From an uncultured Porphyromonadaceae bacterium (GTDB taxonomy: Bacteria; Bacteroidota; Bacteroidia; Bacteroidales; Muribaculaceae), in NCBI GenBank assembly GCA_947643165.1, contig CANRVB010000010.1, forward strand, positions 24,296 through 88,295: 64,000 nt of DNA, written 5' to 3'. A model generated the notes under the pieces. It saw nothing but the letters and a program-made list of their open reading frames with translations, was not told the DNA's origin and ran no database searches. Numbering within the stretch: position 1 is the first letter of the stretch; each line of letters opens with the position of its first letter. Shown piece by piece: positions 1 through 64,000 of this stretch. The position numbers and the translations under genes were made by a program.

Positions 1-719
1 CCGAGCTTATGGAAGTATATCTGATGGTTCTCGTTCGAGTTGCTGAACTCCTTTCCGGCTTCCGGACGCGGGTACGCGCTGTAGTAGAAGCCGTCGTCCT
101 GCCAGTCTACGCCTGTAAATTTCGCCCATTCTATGTGGTCTTCCAGAAGCTCCTTGCTCTCTGTATCCATCACGTAGATCTCTGTCCAGTCCGAACCGTT
201 GCGCGATATTGTGTAGGCGGTACGCTTGCCGTCGTTGCTTCGCGATATGCCGGTCAGTGCCACTGTGCCGTTGTCCGACAGTTTGTTCGGATCTAAGAAT
301 ACTTCACCCTCGCCGTAGGGGCTGTCTGCGCGATACAGTACCGACTGGTTCTGTAGGCCGTCGTTCTGCGAGTAGTAGTATTTTCCGTCCTTCGACTTCG
401 ACGGCATTCCGAACTTCTCGTAATTGTTCAGCTCCGTTAGGCGCGAGCGTAGTTTGTCGCGGAAAGGTATTTGCGACAGATACGATTCTGTTACGGCGTT
501 CTCTGCCTTTACCCATTCGAGGGTTGAGGCCGATGTGTCGTTCTCCAGCGGACGGTAGGGATCTTTCACCTCTATTCCGAAGTATTCGTCGACGGTATCG
601 TCGCTCGGGGCGGCAGGATAGTTGAGCTGTTTGCTCTGGCTGCATGATTGAGTGCCGATGCTCACGGCGCCCGCAATGGCTGTGGTCATGATGACTGATT
701 TGAATGACGGTCTTTTCAT
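1..719 (-). CDS. Prolyl oligopeptidase family (S9A) lipoprotein, 5' part only
   Basis: Reading the minus strand from the ATG at 719 gives an open frame that runs off the left edge, so it is missing from the ORF track. The visible ~239 residues begin with a lipoprotein-like signal ending SIGTQSCSQ, then a segment with DPYRPLEN, followed by beta-propeller-type sequence (YYYSQNDGLQNQSVLYR, LTGISRSNDGKRTAY). This matches the N-terminal propeller of prolyl endopeptidases, which cut after proline in short peptides. The catalytic Ser-Asp-His domain would lie outside the window, so activity cannot be judged. It probably sits in the periplasm or on a membrane. The overlapping ORF at 304-870 is a frame shadow. 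Confidence 0.85.
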   Translation of the reverse strand, partial: MKRPSFKSVIMTTAIAGAVSIGTQSCSQSKQLNYPAAPSDDTVDEYFGIEVKDPYRPLENDTSASTLEWVKAENAVTESYLSQIPFRDKLRSRLTELNNYEKFGMPSKSKDGKYYYSQNDGLQNQSVLYRADSPYGEGEVFLDPNKLSDNGTVALTGISRSNDGKRTAYTISRNGSDWTEIYVMDTESKELLEDHIEWAKFTGVDWQDDGFYYSAYPRPEAGKEFSNSNENHQIYFHKL

Positions 720-815
720 GGGTCAATGAGTTGGTTTTATTTGGCTGACGTCGCTCAGGCTCTCTGTTTTGCCCTTTTCCGCGCTGACTCGCGGCGCTTG
801 GCCATCTTGCTTCTG

Positions 816-847
816 CAAAAGTACGTAATTTTTTCGCATTACTTTTG
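816..847. promoter_or_regulatory. Inverted pair of TActTTTG promoter boxes
   Basis: The sequence GCAAAAGTA ... TACTTTTGC forms an inverted repeat in which each arm is a TAnnTTTG -7 box (816-823 minus, 840-847 plus). The minus-strand box lies about 97 bases upstream of the prolyl oligopeptidase start and is its likely promoter. Whether the plus-strand box is used is unknown, since it only faces the tRNA-Met region. Confidence 0.45.
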
Positions 848-938
848 CGAATTATCCCTTTTGCTTGCATACTTTTCCGCTTTTAGCCCCTTTGATCAAG
901 CTGTTTAATATATTTTAACTCGAATCATATCCTTTTCC

Positions 939-970
939 CTTGCACACTTCCACAAAACATCGTACCTTTG
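939..970 (+). promoter_or_regulatory. Promoter of tRNA-fMet
   Basis: CTTG at 939-942 and TACCTTTG at 963-970 are spaced 20 bases apart, matching the Bacteroidetes sigma-ABfr consensus. The tRNA begins 17 bases downstream. Confidence 0.7.
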
Positions 971-986
971 CATTCACAAAACGCAT

Positions 987-1058
<72 letters not shown>

Positions 1059-1066
1059 CTATCCGA

Positions 1067-1100
1067 GCGACTTTTGATTCGTCAAAAGTCGCTTTTATTT
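1067..1100 (+). terminator. Terminator of tRNA-fMet
   Basis: An 11-base stem GCGACTTTTGA/TCAAAAGTCGC with a 4-base TTCG loop is followed by TTTTATTTT. Confidence 0.85.
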
Positions 1101-1159
1101 TCTCTTCACCTCTGAGTTTATTATCTTTGTACTCAGAATTCTCATCCTATCTTTTAACC

Positions 1160-3784
1160 ATGATACGACACTTTGCCCTGGCGGCTCTGTTTGCCGCCTC
1201 CTCCTTGTCGCTCGCTGCTCGCGATATTGTTACCGAGCGTAGCCACAAGGATTTCCTCGATCGCAAGGCTCAGATTGCCGGCACTACCGAGGGGCAGCGC
1301 CTCAAGGCGCTCGACGATCCTGCTCTCACTGGCGACCGTCGCGATGCCCTCGAATTCCTCTATACCTATATGCAGCTCCCCGATCTTGTCGATCGCGACG
1401 CTGATTTCTACCTTGATTGCATCGACGCTTCGCTCCTTGCCGCAAAGGAAATGCCCTGGGGTGACAAGGTGCCCGATCGTGAGTGGAAGCATTTCGTACT
1501 CCCTCCGCGTATCAACAACGAGGCCCTCGACTCCTCGCGCACTGTCTTCTATGCCGAACTCCGCGACCGCGTCAAGAATCTCTCCATGAAGGATGCCATC
1601 CTCGAGGTCAACCACTGGTGCCATGAGAAGGTCACATACCGGCCCAGCGATGGTCGTACCAGCAATCCGCTCTCTGCGGTCAGCCAGGCTATCGGTCGCT
1701 GTGGCGAGGAATCTACATTTGCCGTTGCCGCTCTGCGTGCCGTCGGCATTCCCGCGCGTCAGGTCTACACCCCCCGTTGGGCCCATACCGACGACAACCA
1801 CGCTTGGGTTGAGGCTTGGGCCGACGGACAATGGTACTTTATCGGTGCTTGCGAACCCGAACCTGTTCTCAACCTCGGTTGGTTCAATGCCCCCGCCTCT
1901 CGTGGCATGATGATGAACACCAAAGTCTTCGGTAACTACGACGGACCCGAGGAAGTGCTTGAGGTTTCGCCATGCTACACGGCTATCAACGTCACCTCCA
2001 ACTACGCTCCCGTCACCTCTATGCGTGCCCGTGTGCTCGACCCCGATGGAAAGCCTGTCGAGGATGCCGACGTTCGCTTCTCTCTCTACAACTACGCCGA
2101 GTACTATCCCATCGCCGTGAAAAAGACCGGAGCCGATGGCATCGCCGATCTTAAGGCTGGTATGGGCGACCTCGTTGTCTGGGCTTCCGATAAGTCAGGC
2201 CGCTACGGCATCTCCCACGGATCCGTTGGTCGCGACTCTGTTGTGGACGTTACCCTCTCTTACGGCCCCGGCCCGCTCCCTTCGCCCGTAGTATTCGAGT
2301 GGACTCTGGTTCCGCCCGAAGGATCCAACGAGCTCCCGTTTGTATCCGACGAGATGCGCCGCATCAACGATCTGCGCAAGATTGCCGAAGACTCCATCCG
2401 TGGCGCTTATACCGACACATTCCTCAATCCTGAGACAGCCGCCGCATGGTGCGAGGCTAACGGATATGATGCTCAGCAGCTTGCTGCCCTCCTCGTCGAG
2501 TCGCGTGGCAATCACGCCATGCTTACCGACTGGCTCTCGTCCATGCCCGATTCTCTGCGTCAGCGTGCCGTACGCCTTCTGGCTAATATCTCTGAGAAAG
2601 ACCGCCGCGACATTCCTCGCGTCGTCCTCGATGACTTTATCACCACCCCCGACGGTACATCTGCTCTCCACGACAGCTACGTCCTCTCCCCGCGCGTTCT
2701 TACCGAGCAGCTCACTCCCTGGCGCAGCTTCTTCAACAAGGCCGTTCCCGCCGATCTCCGCGCAGCCTATGCCGCCGATCCCGACCGGCTTGCCAAGGCT
2801 ATCGCTACCGACGTCAAGCCCGACAATGTCTGGAATCCCCAGTCTCTGCTTATGAGCCCGGAGCAGGCATTCACTATCCGTCGGGCCGACAGCCGCTCGC
2901 GTTCGCTTCTCTTCGTGGCCATGGCCCGTAGCTTCGGTATACCCGCCCGCGTCGATCCAGTCAGCGGAAACACTCAGTGGGCCGATTCCGAAGGCGTATG
3001 GCACAACGCCAATCTTGAGGCCGAAGCGCCACAGGCTGCTCCCGCTCCTACAGCCACACTCAATCTCTCGTTCGATCCCGCTGGTGGACACATTGAGGAT
3101 CCCGCCTATTTCTCTCACTTCACTCTGTCCGAGATTGCCGATGGCACTCCGCGTCTCATGGAGTACGACGAAATGGCTCCTTGGAGCAAACTGTTCTCCA
3201 AGCCCGAACCTCTTGCCCCCGGCACATATATGCTCACATCAGGTCAGCGTCTCGCTTCCGGTGCCGTTCTTGCCCGTTCGGTACTCTTCAGTGTAGCCGA
3301 CGGCCAGACTGTCGACATTCCTCTGGTTATGCGCCGCGACACTACCGAGATCGAGGTCATCGGATCTTTCAACTCCGAAAACCTCTATCACGACCGTGCC
3401 ACCGGTACCGACAAGAGCCTCCTCTCTACATCAGGTCGCGGTTACTACGTCCTCGGTGTGGTGGTGCCCGGACATGAGCCTTCTGAACATGCCCTGCGCG
3501 ACATAGCTCTCAAGGCCGATGAGCTCCAGAAGTGGGGTCATACCATTTTCATCCTTGAGCGTGAGGGTGTCGCAGCCGGAAAAGACCTCAAAGCCATCTA
3601 TGGTCTCCCCGACAATGTAGTGCTCGGCACCGACATCGGTGGTGCCATAGCCGCCGAACTCGAGGCAACCGACATGCCGGTATTCATCATTGCCGACACA
3701 TTCAACCGCGTTGTTTACCGCACCGACGGTTACATGGTCAACCTTGGCGATCGTCTCGTCGACACCATGTCGAAACTCGAATGA
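1160..3784 (+). CDS. Secreted transglutaminase-like domain protein
   Basis: The 874-residue product starts at the ATG at 1160, which gives a clean signal peptide (MIRHFALAALFAASSLSLAA); the longer track ORF reads through the tRNA and its terminator. A transglutaminase/protease-like core has Cys181 in GRCGEES and His214 in DNHAWVEAW, the first two members of the Cys-His-Asp triad; the acidic third member is probably just downstream. A carboxypeptidase-regulatory-like segment follows (VLDPDGKPVEDADV), and the C-terminal half is uncharacterised. A TATCTTTG box lies at 1122-1129 and a terminator follows the gene, so it appears to be transcribed alone. Codons ending in C are strongly preferred. 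The family is common in Bacteroidales; the likely site of action is the periplasm and the substrate is unknown. Confidence 0.85.
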   Translation: MIRHFALAALFAASSLSLAARDIVTERSHKDFLDRKAQIAGTTEGQRLKALDDPALTGDRRDALEFLYTYMQLPDLVDRDADFYLDCIDASLLAAKEMPWGDKVPDREWKHFVLPPRINNEALDSSRTVFYAELRDRVKNLSMKDAILEVNHWCHEKVTYRPSDGRTSNPLSAVSQAIGRCGEESTFAVAALRAVGIPARQVYTPRWAHTDDNHAWVEAWADGQWYFIGACEPEPVLNLGWFNAPASRGMMMNTKVFGNYDGPEEVLEVSPCYTAINVTSNYAPVTSMRARVLDPDGKPVEDADVRFSLYNYAEYYPIAVKKTGADGIADLKAGMGDLVVWASDKSGRYGISHGSVGRDSVVDVTLSYGPGPLPSPVVFEWTLVPPEGSNELPFVSDEMRRINDLRKIAEDSIRGAYTDTFLNPETAAAWCEANGYDAQQLAALLVESRGNHAMLTDWLSSMPDSLRQRAVRLLANISEKDRRDIPRVVLDDFITTPDGTSALHDSYVLSPRVLTEQLTPWRSFFNKAVPADLRAAYAADPDRLAKAIATDVKPDNVWNPQSLLMSPEQAFTIRRADSRSRSLLFVAMARSFGIPARVDPVSGNTQWADSEGVWHNANLEAEAPQAAPAPTATLNLSFDPAGGHIEDPAYFSHFTLSEIADGTPRLMEYDEMAPWSKLFSKPEPLAPGTYMLTSGQRLASGAVLARSVLFSVADGQTVDIPLVMRRDTTEIEVIGSFNSENLYHDRATGTDKSLLSTSGRGYYVLGVVVPGHEPSEHALRDIALKADELQKWGHTIFILEREGVAAGKDLKAIYGLPDNVVLGTDIGGAIAAELEATDMPVFIIADTFNRVVYRTDGYMVNLGDRLVDTMSKLE

Positions 3785-3803
3785 TCATCCCCTTTCCCGC
3801 ATA

Positions 3804-3852
3804 AGCGGAGACCGCCATCGTGATATCACCATGGCGGTCTCCGCTTTTTTTC
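3804..3852 (+). terminator. Terminator after the transglutaminase-like gene
   Basis: A 15-base perfect stem AGCGGAGACCGCCAT/ATGGCGGTCTCCGCT is followed by seven T residues. Confidence 0.9.
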
Positions 3853-3853
3853 G

Positions 3854-3861
3854 TATTTTTG
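3854..3861 (+). promoter_or_regulatory. -7 box of purN
   Basis: TATTTTTG lies directly behind the preceding terminator and 24 bases before the purN ATG. Confidence 0.55.
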
Positions 3862-3884
3862 CATTGCAATCAATCCCTGCCGCC

Positions 3885-4475
3885 ATGTCAGCCCACCAAC
3901 TCAATATCGCCATCTTCGCCTCAGGCAACGGCACCAACGCCGAGAACATCATCAGGTATTTCAACACTGGCGACTCTCATCCGTCAGGTATGACAGTCTC
4001 GCTCGTTGTCGCCAGCCGCCCCGATGCCTATGTCATCGAACGTGCCCGCCGGCTTGGTGTGCCCGTCCGCGTCATCGACCGCGCCACCCTCAACGATCCC
4101 GACCTCATCCTCCCGCTCCTCCGGCAGTACGGTGTCGATGTGATCATCCTCGCCGGATTCCTCATGATGATCCCGCAGTTTTTGATCCGCCGCTATCCCG
4201 AAAAGATCATCAACATCCACCCGTCCCTCCTGCCTCGTCACGGAGGCAAGGGAATGTATGGTCGCAACGTCCATGAGGCCGTCCTCCGCTCCGGCGATAC
4301 CCGGACCGGTATCACCATCCATTTTGTCAGCGAGGAGTACGATCGTGGCCGTATTATTTTTCAGACATCGGTCGATGTCGAGCCGGGCGATACAGTTGAT
4401 GATATCGGATCTAAAGTCCAACTACTTGAGCAGCAGCATTTTCCGCGCGTTATCCACGAAACCTTCGCCAGTTAG
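3885..4475 (+). CDS. purN: Phosphoribosylglycinamide formyltransferase
   Basis: This 196-residue protein transfers a formyl group from 10-formyl-THF to GAR in the third step of purine synthesis. The phosphate-binding start FASGNGTNAENI and the catalytic segment INIHPSLLPRHGG, with the Asn/His pair of the active site, are visible; DIGSKVQLLEQQHFPRVI near the end is also typical of PurN. Length is normal for the family. The ATG at 3885 was chosen because it follows its own -7 box and a terminator, whereas the track ORF begins inside the previous gene. The stop codon overlaps the stop of the convergent PepSY-like gene. Confidence 0.95.
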   Translation: MSAHQLNIAIFASGNGTNAENIIRYFNTGDSHPSGMTVSLVVASRPDAYVIERARRLGVPVRVIDRATLNDPDLILPLLRQYGVDVIILAGFLMMIPQFLIRRYPEKIINIHPSLLPRHGGKGMYGRNVHEAVLRSGDTRTGITIHFVSEEYDRGRIIFQTSVDVEPGDTVDDIGSKVQLLEQQHFPRVIHETFAS

Positions 4476-4930
4476 TCATCTATGGTGATGACCTCCTTGA
4501 ACTGTCCTAACAGATTGAACTTCAGTAGTATACCGTCCGACAGGCCTACTTCGTAGGCCGATGTTGTCTTTTTTATCTTTACGATTTTGACACCGTTATT
4601 CCCGGCGTAATTCTTTGATACATACCTTGTTATAGCCTTGGGGACAAGGCCTTCGGGCACCGCTTTCGACCCACAGTCAACCGACGTCCACTTACCCTTG
4701 TTGCTGAACTCTATCTTGTTGCCATTCACCAGTTTAACGTCATAATCCGTCTTCTTCAGAAGGTGTTTGTCGATCTTTATCATCGCTACCTTCGATTTCG
4801 GGAAATATGTGTTCAACATCTCCTGGGCGGCCTCCGGAAGTTGCTCACGGTCAATGGTATACTTGTCGATTATCGCATACGATGGAATCGCCATCATCAT
4901 CACCACTAATATCAGTAATAATTTTTTCAT
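4472..4930 (-). CDS. PepSY-like (DUF2874-type) periplasmic protein
   Basis: The product is 152 residues with an N-terminal signal peptide (MKKLLLILVVMMMAIPSYA). The mature part contains two related alpha/beta units, including YDVKLVNGNKIEFSNKGKW and SAYEVGLSDGILLKFNLLGQF, the pattern of Bacteroidetes PepSY-like proteins. Family members are small periplasmic proteins with no established reaction; a role in binding or inhibiting an envelope enzyme has been suggested for PepSY domains generally. Its stop codon overlaps the end of purN by a few bases, with no terminator between the convergent genes. No clear promoter was found upstream. Confidence 0.75.
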   Translation of the reverse strand: MKKLLLILVVMMMAIPSYAIIDKYTIDREQLPEAAQEMLNTYFPKSKVAMIKIDKHLLKKTDYDVKLVNGNKIEFSNKGKWTSVDCGSKAVPEGLVPKAITRYVSKNYAGNNGVKIVKIKKTTSAYEVGLSDGILLKFNLLGQFKEVITIDD

Positions 4931-5040
4931 ACTCTAAAAATGTTAATATCTTGATTCATAGATATTAACCGCTTTTCCCTGCCAAATGGTTCACAACCAC
5001 ATCTCGATCTCTAACCTAACTCCATGATCTATAGATATAT

Positions 5041-5090
5041 AAAAAGAGTTGGATAAGCACTCCCAGTGTCTATCCAACTCCTTTTATATT
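5041..5090. terminator. Bidirectional terminator-like hairpin
   Basis: AGTTGGATA/TATCCAACT pair across a 15-base loop, with AAAAAG before and CTTTTATATT after, so a T tract follows on either strand. It closes the DUF2795 gene on the minus strand. Confidence 0.7.
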
Positions 5091-5111
5091 ATTTCAGGCC
5101 GATTTCCCGCC

Positions 5112-5333
5112 TTAATACTCATCCTCATTGAAGAGGAAGTCGTCTTTGGTGGGGTAGTCGGGCCAGATGTCTTCTATCGATTCGTAGGTGTCTCCTTCGT
5201 CCTCTATCTCCTGAAGGTTTTCAATAACTTCGAGCGGAGCACCGCTACGCATTGCGAAGTCGATAAGCTCATCCTTTGTGGCGGGCCAAGGTGCATCTTC
5301 AAGCTTTGATGCCAGTTCAAGTGTCCAGTACAT
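5112..5333 (-). CDS. DUF2795 domain protein, small and acidic
   Basis: The 73-residue protein contains LEDAPWPATKDELIDFAMRSGAPLEVIENL, the conserved core of Bacteroidetes DUF2795 proteins, followed by an acidic tail rich in Asp and Glu. It has no signal peptide and no membrane segment, so it should be cytoplasmic. Function is unknown; the family resembles small helical proteins. It has its own promoter upstream and a terminator downstream and is probably monocistronic. Confidence 0.8.
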   Translation of the reverse strand: MYWTLELASKLEDAPWPATKDELIDFAMRSGAPLEVIENLQEIEDEGDTYESIEDIWPDYPTKDDFLFNEDEY

Positions 5334-5412
5334 TATTGTCAGTCAATGAGAATGTTGTTAATTATTGTCGATCATGCAGGTGGTATCCTTCATGATTCGT
5401 TTAAAAGGTGCG

Positions 5413-5442
5413 CAAAATTAGTGCTTTTATCATTATAAACAA
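5413..5442 (-). promoter_or_regulatory. Promoter of the DUF2795 gene
   Basis: On the minus strand TTG-N19-TAATTTTG is seen (-7 box at 5413-5420). The -33 part overlaps the 3' end of the upstream adenosyltransferase gene. Confidence 0.6.
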
Positions 5443-6005
5443 CAATCTTTTTGCCAAAATATTTCATTTGCACCTGATATTGTGTTGAAATATCTTGCAA
5501 GGATAAACAGAAAGTCGCTCAGGCGGTTGATAAATACCAGAGTATCTTTGTCTACGGGCTCTTCTTCGGCGAGGTCGAGCATGCGCCGTTCTGCCCTGCG
5601 GCAAACGGTTCTCGCTATGTGAGCGCGTGCGGAATCGGCTGTGGGGCCGGGTAGCACGAAGCTCCTTACTTTCGGTGTGGCCTCATCCAGACTGTCGATC
5701 ATGCTTTCAAGAGCTTTGATGCGTTCCGGTGAGGTGCCTGTGGGGAGCATGGCGTTTCCGTCAGCATCGGGCACACAGGCGAGGTATGAGCCGAGGTCGA
5801 ACAGTATGTTCTGCAGTGAATGCAGTTTTTCTACCCATTGCTCGGGCAGGACGGTTGATGCCGCTATCAGTCCAAGCCAGGAGTTCAGTTCGTCGATAGT
5901 GCCGTATGCTTCGATGCGTGTGGAGTTTTTTTTGCGTCGCTGGCCTGTCACAAGCGATGTTGTTCCTTCATCGCCTGTGCCGGTATACAGTCTTGATTTA
6001 GTCAT
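5433..6005 (-). CDS. ATP:cob(I)alamin adenosyltransferase, PduO type
   Basis: This 190-residue cytoplasmic enzyme transfers the 5'-deoxyadenosyl group of ATP to reduced corrinoid, making adenosylcobalamin. The N-terminal ATP-binding motif TGTGDEGTTSL, the R-x-E-AYGTIDELNSWLG segment and the C-terminal ARTVCRRAERR helix are all present, and the length is normal. The ATG lies 2 bases behind the stop of the GH35 gene, so the two are almost certainly co-transcribed, which is an odd pairing of a galactosidase with a cofactor enzyme. The window also carries a cobalamin riboswitch operon at 37-42 kb, so this enzyme may act on corrinoid imported there (inference). Confidence 0.92.
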   Translation of the reverse strand: MTKSRLYTGTGDEGTTSLVTGQRRKKNSTRIEAYGTIDELNSWLGLIAASTVLPEQWVEKLHSLQNILFDLGSYLACVPDADGNAMLPTGTSPERIKALESMIDSLDEATPKVRSFVLPGPTADSARAHIARTVCRRAERRMLDLAEEEPVDKDTLVFINRLSDFLFILARYFNTISGANEIFWQKDCCL

Positions 6006-6007
6006 AC

Positions 6008-8392
6008 TTATCTAAGCTTGAATGGTTTGTCGGACAGATATATACGGTAGTCTTTGATTGCGCCGGGCGAGTCGCTCTCCATGCGAGGCAGGTACTCTAT
6101 AGCGCTGAGTGTCACGTCTGTACCGAGGTCTATCACTATGGCGTGCGGATATGGTGCGGCCTTTGCTGTGGCCCAGAATGTGGATTCCTGAAGATCGAAT
6201 GTCTTATCGGCTGTGTGATTGCCGTTTATCTCCTCGCTGTCGGCGTATATCACTCTCCAGGGCTGGCGGGAGATGCGTTTGTTGTCAGTGCTTCTGGCGT
6301 AGAGCTCGGCTATGGCGGCCACATCTCCTGCGTCGGCGGCGTTGAGTCCTTCGATGCATAGATAACGTCCGGTGGCGGGTGTGTCAAACTTGATTGTCTG
6401 CCAACCGTTGCCGGCAGCCAAAGTTCCTGCGGCTACAGGCTTGTTGCCGGTAAGGTCAAGTGTATCACCTTGCTGGCGGTGAGTATTAGGCGCTGCAATG
6501 TTCAGTTTGTCGATTATCGGTGTCTTCAGGCCTTCGCTCTCGGTAGACCGGGGGCCTGTTATATCGAATACCACGATCTCGTTCTCGCCTTTCTTAAGCC
6601 AACATCCTGGCATGTAGAGTGTCTGTTGAGGGCCGATTTCCCAGATACGTCCCATGTCATGTCCGTTGACATAGACCAGGCCTTTGCCCCAGTCGGAGAA
6701 ATCGAGGAATGTATCGGATGGCTTGTCGACGGTAAAGGTTCCTCTATATACGCCACGTGGCAGTCGTCCGTCGGGGCCTTTTGTGAGTTGATCGACGGGT
6801 TTAAATGTCATGGATGTGTAGAACGAGAGTTCATCAGGCAGATTTGTTACTTGCCAGTTCTTAAGGTCGCATACAAATTGTCTGCCGTCGCGGTCGATGG
6901 TAAGTGTCACCTTGTCGGTGATGCCCTTGAAGTCTTTCATCGCATATCCGAAGTTCACACGACCCATGGCTTCTACAAGAATATCGAGTTTGGCTCCTTT
7001 TTTTGTCGGTGGGAGCACTATGTCTTTCTGGTCGAGGCGTCGGTCGAGCGTTCCGATATATTCTCCATTGACAAATATCTGGGCATAGTCGTGAGCTTCG
7101 TCGATTGTCAGGAGAGATGGTTCATCGAGTTCGGGCAGAGTGGTGGAGTAGATCATGCTGCCAAAGCCCTGATCATATTCTTCCATGGTGCGGATGTCGC
7201 GGTCAACCGGATTCGGCTCCGGCAGATTCTCAAACAGCGGTGCGCACTCCGAGAGCTGGAATCGCTTGATGGCGATGGGCTTGATAAGGGCGGGCACTTT
7301 GGCTTGTTTTTCTCCGTCCATGTATTTGGCCAGTGTCTTTCTGAGTTTCCAGTATTTGGGGGTGGTCTGTCCGGACTCGCTTATAGGTGCGTCATAGTCG
7401 TATGATGTCACGTCGGGTGCGTAGCTTGGAGAGTTCGCTCCGGCCCAATGTCCCCAGTTGGTACCTCCGTGAGTCATGTATAGGCTGAATGATATACCCT
7501 TGGAAAGCATTTCGTCGATTCCGGCGATCATAGCTTCAGCATTACGGGTTTCATGGTTCGAACCCCATTTGTCGAACCATCCGCTCCAGAATTCCGAGCA
7601 CATAAGCGGGCTGTCGGGCCTTACTTTTTTCAACGGGGCGAACTGGTTGTCGATATTCGCACCGGTGCCGAAGTTCATGGTCCATATCAGATCGTCAAGA
7701 CCGTTTGTAAGGAATGTGGAAGCCCAGTCGCACTGGAACAGTGTCACATTTTCGCCGAAATTTTTCCGCAGCATGTCGCGTATTATGCTTACATACTTTT
7801 TGTTCTCATCATATGCTCCATATTCGTTCTCTACCTGAACCATTATTATTGGGCCTCCATTGGCTATAGTGAGATCGCCAACCTGACCGGCTACGGCCTG
7901 CTGGAACTTGTCTACGCACTCCAGAAAGTATGGATCGTCCTCGCGCAGGTTTATGTCTTTCTTTTTGAGCAGCCACCACGGGAGTCCTCCCATTTCCCAC
8001 TCGGCGCATACATAGGGTCCGGGACGCAATATCACATACATGTTGTTTTCCTTGCAGAGTCTGACGAATTCAGCCAGATCGTTCTGGCCCGTGAAATCAA
8101 ATTGATCGGGTTGGCTTTCGTGGGCGTTCCAGAATACATAAAGGCATATTGTATTCATTCCAAGAGCCTTGCACAGCTTGATGCGCTGATCCCAGTATGG
8201 ACGAGGTATGCGTGGGTAGTGAAGTTCGGCGGCTTTTACGGTAAAAGGCTGTCCATTGAGCATGAATGTACCCTTACCGGCTTCAAAACGTCCGGTTTTG
8301 TCAGCATTATCCGATGGTAATGCGGCCTGTGCCGCCATACATCCACATGCAGTCAGCAGAGTTGCTATGGCGAATGATCTGATGAGTTTCAT
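6008..8392 (-). CDS. Beta-galactosidase, glycoside hydrolase family 35
   Basis: The 794-residue protein has a signal peptide (about residues 1-23) and a GH35 TIM barrel from about residue 40 to 350. The acid/base motif VQVENEYG is at about 188-190 and the nucleophile motif MCSEFWSGWF at about 270. Two jelly-roll regions follow, with a partial discoidin-like end (SAIEYLPRMESDSPGAIKDY). It should release terminal beta-linked galactose from oligosaccharides in the periplasm. A -7 box lies upstream, and the corrinoid adenosyltransferase follows after 2 bases. No SusC/D pair is adjacent, so the substrate is not indicated by context. Confidence 0.93.
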   Translation of the reverse strand: MKLIRSFAIATLLTACGCMAAQAALPSDNADKTGRFEAGKGTFMLNGQPFTVKAAELHYPRIPRPYWDQRIKLCKALGMNTICLYVFWNAHESQPDQFDFTGQNDLAEFVRLCKENNMYVILRPGPYVCAEWEMGGLPWWLLKKKDINLREDDPYFLECVDKFQQAVAGQVGDLTIANGGPIIMVQVENEYGAYDENKKYVSIIRDMLRKNFGENVTLFQCDWASTFLTNGLDDLIWTMNFGTGANIDNQFAPLKKVRPDSPLMCSEFWSGWFDKWGSNHETRNAEAMIAGIDEMLSKGISFSLYMTHGGTNWGHWAGANSPSYAPDVTSYDYDAPISESGQTTPKYWKLRKTLAKYMDGEKQAKVPALIKPIAIKRFQLSECAPLFENLPEPNPVDRDIRTMEEYDQGFGSMIYSTTLPELDEPSLLTIDEAHDYAQIFVNGEYIGTLDRRLDQKDIVLPPTKKGAKLDILVEAMGRVNFGYAMKDFKGITDKVTLTIDRDGRQFVCDLKNWQVTNLPDELSFYTSMTFKPVDQLTKGPDGRLPRGVYRGTFTVDKPSDTFLDFSDWGKGLVYVNGHDMGRIWEIGPQQTLYMPGCWLKKGENEIVVFDITGPRSTESEGLKTPIIDKLNIAAPNTHRQQGDTLDLTGNKPVAAGTLAAGNGWQTIKFDTPATGRYLCIEGLNAADAGDVAAIAELYARSTDNKRISRQPWRVIYADSEEINGNHTADKTFDLQESTFWATAKAAPYPHAIVIDLGTDVTLSAIEYLPRMESDSPGAIKDYRIYLSDKPFKLR

Positions 8393-8465
8393 TATGGTTT
8401 GGTAAGTGATCGATTAGTATTAATGCCGCTGGCTTACGGCTGTAGATATCTGTGTATTCTGATTA

Positions 8466-8473
8466 CAAATATA
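8466..8473 (-). promoter_or_regulatory. -7 box of the GH35 operon
   Basis: The minus strand reads TATATTTG about 75 bases upstream of the GH35 start. No convincing -33 TTTG was found. Confidence 0.45.
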
Positions 8474-8558
8474 ATCTAAAATCCTGAGATGAGCCTAAGA
8501 GTCTGTCGCCTAATATATGTTAACGCTGAAGTTGCATGCCCCGGGCTCCAATTATGCC

Positions 8559-8610
8559 GGTAAAAAGAGCAAGCCATGACGGCTGCAACAGGTGTCCGTC
8601 ATGGCTTGGA
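8559..8610 (-). terminator. Terminator of the DUF1846 gene
   Basis: On the minus strand AAGCCATGACGG pairs with CCGTCATGGCTT and is followed by GCTCTTTTTACC. Confidence 0.8.
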
Positions 8611-8639
8611 TATGTTCCGGTTGTTGTGGTATTGACGCG

Positions 8640-10103
8640 TTATTTCTTGCGTGCCGGCTCGCAGGTAAGGCCTACGCCGAGTTTTTTGAATATCTTGTGG
8701 TCAACTTCGCCGAGCATTACTGTTGAATGTACCTGACAGCCATTGAGTTGCGGTAACTGTGCAAGGGCTTTGCGGCAGTTTTCGTCGTGGGTGCTCAAGA
8801 CTGAGAGGGCTACCAGAACCTCATCGGTATGCAGACGTGGGTTGCGGCTTCTCAGATAGTTGATCTTGGTATGCTGTATGGGCTCAATCATCTGCTGCGG
8901 TATCAGCTTGACATTGTGGTCGATACCGGCGAGATGCTTTATAGTGTTCAGTATGAGTGCGGCGCTGGGTCCGAGCAGTTCGCCGGATTCGGCAGTTATT
9001 ATTGTGCCATCGGCGAGTTCGATTGCCGAACTCGGTTTGCCGCATTTCTCGGCACGCTCTTTGGCCGCCTGCACCGGTTTGCGGAAGGAGGTGTCGATTT
9101 TAGCCTGTTTCATAAGCAGGGCTATCTTGTTGACCTCGCTGTCGGTTCCGTCACCTTGTGCAAGATGGTTGAGGGCAGTGTAGTAGCGGCGTATTATTTC
9201 ATTTTTCGAAGCATTGCAGCATACCTCATCGTCGCTTATGCAGAATCCAACCATATTTACGCCCATATCGGTAGGCGATTTGTATGGATTTTCTCCGTAT
9301 ATGCCTTCGAAGAGTGCGTTCAGCACGGGGAATATCTCAATGTCGCGGTTGTAGTTGATAGCTGTCTTGCCGTAGGCTTCCAGATGGAAGGGGTCGATCA
9401 TGTTGACGTCGTTGAGGTCGGCAGTAGCGGCCTCATAAGCTATGTTGACGGGATGCTTCAGCGGGAGGTTCCACACGGGGAAGGTCTCGAACTTGGCATA
9501 TCCGGCTTCTATACCGCGCTTGTTCTCATTGTAAAGCTGGCTAAGGCATACGGCCATTTTACCGCTGCCCGGTCCGGGAGCGGTGACTATGACCAGCGGA
9601 CGTGTTGTCTCGATGTAGTCATTGTGTCCGAATCCTTCGTCGGATGCTATGAGGCCTACGTTGTTGGGATATCCCTCGATGGTGTAGTGATAGTATGTCG
9701 TGATACCCATTCGCTCCAGCCGTTTACGGAAGGTATCGGCGCTGATCTGGCCGTTGTAGTGGGTGACTACTACCGAACTGACCATGAATCCACGGTTCAT
9801 GAATTCGTTGCGCAGACGCAACACATCCATGTCGTAGGTTATACCAAGATCTTGTCTTACTTTGTTTTTTTCGATGTCGAGCGCGCTGATCACTATCACT
9901 ATTTCGGCGTGATCACGCAGCTGACTGAGCATGCGCAACTTTATGTCGGGTTGAAAACCGGGCAACACGCGGCTGGCGTGGTGGTCGTCGAAGAGCTTGC
10001 CGCCGAGCTCGAGGTATAACTTGTTGCCAAACTGCGCTATGCGCTCTTTAATGTGCTCAGATTGTATTCTGAGATATTTGTCGTTGTCGAAGCCGTATAT
10101 CAT
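8640..10103 (-). CDS. DUF1846 family protein
   Basis: The protein of 487 residues begins MIYGFDNDKYLRIQSEHI, the usual start of the DUF1846 family, and continues through the conserved DDHHASRVLPGF, TAPGPGSGKMAVCLSQLY and MGVNMVGFCI segments. The glycine-rich GPGSGK stretch resembles a nucleotide-binding loop, but no reaction is established for the family. Length is normal. The track start at 10115 is a TTG that lies inside the -7 box, so the ATG at 10103 is preferred. It has no signal peptide and should be cytoplasmic. It is monocistronic, with a terminator behind it. Confidence 0.88.
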   Translation of the reverse strand: MIYGFDNDKYLRIQSEHIKERIAQFGNKLYLELGGKLFDDHHASRVLPGFQPDIKLRMLSQLRDHAEIVIVISALDIEKNKVRQDLGITYDMDVLRLRNEFMNRGFMVSSVVVTHYNGQISADTFRKRLERMGITTYYHYTIEGYPNNVGLIASDEGFGHNDYIETTRPLVIVTAPGPGSGKMAVCLSQLYNENKRGIEAGYAKFETFPVWNLPLKHPVNIAYEAATADLNDVNMIDPFHLEAYGKTAINYNRDIEIFPVLNALFEGIYGENPYKSPTDMGVNMVGFCISDDEVCCNASKNEIIRRYYTALNHLAQGDGTDSEVNKIALLMKQAKIDTSFRKPVQAAKERAEKCGKPSSAIELADGTIITAESGELLGPSAALILNTIKHLAGIDHNVKLIPQQMIEPIQHTKINYLRSRNPRLHTDEVLVALSVLSTHDENCRKALAQLPQLNGCQVHSTVMLGEVDHKIFKKLGVGLTCEPARKK

Positions 10104-10112
10104 AACGGAATG

Positions 10113-10120
10113 CAAAGGTA
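10113..10120 (-). promoter_or_regulatory. -7 box placed almost on the DUF1846 start codon
   Basis: TACCTTTG on the minus strand ends 9 bases before the ATG at 10103. With the usual spacing this predicts a transcript with a leader of only a few bases. Confidence 0.55.
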
Positions 10121-10193
10121 ACGATTATTTTCGATTGTCGTACCTGCTCCGCTTCAAACATTTTCGAAAAATAATACAGGCCAACGGAAGTGT

Positions 10194-10346
10194 TTATTTC
10201 CTGTGGGCCGCGCCCATTGCCGCAAGCAGTTCGGGTGTGAGAACTGTGTGCTTGTCGGCAAAATGATAGCCGTTAAGTTCGACAGGCCGCAACAGCCGCG
10301 CATTCTTGAGGGTAGGGCGTGCTATGATCTTTACTTTTGTGCTCAT
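10194..10346 (-). CDS. Uncharacterised 50-residue basic peptide, coupled to the VKOR gene
   Basis: This frame is below the size limit of the ORF track. It starts at the ATG at 10346, which overlaps the VKOR stop as ATGA, and ends with TAA at 10194-10196. The peptide begins MSTKVKIIARPTLKNARLL, contains HTVLTPELLAAMG and ends AAHRK. It has no cysteine, no signal peptide and no double-glycine motif; it is basic at both ends with a central segment rich in leucine and alanine. The four-base overlap argues strongly that it is translated by coupling. Function is unknown. It could be a partner of the membrane protein, an assembly factor, or a precursor peptide; nothing in the sequence decides this. 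Confidence 0.65.
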   Translation of the reverse strand: MSTKVKIIARPTLKNARLLRPVELNGYHFADKHTVLTPELLAAMGAAHRK

Positions 10347-11380
10347 ATATCAGCCGGATCAGATTTGTCGGGATTGTTGGATTTCTGGAAATTGATATGC
10401 GGGAGGATACGGTTGATAAGCAGGAGGGCTCCGGCGTAGCAAGCGCCAAGCAGCCAGAATCCGGTTGCCGGGGGAAATCCTTCTTTCAGCCATCCACCGC
10501 CGAAATAACAGAAAAACAGAAGCCACAGGGAGGCCTGCACGCTTACGCAGAGTGTACACCATGCTTTGGCGCGGAACTTCTGATACCAGATGCTCCAGAA
10601 TGTGAACGGGAGGCAACACACATTGCATGCCGCGAGCCAGGGCCAGGATGAAGGCGATGTGATCAACGCTATCAGACTAACGCCGAAATAGGCGAAACCG
10701 ACTTCGCTCCACCCGAACAGTCCGAAAAAACTTGCGGCGCTTGTCGAGAGCACTGAGTCGCAACCTCCCGCCTCAAGTACTCCGCACACGCGCTCGGCAG
10801 CCCGTGTATGTACTCCGTGAGATTTCTGCACGAGCATATACGTGAGCCACAGTCCGACTATGTCTATGAGCATTACCAAGATTGTGGACCAATGGCGATA
10901 TATGCCGTTTGTAATGCTGAGGTAGGCGAACAAGGCCAGCGCTATACCGCAAAGTATCCATCCTTTTCCTTCCGTAAGCAATTCATTGCGCCGGTGTTGC
11001 CGGTAGTCGGGTTCTGCCGCCTCAGGCGTCGGAAAGGCCAGAAACACAGTGCCGTCGCATGCCGACATGAGTGTACCTACCGATGTCTGGAGTTTAGATC
11101 CTTCGCTCTGATAGGTCACAGTGTCACCCTTTATATCGAGCACAATGATGAACCGACCCTTTTTTGTCCGGGCCATATAGGGCGGGGTGAGCAACCGGAT
11201 CTCGTTAATGTCGGTAAGCTCATAGCCTTGGCTGTCAACACCGTATTCGGCAAGCAGCTTGCTGTAGCCGAACAACGAGTTGAACGACATGCTACCGAAC
11301 CGGGCAGTCGAGTAGCCGTCGGTATGAGGCACATTGAGAGCCGTAAGGAAGTCTATGAATATATTTGGGGCGGAGGCCAT
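10343..11380 (-). CDS. VKOR-family membrane protein with N-terminal degenerate C39-like domain
   Basis: The 345-residue protein has about 125 N-terminal residues resembling C39 peptidase domains (FGYSKLLAEYGVDSQGYEL, then PPYMARTKKGRFIIVLDIKG), but with no catalytic cysteine at the start, so a peptidase function is unlikely. A membrane domain of four to five helices follows, with VKOR features: a CGVLEAGGCDSVLSTSAAS loop, then FGWSEVGFAYFGVSLI, and the redox pair CTLC near residue 275. VKOR proteins reoxidise thiol oxidoreductases using quinone. Many bacterial homologues carry a C-terminal thioredoxin domain; here the thioredoxin is a separate gene 21 bases upstream. A 50-residue peptide gene overlaps its stop. 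Confidence 0.85.
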   Translation of the reverse strand: MASAPNIFIDFLTALNVPHTDGYSTARFGSMSFNSLFGYSKLLAEYGVDSQGYELTDINEIRLLTPPYMARTKKGRFIIVLDIKGDTVTYQSEGSKLQTSVGTLMSACDGTVFLAFPTPEAAEPDYRQHRRNELLTEGKGWILCGIALALFAYLSITNGIYRHWSTILVMLIDIVGLWLTYMLVQKSHGVHTRAAERVCGVLEAGGCDSVLSTSAASFFGLFGWSEVGFAYFGVSLIALITSPSSWPWLAACNVCCLPFTFWSIWYQKFRAKAWCTLCVSVQASLWLLFFCYFGGGWLKEGFPPATGFWLLGACYAGALLLINRILPHINFQKSNNPDKSDPADI

Positions 11381-11401
11381 TCGGGTGTCTGGTTTGATTG
11401 A

Positions 11402-11704
11402 TTACTCCTTTGAGTAGTAGTCCACTTTTCCTAAAAGCATGTCGCCGGTCATCTCGCCGCTGTGGCGCCATACCGGCTGTCCGTTCTTGTAGATGATGAA
11501 CGTAGGTATTGACTCAACGTTGGCTTCGGATGCGGATGCCTTGTTCTGGTCAATGTCATACTGAAAGACAGGTATGCGCTGATCAAGGAGTTCCTTGAGT
11601 TCATCGACTACCGGCATCATACGATGGCAATGGGGGCACCATGATGCATAAAACTCTACCAGTGCCACGGGGTTCTCTGTTATAGCTTGTTTGAAGTCTG
11701 TCAT
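11402..11704 (-). CDS. Thioredoxin with CPHC active site
   Basis: The product is a 100-residue single thioredoxin fold with VEFYASWCPHCHRMMPVVDEL, the cis-proline segment VESIPTFIIY and the final GEMTGD loop. The CPHC active site is more oxidising than the CGPC of classic thioredoxin and resembles DsbA (CPHC in E. coli). There is no signal peptide, so if it works with the VKOR protein it must do so from the cytoplasmic side, or exchange electrons with the C39-like domain. It is the first gene of a three-gene cassette with the VKOR protein and the small peptide. Confidence 0.9.
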   Translation of the reverse strand: MTDFKQAITENPVALVEFYASWCPHCHRMMPVVDELKELLDQRIPVFQYDIDQNKASASEANVESIPTFIIYKNGQPVWRHSGEMTGDMLLGKVDYYSKE

Positions 11705-11761
11705 ATTATTATCTGGTTTTTATTATATCAACAACCAGGGGATCGTTCGGTTCGATTGAAT

Positions 11762-11807
11762 ATAGAACGGGCATCCCCGCCCGTGTGGCAGGGATGCCCG
11801 TTCTGAA
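11762..11807 (-). terminator. Terminator of the ilv operon
   Basis: AGAACGGGCATCCC pairs perfectly with GGGATGCCCGTTCT over 14 bases directly behind ilvC; the T tract (TTCTATATTC) is weak. Confidence 0.7.
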
Positions 11808-11825
11808 TGAGTATGGTTGATGAGA

Positions 11826-12869
11826 TCAGTTGTTTTCCGGGCGGAGAGAGCGTACGGTCACTGCGGTACGCCACATTTCGCTTTCTCTCATTTCTTTCAA
11901 CTCCTGCTCGAGCTTCTCGCGGTAGTCGGGCTTGCTGTTGGAGTCGATTGATATCTGGGCTTCGTTGCCCGACTTGACGCTCTCATATAGCCGTTCGACA
12001 ACGGGCTTGATGGCGTCGTGGAACGGACCCATCCAGTCGAGCGCGCCACGTTGTGCTGTGGTGGAGCAGTTAGCATACATCCAGTCCATGCCGTTCTTTG
12101 CGAACAGAGGCATGAGGCTCTGGGTCAGCTCTTCGACGGTTTCGTTGAATGCCTCCGAGGGGGTGTGGCCATTTTCGCGGAGCACCTCATATTGAGCCAG
12201 CAGAAGGCCCTGTATGGCACCCATCAGCGAGCCGCGCTCACCGGTCAGGTCGCTGGTAGCCTCGCGCGTGAATGTGGTTTCAAACAGATATCCAGAACCA
12301 ATGCCTATGCCGAGAGCTATGGTGCGGTCGAATGCACGGCCGGTGTAGTCCTGATAGATGGCATAGCTTGAGTTGAGGCCACGGCCCTCGAGGAACATTG
12401 TGCGCAGCGAAGTTCCCGAGCCTTTGGGGGCCACCATTATCACGTCGATATCTTTGGGCGGAACGACTCCGGTGCGGTCATTCCAGGTTATTGCGAATCC
12501 GTGGCTGAAGTAGAGAGCCTTGCCGGGTGTGAGATATTGCTTTATTTTGGGCCATACCGACATCACGGCTGCATCGCTGAGCAGGCACATGATTATAGTG
12601 GCTTTCTGGCAAGCCTCCTCGATCGGGAAGAGGGTTTCGCCGGGTTTCCATCCGTCTGCCACGGCTTTATCGTATGTCTTGCCTTCGCGCTGACCAACTA
12701 TAACGTTGAATCCGTTGTCGCGGAGGTTCATGCTCTGGCCGGGGCCCTGTACGCCGTATCCGATAACGGCGATGGTCTCGTCTTTGAGTACTTCACGTGC
12801 TTTTTCAAGAGGAAATTCTTCGCGGATGATGACGTTCTCTTCAATGCCGCCAAAGTTCATTTTTGCCAT
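11826..12869 (-). CDS. ilvC: Ketol-acid reductoisomerase (class I)
   Basis: The 347-residue enzyme converts acetolactate or acetohydroxybutyrate to the dihydroxy acid using NADPH and Mg2+, the second step of valine/isoleucine synthesis. The Rossmann motif VIGYGVQGPGQSMNLRD, MVAPKGSGTSLR, and the C-terminal knotted domain with TSDLTGERGSLMGAIQG are present. It is the last gene of the ilvD-ilvB-ilvN-thioesterase-ilvC operon and is followed by a strong hairpin. Length and motifs are normal. Confidence 0.97.
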   Translation of the reverse strand: MAKMNFGGIEENVIIREEFPLEKAREVLKDETIAVIGYGVQGPGQSMNLRDNGFNVIVGQREGKTYDKAVADGWKPGETLFPIEEACQKATIIMCLLSDAAVMSVWPKIKQYLTPGKALYFSHGFAITWNDRTGVVPPKDIDVIMVAPKGSGTSLRTMFLEGRGLNSSYAIYQDYTGRAFDRTIALGIGIGSGYLFETTFTREATSDLTGERGSLMGAIQGLLLAQYEVLRENGHTPSEAFNETVEELTQSLMPLFAKNGMDWMYANCSTTAQRGALDWMGPFHDAIKPVVERLYESVKSGNEAQISIDSNSKPDYREKLEQELKEMRESEMWRTAVTVRSLRPENN

Positions 12870-12916
12870 ATGAAAATATGATTAGAATAGAGTAATTTTG
12901 AAAATTCGTTGATGAT

Positions 12917-13699
12917 TTATTGTCGGCCGCGCAGTATGAACCTGGCGGTCGTATGTATTGTGTTGTCGCAGGCACCGGCCATCGTGACGGTGTAAGTTAC
13001 CGTGTCCCCGGTCTCCTCCCTGATGGCATGCAGGTTGACATGCGCGCCGCAAAGTGCCTCGCGGTGGAAGAGTATGTCCATACGGACAAGAGTCATGGAC
13101 TTGTATTCGTCGACGGTCATGCAGTTGAGCATCAGTTCGACATAGCGTGTCGTGGTGACATGTCCGTTGAAGTCGAGATCGGTCACCCCGAATGTGTAGC
13201 TTGTGAACGGATTGTCGCTCAAGGCGGATCTTATCTTGGCCACGGGAGCCATAGCCGGTTGGCGGTCGGAGATGGCGGTGAAATCGGCCGCTACATCACT
13301 GAGGTCGGCCTGATGGCGGCTGTCGGCATCGATCGATGACCATATCGTGCGCGATTCGCCTACGTGCTCGCCGTTTACAGAAATATCGAAGCATCGTTCG
13401 CTGAAAAGGCGGTTGAACGATATGACCCTGGTGTCTATCCGGTATGTGTCGTACATCATCGGCCAGCGATCCATTTCTATGGCCATACGCCCCATGACCC
13501 ACAGGCGGTTGCGTTGACCAAGGCGTTGATAACCTATGTCGAGGCTGTCGGCGTGAGCTGTGGCAAGGGCGATAAGCTCACCGACAAGTCCTGCCGGAGG
13601 CAGTTCGCGCCTCACGTCGCACCCGTCGGCCGCTATCCGGCGTTCCATGCCCATCGTTGCCGACGGCTTAGCTGCAGCGTCTGTTGTCTCAGTCGTCAT
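12917..13699 (-). CDS. Acyl-ACP thioesterase inside the ilv operon
   Basis: The 260-residue protein has two hotdog domains of the plant FatA/FatB type. In the second the catalytic pattern DLDFNGHVTTTRYVELML (Asp-x-Asn-x-His) is seen, and the first carries WVMGRMAIEMDRWP. It should release free fatty acids from acyl-ACP in the cytoplasm. It overlaps the 3' end of ilvN by 11 bases, so it is translated with the branched-chain amino acid enzymes. From memory the same arrangement occurs in other Bacteroidales. A link to branched-chain acyl groups made from the same keto acids is possible but is inference. Confidence 0.88.
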   Translation of the reverse strand: MTTETTDAAAKPSATMGMERRIAADGCDVRRELPPAGLVGELIALATAHADSLDIGYQRLGQRNRLWVMGRMAIEMDRWPMMYDTYRIDTRVISFNRLFSERCFDISVNGEHVGESRTIWSSIDADSRHQADLSDVAADFTAISDRQPAMAPVAKIRSALSDNPFTSYTFGVTDLDFNGHVTTTRYVELMLNCMTVDEYKSMTLVRMDILFHREALCGAHVNLHAIREETGDTVTYTVTMAGACDNTIHTTARFILRGRQ

Positions 13700-14246
13700 G
13701 AGTCAGTCGTTTCCGGCGTTCTTCCTGGCTCGACAGATATGCGTCGACAAGTTCTATCGGGCTCTTTGTGATGGAAATGCGTCCTGATCGTACGAATTGC
13801 GTCAGGTCGTAGCTTTTGAGCTCCTGAAAGAGCGATTCAGTCTCGTCGCTGTGTCCTGTTTTCTCAAGTATGGTGTAGTCGGGGGTGATATCGAGTATGC
13901 GGGCGTTGTGGCGTCGTATTATTTCCTCGAGATTCTTCTCTTCGAGCAGCTTCTGGGTGGATACTTTGTAGAGGGCCACTTCCTGATGCACGACCTCCTC
14001 GTCGGTATACAGAAAAGCCTTGATCACATCGATACGGCGCTCTATCTGCTGAATGGCTTTTTCGAGCGAGCGTCGGTCGCTGAAGCAGGTAAGGTGAATC
14101 TTGTGCACACCTTCAATGGCGCTCGCACTCGCGCTCACGCTCTCGATGTTGAGGCAACGGCGGGTGAATATGATCGACAGCTGGTTGAGCAGGCCGACAT
14201 GATTTTCGGTATATATGGCTATTGTGAATAGTTGCTGATCTTCCAT
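13689..14246 (-). CDS. ilvN: Acetolactate synthase, regulatory small subunit
   Basis: The 185-residue protein carries an N-terminal ACT domain (FTIAIYTENHVGLLNQLSIIFTRRCLNIESV) and the C-terminal IlvN/IlvH domain (EVALYKVST, ILDITPDYTILEKTG). It binds the valine effector and activates the catalytic subunit encoded just upstream, from which it is separated by only 3 bases; the next gene overlaps its end. It could equally be named ilvH. Confidence 0.95.
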   Translation of the reverse strand: MEDQQLFTIAIYTENHVGLLNQLSIIFTRRCLNIESVSASASAIEGVHKIHLTCFSDRRSLEKAIQQIERRIDVIKAFLYTDEEVVHQEVALYKVSTQKLLEEKNLEEIIRRHNARILDITPDYTILEKTGHSDETESLFQELKSYDLTQFVRSGRISITKSPIELVDAYLSSQEERRKRLTHDD

Positions 14247-14249
14247 TTG

Positions 14250-15986
14250 TCAATCATTCAGGGTGTTTACATCAAAAATTTCATCTTTCGACAGCATCAC
14301 GTAGTCTACTGCGCAGCCGTTGGGTGTCATCGGGAATACCATGTCGCACTCGTCGACGGTGACATTGAGCATATACGGTCCGTCGTATTCCATCATGCGG
14401 GTTATGGCCCCGTCGAGTTGGCTGCGCTTCTCAACGTTCTCGGCCTTGATACCGTAGGCGTCGGCAAGCTCCACAAAGTCGGGATTGACCATAGGGGTCT
14501 GGGAGAACCGGTTGTTGTAGAAGAGAGCCTGCCATTGGCGTACGTTGCCCAGATAATTGTTGTTGAGTACGATTATCTTTACAGCGACACCGTATTGCAT
14601 GATTGTGCCGAGTTCCTGTACGGTCATCTGTATGCCACCGTCGCCGGTGAACACGCACACTGTGCGGTGAGGGGCACCCATTTTGGCTCCTATTCCGGCG
14701 GGCAGCCCGAAGCCCATTGTGCCGAGACCTCCCGATGTGATTATGCTTCGTGGGGCAGTGTAGCGGAAGTAGCGGGCCGAGAGCATCTGGTTGAGGCCAA
14801 CGTCGGTGACGAGTATCGGGTCGATTCCGGCGGCAAGCGATACTTTGCGTGCCACCTCGCCCATCTTGCACATTCCATCAGGATCGTCATTGCACAGTTC
14901 CGGTTGGATGATCTTCTCGGTCTCTATTTTTGCGCAGGTGTCGAAGGATTTCTGCCAGTCGGTGTGCTTTGCCTCGCGGACGAATGGATAGAGCCGGTGG
15001 AGCACCTCGCGCGCGTCGCCGTGGATCTTGACGTAGCTCTTCACGTTTTTGTCAAACTCGGCTGCGTCGATGTCGATGTGTACTATCTTGGCGTTGGGTG
15101 CATACTTGTCGAGCTCGCCGGTGACACGGTCGTCAAAACGCATGCCTACGGCTACTATCAGGTCGGCACGGTTGGTATTTACGTTCGGTCCGATATTTCC
15201 GTGCATGCCGAGCATTCCTTTATACATAGGATGATCGCTTGGCATAGTCGAGAGGCCCAGCAGGGTAGAGGCTACAGGCAGATCGGCTTTCTCTACAAGT
15301 GCCGACAGCTCTTTCTCGGCCCCGGAGATCATCACTCCGTGGCCTGCGAGCACCAGCGGACGGTCGGCCGAGTTGATCAGCGATGCCACAACCTGCAGAT
15401 CCGTGTCATGAACTTCCGGATAGGGAATGTAGCTGCGGATGAAGTTGCAGCGGCGGTAGCGGTCCCATTCGAGAGTACCGGTCTGTGCATCTTTGGCTAT
15501 GTCGAGGACTACCGGGCCCGGACGTCCGGTGTTGGCTATATAGAATGCCTTGGCCAGAGCTGCCGGTATGTCAGCGGAGTTGCGTATCTGGATGGTCCAT
15601 TTGGATATCGGCTGGGTTATGCCCACAACGTCGGTCTCCTGGAATGAGTCGCTGCCGAGAAGCCATGAATTGACCTGACCTATTATCACTACCAGGGGAG
15701 TGCAGTCGACATTGGCGTCGCTCAGTCCGGTGATCACATTGGCCGCGCCGGGTCCCGACGTCACTATCACTACGCCTGTGCGCAGGCTGGCGCGTGCATA
15801 TCCCTGCGCGGCATGAATCGCACCCTGCTCATGGCGTGTGAGCACGTGGGTTATCTTGTCTGCATAGTCATACAGGGTGTCATATACCGGTATGATAGCT
15901 CCACCCGGATAGCCGAACACTCTGTCGACTCCCTCACAGATCAGGCCGCGCACTATTGCCTCGGCTCCAGTTATTATCTCGCTCAT
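14250..15986 (-). CDS. ilvB: Acetolactate synthase, catalytic large subunit
   Basis: The 578-residue enzyme condenses two pyruvates (or pyruvate and 2-ketobutyrate) with thiamine diphosphate, Mg2+ and FAD. The catalytic glutamate region (VFGYPGGAIIPVYDTLYD, THVLTRHEQGAIHAAQGYA), the FAD domain and the C-terminal thiamine-diphosphate motif GDGGIQMTVQELGTI...NNNYLG are all present. It lies between ilvD (27 bases) and ilvN (3 bases). The 471-residue ORF on the opposite strand is a shadow. Confidence 0.97.
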   Translation of the reverse strand: MSEIITGAEAIVRGLICEGVDRVFGYPGGAIIPVYDTLYDYADKITHVLTRHEQGAIHAAQGYARASLRTGVVIVTSGPGAANVITGLSDANVDCTPLVVIIGQVNSWLLGSDSFQETDVVGITQPISKWTIQIRNSADIPAALAKAFYIANTGRPGPVVLDIAKDAQTGTLEWDRYRRCNFIRSYIPYPEVHDTDLQVVASLINSADRPLVLAGHGVMISGAEKELSALVEKADLPVASTLLGLSTMPSDHPMYKGMLGMHGNIGPNVNTNRADLIVAVGMRFDDRVTGELDKYAPNAKIVHIDIDAAEFDKNVKSYVKIHGDAREVLHRLYPFVREAKHTDWQKSFDTCAKIETEKIIQPELCNDDPDGMCKMGEVARKVSLAAGIDPILVTDVGLNQMLSARYFRYTAPRSIITSGGLGTMGFGLPAGIGAKMGAPHRTVCVFTGDGGIQMTVQELGTIMQYGVAVKIIVLNNNYLGNVRQWQALFYNNRFSQTPMVNPDFVELADAYGIKAENVEKRSQLDGAITRMMEYDGPYMLNVTVDECDMVFPMTPNGCAVDYVMLSKDEIFDVNTLND

Positions 15987-16013
15987 ATATGTGATGTATC
16001 TTCGTTCTGGTTA

Positions 16014-17837
16014 TTAAAGTCTTACTCCGCCCTTATCAGCCGAGGCCACCATTGAGGCGTATGCCTTGAGAGCGCGGCTCACCTGACGGTCGCGTCCACG
16101 CGGGGTGAATGCCTCCGATCCGTGGGCTTCCTCACGCCGGCGGCGTTCATCCAGCTCCTCCCGGCTAAGCTCTACATTGATGGTGCGGGCCGGTATGTCG
16201 ATGCTTATTATATCTCCGTCCTCGACGAGGCCTATCGCACCTCCCGAGGCTGCTTCAGGCGATATGTGGCCTATCGACAATCCGCTTGTTCCGCCGGAAA
16301 AACGGCCGTCGGTTATCAACGCGCACTCTTTGCCCAGATGGCGGCTCTTTATGTAGCTCGTGGGATAGAGCATTTCCTGCATTCCGGGACCTCCCTTGGG
16401 ACCCTCGTAGGCTATCACTACCACGTCGCCCGAGTTTACCTTGCCGCCGAGTATGCCTTCTACGGCTTCCTCCTGGCTGTGGAACATGCGTGCGGGGCCG
16501 CGGAACCGGAATATGCTTTCATCTACTCCGGCCGTCTTTACAACACATCCGTCTTCCGCAATGTTTCCGCGAAGCACGGCTATGCCGCCATCTTTCACGT
16601 AAGCATGCTCCATATCGCGTATGCACCCCGAGCTGCGGTCGGTATCCAGACTGCCGTAATACGACATTTGCGAGCCCAGGCTCAGGTTGCGCTTCTCGCC
16701 CGGAGCGCTCCGCCACAGTTCGTCGGCCTCGTCCGTATAATTCTTGCCCCCTATGGCCCAGTGGTCTATAGCCTCGCCAAGGGTCAGTCGGTCGGCTCGG
16801 CTCACACTTGTATCTACAAGTCCGTTGTCGGCCAGTATCTTCATTATCGACAGTATTCCGCCGGCGCGGTTCACATCCTGGATGTGATAGTGCGAGTTGG
16901 GGGCCACCTTGCACAGCACCGGAGTGCGGCGCGACAGCATGTCTATGTCGTCTATGGTGAAATCGGCGCCTGCCTCATGGGCTATGGCCAGCAGATGGAG
17001 CACTGTGTTTGTCGATCCGCCCATGGCTATGTCGAGAGTCATCGCATTAAGAAATGCGCTGCGGTTGGCTATGCTGCGCGGTAGCACACTCTCATTGCCG
17101 TCGCGGTAATACGCATAGGTGTTCTCCACTATCTGCCGTGCGGCTTTTTTGAACAGTTCGCGGCGGTTGATATGCGTGGCTACTACCGTACCGTTGCCGG
17201 GCAGCGCCAGGCCTATGGCCTCGTTAAGCGAGTTCATCGAATTGGCGGTGAACATGCCCGAGCACGAGCCGCACGTCGGGCAGCTGTGTCTTTCGAGCTG
17301 CTCAACAGTCTCGTCAGGCACCGACGTGTCGGCCGCATCTACCATCACGTCGATCAGATCGAGCGACCTGTCGCCCAGCTTGCCCGCTTCCATCGGGCCG
17401 CCGCTTACGAATATCGTAGGTATGTTCAGCCTCATTGCAGCTATGAGCATACCCGGGGTCACCTTGTCGCAGTTGCTTATGCACACCATTGCGTCGGCCT
17501 TGTGCGCATTGACCATATATTCCACCGAGTCGGCTATCAGTTCGCGCGACGGCAGCGAATAGAGCATTCCGTCGTGGCCCATCGCTATTCCGTCATCAAT
17601 CGCTATGGTGTTGAATTCGGCCGCAAAACATCCCTGACGCTCTATCTCAGCCTTTACCTCCTGGCCTATCTCATGCAGATGCGTATGACCCGGAACAAAC
17701 TGTGTGAACGAATTTACTATTGCTATTATCGGCTTGCCTATCTGGTCCTCTTTCATGCCGTTGGCGCGCCACAGGGCTCTTGCGCCGGCCATGCGCCGGC
17801 CCATTGTGCTGGCTGCGCTCCGTAATTTATGTACCAT
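16014..17837 (-). CDS. ilvD: Dihydroxy-acid dehydratase
   Basis: The 607-residue Fe-S enzyme dehydrates 2,3-dihydroxy acids to 2-keto acids, the third step of valine/isoleucine synthesis. Cluster-binding motifs [12 protein letters not shown] and [17 protein letters not shown] are present, as is the C-terminal [14 protein letters not shown]. The start [15 protein letters not shown] at 17837 was chosen because it matches the family; the track start 21 codons upstream lies at the edge of the promoter. It is the first gene of the ilv operon. Confidence 0.96.
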
Positions 17838-17882
17838 ATCTCGAATTGATGCGGAAACTATTCTTTTATTTACTTTCGGTTG

Positions 17883-17914
17883 CAAATATATTATTTCCAC
17901 CCCTCCTGAACAAA
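17883..17914 (-). promoter_or_regulatory. Promoter of the ilv operon
   Basis: Minus strand TTTG (17911-17914), 20 bases, then TATATTTG (17883-17890). This is a perfect match and predicts a leader of about 40 bases; no leader peptide or attenuator is visible in it. Confidence 0.8.
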
Positions 17915-17965
17915 TAAATGCACAACTTTTCGCACTTTGTGTCTTATAAATATTAAATTATTTGC

Positions 17966-17973
17966 TATCTTTG
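17966..17973 (+). promoter_or_regulatory. -7 box of the YraN gene
   Basis: TATCTTTG follows the divergent ilvD promoter; a TTTG lies 26 bases upstream, further than usual. Confidence 0.5.
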
Positions 17974-18055
17974 CCTAATATTCCTAACAATCACCGACTG
18001 TCCCGGACCACCTTCCCGCTCCTCATCCGGCATCCGGAATTCCACACCATCTCTC

Positions 18056-18430
18056 ATGTCTACCCACAACGATATCGGACACCTTGGCGAGCAGATAGCG
18101 CGCGACTATCTCATTGCTCGCGGATATGCCGTTTTCACCGGAAACGACCGGTCGGCAGGAGCCGAGATCGATATCATTGCATTCTCCGGCCCGTTTATAA
18201 TTTTCGCCGAGGTCAAGACCCGCAACTACCATCCTATCGATCCCATCGAAGTGGTCGGTACACGTAAGCGTAACCGTATTTGCCGCGCTGCCGACGCCTT
18301 TATCCGGGCAAACAACATCCGCCACGAGCCTCGCTTCGACATCATCACCGTTGCTCTGTTGCCCGGATCGCGCCCTCCCGTCATTTCCCATTACCCCGAC
18401 GCGTTTTTCCCCGCAATATCCACTTTATGA
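18056..18430 (+). CDS. YraN family (UPF0102) endonuclease-like protein
   Basis: The 124-residue protein has the family start HLGEQIARDYLIARGYAV and the nuclease-like core GAEIDIIAFSGPFIIFAEVKTR, in which the Asp and the Glu-x-Lys pair match the restriction-endonuclease-like fold. Members are widespread and often sit near DNA repair or ribosome genes, but the role is not settled. A TATCTTTG box lies at 17966-17973, about 83 bases before the ATG. No partner gene is adjacent. Confidence 0.88.
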   Translation: MSTHNDIGHLGEQIARDYLIARGYAVFTGNDRSAGAEIDIIAFSGPFIIFAEVKTRNYHPIDPIEVVGTRKRNRICRAADAFIRANNIRHEPRFDIITVALLPGSRPPVISHYPDAFFPAISTL

Positions 18431-18500
18431 CCCGCCTCCGTCCCCACTTCCGGCCACCAACCTTTTTATAGAATCATTGACATAACTTTTGATGCAAAAA

Positions 18501-18532
18501 TTTGCATATATTCAGTCACTCCTTTAACTTTG
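18501..18532 (+). promoter_or_regulatory. Promoter of rubrerythrin
   Basis: TTTG at 18501-18504, 20 bases, and TAACTTTG at 18525-18532 match the consensus fully. The leader is about 60 bases. Confidence 0.8.
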
Positions 18533-18597
18533 TACCGCTGTTGTCATTACGACACAGCCATAACCTTAAAAATTATCACTTTTAGCACATAATTAGA

Positions 18598-19149
18598 ATG
18601 ATCAAGAAATTTATCTGCACCGTTTGCGGCTACGTTCACGAAGGTGAAGCTGCTCCCGAGAAGTGCCCCATCTGCGGCGCTCCCGCTTCAAAATTCAAAG
18701 AGCTCGTAGAGACCGACGAACTCGTTTTCGTCACTGAGCATGAGATCGGTGTGGCAAAAGATACCGACGACCAGATGAAGGCCGACCTCCTCGCTCATTT
18801 CAACGGCGAGTGTGGCGAAGTCGGAATGTACCTCGCCATGAGCCGTCAGGCCGACCGCGAAGGTTACCCCGAGATTGCCGAAGCCTTCAAGCGCTACGCT
18901 TTCGAGGAAGCCGAGCACGCCTCTAAGTTCGCCGAACTCCTCGGCGAGTGTGTTTGGGACACCAAGACCAACCTCCAGAAGCGTATGGCTGCCGAAGCCG
19001 GTGCTAACGAAGATAAAATGCGCATCGCACGTCGCGCTAAAGAACTTGGCCTTGACGCCATCCACGACACTGTTCACGAGATGGCTAAGGACGAAGCCCG
19101 CCACGGTCAGGGCTTCCAGGGCCTTTACAAGCGTTTCTTTGCAAAATAA
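18598..19149 (+). CDS. Reverse rubrerythrin (peroxide reductase)
   Basis: The 183-residue protein carries an N-terminal rubredoxin domain with Cys7, Cys10, Cys23 and Cys26 (CTVCGY, CPICGA), followed by a ferritin-like diiron domain with the [15 protein letters not shown] and DEARHGQ motifs. In classic rubrerythrin the rubredoxin is C-terminal; the swapped order defines the reverse form of anaerobes, which reduces H2O2 in the cytoplasm with electrons from NADH via a reductase. It has a strong promoter and terminator and is monocistronic. C-ending codons dominate, as expected of a highly expressed gene. Confidence 0.95.
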
Positions 19150-19167
19150 GCGCTTTCTACGCGAAGA

Positions 19168-19200
19168 TAAAGGGACTCCATCGGAGTCCCTTTATTTTTA
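19168..19200 (+). terminator. Terminator of rubrerythrin
   Basis: AAAGGGACTCC/GGAGTCCCTTT with a tiny loop followed by ATTTTTAT. Confidence 0.9.
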
Positions 19201-19227
19201 TCTCATATTTTTTCTTGTTGCATCCGT

Positions 19228-19776
19228 TCACTGTTCCTCATCAAGAGTCACAAGCCCGATGTTTGTCGACGTATTAAATTGCATCGTGTTTACAATACTC
19301 TCTAAATCCGATGCCTTGATACTTCCGTCTATATGAATGGCAGCCACCCCCGAACCTGCCGTCATGATCGCCGTGAACGACTTGATTTTGTCGCCATCCA
19401 CCTTGCCGTATATCGGAGTCCCGTTCTTGTCGGTTTCCAGCAGGTCAAGCCCCTGGTTCTCTATCACGGTTGCTATTTGCTTCTTATGGTCTGCTATTTT
19501 GTCCTGACTGCTGGTCATCTGTAGCGTTAGCTTGTTGTTGCTGAACGATGCGGTCGGTGATATCAGATACATTACCAATTCTATGTTTTTGGCATCTTTG
19601 AGGACTCGTTTGGCCTGCTTTATATCTCCGGTCTTCGAAGCCTCCGCCTGCTTCAGAAACTCCTTCTTGCTCATATACACGTGAGCATCCGCATTCAGGC
19701 CGTCAAATATTTGCTTGGCGTCAACCCACATCGTTGTGAGTGCGACAACCGCTATCAGAGCAATGATTCTGTTCAT
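19228..19776 (-). CDS. DUF4252-like exported protein
   Basis: The start at 19776 gives a 182-residue protein with a signal peptide (MNRIIALIAVVALTTMWVDA). The mature part resembles DUF4252 proteins (AHVYMSKKEFLKQAEAS, IELVMYLISPTA, FTAIMTAGSGVAAIHIDGSIKASDL), which in Bacteroidetes sit behind ECF sigma/anti-sigma pairs. Function is unknown. It lies 119 bases behind the previous gene of the operon, has its own promoter at 19809-19839, and a C9A11 tract stands just upstream of that promoter. The longer track ORF extends through these elements and is not the gene start. Confidence 0.65.
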   Translation of the reverse strand: MNRIIALIAVVALTTMWVDAKQIFDGLNADAHVYMSKKEFLKQAEASKTGDIKQAKRVLKDAKNIELVMYLISPTASFSNNKLTLQMTSSQDKIADHKKQIATVIENQGLDLLETDKNGTPIYGKVDGDKIKSFTAIMTAGSGVAAIHIDGSIKASDLESIVNTMQFNTSTNIGLVTLDEEQ

Positions 19777-19808
19777 GGTCAAAATAGTGTTTAAGGTTTT
19801 GGAATGCG

Positions 19809-19839
19809 CAAATCTAACGATTATTCCGTTCACTTGCAA
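19809..19839 (-). promoter_or_regulatory. Promoter of the DUF4252-like gene
   Basis: Minus strand TTG (19837-19839), 20 bases, TAGATTTG (19809-19816). Confidence 0.6.
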
Positions 19840-19844
19840 CATTT

Positions 19845-19864
19845 CCCCCCCCCAAAAAAAAAAA
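19845..19864. repeat. C9A11 double homopolymer tract
   Basis: Nine C residues followed by eleven A residues lie 5 bases upstream of the -33 element of the DUF4252-like gene. Such tracts can slip during replication. Confidence 0.9.
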
Positions 19865-19895
19865 GCGGTCCGGGCATACCCCGTCAGTCTGACTC

Positions 19896-20831
19896 CTATC
19901 TGAATCCCTGATATTGATTCAGCGGCGCTGCCCAGTTCGACGGCAGATACGGCACACCCGTATAAGTAGCCTTCATGAAATACATCGCATTGTTTCTCAG
20001 TGTCGCGGCATAGATAGTCTTGTTCACATAGTCTACCACATACACCGAACGGTCTCGGCTGTACGTCACCGAAAGCTGTCCCTTGTCCCCTGAATGCCCC
20101 ATTAGCAAGTGTGCCAGCTTGATCCATTGCTTGGATGTGGCCGAGGGTATGATCACTATGGAGCCAGTCACCGACTGATCTTCCTGCGACAATATCCTCA
20201 GCGCTCCCGAAAAATACGAATCATCCCTATATCTCACCTTTTTCAGCACCGCGTTCTGGTTTTCGAACATATTGTAGAACTCACGGTCCAGATCGCTCAG
20301 ATCTGCCGCCTTCATATAGCTGCTGTCTGCTCCTGTCCTCCAGTAATGGTACATCTCGAACACCCTGTCGTTTATGCTCCTCAACAGAAATGCCTGCTTA
20401 TACTTTTCCGGCGAGTCATTCATGCTTATCTCATCATCGCTGTTCTCCTCCTGAAACCTGATTGACCTTACATAACCGCCGTCGTTCATACTCATGACGG
20501 TGCCTGCGGGCGCCTCTTTCTTGGCCACGATCTCTATGCTGTCAAACAGAGCTTTGTTCTCCTTCACACTCCTCATTACATCCTCGCCGAGTTCACCCAT
20601 TCGGTCGAGATGCCTGAATGTCAGCGTCGATCCGTCAGGCTTCACGTCATACCGCAAGGTCGACATCGCGTCAGGATGCCTCTCCTCGAATTTGTCCATA
20701 GCCTCCATCAGCACTGTCCTCACTTTGTCTGAAGTGCTGTTGCTACCTCCGTCGGTTTTCTCCGACGCATGTGCGCTTATCACACACAAGACTCCCGCGA
20801 TAATCGTTATCACACATAGTTTATTCATCAT
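19896..20831 (-). CDS. Exported protein of unknown function in the ECF sigma operon
   Basis: The start at 20831 (ATGATGAATAAA) overlaps the stop of the upstream gene by 11 bases and gives 311 residues with a signal peptide (MMNKLCVITIIAGVLCVISAHA). The mature protein has a short alpha/beta region (TLRYDVKPDGSTLTFRHLD) and a second half with RYRDDSYFSGALRIL and VYVVDYVNKTIYAATL. No family was recognised with certainty. The translational coupling to the putative anti-sigma gene suggests a role in signalling or in the output of this sigma system in the periplasm (inference). Confidence 0.7.
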   Translation of the reverse strand: MMNKLCVITIIAGVLCVISAHASEKTDGGSNSTSDKVRTVLMEAMDKFEERHPDAMSTLRYDVKPDGSTLTFRHLDRMGELGEDVMRSVKENKALFDSIEIVAKKEAPAGTVMSMNDGGYVRSIRFQEENSDDEISMNDSPEKYKQAFLLRSINDRVFEMYHYWRTGADSSYMKAADLSDLDREFYNMFENQNAVLKKVRYRDDSYFSGALRILSQEDQSVTGSIVIIPSATSKQWIKLAHLLMGHSGDKGQLSVTYSRDRSVYVVDYVNKTIYAATLRNNAMYFMKATYTGVPYLPSNWAAPLNQYQGFR

Positions 20832-21447
20832 AAGGCTCCGGTTTATATGTATGGTGGTCATATTGTTCATTACTCTCAGGTTGCGATATTGTGAATTCTC
20901 CCGGCATATCCAGCGAGGCATACATTATCTCGTCCATCTGTTGATATGGCGATTCTATTCTGCGCTGCGACAGTCTGTCCTCATCCGTCTCCGCGTCTAT
21001 TATGGCCGCCAGTATCCTGTCATGATGGTTAAGCGCCGTTTTCGTCTCCTTGTCATTCGTTTTCCTCAGTGTCTTCACCGGTTTGTCTGCCGCTTCAGTC
21101 TCCCTGGGTTCAGGTTTTGCTATTATTATTCGCCCCACCGTTGTCTCGGTGGTTTCATAGGTCCGCGCAAGCTCCTGCTCATTGTCCCATCTGCCTGACA
21201 TTGCGTATATCCACGCCCAGGCGGCCAATGCCACCGATGCTACCGACGCAGCTATTCCTGCTGTCATGCGCCGACTGATGCTCCACAGCGCTTGCCCTCT
21301 GGTGTGCGGTGTCACCTCGCCGGCAACCATATCCGCCAGCTTGTCAGCACGATCCGACGCCGTCAGAGTCATGCCCGACATACGTTTCCTGCGGTCGCTT
21401 AGCGCTTTCTGCAGCTCAGTGTCATTTATGTCGGTTCTATTGCTCAT
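20821..21447 (-). CDS. Single-pass membrane protein, putative anti-sigma factor
   Basis: The 208-residue protein has an N-terminal cytoplasmic part (about 1-60), one membrane segment near 62-84 (MTAGIAASVASVALAAWAWIY) and a hydrophilic C-terminal part. Its ATG overlaps the ECF sigma stop as ATGA. This position, topology and size are those of anti-sigma factors in Bacteroidetes, although no zinc-binding HxxxCxxC motif of ZAS domains is visible. It most likely holds the sigma factor at the membrane until a signal arrives. The 3' end overlaps the next exported protein gene. Confidence 0.6.
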   Translation of the reverse strand: MSNRTDINDTELQKALSDRRKRMSGMTLTASDRADKLADMVAGEVTPHTRGQALWSISRRMTAGIAASVASVALAAWAWIYAMSGRWDNEQELARTYETTETTVGRIIIAKPEPRETEAADKPVKTLRKTNDKETKTALNHHDRILAAIIDAETDEDRLSQRRIESPYQQMDEIMYASLDMPGEFTISQPESNEQYDHHTYKPEPYDE

Positions 21448-22022
21448 ATCCGTTGATGATTACTCATTTCTGTGATGGCCTTTCCTAATTTTCGCCGCAG
21501 TCTGTATAGCCTTGACGCCAGTGCCTGCGCATTGGTGTCGAGTATCTCGGCAACCTCCGACAGTGGCATTGACGCGTCATACACCATCTGTAGCAACGCC
21601 CTGTCCGATGGGTCAAGTCCCTCCAGAGCATCCTTGAGCATCTCTATCCGGCTGTCGGTTTCTGTATAATCCGTCGATGTCATATCAATAGGCATATCAT
21701 CCAGACGCGATGACACGATCTTAGGCTTGCGCCGTCCGAAGCTGATCGCTGTGGTATAGGCTATCCTGCATACCCACGTCGACAGCCGTCCGCGCTCCGC
21801 ATCATAGCTCGTTATGTTGCCTATCATCTTCATGAACGTATCTTGAACTACCTCCTCCACATCGAGCGGATTATCCAGAACCGAACCCGCTACAGTCTCC
21901 ACTATCGCCGAATACCTGTTCACAGCCGTCTTTATTGCCTCCGGAATACGGGCATTCAGACCCTCCCTCAAGGCAAGGTCCGAATCATACTTCGGGAGCT
22001 GGCGTCTGTTTAGGCTTCTCAC
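21444..22022 (-). CDS. ECF sigma-70 family RNA polymerase sigma factor
   Basis: The 192-residue protein has region 2 (DVEEVVQDTFMKMIGNI, GRLSTWVCRIAYTTAISFGRR) and region 4 (LEGLDPSDRALLQMVYDASM, AEILDTNAQALASRLYRLRRKL). It is the first gene of a four-gene minus-strand operon: sigma, putative anti-sigma, exported protein, DUF4252-like protein. No TAnnTTTG box was found upstream, so it may be transcribed from an unusual or self-recognised promoter, or by read-through from the porin gene 173 bases upstream. Confidence 0.93.
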   Translation of the reverse strand: MRSLNRRQLPKYDSDLALREGLNARIPEAIKTAVNRYSAIVETVAGSVLDNPLDVEEVVQDTFMKMIGNITSYDAERGRLSTWVCRIAYTTAISFGRRKPKIVSSRLDDMPIDMTSTDYTETDSRIEMLKDALEGLDPSDRALLQMVYDASMPLSEVAEILDTNAQALASRLYRLRRKLGKAITEMSNHQRI

Positions 22023-22195
22023 ATTCTCATATACGCCATCATTTCCGCAATCTTACTCGGAATCCCGTCGTGTTGACATAATTTAACGTATCCTCCCGTA
22101 TTCCGTATGATTATAGCTGAAAAAGCCGGAAGCATTCCCGCGTTCTCCGTCATTTTCCAACCGCAGGTCATTCCCTGCACTCCTGCAGCTCTCCC

Positions 22196-23368
22196 TCAGA
22201 ACATTATCTGCAATCTGGCCTGCACTATATTCACATGCCTGTCAGCATATCCCGCCCTGTCTCTTACATCGGTCCACGAATATCTCAGTCTCGCCAGTAC
22301 ATACCGGTTTATATAGTAGCTTGCCGTCAGCGACACATCCCTCGACACACCTCCATATATCCCTGCACTGTTGCAGTTGGCCCCGGTCCAGTCAAACGCG
22401 CCAGTCAGCTCCACAGACCCCGCGTCCGGACAATCAAGTATCCCATCCTGACCGTTATACCTGTAGCCACGGCCCCGGAGCAGACCCCTCACCATGCCGT
22501 AAGCCCCGTGAGCCTTATACGATGCCAGTCCATTACCTCGCCATACGTTCATATAGTAATATTGCGATTCCACCGCAAATCTTCCGCCCCACAGCAGCAG
22601 CTCAGGCGTCAGCTTCATCACTCCACGCGCACCGTCAACCCTCGCGCCAAGCATCTCCACCTGGCTCACACGGCTCGGAAAATCCGCCTCGAAGTCAAAA
22701 TATCCCCCCGACACACATCCATCCTCCAGACGCTCATGCCTCGCGCCCTCATATCCGCCCGACATACCGACATGCCAGCCCCTTCCCATCTCATCATCAG
22801 CACGCCTGTACACCACGCGCTCACGCACACCCATGCTCACCTTGCCTATCCTGTTCGCATGCTCCCTCACTACACGCCCGTCAGCTATCACGCTCGTCGC
22901 GCTCAGCACATCCTGACCCGAGTAGACATACATCAAAAGCATATTCCTGCCCGAAGCATTGAAATAGATATCACTCGGCTGCTCCTCCATAGTCTGCTTC
23001 ATCGAGCTGCTCGCCACCGAATTCAGGCCCAACTGCGCCGACATATACCCCAGATAAACATTCTGGTTCCCTCCCAGATCATACGACAGATATATATCCT
23101 TCGGGCTGACCTTTCCATACGCCAGACATATATCAGCCTTGGCCGACCAACGCCCATACCTCGCCTTGAAGCCTAACTCGACATCCGGAATCGCAACCCC
23201 GTCAGTGAACACATCATCACTCGGCATATACAACGCACCGTCCATCAGCACCCTCGCCCTCGGGCTTACCTCAAGTTTTTCCTCTGAGCTTGTCATCGCG
23301 TTGGCACTTCCCGCTGCAAGCACACACACATTCATGGCCGCAAGAAATAATTTTGTCGTTGTAGTCAT
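22196..23368 (-). CDS. Porin-like outer-membrane beta-barrel protein
   Basis: The 390-residue protein has a signal peptide ending SANA and alternating amphipathic strands through to a C-terminal phenylalanine (ARLQIMF), typical of beta-barrels. The pattern of a long N-terminal strand set (DVELGFKARYGRWSAKADICLAYG) and KDIYLSYDLGGNQNVYLGYMSAQLGL resembles phosphate-selective porins of the OprP/OprO family in Bacteroidetes. It probably lets small anions or other solutes cross the outer membrane; the substrate cannot be read. A -7 box at 23404-23411 lies inside the adjacent repeat. It is upstream of the ECF sigma gene. Confidence 0.75.
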   Translation of the reverse strand: MTTTTKLFLAAMNVCVLAAGSANAMTSSEEKLEVSPRARVLMDGALYMPSDDVFTDGVAIPDVELGFKARYGRWSAKADICLAYGKVSPKDIYLSYDLGGNQNVYLGYMSAQLGLNSVASSSMKQTMEEQPSDIYFNASGRNMLLMYVYSGQDVLSATSVIADGRVVREHANRIGKVSMGVRERVVYRRADDEMGRGWHVGMSGGYEGARHERLEDGCVSGGYFDFEADFPSRVSQVEMLGARVDGARGVMKLTPELLLWGGRFAVESQYYYMNVWRGNGLASYKAHGAYGMVRGLLRGRGYRYNGQDGILDCPDAGSVELTGAFDWTGANCNSAGIYGGVSRDVSLTASYYINRYVLARLRYSWTDVRDRAGYADRHVNIVQARLQIMF

Positions 23369-23403
23369 TGCACTGATTTTCTAAGTGATGTCGATTGGTA
23401 ATG

Positions 23404-23411
23404 CAAAGGTA
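23404..23411 (-). promoter_or_regulatory. -7 box of the porin gene, embedded in a repeat end
   Basis: TACCTTTG on the minus strand is formed by the outer arm of the first palindromic repeat copy. Confidence 0.55.
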
Positions 23412-23538
23412 CGATTAAGCGAGCGCAAACGAAAATTTATTTTCAGTTTGCCGAGCGAGAGTACCTTCGGCAGCAGCCAAAGTACGATTAAGCGAGCGCA
23501 AACGAAAATTTATTTTCAGTTTGCCGAGCGAGAGTACC
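23405..23538. repeat. Tandem pair of palindromic intergenic repeats
   Basis: Two ~58-base copies of ACGATTAAGCGAGCG ... CGAGCGAGAGTACCTT stand in direct order, separated by CGGCAGCAGCC. The centre CAAACGAAAATTTATTTTCAGTTTG is a near-perfect palindrome flanked by CGAGCG direct repeats, and the outer ends AAGGTAC/GTACCTT pair. A related copy lies at 28403-28462. No open frame or transposase is associated. Confidence 0.9.
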
Positions 23539-23604
23539 TTCTGATCCCTATTCCCCCCTGTCTGCACGGAATATTGATTTTTTTGTTGTTAAAAAAACAA
23601 AATA

Positions 23605-23640
23605 CCCCCCCCCTATTACTTAAAATTATCACTATCTTTA
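23605..23640 (+). promoter_or_regulatory. C9 tract in the putative promoter of the GLPGLI operon
   Basis: Nine C residues (23605-23613) occupy the place where the -33 element would be, about 20 bases before TATCTTTA (23633-23640), a one-base variant of the -7 box. The ATG of the first GLPGLI gene is 76 bases downstream of the -7 box. Confidence 0.4.
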
Positions 23641-23715
23641 TGCGCGTATATCAACTATATAGATTCATCTGCTCAACGTTAGTACATTCCCTGCTCAACT
23701 TAAATCATCTTACCC

Positions 23716-24606
23716 ATGAAGATCCGTATTTCGGTCGCCTTGACTCTGCTTCTTGCCATTCTGATATCTCCCGATCTTTTTGCCCAGCGTAAAGATTCCG
23801 ATGCCAAGATCTCTCGTTTCAACTTTGTGGAGGCTTCACGAAAAAGAGACAAGCTGTCCGACGCGGATATACGCATCCGCTATGCCTTCAATCCCGAAGA
23901 TATCAACGACCGGTCCACATGGATTGACGAAGGCCAGCTCAAGATAGCGCCCGACATGACCGACTACAGCAGCTACTTTATCGAAGTCGACGAAGATAGT
24001 CTCATGCATTGGTTTGATGTCCATGGCCGGAATGTGGCAGCTTACCCTCCGGTGCGTTGGCTTCAGGGCTATCGGAGTGATTACTGGATTGAATATCAAT
24101 ATTCCCAGATAACTACCAAAGATGGCATCCTCACCGAATGGGCTACAATGCCGCGCGAGCTTGATCAGGAAAATCTCTATTACACCGAGAGCCTGCCCCT
24201 GTTCAAATGGGATATCGGCACAGAGACCGCCACTGTGTGCGGCTATGAATGCATCAAGGCCACATGCCACTGGCGCGGCCGTGATTTCACCGCTTGGTTC
24301 ACTCCCGACATCCCTGTTCAATACGGACCGTGGAAATTTGGTGGGCTTCCCGGTCTGATCATGAAGGTCTCCGACAACGAAAGCATATACTCATTTGAAG
24401 CCGTTGCTGTTGAAAACGGTAGCTTCCCCATCTTTGCGCCCCGTGGAAGCAAGTACAAGCTCTCCACTCGCGATAAGGTGTGGAAACTTCAGCGCGCCCT
24501 CAACGAGAATTATCTCAAGGCCACCGATTCTTCAGTCATGCAGTTCCGCACCGGGCGTGTCATTTCCTCACGCGAGCACCCCTACACTCAGCTCGAACTG
24601 GAGTAA
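23716..24606 (+). CDS. GLPGLI family protein, copy 1
   Basis: The 296-residue exported protein has a signal peptide ending DLFA and the family signature FGGLPGLIMKVSDN near residue 215. GLPGLI proteins are periplasmic or surface proteins of Bacteroidetes that are regularly encoded beside TonB-dependent receptors; a role in peptide or metal handling is sometimes proposed but not established. The neighbouring copy 2 has the same length, and bases 23920-24513 are identical to it by eye, while the signal peptide and last ~25 codons differ. A 9-codon relic of the downstream receptor gene follows its stop. Confidence 0.92.
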   Translation: MKIRISVALTLLLAILISPDLFAQRKDSDAKISRFNFVEASRKRDKLSDADIRIRYAFNPEDINDRSTWIDEGQLKIAPDMTDYSSYFIEVDEDSLMHWFDVHGRNVAAYPPVRWLQGYRSDYWIEYQYSQITTKDGILTEWATMPRELDQENLYYTESLPLFKWDIGTETATVCGYECIKATCHWRGRDFTAWFTPDIPVQYGPWKFGGLPGLIMKVSDNESIYSFEAVAVENGSFPIFAPRGSKYKLSTRDKVWKLQRALNENYLKATDSSVMQFRTGRVISSREHPYTQLELE

Positions 24607-24624
24607 CACCCTATGCAACATGCC

Positions 24625-24654
24625 ATGAAATTCCGGCACTGCCTGCTCACTTAA
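24625..24654 (+). pseudogene. Nine-codon relic of the downstream receptor start
   Basis: Between the two GLPGLI copies, AACATGCCATGAAATTCCGG encodes MKFRHCLLT and then stops; the receptor gene behind copy 2 begins in the same context with MILRHSLLI. The duplication therefore carried along the first codons of the receptor gene. Confidence 0.75.
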
Positions 24655-24666
24655 ATCACCTTGCCC

Positions 24667-25557
24667 ATGAAGATCCATATTCCGGTCGCCTTGACCCTGC
24701 TTTTTGCCATTCTGATATCTCCCGATCTTTTTGCCCAACGTAAAGATTCCGATGCCAAGATCTCTTTTTTCAACTTCGTAGGCGCGACACGAAAAAGAGA
24801 CAAGCTGTCCGACGCGGATATACGCATCCGCTACGCCTTCAATCCCGAAGATATCAACGACCGGTCCACTTGGATTGACGAAGGCCAGCTCAAGATAGCG
24901 CCCGACATGACCGACTACAGCAGCTACTTTATCGAAGTCGACGAAGATAGTCTCATGCATTGGTTTGATGTCCATGGCCGGAATGTGGCAGCTTACCCTC
25001 CGGTGCGTTGGCTTCAGGGCTATCGGAGTGATTACTGGATTGAATATCAATATTCCCAGATAACTACCAAAGATGGCATCCTCACCGAATGGGCTACAAT
25101 GCCGCGCGAGCTTGATCAGGAAAATCTCTATTACACCGAGAGCCTGCCCCTGTTCAAATGGGATATCGGCACAGAGACCGCCACTGTGTGCGGCTATGAA
25201 TGCATCAAGGCCACATGCCACTGGCGCGGCCGTGATTTCACCGCTTGGTTCACTCCCGACATCCCTGTTCAATACGGACCGTGGAAATTTGGTGGGCTTC
25301 CCGGTCTGATCATGAAGGTCTCCGACAACGAAAGCATATACTCATTTGAAGCCGTTGCTGTTGAAAACGGTAGCTTCCCCATCTTTGCGCCCCGTGGAAG
25401 CAAGTACAAGCTCTCCACTCGCGATAAGGTGTGGAAACTTCAGCGCGCCCTCAACGAGAATTATTTCAAGACCGCCGATCATTCGGTCATACAGGTTCGC
25501 ACCGGACGTGTCATTTCCTCACGCGAGCACCCCTACACTCAGCTCGAACTGGAGTAA
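24667..25557 (+). CDS. GLPGLI family protein, copy 2
   Basis: The 296-residue protein starts at the ATG at 24667 (the track start at 24661 is a TTG). It is nearly identical to copy 1, including FGGLPGLI, with differences confined to the signal peptide, residues around 35-40 (FFNFVGATRKRD versus RFNFVEASRKRD) and the C-terminal stretch (YFKTADHSVIQVRTGR versus YLKATDSSVMQFRTGR). The receptor-like gene follows after 17 bases, so the three genes form one operon. The two copies may have slightly different targeting or partner binding at their ends (inference). Confidence 0.92.
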   Translation: MKIHIPVALTLLFAILISPDLFAQRKDSDAKISFFNFVGATRKRDKLSDADIRIRYAFNPEDINDRSTWIDEGQLKIAPDMTDYSSYFIEVDEDSLMHWFDVHGRNVAAYPPVRWLQGYRSDYWIEYQYSQITTKDGILTEWATMPRELDQENLYYTESLPLFKWDIGTETATVCGYECIKATCHWRGRDFTAWFTPDIPVQYGPWKFGGLPGLIMKVSDNESIYSFEAVAVENGSFPIFAPRGSKYKLSTRDKVWKLQRALNENYFKTADHSVIQVRTGRVISSREHPYTQLELE

Positions 25558-25574
25558 CCCTTATGTAACATGCC

Positions 25575-28205
25575 ATGATACTTCGACACAGCCTCCTCAT
25601 CCTGTTGTTGCTGATCTGTACACCTGTACTCTGTGCACGGATCACGCTCAATGGCCGCGTGTCCGACAATTCCGGCCATCCGCTCGAAGCTATGATTACC
25701 GTTATGGATGCCGGACGGATTGTCGCACATACTATGGCCGGCAAATCCGGAGAATATTCTCTTGAGTTCACCACAGAGTCCGACAGCGTTTCCCTCCGTG
25801 CTTCGATGTTGGGCTACACGACTCTCCGGAAGAGCATAGCCGCGGTGTCCGCACGCATTGATCTCACCCTTAAGGGTGGAAATGCTTTGAAAGAGGTTGT
25901 CGTTGTCGCCGACAAGATTACCGGGCGCGGCGATACCATCAGCTACAATGTGGCGGCATTCCGCGACAGCTCTGACCGCGTTATCGGCGATGTGATCAAA
26001 AAGATGCCGGGTATTGAGGTCAGCGAGTCCGGACGTATCAGTTTCAACGGCAAGGAGGTGAAAAACTTCTATGTCGAGGACATGGATCTACTGCAGGGAC
26101 GCTATGGAATTGCCACCAACAATGTCTCTGCAAGCGACGTGGCTGCTGTCCAGGTCTATCAGAACCATCAGCCCATCAGGGCGCTTAAAGATATAGCCCC
26201 CTCCGAAGACGTCACTATCAATCTCAAGCTTAAATCATCGGCCAAAGGCACATGGTCCCTCTCTGCTATGGCCGCCGGTGGATATAAGCCCGCTTTATGG
26301 GCAGCCGAGCTGACCGCTATGTATTTCGGACGGCAGATGCAGAACATATCGTCCTACAAGGGCAACAATAGCGGAATTGATGTCAATAGCGAACTCCGCT
26401 CATTCTCCGACGACAATATCCCGCTCTTCACCGACAATGCTCCTTTGACCGTCTCTTCCCCTCAATCTCCTGGCATCGCCCCTCGGCGCTACATCGACAA
26501 CCTCTCCAATGCCGCCACTCTCAACCAGTTGATTAAGGTCGATACCTTCACCACCATCAATCTTAATATAGGCTATTATTACGACCGGTTGCGCAAAAGC
26601 GGCGAGTCGCTTTCACAGCAATACCAGCCCGCTTCCGGCGACTATCGTAGCATTTTTCAGGAGATAAAGTCAGCCGCCTACATCAACTCCCTTTCGGCTG
26701 CGGCCACAATAACTGGAAATACCCCGGGCTCCTATATCAAGAATACCCTCGATGTCAAAGCCGGTTGGAACCGAGATATTGCTAACGCAGCCACTTCCGG
26801 CAGCTTCACGTCCGCCACATCTTCCGTCCACCAGCATCTCGACAATCCGGCGCTTCAGATCACCGACCGCCTGTCATTCATAAGCAATCAAGGAAAGCGT
26901 GCGTGGGAGTTTTATCTTACATCCGGTTGGAATCATCGTCCTCAGTCACTGGCCGTTGTCAGCGATACGCCCGGATCCGCTTCCGCCGGCAGTCTGGTCC
27001 AGAACTATACAACCGATGCCCTGATGGCTCATCTCTACACCTCCGGGAGCTTCATGATCGATCAGGTCCGGGTTTATACCGGACTGTTTGCCAATTTCGA
27101 TTCCGAAAATGTCTCATCCGAACTCGATGGTCTGCATATTCCCGACATCGATGACACACTCAACGATTTCTTCTTTGGCAAACTCGACATGGGCGTCCAG
27201 TCCAAACTGTCCTATCTGCTGCGGCCGTTCTACGTTGAGCTTACACTCCCTCTCTCATACAATCGCCAGTGGCTCGACGACCGCATCGACCGTTCAAGGT
27301 CGCAGGGCTGGAACTATGCTCTCTTCATGCCCCATCTCCACCTTACCTATTCCATGGGGCGCAACTGGCTTGCCCTTGATTTCTATTATAACCGCATGCG
27401 CGACAATTCTCGGCGCGCCGCCAGAGGAATTGTGATGACCGACTACCTCTCCTTCCGGAGATCGCAGATCGAGCGTACAATTGTCGATGAGACATTGTCC
27501 GCCGCCGCCACCTACCGCTTTTCCAATCCATTCCTCCAGCTTTTTGGAAATGCTTCCATCGTCTGGAACCAATTCAGACATAACAATATCACTGGCTACG
27601 ACTACGACGGCCTCTCCACTGTGAGCATTACCCTCCCTCTGCCCAACACATCCAACTCCTATTCCGCCTCCGTCAACGTCGACAAGGGACTCGGTTTCTG
27701 GAATTCAACCCTCAAGATGGGAGCGGCCGCATCCCTCTACACAGGCAGTTCCCTGATCGGTCAATCCCTCTTCAATTTCAATACCACATCTTTGAGCGGA
27801 AGCATTCTTGCTAATGCCACACCCGCTCCATGGATCGGAGCAGCCATCGCCTTTGCCTGTGGACAGAGCCGCAGCCACACCCGTTCGATTGATACCCGTG
27901 CCCCGTGGATACGTTCATGGACTGGAAGGGCCGACATCAACTTCTACCCCTTGCAAAATCTGATAGTCAATCTCGCTGCCGAAAACAACTATACCAACCT
28001 CACCTCAGGCGACACCAACGTCTGGTTTGGTGATGCCAGGATCACCTACCGCCGTGGGCGGTTTGACTGGGATCTTGCGTTCAACAACATTTTCAACCGG
28101 AAAGCATTCACAAAAGTCAGCTACACCGCCATGGATATTTACACCGGAACATACCGCCTGCGCCAGCGCAATGTGATGCTTACCCTCCGGATGAAAATCC
28201 TATGA
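25575..28205 (+). CDS. TonB-dependent-receptor-like outer-membrane barrel protein
   Basis: The 876-residue protein has a signal peptide, a carboxypeptidase-regulatory-like domain (ITLNGRVSDNSGHPLEAMITV, residues 20-100), a plug-like domain (IGDVIKKMPGIEVSESGRISFNGKEVKNFYVEDM) and a long beta-barrel ending in RNVMLTLRMKIL. Such barrels are the constant companions of GLPGLI proteins. No TonB box was found with certainty and the substrate is unknown. The frame is intact throughout. It ends the GLPGLI operon. Confidence 0.88.
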   Translation: MILRHSLLILLLLICTPVLCARITLNGRVSDNSGHPLEAMITVMDAGRIVAHTMAGKSGEYSLEFTTESDSVSLRASMLGYTTLRKSIAAVSARIDLTLKGGNALKEVVVVADKITGRGDTISYNVAAFRDSSDRVIGDVIKKMPGIEVSESGRISFNGKEVKNFYVEDMDLLQGRYGIATNNVSASDVAAVQVYQNHQPIRALKDIAPSEDVTINLKLKSSAKGTWSLSAMAAGGYKPALWAAELTAMYFGRQMQNISSYKGNNSGIDVNSELRSFSDDNIPLFTDNAPLTVSSPQSPGIAPRRYIDNLSNAATLNQLIKVDTFTTINLNIGYYYDRLRKSGESLSQQYQPASGDYRSIFQEIKSAAYINSLSAAATITGNTPGSYIKNTLDVKAGWNRDIANAATSGSFTSATSSVHQHLDNPALQITDRLSFISNQGKRAWEFYLTSGWNHRPQSLAVVSDTPGSASAGSLVQNYTTDALMAHLYTSGSFMIDQVRVYTGLFANFDSENVSSELDGLHIPDIDDTLNDFFFGKLDMGVQSKLSYLLRPFYVELTLPLSYNRQWLDDRIDRSRSQGWNYALFMPHLHLTYSMGRNWLALDFYYNRMRDNSRRAARGIVMTDYLSFRRSQIERTIVDETLSAAATYRFSNPFLQLFGNASIVWNQFRHNNITGYDYDGLSTVSITLPLPNTSNSYSASVNVDKGLGFWNSTLKMGAAASLYTGSSLIGQSLFNFNTTSLSGSILANATPAPWIGAAIAFACGQSRSHTRSIDTRAPWIRSWTGRADINFYPLQNLIVNLAAENNYTNLTSGDTNVWFGDARITYRRGRFDWDLAFNNIFNRKAFTKVSYTAMDIYTGTYRLRQRNVMLTLRMKIL

Positions 28206-28548
28206 CCCACGCGGATCTATCACCCCGTCCCTGTACAATATATCCCGGTTTATACGTCACCGGCCCGTAGCCCCCTCGTTACGGGCATTCCAACTTGACT
28301 CACACCGCCCGTAAAATTTCCCCCGATGTCAAAGAACTCTTCCCCACACACTCAAATTCATTTGGCTATTGCCGAGCGTAAGTAACTTGGTTGCAGACAA
28401 AGTTACGATTAAGTCGAGCGCAAACGAAAATTTATTTTCAGTTTGCCGAGCGTGAGTAACTTGGTAGAATGCAAAGTTACGCCCCCGCGGTCCCGTTTTT
28501 TTGCGAAATATCCCCTTTGGTGCAAAAAAAATTCACCCTCCCTCTTAT
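28206..28548. other. Non-coding stretch with repeats
   Basis: No gene is visible here. It holds a short hairpin (GCCCGTA/TTACGGGC near 28263-28286, without a T tract), one full and one partial copy of the palindromic repeat, and the start of the GH97 promoter region. Confidence 0.7.
28370..28480. repeat. Third palindromic repeat copy plus a partial copy
   Basis: GCCGAGCGTAAGTAACTTGG at 28370 is a partial copy (right end only). The full copy follows: AAGTTACGATTAAGTCGAGCG ... GCCGAGCGTGAGTAACTT. Compared with the copies at 23.4 kb the outer arms changed from GGTAC/GTACC to GTTAC/GTAAC, keeping the pairing. A further AAAGTTAC follows at 28472. Confidence 0.88.
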
Positions 28549-28579
28549 TTTGCACTCTCACAGTTTATTGCTATATTTG
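28549..28579 (+). promoter_or_regulatory. Promoter of the GH97 gene
   Basis: TTTG (28549-28552), 19 bases, TATATTTG (28572-28579). Confidence 0.8.
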
Positions 28580-28616
28580 CCAACGATTATATTATACTAC
28601 TTTTTTCATTTCATAT

Positions 28617-30752
28617 ATGAATCTCAATCTTAAATCAGCCATCCTCTTGGCCGCATCCGCAGCATTCCTCACAGCATGCTCCGGTGGATCACCCCGCCAC
28701 ACCATCAAGTCGCCCGATGGCGAGATCGCAGTCACATTCGACATCGACTCAAAGGGACAGCCCACCTACTCCGTCACATTCCGTGGCGACACCGTCGTCC
28801 GCCCCTCAGCACTCGGTTTCATCCTCCGCGACCAGACCGACCCAGACTTCGCTACCGGTTTCTCCCTCGCTTCAAGCCCCGCTTCCGAGTCCGTCAACAC
28901 TTCCTGGGTCCCCGTATGGGGTGAGAACGACACAATCGCCGACATCTACAACACCATAACATTCAACCTCGCCAAAACCGACGCCGCCGGAACCCCCCGC
29001 CTCCTCGACATCACATTCCGCGTCTACGACGACGGACTCGGATTCCGATACACATTCCCCGCCCAGGACGCCGACACAATCATCATCGCCGACGAACTCA
29101 CACAGTTCGCTATGCCCGGCGACATGACCGCTTGGTGGATCCCCGGCGACTACGACACACAGGAGTACGAATACAACCGCTCACGCCTCAGCCAGATCCG
29201 CGACATCAGCACCGGCGGCGAGAAAATGGGTAACGTCTCCCAAAGCGCATTCTCACCCACAGGCGTACAGACATCCCTCCAGCTCAAATCCGACAACGGA
29301 ACATACATCAACATTCACGAAGCCGCACTCGTCGACTTCCCCGCCATGCACCTCGACCTCAACGACACCACATTCACATTCCGGTCATGGCTCACACCCG
29401 ACCGCAACGGCGACAAAGCCGTCGTCGCACTCCCGTTCTCCACACCCTGGCGTGCCCTCATGATCTCCGATAAAGCCACCGACATCCTCGCCTCAAACCT
29501 CATCTACAACCTCAACGAACCCAACAGCCTCGACGACACATCCTGGATCAAGCCCGTCAAATACATGGGCGTATGGTGGGAAATGATCACAGGCAAAAGC
29601 TCATGGGCATACACCGATGCACATGACTTCGACCTCGCCACATTCGACTACTCCAAAGCACGTCCCAACGGCCGTCATGCCGCAAACACCCAAAACGTAA
29701 AGCGATACATCGACTTCGCCGCCGAAAACGGATTCGACCAGCTCCTCATCGAAGGCTGGAACACCGGTTGGGAAGACTGGTTCGGCAAAGAAAAAGACTT
29801 CGTCTTCGACTTCATCACACCATACCCCGATTTCGACATCAAAGAACTCAACGAATATGCCCACTCGAAAGGCATAAAGCTCATGATGCACCACGAGACC
29901 TCAGCATCCATCCCCAACTACGAACGCTGGATGGATCAGGCATACGACCTTATGAACCAATACGGCTACAACGCCGTCAAGAGCGGATACGTCGGAAACA
30001 TCCTTCCCAAAGGCGAGAACCACTACAACCAGAACTCCGTCAACCACTATCTTAACGCCGTCAAAAAAGCCGCCGACAAGCACATAATGGTCAACGCACA
30101 CGAAGCCGTACGCCCCACCGGCCTCGCCCGCACATACCCCAACCTCATCGGCAACGAATCCGCTATGGGAACCGAATACCAGAACATGACACCCGCCCAC
30201 GTCACGATCCTCCCGTTCACACGCCTCAAAGGCGGCCCCATGGACTTCACCCCCGGCATCTTCCGCACCGACCTCTCCACATTCGCACCCGGCAACACAA
30301 CCAAAAAACGCGCCACCACAGCAAACCAGCTCGCACTCTACCTCACCATGTACTCACCCCTCCAGATGGCAGCCGACCTCCCCGAACACTATGCCGAGAA
30401 AATGGACGCATTCCAGTTCATCAAAGACGTACCCGTCGACTGGAGCGAGAGCCGCTATCTTGACGCCGAGCCCGGCGAATACATCATTGTCGCACGCCGC
30501 GACAAAAACTCCGCCAACTGGTTTGCAGGAGGAGTCACCAACGGCGACGCACGCGACTACACCCTCAGCTTCTCCTTCCTCCCCGAAGGCAAGAAATACC
30601 AGGCCACAGTCTATCGCGACAGCGACACCGCCGACTGCGACACCAACCCCGAGAGCTACGTCATCGAGACAATCGACGTCGACTCCAGCTCAACCCTGCC
30701 CATCCACATGGCCCGTGGCGGAGGCTTCGCGATCTCCATCAAAGCCATCTGA
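28617..30752 (+). CDS. Alpha-glucosidase-type glycoside hydrolase family 97 lipoprotein
   Basis: The ATG at 28617 follows its own promoter and gives 711 residues. The signal ends AAFLTACSGGS, a lipoprotein box without the acidic surface-export signal, so it is probably periplasmic. The N-terminal beta-sandwich starts SPDGEIAVTFDI; the barrel contains KYMGVWWEMITG, LIEGWNTGWEDWFG, VKSGYVGN and NAHEAVRPTGL. In retaining GH97 enzymes the nucleophile Asp lies where this protein has Gly in VKSGY; its absence and the Glu residues match the inverting SusB-like alpha-glucosidases. The gene stands alone, without SusC/D. C-ending codons are extremely frequent. Confidence 0.92.
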   Translation: MNLNLKSAILLAASAAFLTACSGGSPRHTIKSPDGEIAVTFDIDSKGQPTYSVTFRGDTVVRPSALGFILRDQTDPDFATGFSLASSPASESVNTSWVPVWGENDTIADIYNTITFNLAKTDAAGTPRLLDITFRVYDDGLGFRYTFPAQDADTIIIADELTQFAMPGDMTAWWIPGDYDTQEYEYNRSRLSQIRDISTGGEKMGNVSQSAFSPTGVQTSLQLKSDNGTYINIHEAALVDFPAMHLDLNDTTFTFRSWLTPDRNGDKAVVALPFSTPWRALMISDKATDILASNLIYNLNEPNSLDDTSWIKPVKYMGVWWEMITGKSSWAYTDAHDFDLATFDYSKARPNGRHAANTQNVKRYIDFAAENGFDQLLIEGWNTGWEDWFGKEKDFVFDFITPYPDFDIKELNEYAHSKGIKLMMHHETSASIPNYERWMDQAYDLMNQYGYNAVKSGYVGNILPKGENHYNQNSVNHYLNAVKKAADKHIMVNAHEAVRPTGLARTYPNLIGNESAMGTEYQNMTPAHVTILPFTRLKGGPMDFTPGIFRTDLSTFAPGNTTKKRATTANQLALYLTMYSPLQMAADLPEHYAEKMDAFQFIKDVPVDWSESRYLDAEPGEYIIVARRDKNSANWFAGGVTNGDARDYTLSFSFLPEGKKYQATVYRDSDTADCDTNPESYVIETIDVDSSSTLPIHMARGGGFAISIKAI

Positions 30753-30778
30753 ACCCTGTTCAACCACGCCAGACACCA

Positions 30779-30825
30779 AAAAGAAAACGCCGCGGCCCCG
30801 TGCCGCAGCGTTTTCTTTTTGTATA
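30779..30825. terminator. Bidirectional terminator between GH97 and GH95
   Basis: AAAAAGAAAACGC pairs with GCGTTTTCTTTTT around a GC-rich inner stem, giving T tracts on both strands for the convergent genes. Confidence 0.9.
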
Positions 30826-30841
30826 ATATCCTGCCGTAGAG

Positions 30842-33262
30842 CTACTTGCCCGGCCTTAGCGTTACGCTCTTACCAGCCTTCAGGCTCAGTTCTCGCGTCT
30901 CTCCGTTCATATTTACCGAGACCCGCTCGTCAACCCTCGGATGGATCTCCGCCTTAACTACCTTGCCATCAGCCCATTCCATGTCGATTGTTGCACCCGT
31001 ACGAGTCCCCAGACCCGCTGCAGACCCACTTTGCCATGCACCAGGCAACGCCGGTAACAGACTGATACTGTGCGCACTACTCTGCACCAGCATCTCGGCC
31101 ACTCCCGCCGTCCCCCCGAAATTTCCATCAATCTGAAACGGAGAATGAGCATCCATCAAATTCGGATAAGTACCCCCTCCGCGGCGCGCATCCGTGCCTT
31201 TATATTGGTCCGGACTCACATATTTCAGCAGCGTTCTGTATGTCTCATAAGCCTTTACGCCATCTTTCAAGCGCGCACGCAGATTTATACGCCAGCCCGT
31301 GCTCCAGCCCGTGGTCTTGTCACCTTTCAGGTCAAGCGACCTCGCGCATGCCGCCGCAAGCTGAGGCGTCTTTTCCGGTGTGATATGATGGCCCGGATAC
31401 AGCCCTATAAGATGTGACTGATGACGATGTTCCGGCTCTACCTCTTTCCAGTCATAATACCACTCGCTCAGATTACCGCGGCTTCCCACTCTGTAGGGAA
31501 GCAGACGGGGCAACGCGGCATCTATCTCAGCCCTCAGATCTGCGTCGGCATCAATTGCCTGAGCAGCAGCGGCTGCCGCCGTCAGACACTCGCGTATGAT
31601 GGCCATGTCGGCAAATCCGCCATACGATGTCGCAACAGCTTTACCCTCAGAGGTATAGAACATATTTTCAGGCGATGTGCTTGGTGATGTGATCAGATAG
31701 CCGTCCTTCTCGACCATCCAGCCCAGACAGAACTTCGCGGCATCTCGCAATATCGGATAATACTTCTTCAGCATCTCCTTGTCGCGGTTGAACAGGTATT
31801 GCTCCCACACATGGGTCGCCATCCATGCGCCGCCCATGTTCCAGCATGCCCATGATGCACTGCCCGTACCCTCGCCAACAGGATCCGTATGGGCCCAGAT
31901 ATCCGAATTGTGCCCATTGCACCAACCACCATTGTCAACTCCGTAATACTGTCTGGCGGTCCGCTGTCCGTTCTTGCGCGTGCCGTCAAGGAATGTCAGC
32001 ATAGCCTCATGCGCCTCTCCGAGATTGGCTACACCTGCAGGCCAGTAGTTCTCCTCCAGATTGATATTCACGGTATAGTTGCTGCTCCACGGCGGCATCT
32101 GTGACTCGTTCCACAGACCTTGCAGGTTGGCCGGGACACCCTCCGTCCTTGATGATGATATAAGCAGATACCTGCCGAACTGAAAGTACAGTTCCTCAAG
32201 GTCGGGATCCGTGTTCCGGTTGTCGGAATATTCCATCAGGCGTCTGTCCGTTGTAAGATTGTGCATTTCCGGATCCGACTCACCCAGATCTATCGACACT
32301 CTGTCGAAAAACTGTCCGTAATCATCCCTATGGCGCTTCTCCAGATCCTTGAACTTACGTTTTGCCACATTCCGGATACGGTTGTCGGCCAATGATCTGT
32401 AGTTCTTTCCCTCCTTTACTGGATCTCGGTCGAAACCGTTGAAGCTGGTGGCATCAGCAAAGCCTACAGTAGCCCGTGTGGCTCCCGTTATCTCTATTGT
32501 CCCGTCGGGCATTGTCGTCACCTTGCCGTCGCAGTCCGACACGTTCAGTCTCATTCTGAAGTGTATGCCACGGTTGGGATCATACATCAGATTCTTTCCT
32601 TCTATCTGGTGATATACCGGACGTGCGTAATACGGTGCATATCCATCCGCATACACTCCAAGGTTGTCAGTACCAGCCTCATGCGGATGAGGAGTCCCCA
32701 GACTCAGCCTCACATCAAACGGCATCTTCGAGTCAAGTCTCACTACAAGAGCCGAATCGGGAGCTGAAGCCAGATATTTCACCTCAAACGGCATCCCGTC
32801 AACATCGTATGTTATCGTTGCTGTAGCTGTCTTCAGATCAAGTTCGCGCCGGTAGTTGGTTATAGTCGAAGTCTCCCGGCCAGGATAGCTCAGATACAGC
32901 CGGCCCAGTGGCTGAAATGACTGTGAATAATTTCCCTGCACCACACGGTTCAGCTTCTCCGCCAGTACGTAGTCGCCACGGTCCAGGGCCACTCTGATCT
33001 TGTTGATCTGATCACGGTGGTCAATATCTTCCTGAGTCTTTTCGGGTTCACCGCTCCACAGCGTTATATCGTTAAGCGACAGCGAGTCACACACAGCACC
33101 GCCATATATGGCAGCTCCCGTCGTGCCGTTGCCTATCACAAGGGTTTCCTCAAAAAATTCCGCCGGTCGGTCATACACCAGTTTCAACGGATTTCCGGCA
33201 CTGGCTCCGATAGCCGTCAGCCAGACCGCCATCATATAAATTCTCAGCCTCTGTTTTCCCAT
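30842..33262 (-). CDS. Alpha-L-fucosidase, glycoside hydrolase family 95
   Basis: The 806-residue protein begins with a signal peptide (residues 1-22) and has the GH95 N-terminal domain with GNGTTGAAIYGG and LSLNDITLWSGEP, then the (alpha/alpha)6 barrel with NLQGLWNESQMPPWSSNYTVNI and GCWNMGG-type (ACWNMGGAWMATHVWEQY) segments, and HSPFQIDGNFGGTAGVAEML near the end. GH95 enzymes cut alpha-1,2-linked fucose from host glycans with inversion. Length is normal. It is divergent from the NagB-LmbE gene and has its own -7 box. Confidence 0.94.
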   Translation of the reverse strand: MGKQRLRIYMMAVWLTAIGASAGNPLKLVYDRPAEFFEETLVIGNGTTGAAIYGGAVCDSLSLNDITLWSGEPEKTQEDIDHRDQINKIRVALDRGDYVLAEKLNRVVQGNYSQSFQPLGRLYLSYPGRETSTITNYRRELDLKTATATITYDVDGMPFEVKYLASAPDSALVVRLDSKMPFDVRLSLGTPHPHEAGTDNLGVYADGYAPYYARPVYHQIEGKNLMYDPNRGIHFRMRLNVSDCDGKVTTMPDGTIEITGATRATVGFADATSFNGFDRDPVKEGKNYRSLADNRIRNVAKRKFKDLEKRHRDDYGQFFDRVSIDLGESDPEMHNLTTDRRLMEYSDNRNTDPDLEELYFQFGRYLLISSSRTEGVPANLQGLWNESQMPPWSSNYTVNINLEENYWPAGVANLGEAHEAMLTFLDGTRKNGQRTARQYYGVDNGGWCNGHNSDIWAHTDPVGEGTGSASWACWNMGGAWMATHVWEQYLFNRDKEMLKKYYPILRDAAKFCLGWMVEKDGYLITSPSTSPENMFYTSEGKAVATSYGGFADMAIIRECLTAAAAAAQAIDADADLRAEIDAALPRLLPYRVGSRGNLSEWYYDWKEVEPEHRHQSHLIGLYPGHHITPEKTPQLAAACARSLDLKGDKTTGWSTGWRINLRARLKDGVKAYETYRTLLKYVSPDQYKGTDARRGGGTYPNLMDAHSPFQIDGNFGGTAGVAEMLVQSSAHSISLLPALPGAWQSGSAAGLGTRTGATIDMEWADGKVVKAEIHPRVDERVSVNMNGETRELSLKAGKSVTLRPGK

Positions 33263-33290
33263 GGTTTTCTTACGAGATTGGTTATTTATG

Positions 33291-33298
33291 CAAATTTA
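33291..33298 (-). promoter_or_regulatory. -7 box of GH95
   Basis: TAAATTTG on the minus strand, about 30 bases before the ATG; a TTG lies 21 bases further upstream. Confidence 0.55.
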
Positions 33299-33406
33299 GC
33301 AACAATAAGCGACATCTGCCAATCCTATTTTACGCTCCCTGTCCCATATTCCGGCTTCATCGCCAAATTTTTTCAATTCTGCCGCCGCCGTATCGGAAAA
33401 TATTTG

Positions 33407-33414
33407 TAGCTTTG
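33407..33414 (+). promoter_or_regulatory. -7 box of the NagB-LmbE gene
   Basis: TAGCTTTG 28 bases before the ATG; no clear -33 element. Confidence 0.5.
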
Positions 33415-33441
33415 CGTAAGTGAAAAAAATTTCTACCAATC

Positions 33442-35430
33442 ATGAAGACTAACCTAAGTTCGCAAATCAAACTCGAGCGCATTCCCAAGCGCTACTATGA
33501 CCCTCAGGGTGAAATTGAGTTTGCCGCTCTTACCCGCGAAGAAAAGATTTACACAAAGATCTTTGAGAACGCTACCGAAGGCAGCAGCTATCTCGCTGAC
33601 CAGATTGTACGCATAGTCAACCGCGCCATCGAAAAGAAAGGCAAAGCTGTGGTAGCTCTCGGTGCCGGTGCCTGCACCCACACCACCTACTCAGATCTCA
33701 TCGAGCTTCACAAGCAGGGTAAGATAGACTTCTCAAACGTTGTCATCTTCAATCTGTGCGAGTTCTTCCCTCTGCAGCCCGGAGGTCCAAGCACCCTCAA
33801 GCGTCTCCACGATGTGCTTCTCGACCATATCAATATCCGTCCTGAGAACATCCGTTCCATCGACCCCGCTGTCACTAAGGAAGATATGTTCCAGTATTGC
33901 AAGGCTTACGAACAGTCTATCGAAGACGAAGGTGGCCTTGACCTCGTAGTTTGCGAAGTAGGCCCGCAGGGTTGTCTCGCTTTCAACGAACCCGGATCTG
34001 CCAATACCACCCTCTGCCGCCTCGTGCTTCTCAGCAACGAGCTCCGTCAGTCTATCGGCAATGACTACAAGAGCGAATTCGCTCCCACAACCGCCATCAC
34101 TCTCGGTGTAGCCAACATACTTTCTGCCGAGCGTGTCCTCACTATGGCATGGGGCGAGAACCGCGCAGCCATCATCCGCAAGACCGTAGAGGAACCTGCC
34201 GATGCAAATGTTCCCGCATCGTTCCTTCAGGGTCATGCACATACCAAGCTCGTTCTTGATCTGCCTGCCGCTGAAGATCTCACACGTATCTCACAGCCTT
34301 GGAAGGTTACTTCCTGCGAATGGACCGACAAGCTCATACGTCGCGCTATCGTCTGGCTCTGCCATGCTACCGGCAAGCCCATTCTCAAGCTTACCGACAA
34401 AGATTACAGCGACCATGGTCTGGGTGAACTCCTGGCTCTCTTCGGATCAGCATACAATGTAAACATCAAGATCTTCAACGATCTTCAGCATACCATCACC
34501 GGTTGGCCCGGCGGCAAGCCCAACGCTGACGACACATACCGTCCGGAGCGTGCAAATCCATATCCTAAGCGTGTGATAGTATTCTCTCCCCACCCCGATG
34601 ACGACGTTATCTCGATGGGTGGCACACTCAAGCGTCTTGTCGACCAGAAGCACGATGTTCATGTAGCTTACGAGACATCAGGCAATATCGCCGTTGGCGA
34701 CGAAGACATGATGCGCTATTTCCTCATGATGGATAAGATCGCACCTATCTTCGGTTTCGACAGCGAAGGCTACAAGAAACTCTCGGCAGAAGTGCATGAT
34801 TTCGTTGGCCACAAGAAAGCCGGCGACATGGATTCAAAGGATATCCGTGAGATCAAGACTATGATCCGTCAGGCCGAGGCCACTATCGCCTGCAACTACA
34901 TCGGAGTGAAGCCCGGAAACATACACTTCCTCCGTCTGCCGTTCTACGAGACAGGTACAATCAAGAAAGGCGAACTTGAGGAGCGCGACGTAAACATCGT
35001 CAAGAAGCTTCTCGAGGACGTCAAGCCCCACCAGATATTCGTTGCCGGTGACCTTGCCGATCCTCACGGAACCCACAAAGTCTGCACAGATGCCGTACTC
35101 GCCGCTATCGACGAGCTCAAGGATGAAGAGTGGATGAAAGACTGCCGCATCTGGATGTACCGTGGCGCATGGGCTGAATGGGAAATCGACCATATCGAAA
35201 TGGCTGTGCCCATCTCACCCGAAGAGCTCCGTTTCAAGCGCAATTCTATCCTCAAGCACCAGAGCCAGATGGAAAATGCTCCGTTCCTCGGCAATGATGA
35301 CCGTCTCTTCTGGCAGCGTGCCGAAGACCGCAACCGTGCTACCGCGCAGCTCTACGAAGGACTCGGTCTGGCAAGCTACGAGGCTATCGAAGCTTTCGTA
35401 GAATACCACATCATCCGCGACAACCAGTAA
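33442..35430 (+). CDS. NagB-like domain fused to PIG-L/LmbE deacetylase domain
   Basis: The 662-residue cytoplasmic protein joins a glucosamine-6-phosphate deaminase-like domain (about 30-330) to a LmbE/PIG-L domain with FSPHPDDDVISMGG (His384-Asp-Asp, zinc and catalytic residues). It is usually annotated as nagB in Bacteroidetes. However, aligned with E. coli NagB the catalytic Asp72 is Cys106 (FNLCEFF), Asp141 is Gln176 and His143 is Cys178 (GPQGCLAFNEP); only Glu183 (Glu148) remains. The deaminase reaction is therefore doubtful, whereas the deacetylase motifs are intact. From memory, other Bacteroidetes members are also altered here. It is strongly expressed by codon use and ends with a perfect terminator. 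Confidence 0.88.
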   Translation: MKTNLSSQIKLERIPKRYYDPQGEIEFAALTREEKIYTKIFENATEGSSYLADQIVRIVNRAIEKKGKAVVALGAGACTHTTYSDLIELHKQGKIDFSNVVIFNLCEFFPLQPGGPSTLKRLHDVLLDHINIRPENIRSIDPAVTKEDMFQYCKAYEQSIEDEGGLDLVVCEVGPQGCLAFNEPGSANTTLCRLVLLSNELRQSIGNDYKSEFAPTTAITLGVANILSAERVLTMAWGENRAAIIRKTVEEPADANVPASFLQGHAHTKLVLDLPAAEDLTRISQPWKVTSCEWTDKLIRRAIVWLCHATGKPILKLTDKDYSDHGLGELLALFGSAYNVNIKIFNDLQHTITGWPGGKPNADDTYRPERANPYPKRVIVFSPHPDDDVISMGGTLKRLVDQKHDVHVAYETSGNIAVGDEDMMRYFLMMDKIAPIFGFDSEGYKKLSAEVHDFVGHKKAGDMDSKDIREIKTMIRQAEATIACNYIGVKPGNIHFLRLPFYETGTIKKGELEERDVNIVKKLLEDVKPHQIFVAGDLADPHGTHKVCTDAVLAAIDELKDEEWMKDCRIWMYRGAWAEWEIDHIEMAVPISPEELRFKRNSILKHQSQMENAPFLGNDDRLFWQRAEDRNRATAQLYEGLGLASYEAIEAFVEYHIIRDNQ

Positions 35431-35455
35431 TACGATCTACAAGTTATAGCATATT

Positions 35456-35495
35456 ATCCCCCGCTGCAGATCTGCAGCGGGGGATTTTTATTTAA
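35456..35495 (+). terminator. Terminator of the NagB-LmbE gene
   Basis: CCCCCGCTGCAGATCTGCAGCGGGGG is a 26-base perfect palindrome followed by ATTTTTATTT. Confidence 0.95.
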
Positions 35496-35506
35496 CCTGA
35501 GCGGGA

Positions 35507-35538
35507 TTTGGCAGATATAGTAAAAAATCCCATCTTTG
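35507..35538 (+). promoter_or_regulatory. Promoter of the first GH29 gene
   Basis: TTTG (35507-35510), 20 bases, CATCTTTG (one mismatch to TAnnTTTG). Confidence 0.5.
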
Positions 35539-35582
35539 TAACAAAACAATCTATTTACAACAAAACAATCTATCCGTATATC

Positions 35583-37061
35583 ATGAAAAAATGTCTCATG
35601 GCATCGGCCATTGCCATTGGTACGGCGATTCTCTGTTCATGCTCCTCCAAAACGGCGGTTTCAACCGATCCGCAGCCCACACCCGGTCAACAAGCCATGA
35701 TCGACCGGAAATATGGCATGTTCCTGCACTATGGCATGAATACTTATCTCAACGCCGAGTGGAGCGATGGTTCCGCGTCGGCCTCCACGTATGCTCCGCC
35801 TGCCGACATTGCCCGTAAAGCTGCCCAATGGGTCAGCAATGCAAAGCGGGCTGGCATGAGGTCGATAGTTCTGACAACCAAACATCATGACGGATTCTGC
35901 CTGTGGGACAGCGAATACACCGACTACGATATTGCCAACGACAGTATAACCAACAAGGTGGATATTGTCCGTGCCGTGGCCGATGCGTGCCGAAATGAAG
36001 GTATAGCGTTCTCGGTCTACTATTCTCTATGGGACCGGCACGAACCTACCTATCGCGATGATGACAAGTCAGTCTACATCGACTACATGAAAGGGCAGCT
36101 CACCGAACTGATGACCAACTATGGACCCGTAGCCGAACTTTGGTTTGATGGAGCCTGGGACCGGAAACTTGAAGACTGGAAATTGCAGGAACTTTATGAT
36201 TGCGTCAAGGCCCTGCAGCCCGACTGCCAGATCTCTACCAACTGGACTATAGGCAAACGTCCGGTCGATATGCAGGCGGGTGATTCGATAATCTATTTTC
36301 CATCGGATTTCCGGCTCTGGGATCCATATCTGCCGGTCGCCGACGATCCGAAGATCTACACTCACAGTGGCAAACAATACTACCTGCCGTTTGAGTCCAC
36401 CCAGACGATCTCCGTCATAGGCAATTGGTTCAACCATCCTGAAGACACCACCGTAAGAGGGGTCGACGAGCTCGAAGAGATATTCCATGTAGCTACAGCC
36501 AACGACAACTGCCTGCTGCTCAATGTCCCTCCGGCTACCGATGGTAATCAAAACGCTCAGGCTGTAGAAAATATCATTGCATTGGCAAAAAGATTGGGTA
36601 TTGAGAATGGTGGCGATTTCCCGGTATCAGCAAAAAGGCCTGTGAATATTCTCACCGATGCCGTAGCCAGTGCTTCAAGCGTCAATAAGAACGATACTCT
36701 GCATTGCGGCGCACATCTTGCCGTAGATTACGATGTCAGCACGGCTTGGGTGTCGGCCGATTCTCTCGCATCAATCAATATAAAACTTGTGCGTCCGGCC
36801 ACATTCAGCTCCGTTTCCATCATTGAAGGCGAGAACAGCATACGTCGCTTCGATCTGGAGATCCTCGCTGATGGCAAGTACAAGTCGGTCTATTCAAGTC
36901 CGCTCATACCTGAACCGACAGGGCAGAGCTTCATGGGCTACGGACTGATCGAGTTCACTCTGCCGCAGGCTGTGACGACCGATCAGCTGCGCGTGACCAT
37001 CAATCAGTCGAACGGCACCCCTGCCATCTACTCCATCCGTCTTACGCAAGGCAAGCAGTAA
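35583..37061 (+). CDS. Alpha-L-fucosidase-like glycoside hydrolase family 29 lipoprotein
   Basis: The ATG at 35583 gives 492 residues beginning with a lipoprotein signal (AIGTAILCSCSS). The GH29 barrel carries KYGMFLHYGMNTY, LTTKHHDGFCLWDS and the nucleophile Asp189 in ELWFDGAWDR. The C-terminal ~130 residues (SASSVNKNDTLHCGAHLAVDYDVSTAW ...) form a discoidin-like (F5/8 type C) module. No acidic surface-export signal follows the lipid cysteine, so it is probably periplasmic. It should remove alpha-linked fucose (retaining). It lies between the NagB-LmbE gene and the riboswitch and is transcribed alone. Confidence 0.92.
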   Translation: MKKCLMASAIAIGTAILCSCSSKTAVSTDPQPTPGQQAMIDRKYGMFLHYGMNTYLNAEWSDGSASASTYAPPADIARKAAQWVSNAKRAGMRSIVLTTKHHDGFCLWDSEYTDYDIANDSITNKVDIVRAVADACRNEGIAFSVYYSLWDRHEPTYRDDDKSVYIDYMKGQLTELMTNYGPVAELWFDGAWDRKLEDWKLQELYDCVKALQPDCQISTNWTIGKRPVDMQAGDSIIYFPSDFRLWDPYLPVADDPKIYTHSGKQYYLPFESTQTISVIGNWFNHPEDTTVRGVDELEEIFHVATANDNCLLLNVPPATDGNQNAQAVENIIALAKRLGIENGGDFPVSAKRPVNILTDAVASASSVNKNDTLHCGAHLAVDYDVSTAWVSADSLASINIKLVRPATFSSVSIIEGENSIRRFDLEILADGKYKSVYSSPLIPEPTGQSFMGYGLIEFTLPQAVTTDQLRVTINQSNGTPAIYSIRLTQGKQ

Positions 37062-37103
37062 CATAACGTCAAATGATCAGCACAACTTTTTAATCCGTTA
37101 CTC

Positions 37104-37133
37104 TTGCTTTCTTGAAATAATGACGTAACTTTG
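37104..37133 (+). promoter_or_regulatory. Promoter in front of the cobalamin riboswitch
   Basis: TTG (37104-37106), 19 bases, TAACTTTG (37126-37133). Transcription would begin about where the aptamer begins. Confidence 0.75.
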
Positions 37134-37138
37134 TGGCC

Positions 37139-37310
37139 ACGTTTTGGTGTCGCGCCCGCGCGATGAAAAGGGAATCAGGTGCAAATCCTGGACAGACCCG
37201 CTGCTGTAAGTTCCGCAAGGCCCCCGTCATTCATGTCACTGTCGCCATAGGGCGATGGGAAGACCGACGGTAGGCTGGAACAAGTCAGAAGACCTGCCAT
37301 TACAACATAG
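37139..37310 (+). ncRNA. Cobalamin riboswitch
   Basis: The conserved core of the B12 element is readable in order: GGGAATCAGGTGCAAATCC, ACAGACCCGCTGCTGTAAG, the GTCACTG ... GGGAAG arm, and the B12 box AAGTCAGAAGACCTGCC (37282-37298). It lies in the leader of the TonB receptor operon. Behind the aptamer, GGCAGA (37336-37341) can pair either with CTGCC of the B12 box or with TCTGCC (37356-37361), a plausible switching element; there is no T tract, so control may be at translation or by another hairpin. Binding of adenosyl- or another cobalamin is expected to turn the operon off. Confidence 0.95.
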
Positions 37311-37446
37311 TTTTGTCGCCTTCGGGTTATAATGCGGCAGACCATTCTTCGGGGCTCTGCCACTCTTGATCAGTCGTGTGGCTTATTACGCCTTGTTGTG
37401 GTTTGATGCACAATCCTTTGCGGCTTGTTCCAACCACATCAGTCAT

Positions 37447-39792
37447 ATGAGTCTCCGACTTATCTCCATTCTTATCTCTTTACTTATTATTGTCACGGTC
37501 TCAGCCCGTGACCTTATCACTATTTCCGGTCGTGTAACCACTATCGACGGTTCGCCGGTCGAGGCCGCAATTGTAAGGCTCGATTCCACGGATACTCTCA
37601 GCCGCACTGATTCTATCGGACGTTATTCCATAAGAGTACCGGCAGGACAAGTCTCTCTATCGGTCTCTATGACAGGCTTCAATCCAATAAGCCGTACATT
37701 CACCCTCTTCTCCTCGTCAACGGTCAACTTTCAGCTGGCCCCCGTCAACGCTCTCTCCGAAGTCACAGCCTATGGTAAGACCAAGCTACGTCAGCTGCGC
37801 GAAAGCGAATTTTCGGTCAATTCAGTCGACGTGGCAGCGGCAGTCAATACAACAGCGACATTATCCGATCTTGTCGGACGCACGGCCGGAGTCAGGATAC
37901 GCACAACAGGTGGTCTCGGATCTGATTTCGATGTCACTCTAAATGGTCTCACCGGCAGCGCAATCCGTTACTTCATTGACGGCATACCCATGGAGTCGCG
38001 CGGATCCGACGTGTCCCTCGATAACCTACCGCTCAATCAGATAGAGCGTATCGATATCTATAAAGGTGTTGTTCCCGCTTTTCTCGGCACTGACGCAATG
38101 GGGGGAGCCATCAATATTATCACACGCGCACAGAAGCGACGCTATATCGACGCTTCAGTCAGCGCAGGATCTTTCCATACATTCAAGGCCGACTTCGCGG
38201 CCCAGACAGTCGAGCCAAACACAGGGCTGATCATTCGCCCGACTTTCAATTACGGCTATTCAAAGAACGACTACATGATGAGAAACGTCGAAGTCTGGGA
38301 TAAGGATGCCGACAGATACATCACTACCGACCGACGGCGATTTCACGATGACTACCGCTCCATAATGGGGCAGATTGAAGCAGGTTTCGAAAACAAGTCC
38401 TGGGCCCGCAGCCTGTTCATCTCGGCCTCTTACACTGATCTTGACAAGGAGATTCAGACAGGGTCGGTACAGGCTATAGTCTATGGTACTCCACGTCGTC
38501 TAAGTCATGCCTGGAGCCTCGGTGCACGATATGTAAAGGACAATCTGTTTCTCCGTGGTCTGACACTCAATCTGAGCCTTTCACACACATGGGATCGCTC
38601 GCAGACAGTGGATACAGTATACCGCAAATACGACTGGAACGGCAACTGGATCCCAACACAACGCAACGAGATCACCGGTGGAACCCGATCAATACGCCAT
38701 TACCTCCGCCCGCTCACTGTTGTCCGCGCTAATCTCAACTACCGGTTCGCCGACATACATGTGCTTGACATGAATTACTCCCTCAACCGCACAGGAAACA
38801 AGCGCTATGATGACCTCGACCCTGAATACGATCCAGCCAAAGATATTCTCGGTAAACATATAATAGGACTCTCTTACTCACATTCTCTCCTCGATGAGCG
38901 ACTCCAAAACACCATTTTCGGAAAATCATACATCGAACAGCTACGCATCGTACAGCTCTCCGACAAGTGGAGCGACAATGCCCGTGAGTCATCGACAAAG
39001 ACGTTCTGGGGCTACGGAATCGGATCGCGATACAACATCATCGATCCATTACAGGTAAAGTTTTCGTTTGAACATTCTGTACGTCTGCCACTTTCACGCG
39101 AGATGCTCGGCAACGGAACCACAGTCTCCGCCAACCTCTCTCTCAAACCCGAAAACTCCGACAATCTCAACCTCGGAATTTTCGGCAATCTACGTCTTGG
39201 CAATAATCATTCCTTCTACTATGAAATCGCAGGTTACCTGCGACACGTCAAGGATATGATACATCTTGTCACCAACGAAAACACCGGACTCTCTGTCTAC
39301 GGCAACATCTCCAGCGTCAATGTCAGGGGCATCGAAGGAGAACTCGGCTACCACTTTGCCGACAAGTTGCACCTCACAACCAATTGGAGCTACTCCGTCA
39401 GCCGCGACATGAACGCCCGACGCTCCGATGGGAAACCTTCGGTCACCTACAAAAACCGTATTCCCAACCGCCCGTGGTTATATGGGAACACCGAACTGAC
39501 CTATCTACATCATGGACTGATCATGCCACACGACAAAGTCCGTGCTGGCTACGTATATCAATACGTCCACTGGTTCTACCTCACTTGGGAAGGCTACGGT
39601 AGCCTCTCATCCAAATCTAAGATCCCGACACAAAACCAGCAGAACATCTACATCACCTACTCCTGGCTTGATGAACGTTATAATGCGACTCTTGAAGTCG
39701 ACAACATCTTTGACCGAATCCTCTACGACAACTACAAGCTACAGAAGCCCGGACGATCAATCATGGCCAAATTCCGCATTTTCCTTCAGTGA
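37447..39792 (+). CDS. TonB-dependent receptor under cobalamin riboswitch (XusA/BtuB-like)
   Basis: The ATG at 37447 gives 781 residues with a signal peptide ending VSA. A carboxypeptidase-like domain (ITISGRVTTIDGSPVEAAIVRL) is followed by a plug (LVGRTAGVRIRTTGGLGSDFDV, FIDGIPMESRG, IERIDIYKGVVPAFLGTDAMGGAINII) and a 22-strand-type barrel ending MAKFRIFLQ. Sequence style and operon partners (DUF4374, PepSY) match the xenosiderophore receptor XusA, but the riboswitch indicates corrinoid control. It probably imports a corrinoid or a metal complex whose need depends on corrinoid status. The upstream part of the track ORF lies in the riboswitch leader. Confidence 0.92.
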   Translation: MSLRLISILISLLIIVTVSARDLITISGRVTTIDGSPVEAAIVRLDSTDTLSRTDSIGRYSIRVPAGQVSLSVSMTGFNPISRTFTLFSSSTVNFQLAPVNALSEVTAYGKTKLRQLRESEFSVNSVDVAAAVNTTATLSDLVGRTAGVRIRTTGGLGSDFDVTLNGLTGSAIRYFIDGIPMESRGSDVSLDNLPLNQIERIDIYKGVVPAFLGTDAMGGAINIITRAQKRRYIDASVSAGSFHTFKADFAAQTVEPNTGLIIRPTFNYGYSKNDYMMRNVEVWDKDADRYITTDRRRFHDDYRSIMGQIEAGFENKSWARSLFISASYTDLDKEIQTGSVQAIVYGTPRRLSHAWSLGARYVKDNLFLRGLTLNLSLSHTWDRSQTVDTVYRKYDWNGNWIPTQRNEITGGTRSIRHYLRPLTVVRANLNYRFADIHVLDMNYSLNRTGNKRYDDLDPEYDPAKDILGKHIIGLSYSHSLLDERLQNTIFGKSYIEQLRIVQLSDKWSDNARESSTKTFWGYGIGSRYNIIDPLQVKFSFEHSVRLPLSREMLGNGTTVSANLSLKPENSDNLNLGIFGNLRLGNNHSFYYEIAGYLRHVKDMIHLVTNENTGLSVYGNISSVNVRGIEGELGYHFADKLHLTTNWSYSVSRDMNARRSDGKPSVTYKNRIPNRPWLYGNTELTYLHHGLIMPHDKVRAGYVYQYVHWFYLTWEGYGSLSSKSKIPTQNQQNIYITYSWLDERYNATLEVDNIFDRILYDNYKLQKPGRSIMAKFRIFLQ

Positions 39793-39813
39793 TCTGATCA
39801 ACAGATAATCAAA

Positions 39814-39837
39814 ATAACTATAACTATAACTATAACC
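39814..39837 (+). repeat. Hexanucleotide repeat ATAACT x3 plus ATAACC
   Basis: Three perfect and one imperfect tandem hexamers lie in the 52-base gap between receptor and lipoprotein gene, 8 bases before the lipoprotein ATG, where slippage could alter translation. Confidence 0.85.
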
Positions 39838-39844
39838 AATTCCT

Positions 39845-41140
39845 ATGAGACACTTTAAATTATCCTGGATGATGCTGGCTATCGCAGCCATATCGTTCAC
39901 ATCCTGCTCAAGCGATGACGAACCCGACAGTGACATCGGAGGCGAAAACATCAAAGACGTCCACTTCGATGTATGGGTGACTGCAGGCACGAGCAATGGA
40001 ACCGCCTATCTCGTCAAGAACGTCAACTCCCTGGAAGATCCGCAGACAATCACATTTGACAATTCCGGCTGTGATATCACAGGTAAGCTCGACCAGGAGA
40101 TCATCGTCAAGGGTAAATATTACTATGAAGTACCGCCTACGGGCGATTGCTTCGGCAAATATCAGATCACCAATACCGGTCTGGTAACAATAGCCCGACG
40201 CCCGTTCGAGAAAAATACATACCGCGCATACCGCTACTGTCACGCCTGGATTGACGACAATACTCTCGTCATAATGAGCTCGGATGGCGATAAGAAAAAA
40301 GCCCTCTGGACAAAACTCGATGCAGCCAACATGACCATCATCGAAGAGGGTGAATTCAACTTCACAGAACTCAGCGGCATCTCCGCCCTCACCACATCAG
40401 GACTCCTCGGATATCGTGAGAGCGATGGCAAACTCATCTACTTCTACGCCCGGTCAGCCTTTGCATTCGACGGATTCTACGCCGCTTTCATCGATGCAAA
40501 GACCATGACCGTAGACAAGATAGCCCATATGGAGAAAGACGTAGTTATGGCCGGCACATCCTATGGTGAGCTTCTTCAGCATAAAATGGCCTTTGACAAC
40601 AACGACAATCTCTATATCGCGGCCAACTTCCATATTGACAGCTTCTCAAGCACAACCCAGCAGTATGGACGCATCTTCCGCATCAACCGTGGCGAAATGG
40701 ACTTCGATCCGTCATATGAAGGTTTCAAGACCGACCCATCAGGAGTTGCTGACCGTGGCAAGATCCTCACCATCGACTACATGGGTATGGGATCACTCGT
40801 TCTGTGCATTCAAGATCCCGAACACTGTGGGGTAGTCATTGATCCTAACGACAAAAACCACGGATGGGGCAACAACTATAACGTCTACTATTGTATGCTC
40901 GACATCAACAGTGACATATCAACCGAGTTCCTCTACGACGGTAAGCACCTGCCATATTCGCAAGGTACTTTCGCACAGCGCTCATTCGTGCTCAATGGCA
41001 AAGTCTACATCGGGACTAATCCGGCCAACTCAGAGCCTACAATCTATGTCTACGACATCCGTTCGCGCACGATGAACATGGGAGCAAAAATTCAAGAAGG
41101 CTTCGGTTTCGACCGCATAACCTACGTCCAGGGCAATTGA
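39845..41140 (+). CDS. DUF4374 beta-propeller surface lipoprotein (XusB-like)
   Basis: The 431-residue protein has a lipoprotein signal ending ISFTSCSSDDEPDSD; the acidic residues right after the cysteine match the Bacteroidetes surface-export signal, so it should sit on the cell surface. The rest is beta-rich with repeated propeller-like strands (GKLIYFYARSAFAFDGFYAAFIDAKT, QQYGRIFRINRGEMDF, GKVYIGTNPANSEPTIYVYD). DUF4374 includes XusB, the propeller that binds ferric enterobactin in Bacteroides thetaiotaomicron. Here it follows a receptor under a cobalamin riboswitch, so by analogy with BtuG it could capture corrinoids (inference). Confidence 0.85.
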   Translation: MRHFKLSWMMLAIAAISFTSCSSDDEPDSDIGGENIKDVHFDVWVTAGTSNGTAYLVKNVNSLEDPQTITFDNSGCDITGKLDQEIIVKGKYYYEVPPTGDCFGKYQITNTGLVTIARRPFEKNTYRAYRYCHAWIDDNTLVIMSSDGDKKKALWTKLDAANMTIIEEGEFNFTELSGISALTTSGLLGYRESDGKLIYFYARSAFAFDGFYAAFIDAKTMTVDKIAHMEKDVVMAGTSYGELLQHKMAFDNNDNLYIAANFHIDSFSSTTQQYGRIFRINRGEMDFDPSYEGFKTDPSGVADRGKILTIDYMGMGSLVLCIQDPEHCGVVIDPNDKNHGWGNNYNVYYCMLDINSDISTEFLYDGKHLPYSQGTFAQRSFVLNGKVYIGTNPANSEPTIYVYDIRSRTMNMGAKIQEGFGFDRITYVQGN

Positions 41141-41195
41141 TCCTGACCATATACTGAATCAATCATCTATCCAGTCAGCCACATTCCGTTCAGCC

Positions 41196-42653
41196 ATGAA
41201 TAAAGCAGTCCGCACCCTCTTCTCCCTGCATCGAATCACCGGAACAATTATCGCACTGTTTTTCCTCATGTGGTTCTTTACAGGACTCGTGCTCATATAT
41301 CACTCTTTCCCGCGTCTCTCCAGTGCTGCGACATACAGTCATATGTCAGCGCTCCCGCAGACCATAAACATGCCCGACACGCTGCCACAACAACTCAAAT
41401 CGTTGAGCATACGCAGCTTCCAGGGGCAGACTGTCCTGCAATGGAAAGCCGGAAAGAGCACAGTCACCATTACCGACAACAATGAGTCCCTGCGCCCTGT
41501 AACATTTCAGACTGTCCGTGATGTGGCCGCAGATTGGATAGATGCACCCATCGCTAAGGTAGATACCCTATATGACCGCGACCAGTGGATTATGTATTCA
41601 CGGTATGAACGCGATATGCCTATCTACAAATTTTACTTCGATGATCCAGATCAACACCAGCTCTACATAGCATCCCGCACGGCGACGCCACTCCAGCTTA
41701 CCGACCGCACTCAGCGGTTCTGGTCATGGATAGGTGCCATACCACATAAATTCTACTTCCCATTCATGCGTCGAGATGTCGACAAATGGAAAATCTGGCT
41801 CGCACTCGGAGGGTCACTCTGTCTCATTGCCTCACTGTCCGGTCTGATCGTGGCTCTCTACCTGTGGATACGCAACCGGCTCCACACCAGCAGATGGTAC
41901 AACCCATTCAAAACGCGACTTCTACGCCTTCACTTCACCTTCGGGCTTGTTTTCGCCATACCCCTGATAGCATGGAGCATCAGCGGCATCATGTCGATGC
42001 AGAAAGTTCCGACATGGATTGTCCCCATAGAGGGGGAGCGCTATGTCAGCCAGCGCGATATGTGGGGCGGCGGCATGCTCCCTCTCAGCCAATACAGGCT
42101 ATCTTATGCTACCCTCCGTCAGGCATATCCCGAACTTAAGCAGATCGACTACACACGACGTGGATCCATACCGGTATATGACATCATTGTCGGCGACACA
42201 ACCCTTATGATAGACGCCTCAACCGATACAGTCAGACCACTCTTCATTCCTCCGGCCGACATCTTTGCCGGATTGCGCAACATACATGGCGACGATGCCC
42301 CCATTCATGTAACCCTACAGAATCACTACGACAGCCAATATTTCTCAATATCCGGCCGTGCAGAGTTGCCCGTCTACAAGGCCACCGTCGACAACCCAGA
42401 TGGTTCTCTATACTATATTGATCCTCGCGACGGACATATTACCTACCTCAATCACAACAAGATCCTACGGCGCTACCTATTTAGCGGAATCCACTATCTC
42501 AACCTTTCCTGCTTTACCGGACATCCGTTGTTATGGAAAGTGTGTATGTGGATAATATGTTTGGCGGGTATAGTATTCTGCTTCACATCGGCTTGGTTGG
42601 GTGTGAAGTACATACGCCGCAAACTGAAATTAAGATGTCCGCATGACTGCTGA
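41196..42653 (+). CDS. PepSY-family inner-membrane protein (XusC-like)
   Basis: The 485-residue protein has four membrane segments at about residues 13-35, 205-226, 248-268 and 446-468, with a large extracytoplasmic part between them. Histidines suited to heme or metal binding lie at the membrane edges (LFSLHRITG, IPHKFYF, LLRLHFTFGL, SGIHYLNL). PepSY-type membrane proteins such as XusC and bacterial ferric reductases are thought to reduce substrates taken up through the outer membrane. In this operon it could reduce the cobalt of an imported corrinoid or release iron (inference). It is the last gene of the riboswitch operon. Confidence 0.85.
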   Translation: MNKAVRTLFSLHRITGTIIALFFLMWFFTGLVLIYHSFPRLSSAATYSHMSALPQTINMPDTLPQQLKSLSIRSFQGQTVLQWKAGKSTVTITDNNESLRPVTFQTVRDVAADWIDAPIAKVDTLYDRDQWIMYSRYERDMPIYKFYFDDPDQHQLYIASRTATPLQLTDRTQRFWSWIGAIPHKFYFPFMRRDVDKWKIWLALGGSLCLIASLSGLIVALYLWIRNRLHTSRWYNPFKTRLLRLHFTFGLVFAIPLIAWSISGIMSMQKVPTWIVPIEGERYVSQRDMWGGGMLPLSQYRLSYATLRQAYPELKQIDYTRRGSIPVYDIIVGDTTLMIDASTDTVRPLFIPPADIFAGLRNIHGDDAPIHVTLQNHYDSQYFSISGRAELPVYKATVDNPDGSLYYIDPRDGHITYLNHNKILRRYLFSGIHYLNLSCFTGHPLLWKVCMWIICLAGIVFCFTSAWLGVKYIRRKLKLRCPHDC

Positions 42654-42777
42654 ATCTACTGTAAAGATTCGGTCCGCCGCCGCATATCCAATTCAGGCAA
42701 CCGATCGGCTTTATTCATATAATTCTCTCATCGAGTGTATGAACTTTGAGAATAGTGGGTAAAAAATCGGCCAAAAA

Positions 42778-42809
42778 TTTGTTCGGTTGAAAAACTTGAC
42801 TTATCTTTG
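42778..42809 (+). promoter_or_regulatory. Promoter of tRNA-Ala
   Basis: TTTG (42778-42781), 20 bases, TATCTTTG (42802-42809). Confidence 0.8.
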
Positions 42810-42824
42810 CATCATCAATCGAAC

Positions 42825-42898
42825 GGGGTATTAGCTCATCTGGCTAGAGCGCGACACTGGCAGTGTCGAGGTGAGCGGTTCGAGTCCGCTATACTCCA
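42825..42898 (+). tRNA. tRNA-Ala (GGC)
   Basis: Cloverleaf: acceptor GGGGTAT/ATACTCC (one G-T pair), D arm GCTC-ATCTGGCTA-GAGC, anticodon stem CGACA/TGTCG with loop CTGGCAG (anticodon GGC), T arm AGCGG-TTCGAGT-CCGCT. CCA is not encoded. Confidence 0.95.
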
Positions 42899-42903
42899 CA
42901 TTG

Positions 42904-42942
42904 AGCCGGGCCGGAATCATTTTCCGGCCCGGCTTTGTTTTA
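42904..42942 (+). terminator. Terminator of tRNA-Ala
   Basis: GCCGGGCCGGAA/TTCCGGCCCGGC followed by TTTGTTTT. The T tract ends inside the stop codon of the convergent acidic-protein gene. Confidence 0.9.
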
Positions 42943-43404
42943 CCACTCATCATCAATGTTGCCCGACTCCGGGTCAACATATCCGTTATCCCAGTCTTCA
43001 TCCTGGGGATAATACTGTCCGCACTCATCGTCAGCGTCATACTCATCATCATCCCACTCATCCGACATGGTGTCCAGCCGGTCCTGTAGCCCATCGATCA
43101 TATCCTGGAGATCACCGCAGTCATCCCACAAGACGTCGCTGCTGTCCAGGCGTTCCTGGAGATCTTCAATTGCATCCTGTAATTCATCAAAGTCAGATTC
43201 ATCACAAGAGTCAAGACGGTCCTGAAGGTCATCCAGACGGCTACGGAGTTCCTCCATTTCCGATTCCAGCTCATAGGTCTCCTCATCGGCAACCGCTTGG
43301 GCGAGCGACGTAATGGTATCAGGCCGATTCTTGCCCCGTCCGGAAAGTTTGTCCCATACTAAGCTAAATGTCACATATCCGCCGAGTGAATTCCAAAAAG
43401 ACAT
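42940..43404 (-). CDS. Acidic coiled-coil protein of unknown function
   Basis: The 154-residue protein has a short N-terminal part (MSFWNSLGGYVTFSLVWDKL) and then three related units of about 28 residues, each with LQDRLD or LQERLD (MEELRSRLDDLQDRLDSC, LQDAIEDLQERLDSS, LQDMIDGLQDRLDTM), predicting a coiled coil. The last 40 residues are almost all acidic or aromatic (WDDDEYDADDE). There is no signal peptide. No family was recognised; the repeat suggests a structural or scaffold role. A TAATTTTG box lies at 43455-43462 upstream. Its 3' end abuts the tRNA-Ala terminator. Confidence 0.75.
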   Translation of the reverse strand: MSFWNSLGGYVTFSLVWDKLSGRGKNRPDTITSLAQAVADEETYELESEMEELRSRLDDLQDRLDSCDESDFDELQDAIEDLQERLDSSDVLWDDCGDLQDMIDGLQDRLDTMSDEWDDDEYDADDECGQYYPQDEDWDNGYVDPESGNIDDEW

Positions 43405-43524
43405 AATCAGATCATTTTAAACTGTTTCGCGGGGACCCACTATGGTTCCCGCTGCAAAATTAGCATCAGCTTGGGCAACAACTCTGCACATTCAGGTTAA
43501 ACAATGTTCATTTCCAACGGAACG

Positions 43525-43573
43525 CATAAAAACAACCGGTCCGCGGACTCTTGAAACGAGGACCGCGGACCGG
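43525..43573 (-). terminator. Terminator of the polysaccharide utilisation operon
   Basis: On the minus strand CCGGTCCGCGG/CCGCGGACCGG (11 perfect pairs) is followed by TTGTTTTTATG, directly behind the GH2 gene. Confidence 0.9.
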
Positions 43574-43597
43574 CTTGCTTTGTGTTATGACGGTGTG

Positions 43598-45706
43598 TTA
43601 CCAGCTACCGTGCTCTTTCTTGTATTCTTTGAAATCGGCGGCACGGTCACAATCACCATTGTAGTTCCATGTTATGGTGTCGGTATATTGCTTTCCATCG
43701 GCACCAGCCGTAGCGAGCAACACGTTCTTGCCATCGTCAAGACGTACATTGTCGAATATGTAGTGAACGTCAGTATTGCCACGTCGTGGGGTGCCCAGAT
43801 CCCGGCCGTTCAGTGTCACGTGGGGTGTACCTACGTTGGAGTATACGGTGACTGAGGTTTCCCTGCGCTCGCGCTTGTCGTTGCGGCGCTGTGTCAGGTA
43901 TACTACCGGATCCTTGCTCCAGTTGGCTTTGTACCAGAAGTATGAGTCCTTCTTCGTCTTTCTGTCGAAGGTCATCATGCCCTTCATGTTGCGGGCTTCG
44001 ACGCTTCCGCGTCGCGATGTCGGCACGGCGAAGTCGAACATATTCCATAGATACGAGGCTACTATCTGCGGATGCTTGGCTATTACAGGCCAGTGGGTCT
44101 CGTGCGTTTTGGTCTGGAAGGTCTCCGGATAGAACGGACTTGTCCAGTCAAGGGCGTCGCCCAGGAGCTCTGTCTGATGTGCTATGTTTGCGTCTGCGCC
44201 ATATTCGCTCAGTATCAGCGGACACCACGGATATTCGCGCTCTATCCTTTCGATCCAGGGCTCTATATCCTGTAGCTTGCGCTCATACCAGCCGAAGTAG
44301 CGGTTCATGCCCTGGATATCGGCATTTCCGTTCACAGGATGCTCTACCGTGCCATAACCGTTCACCGAGACAGTATATCTGTCAGGATCCTCTGTCTTGC
44401 ACAGGTCGTGGATGCTCTGTGTGAGCGCGGCGGTGTAGCCATGAGGGTGATACACCTCATTGTGGATGCCCCACACATAGATCGACGGATGATTGAAGCT
44501 CTGACGGATAAGCTCGCGCATCTGCTGGTGGGCGTTATCCCATTCCTGACCGGTCACACTGTTGACAAACGGTATCTCGGCCCAGATCACCAGGCCCAGA
44601 CTGTCGCAGCGGGAGTAGATGTAATCCGATTGCTGATAGTGGGCGAAACGTACGGTTGGCGCGCCGATATCCATGATCTGGTCCAGATCGAAATCATGCT
44701 CCTTGTTGGTCAACGCGCTTCCCAGACCCCACCAGTCCTGATGTCGGGTCACACCATACATCGGATACTTTTTGCCGTTAAGATAGAATCCGTCACCGGC
44801 CACGATCTCATACTTTCTGAGACCCAGCGGCTGGACGATCTCATCCACCTGCCGGCCATCCTTATACAGGCGCGACACCACCTTGTAGAGATACGGATCC
44901 TCGCGGCCTTGCCACAGATGGGGCTTGTTGATCCTGAACGTCGAGGTGTACGACTGTATGCTCTGCGGTGAGAGCGAGAATGTGCGGCTGTCAGTCTTCA
45001 CCAGACGGCCGTTCATATCATATACCGAATTTTCAAGACGCATCGAAGCCGGCTGTTTCATGTCATTGCCGACCTTGACCTTTACTGCGACATCGGCCGA
45101 CTTGCTGGACACATCCTTCTGGGTAATGTACACGCCCGGCGAGGCGTAGTCGTTGACAACTATCGCACATGGATCTGTAGCCACCAGCCATACCGGACGG
45201 TAAATACCTCCGTAGACGCCGAACAGCACGTGGTTGACCGGAATGACATCCGGACGCGCGGCATTGTTGGCCTTCACTATTATCTCATTCTCCTCGCCAT
45301 ACTTCAGCTGTTTGCCTATCTCGCATGCAAAAGCCGAATACGCACCCTTGTGAGTGCCGGCAAGATAACCGTTGACATATACCTCCGCACATGCTCCTAC
45401 GCCCTCAAAGCGTAGAAATACGCGCTTGTCCTTCAGTTTGGGGTCGGGAGTGAAGCGCTTGCGGTAGTAGGCATCGCCGGCATAGAACGATGATGCCTTT
45501 TTCTGCATGTCGTCAGCGTTCCATGTATGTGGAACCGTCACCGCTTCCCAGTCAGAGTTGATTTTCTGAGAGCTTTTCAATGCATCGGCAGGAAAAGGAC
45601 CCTTTTTGAACTCCCATCCGTCGCAGAACGAAGTGACCTCGCGTGCTGTTCCAGCTAAGGCGACAAAAAAGAGGCAAAATAAAAAATTTAGAATACGGAT
45701 CTTCAT
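43598..45706 (-). CDS. Glycoside hydrolase family 2, probable beta-galactosidase
   Basis: The 702-residue protein has a signal peptide, a sugar-binding jelly roll (FCDGWEFKKGPF ... VPHTWNADDMQ, RFEGVGACAEVYVNG), an immunoglobulin-like domain and a GH2 barrel. Acid/base Glu417 lies in WGIHNEVY and nucleophile Glu501 in LSEYGAD. It is shorter than E. coli LacZ, as usual for exo-acting GH2 enzymes of Bacteroidales. The last gene of the operon, it would remove beta-linked galactose (or a related residue) after fucose has been trimmed. A hairpin separates it from GH29. Confidence 0.9.
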   Translation of the reverse strand: MKIRILNFLFCLFFVALAGTAREVTSFCDGWEFKKGPFPADALKSSQKINSDWEAVTVPHTWNADDMQKKASSFYAGDAYYRKRFTPDPKLKDKRVFLRFEGVGACAEVYVNGYLAGTHKGAYSAFACEIGKQLKYGEENEIIVKANNAARPDVIPVNHVLFGVYGGIYRPVWLVATDPCAIVVNDYASPGVYITQKDVSSKSADVAVKVKVGNDMKQPASMRLENSVYDMNGRLVKTDSRTFSLSPQSIQSYTSTFRINKPHLWQGREDPYLYKVVSRLYKDGRQVDEIVQPLGLRKYEIVAGDGFYLNGKKYPMYGVTRHQDWWGLGSALTNKEHDFDLDQIMDIGAPTVRFAHYQQSDYIYSRCDSLGLVIWAEIPFVNSVTGQEWDNAHQQMRELIRQSFNHPSIYVWGIHNEVYHPHGYTAALTQSIHDLCKTEDPDRYTVSVNGYGTVEHPVNGNADIQGMNRYFGWYERKLQDIEPWIERIEREYPWCPLILSEYGADANIAHQTELLGDALDWTSPFYPETFQTKTHETHWPVIAKHPQIVASYLWNMFDFAVPTSRRGSVEARNMKGMMTFDRKTKKDSYFWYKANWSKDPVVYLTQRRNDKRERRETSVTVYSNVGTPHVTLNGRDLGTPRRGNTDVHYIFDNVRLDDGKNVLLATAGADGKQYTDTITWNYNGDCDRAADFKEYKKEHGSW

Positions 45707-45734
45707 ATTTGATGTCGATTTGTTTTATTGCATG

Positions 45735-45765
45735 GCCGGCGGCAGTCACAACCGACTGCGCCGGC
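45735..45765. other. Intergenic stem-loop between GH29 and GH2
   Basis: GCCGGC-G-GCAGTC/GACTGC-GCCGGC pairs with a single bulge and a 6-base loop; no T tract follows on either strand, so mRNA processing or stability is more likely than termination. Confidence 0.6.
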
Positions 45766-45791
45766 ATAGCCTCTCGATCCTGAAGTGATGA

Positions 45792-47237
45792 TCAGGTTAA
45801 TGCGTCACGGTAACGGTCGGTCTCGTTAGCCGAATCCTCTACCTGGAGTTTTATGACAAACGGACCTTCGGGAGTCTTGGTAGGCACATCCACGTTATAC
45901 TCGTTGCGTGCTGTCTCTGTCACAGGGGTCTCCTTGCCGCCGAGAACGGTAGCCTTTACAACCTTCACACCCTTGGGAGTCTGAACTGTCAGGTGACGTG
46001 AGTAAGGCACATTGAAAACGGCCATATATACGTCGCCGTTCTTGCTGCGGGTGTAGTAGCCCCACGGCTGCTTCTGCCATCCGGCATAGTCGCAGCCATA
46101 GATGCATTCGCCGTTCTGCTTCATCCATTTGCCCACCTGTTCGGCCATATCCTTTTCCTCCTTGCGGAAGTCGCCGTCGGCTTGCGGTCCGAAGTTCACG
46201 ACCATGTTGCCGCCCATCGATACGGCATGGACAATGCGCTCGAGCACCTCGATCGGGGTCTTTACATAGCTCAGCGACCAGTCTTTGTGATATCCCCACT
46301 GATTCTCGGGGATAGTCATGCACGCTTCCCAGTCCCAGCGGGTTACCTTCAGGTCCTTTACGGGATCTGGAAGACGGCGCTCGTAGCCCGACTCATAGTC
46401 ACCCATCAGGTGGCCGTTGCTGTCGAAGTGACGTTTGCCATTGTCATCGGCACGCAGGCGGCTGTTTATGGTCACGCCCGGTACGAGCTCCTTAAGCATT
46501 TTTTCGGCATGTGCTGTCCACCATCCGTTTTTCTTGAGACTCGCGTCCCAGGTTCCGTCAAACCAGAAATCTTTCACTGTCGGATAGCGTGTGGCGAGTT
46601 CGCGGAGCTGGTTGTCGGTGAATTCCAGGAATCGGTCGAAGGCTATCTTGTCCTCTTCCGACTTTATGTCGTAGCGGTAGTCGGGATTGCTCCAGTCCAT
46701 CACCGAGAAGTAGAAATGCACATCGATACCCTCGTCGTTGAACGCCTTTACCATCTCTCCGAGAAGATCCTTCTTGTAGGGGGTGTTGGCTACGGTATAT
46801 TCGGTATACTTGCTGGGCCACAGGCAGAATCCTTCATGATGTTTGGTTGTGATCTTCACATATTTCACACCCATCTGCTTTGCCATGCGGGCCCACGACT
46901 TGGCATCGAATTTGGTAGGATTCCACTGATCCATCAGAGCGAGCCATTCATTGGCGGGAACTTTTGCCCACGACTTCAGCCACTCTGCGGCTCCGCTGTA
47001 CATCTTGCCGTTCCACTCACCGCCGGGAATAGCATAGAGACCCCAGTGGATGAATGCGCCCAGACGGTTGTCGCGGAAGCGCTGCATATCGGTATCCTGA
47101 CGTTTGCCAAGACGTTCTGCGCCATACTTCAGCGGTATTTCCATCTCTGCGGGGAGGGGAGCCGGTTGCTTCATCTGGGCAACAGCACTTCCGCTGAGCA
47201 TAACTCCGAGTATGACACCGAGTATAGATTTTATCAT
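45792..47237 (-). CDS. Alpha-L-fucosidase, glycoside hydrolase family 29
   Basis: The 481-residue exported protein has a signal peptide ending SAVA and a GH29 barrel with LGAFIHWGLYAIPGGEW, ITTKHHEGFCLWPSKYT and nucleophile Asp227 in DFWFDGTWD. The C-terminal beta-sandwich is short. It would release alpha-linked fucose with retention. It lies in the SusC/D locus, and has its own -7 box upstream behind a strong hairpin. It is clearly different from the GH29 enzyme at 35.6 kb, which has a discoidin module. Confidence 0.93.
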   Translation of the reverse strand: MIKSILGVILGVMLSGSAVAQMKQPAPLPAEMEIPLKYGAERLGKRQDTDMQRFRDNRLGAFIHWGLYAIPGGEWNGKMYSGAAEWLKSWAKVPANEWLALMDQWNPTKFDAKSWARMAKQMGVKYVKITTKHHEGFCLWPSKYTEYTVANTPYKKDLLGEMVKAFNDEGIDVHFYFSVMDWSNPDYRYDIKSEEDKIAFDRFLEFTDNQLRELATRYPTVKDFWFDGTWDASLKKNGWWTAHAEKMLKELVPGVTINSRLRADDNGKRHFDSNGHLMGDYESGYERRLPDPVKDLKVTRWDWEACMTIPENQWGYHKDWSLSYVKTPIEVLERIVHAVSMGGNMVVNFGPQADGDFRKEEKDMAEQVGKWMKQNGECIYGCDYAGWQKQPWGYYTRSKNGDVYMAVFNVPYSRHLTVQTPKGVKVVKATVLGGKETPVTETARNEYNVDVPTKTPEGPFVIKLQVEDSANETDRYRDALT

Positions 47238-47260
47238 GTTGATTGTTTTGTGATTGATTA

Positions 47261-47268
47261 CAAAGATA
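47261..47268 (-). promoter_or_regulatory. Internal -7 box before GH29
   Basis: TATCTTTG on the minus strand about 24 bases before the GH29 ATG, downstream of a terminator-like hairpin; it may allow separate expression of the two enzymes. Confidence 0.5.
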
Positions 47269-47294
47269 GATATATTTTTTCAGTCGATTGTAAA

Positions 47295-47330
47295 TAAGAT
47301 CAGAGTGGTGCCGTGGCACCACTCTGATAC
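47295..47330 (-). terminator. Terminator-like hairpin behind the SusCD-lipoprotein genes
   Basis: ATCAGAGTGGTGCC/GGCACCACTCTGAT is a 14-base perfect stem with a 3-base loop; on the minus strand CTTATTTAC follows. It could attenuate read-through into the enzymes. Confidence 0.65.
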
Positions 47331-47334
47331 TCAC

Positions 47335-48684
47335 TTATCGGTTGATTCCGAGATTGAATTCAGCCACACCGAAAGTCATGCCTGACGACGGATAGGTCAG
47401 GGCAACTACTTTCACATAGCGATAGGTGAATTCCTCGCCTTCATTGATATCGATGCGCTGCTCGGCATTGGTGCTTACCTCAGATACGTCGATAGGCTTG
47501 CTGTTGAGCTTGGTCCACTTGCTGCCTGTGACCGATGTCGCTCCGGTATATACAGAGTCGTCATTGCTGCCATACAGATCGAGCGTAAGTATCCGGTTGT
47601 TTGCCGCATTGCGGTGACACCACATCAGATATGTGAATGTCTGGGCCGACTTCATGTCGACTATGAAGTAGTTTACAACATCTCCATCGGGATTGGCCGA
47701 GGTGCCGGCAGCGGGATCACCGCCAACCGAGCGGATCAGGTCGTTGAGCTGGTCACCATAAGCCTGGTTGGCTCCGCTCCAGCCGCTTGCAGAGGCATCG
47801 CAGGTGTATTCGCCGCGGCCGGGTTTCTCCATGCAGAAGTAGGTGAGGTTGTTGCCGTCAAACAGATCGGCAGGAGAGCCGACCAGAGTGGGTACACCGT
47901 TTACCGACACCTTGTCGGGAACCCAGCTGATACCGGCAGGCAGATAGTTGAAGCCCGACGGCTCGAGAGCGGCGGCCGATACTGCGGTCCAGCCATTGCG
48001 GGTCAGGTCTACAGGCTGATAGCCGAGAACAGTCACATTGGCCGTACGTGTGGCTCCGCTGCCATCCTGAGCTGTGATGGTGATGACTGCGGTACCTTCC
48101 ACATCGCCTGATGTCACTATGCCGTCTTCGCTTACGGTAGCTATGCTCTCGTCCGAAGATTCGTATGTGACAGTCTGGTTGTAGGCATCGGCCGGATTGA
48201 ATGATATTGTCGATGCCAGATTGAATGTACCCTTTTCGCCGCCACCCTTTTTGATCTGGATGTTGGCACCGGCAGCAGTCAGGTTGATATCCTTGACGCG
48301 CTTGATATGGTTGGTGATGATCACGACATAGTTGACCGAAAGACCACCTGCCGACACTGTAAGCGTGTCAGTTCTTGTCTCCGGGTCATATATTGTCTCA
48401 CCACCGCTGAATAGTGTGGGAGTCAGTACATTGCCCTCCACAGTGAGCCAATCGGGATGACGGGTCACGAAGGTGGCGTTGATCGGATCCTTTGTCTGAG
48501 GCATGGTGAACAGCGTCAGGGGCAAAGTCTCGTTGTCCTGCAGGTTAAGCACCATGCGGTTGTTGGAGTAGGTAGCCTCTTTTATGGTCAGAGCACCGAA
48601 TTCATCTGCCTTGTCATCGCAGGCGCTCAGAAGCGGAAGCACTGCAGCAACCGATGCATAGATATATGGTATTATCTTTTTCAT
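47335..48684 (-). CDS. Surface glycan-binding lipoprotein with Ig-like and discoidin-like domains
   Basis: The 449-residue protein has a lipoprotein signal ending LPLLSACDDKADEFG, with the acidic surface-export signal. After an N-terminal BACON/DUF-type region, a BIG2-like immunoglobulin domain is seen (YESSDESIATVSEDGIVTSGDVEGTAVITI), followed by a C-terminal discoidin-like domain (FDGNNLTYFCMEKPGRGEY, YFIVDMKSAQTFTYLMWC, RYVKVVALTY). It sits in the SusE/SusF position, 24 bases behind SusD, and is expected to bind the target glycan on the cell surface. Confidence 0.82.
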   Translation of the reverse strand: MKKIIPYIYASVAAVLPLLSACDDKADEFGALTIKEATYSNNRMVLNLQDNETLPLTLFTMPQTKDPINATFVTRHPDWLTVEGNVLTPTLFSGGETIYDPETRTDTLTVSAGGLSVNYVVIITNHIKRVKDINLTAAGANIQIKKGGGEKGTFNLASTISFNPADAYNQTVTYESSDESIATVSEDGIVTSGDVEGTAVITITAQDGSGATRTANVTVLGYQPVDLTRNGWTAVSAAALEPSGFNYLPAGISWVPDKVSVNGVPTLVGSPADLFDGNNLTYFCMEKPGRGEYTCDASASGWSGANQAYGDQLNDLIRSVGGDPAAGTSANPDGDVVNYFIVDMKSAQTFTYLMWCHRNAANNRILTLDLYGSNDDSVYTGATSVTGSKWTKLNSKPIDVSEVSTNAEQRIDINEGEEFTYRYVKVVALTYPSSGMTFGVAEFNLGINR

Positions 48685-48708
48685 TGCGTTGTCTGTTGTC
48701 TTTGAGTG

Positions 48709-50697
48709 TTAGTTTCTGGGGATGTCCTGCCAGCCTGCGCTTTGTGTCAGGTTGGGGTTGAGCGACAGCTCCTGAAGAGGTATTGGGAAGTAGTAATACT
48801 TGTCATCCCATACGAGTGTTCCGTCAGTGATACGGCTGGCTTTCGGGAAACCGATGATAAAGCCATCGCCGTCAACAAATACATCGGTGTCAAGCTTGGC
48901 CTGATAAGCGAATGCTGTCTTGCGGGTATCCTTATCCTTGTTCGATCCGTTGTAGATAGCCTGCTTCTCGGGAGTGAACTTCATACCTCTCAGAGGCACC
49001 TCCATCAGACGGCCGGCCTTCCAGCGTATAAGGTCTTCGCGACGCAGACCCTCCATCATCATTTCCACACGGCGCTCGCGACGGACCTCACGCAGAAGAG
49101 GTGACACTGTGTAGTCGAGCTTCTCGGCATATATCTTGTCCAGACGCGGATCGGCGGGGATATCGTTGATATGCAGATAAGCCGATTCGGGGAATCCTGC
49201 ACGCTCGCGGAGCTTGTTGATGGTTCTGTCTACGGTAGCCTGGTCGAGTGTTCCAAGTTCTGCCTTGGCCTCGGCAAGCATCAGGAGCACTTCGCCATAG
49301 CGGAACATCGTTGCCGACTGAGCTGATCCGACCATAGGATAGTCCTCTGTGTTGGGTGTCCAGTGCTTTATGATAGCATAGCCGGTCACTGTGCTTCTGA
49401 ACATCTCGGTCTGGTTGGCCGACGGGCAGTTGTAGGTGATACTCGGATAGTAGATGCCCATGCTTGGATCAAGTGTTCCGGCTGCGAAGTCACCCTTCTT
49501 GTCGCGTGTCCATACCGTGACATATTCACCCGGCTTGACGACAGTCATCTTCAGACGCGGGTCACGGTTGTCAAGCTCACGCCAGTCGCCACCGTCATAT
49601 CCCTTGAAGTTGGGGTTGTCGGTGATAGGCTTGCCGTCTATGCAGAGATACTCGTCGATGAGGCCCTTGGTAGCGCCAAACGAGTAGCGGCCTGCTGCGT
49701 TTGCTCCCATGATATAGTAGCGGGTGAACGATGACGCCAGTTTGTCGCCGTCATATACGCGGGTCAGGATAGCCTCTGTATTGTTGTCTGCGGTAGGGTT
49801 CTGGCGGAAGGTGAACATCTTCCAGTAGGAATTGTTTGTGCCGTCGGCTGCTCTGTCAGCCTCGTTACGGTACAGACGGTAGTTCTTGGGCGAGCTCATT
49901 ATAGCTTCGCAAGCCTCTACGCAGGCATTGAGAAACTTGTTCTCATTGCCGGGAACGGCAGGCATAGGAGCGGCATCGTTCTTGTGATACTTGCGGAATG
50001 TTCCCTCAAACAGGCAGAATCTGGCCTTCAGGAAGTTGGCCATATCTTTGTTGATACGTCCGTCAGCGTTTCCCTCGCTCTTCAGATGGTCTACAGCATA
50101 GTCCAGACACCACAGTATCGAATCAGCAAGCTGTTCGCGGGGTGTGCGGGGATTGTAGAGCTCGGGTGAGTCAACGTTGAGGTCGCTGGTCAGCCAGGGC
50201 ACCTCGCCAAGTATCGACAGCTTCTTGTAGTAGTCCCAGGCCTTGAAGAAGTAAGCCTCGGCAGCATATTTCTCGATATCGGCTGTAGGGCCTGACACAT
50301 TGAAGCAGTGACGCAGGAAGTAGTTTACCTTCTTCAGGCTTGTCCAGTCCCATCCGGTGGTTGTACCGCTGTTGGGAACGGTGAACGAGTTGTCAAGACG
50401 GTTTATTGGATTGCCGGCGGTTCCGGTATATCCGACAAGATTGTCCGACACAAGGTCACCGTAGGCTATCGGACTGCCCTGGATACCGTAGGGAGCCCAG
50501 GAATCATAAGCGTTTCCACTCTGATGTCCTGTGATATACAGTGGGTATAGCGAGTTGAGATATAGCGGAAGGTCTTCCGACTTGGTCAGGAACGAACCCT
50601 CGGCAAGTTGCTGTATAGGATCCTGCTGCAGGAAATCATCGTTACACGACGATAGTGTCAACGCTGCTGCTGCAAGACATATGATTGTTTTTTTCAT
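48709..50697 (-). CDS. SusD/RagB-family nutrient-binding lipoprotein
   Basis: The start MKKTIICLAAAALTLSSCNDDF at 50697 gives 662 residues and a lipoprotein signal with acidic residues after the cysteine (surface exported). The SusD fold of TPR helices is shown by AEAYFFKAWDYYKKLSILGEVPW, LMLAEAKAELG and VRRERRVEMMMEGLRREDLIRW. It forms the lid of the SusC transporter encoded just upstream and binds the glycan. The track start 17 codons earlier lies in the gap behind SusC. Confidence 0.95.
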   Translation of the reverse strand: MKKTIICLAAAALTLSSCNDDFLQQDPIQQLAEGSFLTKSEDLPLYLNSLYPLYITGHQSGNAYDSWAPYGIQGSPIAYGDLVSDNLVGYTGTAGNPINRLDNSFTVPNSGTTTGWDWTSLKKVNYFLRHCFNVSGPTADIEKYAAEAYFFKAWDYYKKLSILGEVPWLTSDLNVDSPELYNPRTPREQLADSILWCLDYAVDHLKSEGNADGRINKDMANFLKARFCLFEGTFRKYHKNDAAPMPAVPGNENKFLNACVEACEAIMSSPKNYRLYRNEADRAADGTNNSYWKMFTFRQNPTADNNTEAILTRVYDGDKLASSFTRYYIMGANAAGRYSFGATKGLIDEYLCIDGKPITDNPNFKGYDGGDWRELDNRDPRLKMTVVKPGEYVTVWTRDKKGDFAAGTLDPSMGIYYPSITYNCPSANQTEMFRSTVTGYAIIKHWTPNTEDYPMVGSAQSATMFRYGEVLLMLAEAKAELGTLDQATVDRTINKLRERAGFPESAYLHINDIPADPRLDKIYAEKLDYTVSPLLREVRRERRVEMMMEGLRREDLIRWKAGRLMEVPLRGMKFTPEKQAIYNGSNKDKDTRKTAFAYQAKLDTDVFVDGDGFIIGFPKASRITDGTLVWDDKYYYFPIPLQELSLNPNLTQSAGWQDIPRN

Positions 50698-50728
50698 TGT
50701 TGGCTTATGAAATGTGATTATCAGAGGA

Positions 50729-53700
50729 TTAGAATGTGATTTGAGCACCTACGGACAGAGTCTTCTTCTGAGGATATGCATCCGACAGCTGGTCAGGATC
50801 GAATATGCCGGGTATGTCGGTGATTGTGAAGAGGTTGTAAGCCGAAACATTGAAGCGGAGCTTGTCTACACCGACCTTCTTCATCAGTCTGCTTGGAAGT
50901 GTGTAGCCGAGTACTACCTGCTTCAGACGGAGATATGATGCATCGAGCAGATATCTGTCGCAGACCGATGGTGTCTGACCATACATCGGGAATTTGGCAT
51001 CGGTGTTGTCGGGCTTCCATGAGCGTTCCCACATCCACTGGCTGCCGCCATAACCTACGTTACCCCAGTAGTGCTGGCTCGAGATCCAGTAATCGCGTTT
51101 GCCTGTGCCCTGGAAGAATGCATTGAAGTCGAAGCCGTTCCAGCCAAGGTTGAGTGACAGACCGAATTTGAAGCGTGCAGTGCTGTTGCCTATGATGTGG
51201 TAGTCACCTGAGTCATCAACTGTACCCGATCCCGTGCTTATGAAGCCGTCACCGTTGAGGTCCTTGTACCATGATGAACCCGGATATACAGTGTAGCTGC
51301 TTGTGTGGGGGCCGTTGAAGATGTACTTGTTGCCGACCAGCTCAAGATCCTCTTCCTGCAGGATACCGCCGAACGAGTAACCCCAGATTTCGCCGACTGT
51401 CTTGCCGTTGTAGAGCGAGCCATAGGCCTTGGTCGGGTTTGAGGGATAATTGATGACTTTTGTCAGGGCATCTGAAAGATTGAAGCTTACGCCATAGCTG
51501 ACATTGCCGATACGGTCATCCCACTGTATGTCAAGTTCCCATCCGCGTGCACGCAGTTCTCCTGAGTTCTCAAGCGGTGCTGTTGCTCCGAGTACGCTTG
51601 GATAGGCTACCGAACCTGTTGTAAGAATGTCGGTTGTCTTACGCTCATACATGTCAAACATGATGTTGAGGCGTGAACGGAATGCCGAAATATCTATACC
51701 GATGTTGGTTGAGGCCGCTTTTTCCCAGGTAAGTGTCGGTGAGACAAGACCGGGAGTATTGACCGAACTTACATAGGTGCCGTCGATGATAAATCCTGGC
51801 TGACCGCTGCTCATCACAGCCTGATAGGGATAGTAGTCGCTCGGCTGGCTACCGAGTTTACCCCATGATGCACGGATCTTAAGGTTGTCGATATATTCGC
51901 GGAGCGGAGCGAAGAAGTTCTCCTGTGAGATACGCCATGCGGCCGAGAATGATGGCAGGAACACGAAGCGGTCGTTAGGAGTGAAGCGGGATGAACCGTC
52001 ATAACGTCCGTTCATCTCAAAAAGATAGCGGTTGTCAAAGTTGTAAGTGATACGTCCGAAGCCGGCGCGGCTTGTGCGGCGCTGCTCGCTCGTAGAGCTT
52101 GTGTGGAGTGTGATATCTTCTGCTGCAGAAGGGTTGAGCACATCGGCCGAGAACAGACGTTTCAGGCTGAGGCCCAGATAAGAGTAGTGCACGTAATCCT
52201 GGCTATAGCCTAAAATGGCAGATATGGAGTGCTTGCCAAACTTCTCGTTGTAGTCCAGGTAGGCGTTTATAAGATATGTATCGGTATTGCTCTTCGATAT
52301 GGAGCCTGTATTACCGTCGTTAGCACCGTTGGCCTCGTTGAGGAGCGTCCACGAACCCGGTTTGATATACTCGTGATATGGGTTTTTGGTAGTGGTGTTG
52401 GTGCTCTGGGGCTGATAGCTCAATTCTGCCTTAGCCTTGAGTTTGTCAGGCATAATGATAAACTCGGGAGTCACAGCGAATACCGTTGTCTGCGACATAG
52501 AGTTGCTTCTGATGCCATATGCCATCCATGACAGTATATTGTCGGTCCATGCATCGGGCACTTCATCGGTAGGAAGTGTCTTCATAGGCATCATGATATT
52601 CTTCTCAGGTTCGCGCTGCGCTGCTGTCCACAGACTGCCCTTGGCTCCACCCATGGTCGGTGTGTCATAATTGGTACGGTTGAAGTTGACCTTGGCGCTG
52701 ACATTGAACCAGTCGGTAACTTTGGCATTGAAACGGCTCATCACGTTGTAACGCTTGAATTTGTCGGTCTCGATGCGATACATACCCTCCTGGTCCTGAT
52801 AGCCCAATGACAGATAGTAGTTTACCTGGTCACGGCCACCCGAAACAGAGAGGTTGTGCTTCTGTGTCGGAGTCCAGTCGCGAACAGCCGTCTTATAAGG
52901 GTTGATATTCATAACCCAGTCGATCGAACCGCCGTTCAGGAAATAACGGTTCTCTATTGTCGGATTCTCCATATAGCGTCTGGCAGCCTCAAGACGTGCT
53001 TTCTCCGAGTCGCTGACAGTCTGAAGGGTCCATGACTTAACCAATTGCTGGGCCTCGAGAAGACCTACAGAAGTCATGATGTCGGGCATAGCCGACGGCT
53101 TGTCCCACGATATATCATAGCTGTATGTCACGTGACCCTTCTGTCCGAACTTACCGCTTTTGGTTGTGATGAGCACAACACCGAATGCAGCTTTCGTACC
53201 GTAGATGGCGGCTGCCGAAGCATCCTTGATGACAGACATGCTCTCTATATCATTTGGATTCATCTGGTTGAGCTGTGTTGTAGAAACGTCAACACCATCG
53301 ACCAAGATAAGAGGAGCACCATTTGAAACAGCACCACCGCTGATGGTTGTACCGCCACGGACGTTGAACGACGGTACTGTATTGGGCGATCCGTCGCTTA
53401 TGCCGATATTAAGGTTAGGAACGACACCCTGCAGAGCCTGTCCGATGTTCGATACCGGGCGGTTTTCAAACTTCTCTGCCGATACCGAGGCCACGGCACC
53501 TGTAAGGTTTACCTTTTTCTGAGAACCGAAACCTACCACAACAACCTCATCAAGCAGGTTGTTGCTCTCTTTCAGTACGATTTCAAGATCGCTCTTGCCC
53601 GATACAGGCACTTCTTGAGTATCGAATCCAACATACGACACCTGAAGTATGGCGTCGGCCGGAACATTGGCCAGAGAAAATTTGCCATCAATATTGGTCA

Positions 53701-53929
53701 TCGTACCCTTGGTGGTACCTTTCACCATGATACTTGCTCCGATGATGGGTTCTGTGCCATCGGTTACAATACCGTTGACCGCACTCAGTTGAGATGCGAC
53801 CTTGGTGTCCGATGTCGGCTTTGGCGTCCATCCTTCAGTTGGGCTTGCTGCGATGCTCACGCTCTGTTCGAGAATTAATACACCAATACAAGCATTTCGA
53901 AGGACTGGAAGGAGTCTATCCTTGTCCAT
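50729..53929 (-). CDS. SusC-family TonB-linked outer-membrane transporter
   Basis: The 1066-residue protein has a signal-anchor-like start, a carboxypeptidase-like domain (VNGIVTDGTEPIIGASIMVKGT), the TonB box region (LDEVVVVGFGSQKKVNLTGAV), a plug (FNVRGGTTISGG, LILVDGVDV, IESMSVIKDASAAAIYG) and a barrel ending KKTLSVGAQITF. It imports oligosaccharides delivered by SusD. It is the first gene of the minus-strand operon and divergent from the HTCS regulator gene. Confidence 0.96.
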   Translation of the reverse strand: MDKDRLLPVLRNACIGVLILEQSVSIAASPTEGWTPKPTSDTKVASQLSAVNGIVTDGTEPIIGASIMVKGTTKGTMTNIDGKFSLANVPADAILQVSYVGFDTQEVPVSGKSDLEIVLKESNNLLDEVVVVGFGSQKKVNLTGAVASVSAEKFENRPVSNIGQALQGVVPNLNIGISDGSPNTVPSFNVRGGTTISGGAVSNGAPLILVDGVDVSTTQLNQMNPNDIESMSVIKDASAAAIYGTKAAFGVVLITTKSGKFGQKGHVTYSYDISWDKPSAMPDIMTSVGLLEAQQLVKSWTLQTVSDSEKARLEAARRYMENPTIENRYFLNGGSIDWVMNINPYKTAVRDWTPTQKHNLSVSGGRDQVNYYLSLGYQDQEGMYRIETDKFKRYNVMSRFNAKVTDWFNVSAKVNFNRTNYDTPTMGGAKGSLWTAAQREPEKNIMMPMKTLPTDEVPDAWTDNILSWMAYGIRSNSMSQTTVFAVTPEFIIMPDKLKAKAELSYQPQSTNTTTKNPYHEYIKPGSWTLLNEANGANDGNTGSISKSNTDTYLINAYLDYNEKFGKHSISAILGYSQDYVHYSYLGLSLKRLFSADVLNPSAAEDITLHTSSTSEQRRTSRAGFGRITYNFDNRYLFEMNGRYDGSSRFTPNDRFVFLPSFSAAWRISQENFFAPLREYIDNLKIRASWGKLGSQPSDYYPYQAVMSSGQPGFIIDGTYVSSVNTPGLVSPTLTWEKAASTNIGIDISAFRSRLNIMFDMYERKTTDILTTGSVAYPSVLGATAPLENSGELRARGWELDIQWDDRIGNVSYGVSFNLSDALTKVINYPSNPTKAYGSLYNGKTVGEIWGYSFGGILQEEDLELVGNKYIFNGPHTSSYTVYPGSSWYKDLNGDGFISTGSGTVDDSGDYHIIGNSTARFKFGLSLNLGWNGFDFNAFFQGTGKRDYWISSQHYWGNVGYGGSQWMWERSWKPDNTDAKFPMYGQTPSVCDRYLLDASYLRLKQVVLGYTLPSRLMKKVGVDKLRFNVSAYNLFTITDIPGIFDPDQLSDAYPQKKTLSVGAQITF

Positions 53930-53984
53930 GATTTTTTGATTGATTTAAGATTTTTAGATTTTGAGATGTGACTAATGATGTGTG

Positions 53985-53992
53985 TAAAGTTA
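53985..53992 (-). promoter_or_regulatory. Possible -7 box of the SusC operon
   Basis: TAACTTTA (one mismatch to TAnnTTTG) on the minus strand 56 bases before the SusC ATG; no convincing -33 element, which fits a promoter needing activation by the HTCS. Confidence 0.35.
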
Positions 53993-54148
53993 GATTTAAC
54001 AATCGCTTGGTGTGCGAAAAAGGCCTTTCTATTTTTGATATATATTTTTCTCTATTTATCAATAAGCTGTAAATCAGTATGTTATTGTAGGTGCGGATTC
54101 GGGCTTCTTTTAATGGTCTTTCAGCTGTGAGTGGGTGAGGATCCTGAA

Positions 54149-54180
54149 TTTGAGCGGTTGGGATATATTTCGTATATTTG
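54149..54180 (+). promoter_or_regulatory. Promoter of the HTCS gene
   Basis: TTTG (54149-54152), 20 bases, TATATTTG (54173-54180). Confidence 0.8.
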
Positions 54181-54219
54181 CACTCACAAATAAAAAAATA
54201 CATTTTTTTGCTATATAGC

Positions 54220-57200
54220 GTGAGACTTCTTGTTAGCTTGTTTGCGGTTGTTATGATTGCTTTGCAGCCTTTGGTCGCGGGTGCATACGAAACTTTCCGG
54301 TTCCGTACATTCTCGCCTAAGGGAGGCTTTTATTATGACGGTGTAGTTGACATAAGCCAAGATAATGAGGGTTTTATCTGGGTGATGCTCGACAATGAGC
54401 TGCTGCGTTTCGATGGATATGAATATCGCAGATATTCGTCTCAGTTCCGCGATTCGGCAGCAGATGGCGAAAGTTCATTTATCAGTTTCGCCCTGGATGC
54501 CGACGGGAACCTGCATGTGCTCACAACCAATGCGGTCTATCAGTATGACATAAGTGCCGACTCTTTCCGGAAAGAGATCGATAGCAGCCTGACCAATATA
54601 GCCATTGACTGTCAAGGTAATACATGGTGTATGAAGGACAATGCGCTTCACATGATAGCCCCAGGCGACACCACCTTGACGGCTTGCTCGTATGATGGTA
54701 AGCCTATCCGGAATATCCGTAACTACGGTTTCGGCGATGACAAGCTGTTTTTTGCATCCGGGCTTAACGTATATGTCTCAGAACCAGGCACTCCCGATTC
54801 AATCGAGCTGATGTTTACATTCCCGCCGGGACATTCGGTGATCGAGATCCGTCAGGAAGATGGTGATCTGTGGGCCCTTACAGCCCGACATGGTCTTTAT
54901 AAGATCGACACATCATCACGCTGTATATCAAGGCATTTGCAGTTTCAGGATGATCAAGGCAGCGCGTTGGCCAAGACCTTTCTCATCGACAAGAAAGGCC
55001 GCTTATGGGTTGGTACACAGCTCGGTATGTATATCATAGATCCCGTCACCGGCGAGTCGCAGAGCTACCGTCATTCCAAGTCCGATCCTTTCAGCCTGCC
55101 GAACAATTCGGTATGGACGTTATTCGCTGATTTTCACGGGAATATATGGGTCGGACACTTTGCCGGAGGGCTTTGTTATGCGGATCTTGACGATAGTCTT
55201 CAGGTCATGACATACACCTCGGCGGTGAGCACGCTCAACTATGAGCTGGTGAGCTCATTCGCTGAGGATGAGGAGTTTATATACATAGGAATGGATGGCG
55301 GCGGTCTGAATTGTCTTGACAAAAAGTCGGGAAAAATATCAAAATTCGGATGGGGAGGAGATGATCAAGGCCTTCTGTATCATCATGTTAAGTCGATGGT
55401 GGTGGATGCCGACCGTCGGCTGTGGGTAGCCAAGTACAGGGACGGACTGTCGTGCTTTGATCTGAGAACCAAGCATTTGCGCAATTTCCGTCATGATGCG
55501 TCAGACCCGTCAGGGTTGAAATATAACGACCTGAGAAAGATAATTCCAGATAAAAAGAGTGGATTATGGATTGCGTATCAGAATATTAGCAGCATGATCT
55601 CCTACCTGTCGTTTGACGATTACCGGTTCACACATTACGAATTGGGCAAAAATGACGGGTATGTGTTTGATATACAGATGGATAGTCTGGAGAATGTCTA
55701 CGCGCTCACCAGAAGGAAGATCTTCAAAATATGCCCAGAGATCGGCAAAATAGAGGAGCTTGAGGGTAGCGATTTCTCGTCAGGTCAGGCTATGGCTATA
55801 GATGCGTCGGGCAATGTATGGATAGGCACTATCGGAAAAGGTTTGGTGAAATATGAGCCGTCGACGGGTTCGTTCAAGTATATCCGGTACACTCCGTCAG
55901 ATGTGCCGTCGGCGATCTACAGTATGTGTCATGACGGCGAGACGGATTGCCTGTGGCTTGGAACGGACAACGGTCTTGTGCAATTCGATATCCGCAAGCA
56001 TACGTACCGGCGGTTTGACGAGTGTGACGGATTCCAAGGACAGGTGTACTATCCGCTGTCCACGTTCCGCAACAGTTCTGGCCGTATGTTTTTCGGAGGC
56101 ACGAACGGGTTCTCCATACTTGATCCCGGAAGTATAAAGAACAACACAAGGATTCCGAATGCGCGCATATCGGGATTCTACATAGACAATCATCCTGTAT
56201 CGCCGTCAATGTGGAAATCGACGCCGACCATCGAGCTTCGCCATGATCAGGCAAATTTCGGTTTCAGGTTTTCGTCGGACAGTTACCGCACGCCTGAGAA
56301 AAACAGTTTCAAGTACCGTCTGAAAGGATATGACGAGGATTGGATAACGACTGACGCGAACAACCGTACGGCAATGTATGCCAAGGTTCCTCCAGGCACC
56401 TATGAGTTTGAGGTACTGGCGGCCAACAATGACGGAGTGTGGAACGACAAGCCGGCGACAGTCAGAATAGTGCGTCTTCCGGCACCGTGGGCGAGTCCGC
56501 TTGCTTTTGTGATATATTCGTTGCTGGCAGTGCTGGTGATGTACGGAGTGTTCTACTATTGGAACGAGAAGCGGAAGCTCAAGACAAAGCTCTTTGTGGA
56601 TTCGCTGGACAAGCAGAAGAAGGAGGAGCTCCACAAGAGCCAGCTACGCTTCTTCACGAACATATCGCATGACTTCCGTACGCCTATCTCGCTGATCCTG
56701 GCTGTGATAGACAATATAAAGCAGGAGGGCATGAAGGAATCGTATTACCGGATCCTTCACAACAACTCCCGGCGTCTGCTCAATCTGGTGAACGAGCTGA
56801 TGGATTTCAGCACTATCGACAACAACAAGATGAAGCTGCAGGTGCAGCATCTTGATGCAAACGCTCTGGTAAGAACATTAGCGTCGGATTTCGAGGACTA
56901 TGCGCGTAAGCGTGACATCACTTTCACGGTGAACTGTGATCCGGATCTGAAGGATTCGCTGTGCGTTGACAAGCAGGTGCTTGAGAAAGTGGTGATGAAT
57001 CTGCTCAACAATGCGTTCAAGTATACACCCGACGGTGGAGAGATAACGATCGAGACATATAGCTCGCGGTCCAAATTCAAGTCACGCTTCATGTATTCGC
57101 ACACCATATCTTCGGAGCGCAGTTATGAAAATGAGTTGATACTTGCAGTGCGCGATACAGGTTGCGGCATTACGGCGGGTTCGATAAAGGATGTGTTTGA

Positions 57201-58290
57201 ACGCTACAATATGGTGAACACCACGAATCTTAACAAGCATCTGGGCACAGGCATAGGGCTTGCGCTTGTGAAGAGCCTGGTTCTGCTTCATCATGGTGAG
57301 ATATCGATATACAGTGAACGTAACAAGGGCACAGATATGGTTGTGGCCCTACCGATAGATTGCGAAGTATTCAAGGAGGATGAATTCGCGCCAGCCGGAC
57401 CGGTGGGCCAGCCGGAGACCGTATGCGGGGCGGATATATGCGGTGGAACACTGCTTCCGATGCCTGACGGCGGGGAGAGCACACCTGAGGCCGATTGCGG
57501 ACCGGGTGACGATAGAGACACCGGCCGAAAGCGCATACTACTGGTGGAGGATCATACCGATCTGCGCACACTGATAGCCGGATTCCTGAAGCTTCATTAC
57601 GATATATCGGAGGCGGCTGACGGTGTGGAGGCCATAGAGGTGCTACGGACATCGACGGTTGATCTGATCATAAGCGATATAATGATGCCAAACAAGGATG
57701 GTATAGAGCTATGCCGCGAAGTGAAGGAGAATATCGATACATCGCACATTCCAGTAATGTTGCTCACGGCCCGGACCGGTGTCGAAAACCAGATGGAGGG
57801 TGTGGACGCGGGAGCCGATCTGTATTTCTCGAAGCCGATAGACTTCAATCTGCTCCTGCAGTCGGTGCGCAATCTATTCAGGCATCAGAACAACCTCAAG
57901 GAGCACTATGCAAGGAATTACTATGCCGACAGATCGGAACTGTCATCGAGCAAGCAGGACGCTGATTTCCTTAATAAGATAATCGAGGTGATAGATGCCA
58001 ATCTCGAGGGTGACAATATAGATGTGAATCTGCTGGCCTCGGAATTGTGCATGAGCCGCAGCAAGCTATATTCAAAGATCAAGGCTCTTACGGGTAAGTC
58101 GATCGTCAAATTCATACTCAACTACCGAATGCGTAAGGCCGCAAAACTGATAGTGGAGCAGGATATTCCGCTCTACCGTGTGATGGAGCTGGTGGGTATA
58201 CGCAGCCAGAGTTACTTTGTGAATACGTTCAAGGAGGAGTTTGGTGAGACGCCTTCGTCGTTTATGGCAAAGCACCGGGCGAAGAGCTGA
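54220..58290 (+). CDS. Hybrid two-component system regulator (HTCS)
   Basis: One polypeptide carries all signalling parts: a periplasmic two-propeller sensor with many reg_prop repeats (GFIWVMLDNELLRFDGYEY, GRLWVGTQLGMYIID), a Y_Y_Y domain (FKYRLKGYDEDWITTD), a membrane segment near 760-780, a histidine kinase with His817 (ISHDFRTPI) and GTGIGLALVKSL, a receiver with Asp1153 (ISDIMMPNKDG), and a C-terminal AraC helix-turn-helix (LYSKIKALTGKSIVKFILNYRMRKAA). The track start is a TTG inside the promoter; GTG at 54220 gives a good signal peptide (1356 residues), because the first ATG would cut it away. It should activate the divergent SusC operon on sensing an oligosaccharide. Confidence 0.94.
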   Translation: MRLLVSLFAVVMIALQPLVAGAYETFRFRTFSPKGGFYYDGVVDISQDNEGFIWVMLDNELLRFDGYEYRRYSSQFRDSAADGESSFISFALDADGNLHVLTTNAVYQYDISADSFRKEIDSSLTNIAIDCQGNTWCMKDNALHMIAPGDTTLTACSYDGKPIRNIRNYGFGDDKLFFASGLNVYVSEPGTPDSIELMFTFPPGHSVIEIRQEDGDLWALTARHGLYKIDTSSRCISRHLQFQDDQGSALAKTFLIDKKGRLWVGTQLGMYIIDPVTGESQSYRHSKSDPFSLPNNSVWTLFADFHGNIWVGHFAGGLCYADLDDSLQVMTYTSAVSTLNYELVSSFAEDEEFIYIGMDGGGLNCLDKKSGKISKFGWGGDDQGLLYHHVKSMVVDADRRLWVAKYRDGLSCFDLRTKHLRNFRHDASDPSGLKYNDLRKIIPDKKSGLWIAYQNISSMISYLSFDDYRFTHYELGKNDGYVFDIQMDSLENVYALTRRKIFKICPEIGKIEELEGSDFSSGQAMAIDASGNVWIGTIGKGLVKYEPSTGSFKYIRYTPSDVPSAIYSMCHDGETDCLWLGTDNGLVQFDIRKHTYRRFDECDGFQGQVYYPLSTFRNSSGRMFFGGTNGFSILDPGSIKNNTRIPNARISGFYIDNHPVSPSMWKSTPTIELRHDQANFGFRFSSDSYRTPEKNSFKYRLKGYDEDWITTDANNRTAMYAKVPPGTYEFEVLAANNDGVWNDKPATVRIVRLPAPWASPLAFVIYSLLAVLVMYGVFYYWNEKRKLKTKLFVDSLDKQKKEELHKSQLRFFTNISHDFRTPISLILAVIDNIKQEGMKESYYRILHNNSRRLLNLVNELMDFSTIDNNKMKLQVQHLDANALVRTLASDFEDYARKRDITFTVNCDPDLKDSLCVDKQVLEKVVMNLLNNAFKYTPDGGEITIETYSSRSKFKSRFMYSHTISSERSYENELILAVRDTGCGITAGSIKDVFERYNMVNTTNLNKHLGTGIGLALVKSLVLLHHGEISIYSERNKGTDMVVALPIDCEVFKEDEFAPAGPVGQPETVCGADICGGTLLPMPDGGESTPEADCGPGDDRDTGRKRILLVEDHTDLRTLIAGFLKLHYDISEAADGVEAIEVLRTSTVDLIISDIMMPNKDGIELCREVKENIDTSHIPVMLLTARTGVENQMEGVDAGADLYFSKPIDFNLLLQSVRNLFRHQNNLKEHYARNYYADRSELSSSKQDADFLNKIIEVIDANLEGDNIDVNLLASELCMSRSKLYSKIKALTGKSIVKFILNYRMRKAAKLIVEQDIPLYRVMELVGIRSQSYFVNTFKEEFGETPSSFMAKHRAKS

Positions 58291-58323
58291 GGAGAGAGTC
58301 AGGCCGGGCAGGCAGCGGGTATG

Positions 58324-59475
58324 TCAGACGGGCACCGATATGCGTGAGAGAATGTTCTGACAGGCCGCTATGGCAACGCCGTAGTTGGTGACATGCAGGC
58401 CTGCGGCTGCTATCTGGACAAAGCGGTTCATCACATGGGCACGGGTAAACATGCAGGCGCCGCAATGTATCACCAGATCGTAGGTGCCGAGATCATCGGG
58501 CAGATGCCGGCCATAGGCATGGCTGACGGATATCTGCGGTCCGAGTGTCGTGCGGAGCATGCGCGGCAGTTTTACGGTTCCGATGTCTTCTCCGTCGGGC
58601 ACGTGCGAGCAGGCTTGAGCTATCAGAATCCGTGCCGGTTTCCCTTTGAGCGATAGCAGGTGGCGGGCACCCTCCATGCAGCTACGCAGGTCGCACTTAT
58701 GGTGGGCCATAAGTATGGAGAAAGATGTGAGCGGTATGTGGGGGGGAGTCAGGCTGTTGACGGTGCCAAACACCTGAGAATCGGTGATTACGAGCTGCGG
58801 CGGGGATGACAGGAGCCGGAGTATGCCTTCATAGGTGCCGGTGTCGCAACATACGGCAGCAGCTCCCGCATCGAGCAGTGCGCGTATGACCATCTGCTGG
58901 GGCAATATTATTCTGTCTTTCGGGGCCTCGCTGTCCTGAGGCATGACAAGGACCACGGTGTCACCTTCGGCCACCAGGCCTCCGAGCAGCGGCGGGGGTG
59001 CAGAGATGGCGCCGAGGACAGCAGCTATACGGGAGGTGAGTGTATCGAGTCCGGTACGGTCGGGCGCACATACCATTATGGCATCGTCGGAGCGCGGGCC
59101 GGAGATGTCGCTTTTTGTGGCAACGCAGATGACCGGCGTCGGCCGGCGGTCGGCCAATTGCATGATTTCGGTCTCGACAGCAGAATTGAATCCCACTGTC
59201 AGGATGATCAGATCGGCCTCGGCGAGAGCTTTGCGAGCCACAGAGGACCGGCTTTGTCCAAGACCCGGGGCATTGTCATCGGCGCCCGGGGTGTCGATTA
59301 TGCGGCACGGGCCGGCCCCGGGAATCTCGATGAGAAACCGGCCAGGATCGGTAGTGGTTCCCGCGATATCGGATATGAGGGAAGCGTCGTAGCCGAGGAG
59401 GGCGTTTACAAGAGTCGATTTGCCACTGTTGCAGGCTCCTGCGACAATGATGTTATGTCGTGTGAGATTTGCCAT
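58324..59475 (-). CDS. hydF: [FeFe]-hydrogenase maturation GTPase HydF
   Basis: The 383-residue protein has an N-terminal GTPase domain with P-loop GACNSGKST (13-21), the DTPGADD and TKSD motifs, a dimerisation domain, and a C-terminal [4Fe-4S] domain with CSH and HCGACM ligands. It is the scaffold on which the diiron subcluster is assembled and from which it is delivered to HydA. It is the last gene of the hydA-hydE-hydG-hydF operon, 5 bases behind hydG, and converges on the HTCS gene. Confidence 0.95.
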   Translation of the reverse strand: MANLTRHNIIVAGACNSGKSTLVNALLGYDASLISDIAGTTTDPGRFLIEIPGAGPCRIIDTPGADDNAPGLGQSRSSVARKALAEADLIILTVGFNSAVETEIMQLADRRPTPVICVATKSDISGPRSDDAIMVCAPDRTGLDTLTSRIAAVLGAISAPPPLLGGLVAEGDTVVLVMPQDSEAPKDRIILPQQMVIRALLDAGAAAVCCDTGTYEGILRLLSSPPQLVITDSQVFGTVNSLTPPHIPLTSFSILMAHHKCDLRSCMEGARHLLSLKGKPARILIAQACSHVPDGEDIGTVKLPRMLRTTLGPQISVSHAYGRHLPDDLGTYDLVIHCGACMFTRAHVMNRFVQIAAAGLHVTNYGVAIAACQNILSRISVPV

Positions 59476-59480
59476 AGTTG

Positions 59481-60893
59481 TCAGAAAAACAGGTCGCGTT
59501 TGCCGGCATTGATCTTGTCAAGCCATTGTCCGGTCCGTTCTTTCATGGGCCCGTCGGGCATATCGGCAAGTTTGCGAGCTATCAACCGGGCTCCTTTGAG
59601 ACGCAGGCTATCATCGGCATAATCGTTAAGAAACTCGTTGAGGGTAAGCAGCGCATTGGGGTCGCAGAAGCTGCCTATGCCGTGGCTCTTCACCTCGGTC
59701 ATGAATTTCTCGCCAGTGCGTCCGTGCCGATAACAGGCGGTGCAGAAGCTCGGAATATGGTCGGTGTCGATGAGCCAGTCGACCACCTGGGCCAACGTCC
59801 TGCGGTCGCTTATGTCGAACTGGGCAGTCTCCTCATCGCTGTCGGTGTAACCTCCGACACTTGTGCGTGATCCGCCGGATATCTGCGAGATGCCGAGTTC
59901 GAGTAGCCGAGCCCGCATGGCAGCGCTCTCGCGTGTAGAAATTATCATGCCAGTGTAGGGGAGCGATATGCGGATGAGCGCCACTATACGCTCGAAGAGT
60001 TCGTTTGACAAAGCATCGGGGTAGTCGGCGGTGTTGATATCGTCGGCAGGGCAGATGCGAGGCACACTGACCGTGTGCGGGCCGACTCCGAAAGATGCCT
60101 CAAGGTGTTCGGCGTGCATGAGCAGGCCAGCCAACTCATAGCGGTAGTTGTTGAGCCCGAACAGAACGCCGATGCCGACGTCGTCGATGCCACCTTGCAT
60201 GGCACGGTCCATAGCTTCGGTATGCCAGTCGTAGTCGCTTTTGGGTCCGGTGGGGTGAAGGCGCTCGTATTCGCTGCGCCGGTAGGTTTCCTGAAACAGG
60301 ATGTATGTGCCGATTCCAGCGTCGTGGAGCATGCGGTAGTGGTCGACTGTAGTGGCGGCGATATTGACATTGGCACGGCGTATGCTGCCGTTGCGGTGAT
60401 GGGTGGAGTATATGGTCTCGAGCGACTCCAGGACATAGTCTATCGGATTTTCAACGGGGTGTTCACCGAGTTCGACGGCGAGTCGTTTGTGGCCCATATC
60501 CTGCAATGCGATTACCTCGGCCCTTATCTCGGCCTGAGTGAGCTTCTTGCGCGGGATATGGCGGTTTTTAGCGTGATAAGGGCAGTAGAGGCATCCGTTG
60601 ACGCAATAGTTGGAGAGATAGAGGGGAGCGAAGAGTACGATACGTCGCCCGTAGAACCGGTGTTTCAACTGTCGGGCGATCCCGAACACGCGTTGCCAAA
60701 CGTCGGGATTGCCGGAGGCAAGGAGTACAGAAGCCTCGCGGTGGTCAAGGCCATGGCCTCCGGAAGCTTTCAGCAGGATGCTGTCGATGAAGGCTCTGTC
60801 GTCGGCGAGCCGGTCGGCCTGAGCCAATGTCTGGAGTATCTCGTTATGGTTGATGAACTCATCGGCATGAGTTCCAGTTGGATTGTATTCCAT
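59481..60893 (-). CDS. hydG: [FeFe]-hydrogenase radical SAM maturase HydG
   Basis: The 470-residue radical SAM enzyme cleaves tyrosine to CO and cyanide for the H-cluster. It carries the CVNGCLYCPY motif (CX3CX2C) and the C-terminal auxiliary cluster ligands CTACYRHGRTGEKFM ... CDPNALLTLNEF. Length is normal. It lies 46 bases behind hydE and 5 bases before hydF. Confidence 0.97.
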   Translation of the reverse strand: MEYNPTGTHADEFINHNEILQTLAQADRLADDRAFIDSILLKASGGHGLDHREASVLLASGNPDVWQRVFGIARQLKHRFYGRRIVLFAPLYLSNYCVNGCLYCPYHAKNRHIPRKKLTQAEIRAEVIALQDMGHKRLAVELGEHPVENPIDYVLESLETIYSTHHRNGSIRRANVNIAATTVDHYRMLHDAGIGTYILFQETYRRSEYERLHPTGPKSDYDWHTEAMDRAMQGGIDDVGIGVLFGLNNYRYELAGLLMHAEHLEASFGVGPHTVSVPRICPADDINTADYPDALSNELFERIVALIRISLPYTGMIISTRESAAMRARLLELGISQISGGSRTSVGGYTDSDEETAQFDISDRRTLAQVVDWLIDTDHIPSFCTACYRHGRTGEKFMTEVKSHGIGSFCDPNALLTLNEFLNDYADDSLRLKGARLIARKLADMPDGPMKERTGQWLDKINAGKRDLFF

Positions 60894-60939
60894 GTAGTGT
60901 AGTTGGTTAGCATCGCGTGCGGCAACCCGGGGCTTGCCG

Positions 60940-61878
60940 TCAGTAGAGATGATACAGTTCCTTAGCCTCGGGAGGGGTGAACTTGGGCATTATCACATTG
61001 GCACCCCCAGAGAGGGCTGATTGCCGGGCCTGAATGCCGCCCAATGTGGCCAGGGCAGTGGTTGCCGGAATATCAGCTCCGGGATTCATGAGCCGCAATA
61101 TGGCCACACACCGGAGGGTGAGGCCGATATCGCCGGCAGGCCGGTCGGCGAAGGGGGTATTGTCGGCCGGAACGAAGGGTCCGATACCTATCATACCGGG
61201 TCTGAACCGTTGGATGAACCGCAGATCCTCGATGATATGCGATGTCTGTTGACCGGGAGAACCGACAAGAAAGCCTGTGCCGACCCGGTAGCCAAGAGCT
61301 GCAAGATCATCAAGGCATCTGAGCCGGTTGTCGCGGCTCATGGCGGAGGGATGAAGCGAGCGGTAGTGCTGAGGGTTGTAGGTTTCGTGCCGAAGCAGAT
61401 AGCGGTCGGCTCCGGCGTCACGCCACATCTTGTAGACATCGAAGGGACGCTCGCCGAGCGACAGGGTAATGGCTGCGTCGGGCATTTCGGATTTGAGCAA
61501 TCGGATGACCCGGGTGACCATAGAGTCGGTAAGCATGGCGTTTTCGCCGCCCTGGAGCACGAAGGTGCGGAAGCCTTGGGCGTAAGCGGGTCGTGCGGCG
61601 TCAATGATCTGGTCGGCAGAGAGACAGTAGCGACGGAGGTTGCGGTTGGCGGCGCGTATGCCGCAATAGAGGCAGTTGTTGAGGCAGTCGTTGGTTATCT
61701 CGATGAGGGCGCGGCGTTTGACGGCGGATCCTTTGGATGATCGACGGACGGCGTCGGCGGCAGCCTGCAAGCAAGCAGTGGCGTCGCTGTCGAGCAGCAA
61801 CGCCTCCAATTGCCGGTCGCTCAGATCGGAAGTAGATCTGAGCTTATCAATAAGTGAGTTTCTGCTTTGCGAGTTCAC
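60940..61878 (-). CDS. hydE: [FeFe]-hydrogenase radical SAM maturase HydE
   Basis: The radical SAM motif CLNNCLYCGIRAAN is followed by FVLQGGENAMLTD and LRHETYNPQHYRSLHP, typical of HydE, which helps build the dithiomethylamine bridge of the H-cluster. The long N-terminal part of the track ORF is a shadow inside hydA. No ATG fits; GTG at 61878 gives a 312-residue protein starting VNSQSRNSLIDKLRS, overlapping the hydA 3' end by 32 bases. This is shorter than the usual ~350 residues, mainly at the N-terminus. Confidence 0.93.
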   Translation of the reverse strand: MNSQSRNSLIDKLRSTSDLSDRQLEALLLDSDATACLQAAADAVRRSSKGSAVKRRALIEITNDCLNNCLYCGIRAANRNLRRYCLSADQIIDAARPAYAQGFRTFVLQGGENAMLTDSMVTRVIRLLKSEMPDAAITLSLGERPFDVYKMWRDAGADRYLLRHETYNPQHYRSLHPSAMSRDNRLRCLDDLAALGYRVGTGFLVGSPGQQTSHIIEDLRFIQRFRPGMIGIGPFVPADNTPFADRPAGDIGLTLRCVAILRLMNPGADIPATTALATLGGIQARQSALSGGANVIMPKFTPPEAKELYHLY

Positions 61879-63307
61879 GGTCGAACTGACGCTTTGGTGC
61901 GGTGGTGTTGTGGGAGCTCGGTCCGGTGATGCATCCACCCTCGCAAGCCATGACCTCGATGAAGTGGGCGGGGGACTTGCCTGTACGGGAGAAGCCGTTG
62001 AGGAGCGATATGTTTTTCTTGTCGAGGTTTGACACCTGCAATATACGGACTTTCTCGGTGTCGAGCTTGAGATAGTCTTTGACAGCGCCGGCCACACCGC
62101 CGGCGGCACCGAATCCATGGGCCTGGCGTACGCTCTGCTCGGCCTGGACGTGAGGTTCGACATTGGCGAAGTCGATATCGTGGGCGGTGAAGATAGATGC
62201 GATCTCCTCGAAAGTCATGACATAGTCGACATTGGGCACTCTGCGGGCTTCCTTGCGCTTGGCTATGCATGGGCCGACAAAGACAATCGTAGCGTCGGGA
62301 TGCTCGCTGCGAACCCGTCTTGCCGAGTAGACCATAGGCGATGGTGTCTCGGAGACATATTGCTTCATGGCGGGGAGATGCTTGCTGACCAGCTCTATGT
62401 AGCTCGGACAGCAAGATGTGGTCATGAAGGGTTGGCCTTCGGCGAGACGTTCCTGTAGCTCGGCCGCTTCGTTCTCGACAGTGTCCATTGCACCACGGGC
62501 AACCTCGATGACGTCGGAGAATCCAATCTGCCGGAAGGCACCGTAGACTTTCTCGCTGTCGGCGTCGAACTGGGCCAGGATGCTCGGTGCGACAATGGCA
62601 ATGACTTCCTTGCCACGACGTATGCTCTCGAGAACGTCGAATGTCTGTGAGATCTCGAATATGGCTCCGAAGGGACATGCGTTCATGCATTTGCCACAAT
62701 AGATGCACTTGCTCTCGTCGATGTGCTGGAGGCCATCCTCGTCGCGCGATATAGCCTTGACGGGGCATGCGTCCTCGCATGGCACGGGTATGTAGACAAT
62801 GGCGTGATAGGGGCATGAGCGGTGGCAGATTCCACAGCTTATGCAAGTGGAGTGGTTGATGTGGGCCTTGGATGTCTCGGGGTCGATGAATATGGCGTTT
62901 TTAGGACAGTTGTGCATACATGAACGCGCCACGCATCCTTTGCACAGGTTGGTTATCTCGTAGTTGATGTGTACGCACGATGAGCATGGCTCATGGATGA
63001 CGCACATGATGTTTTCTTTGCGGGTATTTGAGTCGAGACGCGACAGGGCGCGAGATGCGTAGGTGGAGAGCGATGTGAGCTCGTCGGTCTCGTCGGTCAT
63101 GTCAAGCCCCAGGAGGGGAAATGATTTGTATCGCCAGATGGCCCGCTCCTTATGCACGCAGCATCTGCCGAACTTAGCATCGCGTTTGGGTGAGAGTCTG
63201 TATGGCAGTCGGTCGATCTCTTCAATGAGCTTACCGTCTTTCCATAGTTTAACAAGTTCCGCCAGCAACTGGTGGCGGACAATCATGATATTATTCTTTA
63301 CAGCCAT
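61847..63307 (-). CDS. hydA: Monomeric [FeFe]-hydrogenase, group B type
   Basis: The 486-residue protein has an uncharacterised N-terminal ~95 residues, then several ferredoxin-like clusters (CKGCVARSCMHNCP, CISCGICHRSCPYHA, CIYCGKCMNACPFGA) and an H-cluster domain with TSCCPSY, GPCIAKRKEA and MACEGGCITGP. The GPC (not MPC) and TSCCPSY variants suggest the group B monomeric enzymes of anaerobic Bacteroidetes, which evolve or sense H2. It is the first gene of the maturation operon, so all parts needed for an active enzyme except the electron donor are encoded here. Confidence 0.93.
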   Translation of the reverse strand: MAVKNNIMIVRHQLLAELVKLWKDGKLIEEIDRLPYRLSPKRDAKFGRCCVHKERAIWRYKSFPLLGLDMTDETDELTSLSTYASRALSRLDSNTRKENIMCVIHEPCSSCVHINYEITNLCKGCVARSCMHNCPKNAIFIDPETSKAHINHSTCISCGICHRSCPYHAIVYIPVPCEDACPVKAISRDEDGLQHIDESKCIYCGKCMNACPFGAIFEISQTFDVLESIRRGKEVIAIVAPSILAQFDADSEKVYGAFRQIGFSDVIEVARGAMDTVENEAAELQERLAEGQPFMTTSCCPSYIELVSKHLPAMKQYVSETPSPMVYSARRVRSEHPDATIVFVGPCIAKRKEARRVPNVDYVMTFEEIASIFTAHDIDFANVEPHVQAEQSVRQAHGFGAAGGVAGAVKDYLKLDTEKVRILQVSNLDKKNISLLNGFSRTGKSPAHFIEVMACEGGCITGPSSHNTTAPKRQFDRELAKQKLTY

Positions 63308-63366
63308 AAAGACAAAAAGATGCTCTTGCGAGCCAAACTAATGATGAGTGGTTTACTTTTCGGTGT

Positions 63367-63405
63367 CAAAATTACGTAAAAATAATGAAATACATGTGAC
63401 GTCAC
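63367..63405 (-). promoter_or_regulatory. hydA promoter with a palindromic site at the -33 region
   Basis: A TAATTTTG -7 box (63367-63374, minus strand) lies about 60 bases before the ATG. Where the -33 element should be there is no TTTG, but the perfect palindrome GTGACGTCAC (63396-63405), centred near -41 from the predicted start, a position typical of class II activators of the CRP/FNR type. Confidence 0.5.
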
Positions 63406-63603
63406 GTTAAAAAGCTTGACGCCAATATTGCGGAGGTATGAACTAATGTCTGGATGTTAAGGGTTTAGTTTGTAGGATCGGTGGAGTGTGGAAAGATCGG
63501 ATCATGCTATAATAAGTTGGTCAAGAACATCTTTTCAAGAAACTGACCAATAATCAGAGGGTGTTGGGATAGGGTGTTCTGTCGGTGCCGAAACTCCGAT
63601 CGA
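63406..63603. other. Gap without a recognised gene
   Basis: No open frame is convincing. TTGGTCA ... TGACCAA (63519-63550) forms a loose stem-loop that may end the RloB transcript on the minus strand. Confidence 0.5.
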
Positions 63604-64000
63604 CTATTCTAAAATGGGAAGTATGCTTTCGGGGTGTTCAAGTTCATCAACCAATACATTGACAGTGGTGCATGGCTTGTGGTTTTTGTAGTCGAAAGAG
63701 TGTTCAAAGAATTTACGCAATTTCTGTGCATTTATCTTTGCCCGATTTTCATTGCCGATTGCTTGGAGCAAAGCATATATTCCGGGGTCATTCTTTTTGT
63801 AACAGAAATCCGTGTATCCGTCATGTTTGCGGATCTCGTTTTCAAGTTTAGTTATGTAGTCTGCACGGGATATGGCTGCGTCAAGATAGACAAAATGCAG
63901 CAGATACCACAGCTCAAACGCCTCGTTAGTCCACGCCGGATAAAACCCTTTTCTTGATGCAAGCTGAATGGCTTCATTGAAATCATTAAAGTCGTCTTTG
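63604..64000 (-). CDS. RloB-family protein, 3' part only
   Basis: An open minus-strand frame enters from the right edge and stops with TAG at 63604-63606; the track omits it because it has no start in the window. The visible 131 residues include YPAWTNEAFELWYLLHFVYLDA, the signature of RloB proteins (usual form S/TNExFELWLLLHF), then ADYITKLENEIRKHDGY and a C-terminal helix region. RloB, a TOPRIM-related protein, is often encoded with the AAA ATPase RloA, near restriction-modification or other defence genes. The neighbours lie outside the window; the 107-residue plus-strand ORF here is a shadow. Confidence 0.8.
   Translation of the reverse strand, partial: KDDFNDFNEAIQLASRKGFYPAWTNEAFELWYLLHFVYLDAAISRADYITKLENEIRKHDGYTDFCYKKNDPGIYALLQAIGNENRAKINAQKLRKFFEHSFDYKNHKPCTTVNVLVDELEHPESILPILE

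Follow-up and report, generated by a model that had tools for sequence, protein, structure and literature searches.

Why should an operon built like a siderophore-capture system be governed by cobalamin, and what would it carry into the cell? The question arises from positions 37,104 to 42,653 of the 64,000-nucleotide stretch of DNA analysed here (the window), where a cobalamin riboswitch precedes a receptor gene, a lipoprotein gene and a PepSY_TM gene. The features concerned are the following.

37126..37133, plus strand: putative promoter -7 element TAACTTTG, a match to TAnnTTTG directly before the aptamer
37128..37315, plus strand: cobalamin riboswitch aptamer (RF00174), full length (model 1-189)
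37336..37361, plus strand: hairpin between aptamer and start codon (ViennaRNA fold)
37447..39792, plus strand: XusA-family TonB-dependent receptor, 781 aa, with PF07715 (Plug) and PF13620 (CarboxypepD_reg N-domain)
39845..41140, plus strand: predicted surface lipoprotein, 431 aa, XusB-fold beta-propeller (from sequence motifs and fold model)
41196..42653, plus strand: PepSY_TM inner-membrane protein, 485 aa (PF03929)
5433-6005, minus strand: corrinoid adenosyltransferase (PF01923), about 31 kb away and in a different transcription unit

The initial annotation had placed the three genes in one operon behind a B12 aptamer, and both points are borne out: the aptamer is called full length at 107.3 bits (E 6.8e-26; Rfam gathering score 31.5), and the genes are co-oriented and tightly spaced, with gaps of 52 and 55 nt. 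From what is generally known of promoters in Bacteroidota, we take the TAACTTTG octamer to be a -7 element of the type used in that phylum; a sigma-70 scan found no promoter. The 171-nt leader folds with a z of -2.0 (ViennaRNA), and the hairpin downstream of the aptamer is, to judge from the fold, possibly part of the expression platform. A plasmid comparison gave no match.

By sequence, the receptor is a member of the XusA family and not of the BtuB family. Its signal peptide starts with the ATG at 37447, the listed TTG at 37366 being an extension, and its closest solved relative is XusA in structure 9GBC (E 3.5e-108), the XusAB complex (PMC13142918). BtuB structures align at best with E 7e-9, over residues 137-396 only, in the N-terminal part. 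The lipoprotein is harder to place. It carries a lipobox (SFTSC) followed by SSDDE, which resembles an export signal, and has no Pfam match at E<0.01, either to DUF4374 or to DUF5074; the DUF4374 model is matched by only two of the 46 members of its family. Sequence comparison with BfXusB (9HQE) points to distant kinship (E 4.5e-5 for the single sequence, 4.5e-8 for the profile). For its AlphaFold2 model (pLDDT 87.5), the top Foldseek match is ferrichrome-bound BfXusB (9HQK, E 1.3e-18, TM 0.75); BtuG is the second-best fold group (8PTF, TM 0.64), and a profile comparison with the BtuG of the same genome yields an alignment that spans the signal peptide only. Having the XusB fold while leaving the DUF4374 model unmatched, the protein thus appears XusB-like yet outside that family model, so that its previous designation as DUF4374 has to be dropped.

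The third protein is predicted to be a haem-dependent metal reductase. Four histidines (H12, H184, H246 and H433) are invariant in 37/37 sequences, and the structure model (pLDDT 86.8) finds FoxB (7ABW) as its best Foldseek match, with E 1.5e-4 and a low TM of 0.42; a sequence search against the PDB returned nothing useful, so that only the fold search points to FoxB. The PF03929 domain, candidate haem-ligating histidines and fold are those of a FoxB-like PepSY_TM protein. Like the reductases FoxB and CrpH, it combines the PepSY_TM fold with four conserved histidines, which in FoxB are the ligands of two haems (PMC13038864), but it forms a separate sequence subfamily. It also lies, by sequence, outside the XusC subfamily, as the XusC-like protein of the same genome scores only 2.6 bits (E 0.04) against the family PepSY profile.

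Is the operon, then, a XusABC system that has come under a riboswitch, as first proposed? It shares with the XusABC system of Bacteroides (PMC13142918) a XusA-family receptor, a XusB-fold surface lipoprotein and a PepSY_TM protein in one operon. However, Xus is reported to be iron-responsive, whereas a riboswitch precedes 65 of the 66 homologous receptor-lipoprotein loci with sufficient upstream sequence (Rfam confirming it in 9/9 tested loci), the lipoprotein falls outside DUF4374 and the PepSY protein belongs to another subfamily. Moreover, the genome keeps an ordinary XusABC-like DUF4374 trio elsewhere, at which no riboswitch was found. The operon is therefore better described, on sequence grounds, as belonging to a separate riboswitch-linked family. 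A xenosiderophore system with expression tied to corrinoid status would explain the XusA and XusB homologies and the reductase, but we consider it very improbable in view of this linkage, of the distinct riboswitch-free trio and of the corrin-gene associations described below.

These associations are found in sister operons, which include genes for a CbiK with a signal peptide, an HmuS-like dechelatase, a BtuFCD-like ABC transporter and corrin synthesis. For example, the closed genome G487 has the order riboswitch-CbiK-XusA-XusB-like-PepSY-CbiHC, and G240 and G426 have riboswitch-CbiK-receptor-PepSY-BtuF-FecCD-ABC-CbiL. The source genome itself has, on contigs C4/C14, riboswitch-XusA-XusB-like-CbiK-HmuS-like-BtuF-FecCD-ABC-CbiHC-CbiET-CbiGF-CbiJD-CbiA (corrin-ring genes on C14: CbiH-C, E-T, G-F, J-D, A and P). 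An export signal is predicted in 49/52 CbiK proteins, which match Salmonella CbiK, a D. vulgaris chelatase and haem-binding FetB. The CobN-like protein belongs with the HmuS-type dechelatases, for which it scores 1084 bits, compared with about 300 for CobN. Such gene sets left the other half of the first proposal, siderophore piracy tuned to corrinoids, without an account of CbiK, the dechelatase and the cbi genes.

Similar operons have been noticed before. B12-regulated BtuS (CobN-like)/CbiK operons, such as B. fragilis BF638R_2501-2512, are described in PMC6460266 (citing Rodionov 2003), which proposes metalloporphyrin salvage near B12 genes; the second operon of our genome shares their CbiK and HmuS-like genes, while that of the window has a PepSY gene where these have CbiK/HmuS. 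The HmuYRSTUV haem system with its dechelatase HmuS (PMC12583661) likewise shares an HmuS-like gene with the sister operon, and relatives bear MotA/ExbB and DUF2149 genes, but the sister operon differs in its riboswitch, XusAB-like front end, CbiK and corrin genes. Another possibility is that a system for acquiring haem or porphyrins has been brought into the B12 regulon to supply iron or porphyrin. In its favour, the use of haem iron by B. fragilis is supported by the CobN-like proteins BtuS1 and BtuS2 (PMC6460266), and the sister operon pairs an HmuS-like protein with a FetB-like CbiK. This too seems very unlikely: the window operon has neither HmuS nor CbiK, and gut Bacteroidales generally need haem, whereas the family is confined to corrin builders.

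Indeed, the system is almost confined to genomes that build the corrin ring. CbiC is present in 34/37 carriers and in 9/9 carriers of the order sample, against 27/393 genomes (7%) of the order (Fisher p 8e-12), and 14/15 members of the window-type clade are corrin builders (p 3e-16). This distribution bears on the possibility of a specialised route for corrinoid capture, import and reduction, perhaps for incomplete corrinoids. Known corrinoid importers do stand under B12 riboswitches, BtuG is a near fold, and BtuF-FecCD-ABC genes lie downstream in several loci. The BtuB-BtuG systems of Bacteroides (PMC6143338, PMC10404256) also combine a cobalamin riboswitch with a receptor and a surface propeller lipoprotein. 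The window operon differs from them in its non-BtuB receptor, its non-DUF5074/BtuG lipoprotein and its additional PepSY protein, and its family is nearly absent where corrin-ring genes are missing, yet cobamide users make up nearly the whole phylum (PMC6461909) and a general scavenger would be expected in many auxotrophs too. Furthermore, when scored with the receptor profile of the family, the genome's own BtuB reaches 19.6 bits and its own XusA 511, and a BtuB-BtuG-BtuF-BtuC locus with its own riboswitch already exists separately in this genome. We therefore regard a corrinoid route as unlikely and no longer as the default; general corrinoid scavenging, like siderophore piracy, fits poorly.

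HemB was found in 0/37 carriers and in 1/9 order-sample carriers, and SUMT above cut-off is restricted to HemB-positive corrin builders plus G422; without HemB and SUMT, nearly all carriers cannot make precorrin-2. The source genome (88.5% complete) has neither HemB nor a SUMT over cut-off, and three genus mates (99% complete) likewise lack HemB. Among corrin builders, carriers account for 8/15 of those without HemB and 1/12 of those with it (p 0.019), although HemB absence alone is weak evidence, being general in gut Bacteroidales. Some Bacteroidota have corrin-ring genes but not the steps to precorrin-2, as has long been noted for Porphyromonas gingivalis (PMC6461909), and precursor or precorrin-2 salvagers are a recognised class of organisms (PMC6461909, PMC8123684). 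Our genome fits this class in having corrin genes and lacking early tetrapyrrole genes, but not in CbiL, for which no match above 65 bits was found in the window's own family; most other carriers have it.

Given the confinement to corrin builders and the largely missing precursor enzymes, the cargo is probably not iron or B12 but a ring precursor, or else cobalt. We thus favour, at somewhat less than even confidence, a B12-repressed capture and import system that feeds corrin synthesis, its likeliest cargo being a precursor of the (metallo)tetrapyrrole kind, for example siroheme, sirohydrochlorin or cobalt-sirohydrochlorin. Riboswitch linkage, operons with corrin genes and the absence of HemB and SUMT from nearly all carriers speak for it. 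Against it, the PepSY and XusB homologies suggest metal chelates rather than free tetrapyrroles, carrier G176 has HemB and SUMT, and in the window's own family, where no CbiL was found above 65 bits, no known enzyme would take imported sirohydrochlorin further. In addition, G163 (HemB+, SUMT+, CbiM+) has a riboswitch-receptor-PepSY unit, a counter-example on account of which we rejected the idea that such units are exclusive to HemB-negative genomes.

The main rival is import of chelator-bound cobalt, for example a Co(III)-siderophore, with the PepSY protein reducing inert Co(III) to labile Co(II) for corrin synthesis; we think it somewhat unlikely. It would suit the restriction to corrin builders and explain the HemB-positive carrier G176, and agrees with a lipoprotein whose nearest fold binds ferrichrome and a PepSY fold of siderophore-reductase type. 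A receptor-PepSY pair for copper is known (PMC13038864), and an outer-membrane receptor specific for cobalt has yet to be confirmed (PMC7689651). CbiM, the cobalt ECF component, is absent from the order carriers (0/9), whereas 8/18 of the corrin builders that are not carriers have it (p 0.026); of the other carriers, only 4/37 have it. Five carriers with CbiM nevertheless keep the system, and cobalt import would not call for the exported CbiK, HmuS-like dechelatase and BtuFCD-like importer of sister operons and would leave the tetrapyrrole source of HemB- and SUMT-negative carriers unexplained. We did not adopt an explanation by cobalt alone, as five HemB-negative carriers have CbiM.

Under precursor import, the operon would be expressed when adenosylcobalamin is low. 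The propeller lipoprotein would bind its ligand outside the cell and deliver it to the receptor in the way that XusB serves XusA, and TonB would power import across the outer membrane. In the periplasm, the PepSY protein with two haems may reduce the bound metal, allowing its exchange or release; in sister operons, exported CbiK and the HmuS-like dechelatase would exchange the metal and the BtuFCD-like transporter would move the product into the cell, where the cbi enzymes would use it.

The searched literature contains no prior description of the system or of a link between the trio and precursor auxotrophy, and nothing was found on DUF4374 with a riboswitch or on a cobalamin riboswitch with PepSY. 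The family is a concrete candidate for tetrapyrrole uptake by corrin builders or for a cobalt outer-membrane receptor. Tentatively, it may provide a dedicated outer-membrane route for an early corrin precursor of the sirohydrochlorin/siroheme type in Bacteroidales that make the corrin ring without being able to make its tetrapyrrole, and so the uptake step that has been missing for precorrin-2 salvagers. More broadly, XusA/XusB-type systems are probably not all for iron, so that a siderophore-piracy label given by similarity would be mistaken for a subset that can be recognised.

Of the initial annotation as a whole, the riboswitch, the XusAB-like build and the preference for a corrin-related substrate over iron survive, but not the XusABC label or corrinoid capture as the default. 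The adenosyltransferase that it had cited as a user of reduced corrinoid does exist (PF01923), but, distant as it is from the operon, it does not count as evidence; a further PduO-type enzyme lies within the cbi operon of the genome.

The window operon is laid out as follows.

37128-37315, + strand: full cobalamin riboswitch (107.3 bits, E 6.8e-26)
37447-39792, + strand: receptor
39845-41140, + strand: lipoprotein
41196-42653, + strand: PepSY_TM protein
42825: tRNA gene, downstream of the PepSY gene

The full B12 aptamer that the initial annotation had placed ahead of the operon was thus confirmed. Immediately 5' of it lies a TAACTTTG element matching the Bacteroidota -7 box, which may, judging from this likeness, be a promoter element, and a hairpin is positioned between the aptamer and the receptor start codon. 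Intergenic gaps are short (52 nt receptor/lipoprotein, 55 nt lipoprotein/PepSY_TM) and, given the tRNA gene, the operon probably ends directly past the PepSY gene.

The receptor carries Plug and CarboxypepD_reg domains, and its closest solved relative is XusA (9GBC, E 3.5e-108; identified as XusA in PMC13142918), BtuB structures giving only partial-length matches at E 7e-9 or worse. The lipoprotein had been read as DUF4374, an assignment we abandon: no Pfam model hits it at E<0.01, and only 2 of 46 family members match DUF4374. A profile of these 46 relatives retrieved B. fragilis XusB as sole PDB sequence match (E 4.5e-8), and ferrichrome-bound BfXusB is the best predicted fold match of the AlphaFold2 model (pLDDT 87.5; E 1.3e-18, TM 0.75), followed by Barnesiella XusB and then BtuG. 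In the PepSY protein, four histidines are invariant in 37/37 relatives; FoxB, in which such residues hold two haems (PMC13038864), is the sole significant PDB match of its model (pLDDT 86.8; E 1.5e-4, with a low TM-score).

Scanning the lipoprotein alignment against 85,462 species genomes yielded 120 relatives, and the best 80 of these 120, which were retained, belong to Bacteroidota and, by title, nearly all to Bacteroidales. Sixty-six family loci have 330 nt or more of sequence ahead of the receptor, and 65 of them carry a cobalamin riboswitch upstream (Rfam agrees in 9/9 loci tested). In the genome containing the window, the receptor-family profile gives XusA 511 bits and BtuB 19.6 bits, while the PepSY profile gives the XusC-like protein only 2.6 bits. 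The front end is therefore Xus-like, whereas the PepSY protein is not a XusC; control by the riboswitch belongs to the family as a whole. In a tree, the PepSY-bearing clade of the window stands apart from a CbiK-bearing clade, with a few exceptions, and closed genome G487 has a window-type trio flanked by CbiK and CbiHC. Loci L020 and L055 (contig CAMWVA010000012.1) hold CbiK/HmuS-like and PepSY/BtuFCD operon versions in tandem, with a riboswitch between them. Locus L243 (G496, Tannerella forsythia; 3779-14691) has two serial riboswitches, the first leading XusA-XusB-like-PepSY-CbiK and the second a distant TBDT and a second PepSY of the same subfamily.

Using CbiC as corrin-ring marker, we detected it in 27 of 393 Bacteroidales genomes, which include all nine strong family carriers (9/9, E<1e-40; p 8e-12), and in 34 of 37 carriers from the larger scan, counts that ignore phylogenetic relatedness and come from sets sharing some genomes. 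In the window-type clade, 14/15 have CbiC, the exception being a fragmented assembly (87% complete). Siderophore piracy tuned to corrinoid status, as initially suggested, and general corrinoid scavenging both fit this pattern poorly, because neither would be restricted to corrin builders; a corrinoid cargo seems unlikely to us.

HemB is absent from 37/37 larger-scan carriers and 8/9 order-sample carriers, and G422 is the one genome with SUMT over the cut-off besides the twelve corrin builders that are HemB+; most carriers therefore cannot make precorrin-2. The cobalt importer component CbiM occurs in 8/18 non-carrier corrin builders of the order sample but in 0/9 carriers; within that sample, each of the eight genomes with CbiM also has HemB (p 2e-4). 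Beyond it, CbiM is present in 4/37 other carriers and in G126. No CbiL above 65 bits, SUMT or HemB was found in window-family genomes G000, G017, G054, G095, G104 and G126, where corrin genes from CbiH on are present.

The 2.64-Mb assembly containing the window (88.5% complete) has five cobalamin riboswitches, one of which leads a BtuB-BtuG(DUF5074)-BtuF-BtuC locus. A true DUF4374-PepSY-XusA trio on contig 5 (DUF4374 E 4.8e-165) has no riboswitch. A second family lipoprotein (40% identity) lies on contig 14, which opens within the receptor gene where contig 4 terminates past a riboswitch; with a 9-bp overlap and a continuous frame, the two contigs presumably adjoin. The resulting operon reads riboswitch, XusA-like, XusB-like, CbiK, HmuS-like CobN, BtuF, FecCD, ABC, ApgM, CbiH-C, CbiE-T, CbiG-F, CbiJ-D, CbiA, PduO-type adenosyltransferase and CbiP. 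Its CobN-like protein is closest to the haem dechelatase HmuS, and its CbiK has a predicted export signal and resembles Salmonella CbiK, a D. vulgaris chelatase and haem-binding FetB. In region L007:7010-8270 (contig 21), another riboswitch (76.8 bits) has an odd target, a 238-aa ion-channel gene (PF07885) ~340 nt downstream on the same strand, and the fifth (contig 46, L009:194-391; 103 bits) reaches the contig end.

The window operon is probably a B12-repressed import system for corrin-ring synthesis, rather than one for iron or for scavenging B12 in general. We propose that the cargo is a tetrapyrrole or metallotetrapyrrole mainly because gene order in the operons leads from the outer membrane to the enzymes that begin corrin synthesis; we advance a tetrapyrrole precursor tentatively, at somewhat under an even chance. 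Carrier G176 is a counter-example, being HemB+, as is G163, which has HemB, SUMT and CbiM, yet also a riboswitch-receptor-PepSY unit. Moreover, as CbiL is undetectable in the window's own family, imported sirohydrochlorin would have no known next step there. Since homology of all three proteins points to metal chelates, import of a Co(III)-chelate stays a strong rival, if a rather improbable one in itself.

In HemB- corrin builders that lack the lipoprotein family, riboswitches head operons of other designs, which contain receptors and CbiK and, in many cases, a PepSY protein of the window's subfamily: TBDT-CbiK-TBDT-PepSY-CbiHC in G280 (two PepSY genes), G311 and G516 (BtuF gene preceding CbiK), CbiK-TBDT-PepSY-BtuF-FecCD-ABC-CbiL in G240 and G426, and TBDT-CbiL-TBDT-CbiK-CbiK in G206, each behind the riboswitch.

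Precursor salvagers are a recognised class (PMC6461909), metalloporphyrin salvage was proposed earlier for B12-linked BtuS/CbiK loci (PMC6460266, citing Rodionov 2003), and XusAB and PepSY mechanisms have been described (PMC13142918, PMC13038864), as has repression by B12 riboswitches in Bacteroides (PMC6143338). In the searchable literature, from which most subscription journals are missing, we found no earlier description of a receptor-lipoprotein-PepSY trio controlled by a cobalamin riboswitch.

Glycan-use genes flank the operon on both sides (30842-33262, 35508-37061 and 43598-53929: GH95, fucosidases, GH2, SusD-like, SusC-like), Pfam confirming GH95, GH2 and one fucosidase and the remainder being assigned by sight. 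A single gene at 33442-35430 fuses glucosamine-6-phosphate isomerase and PIG-L deacetylase domains.
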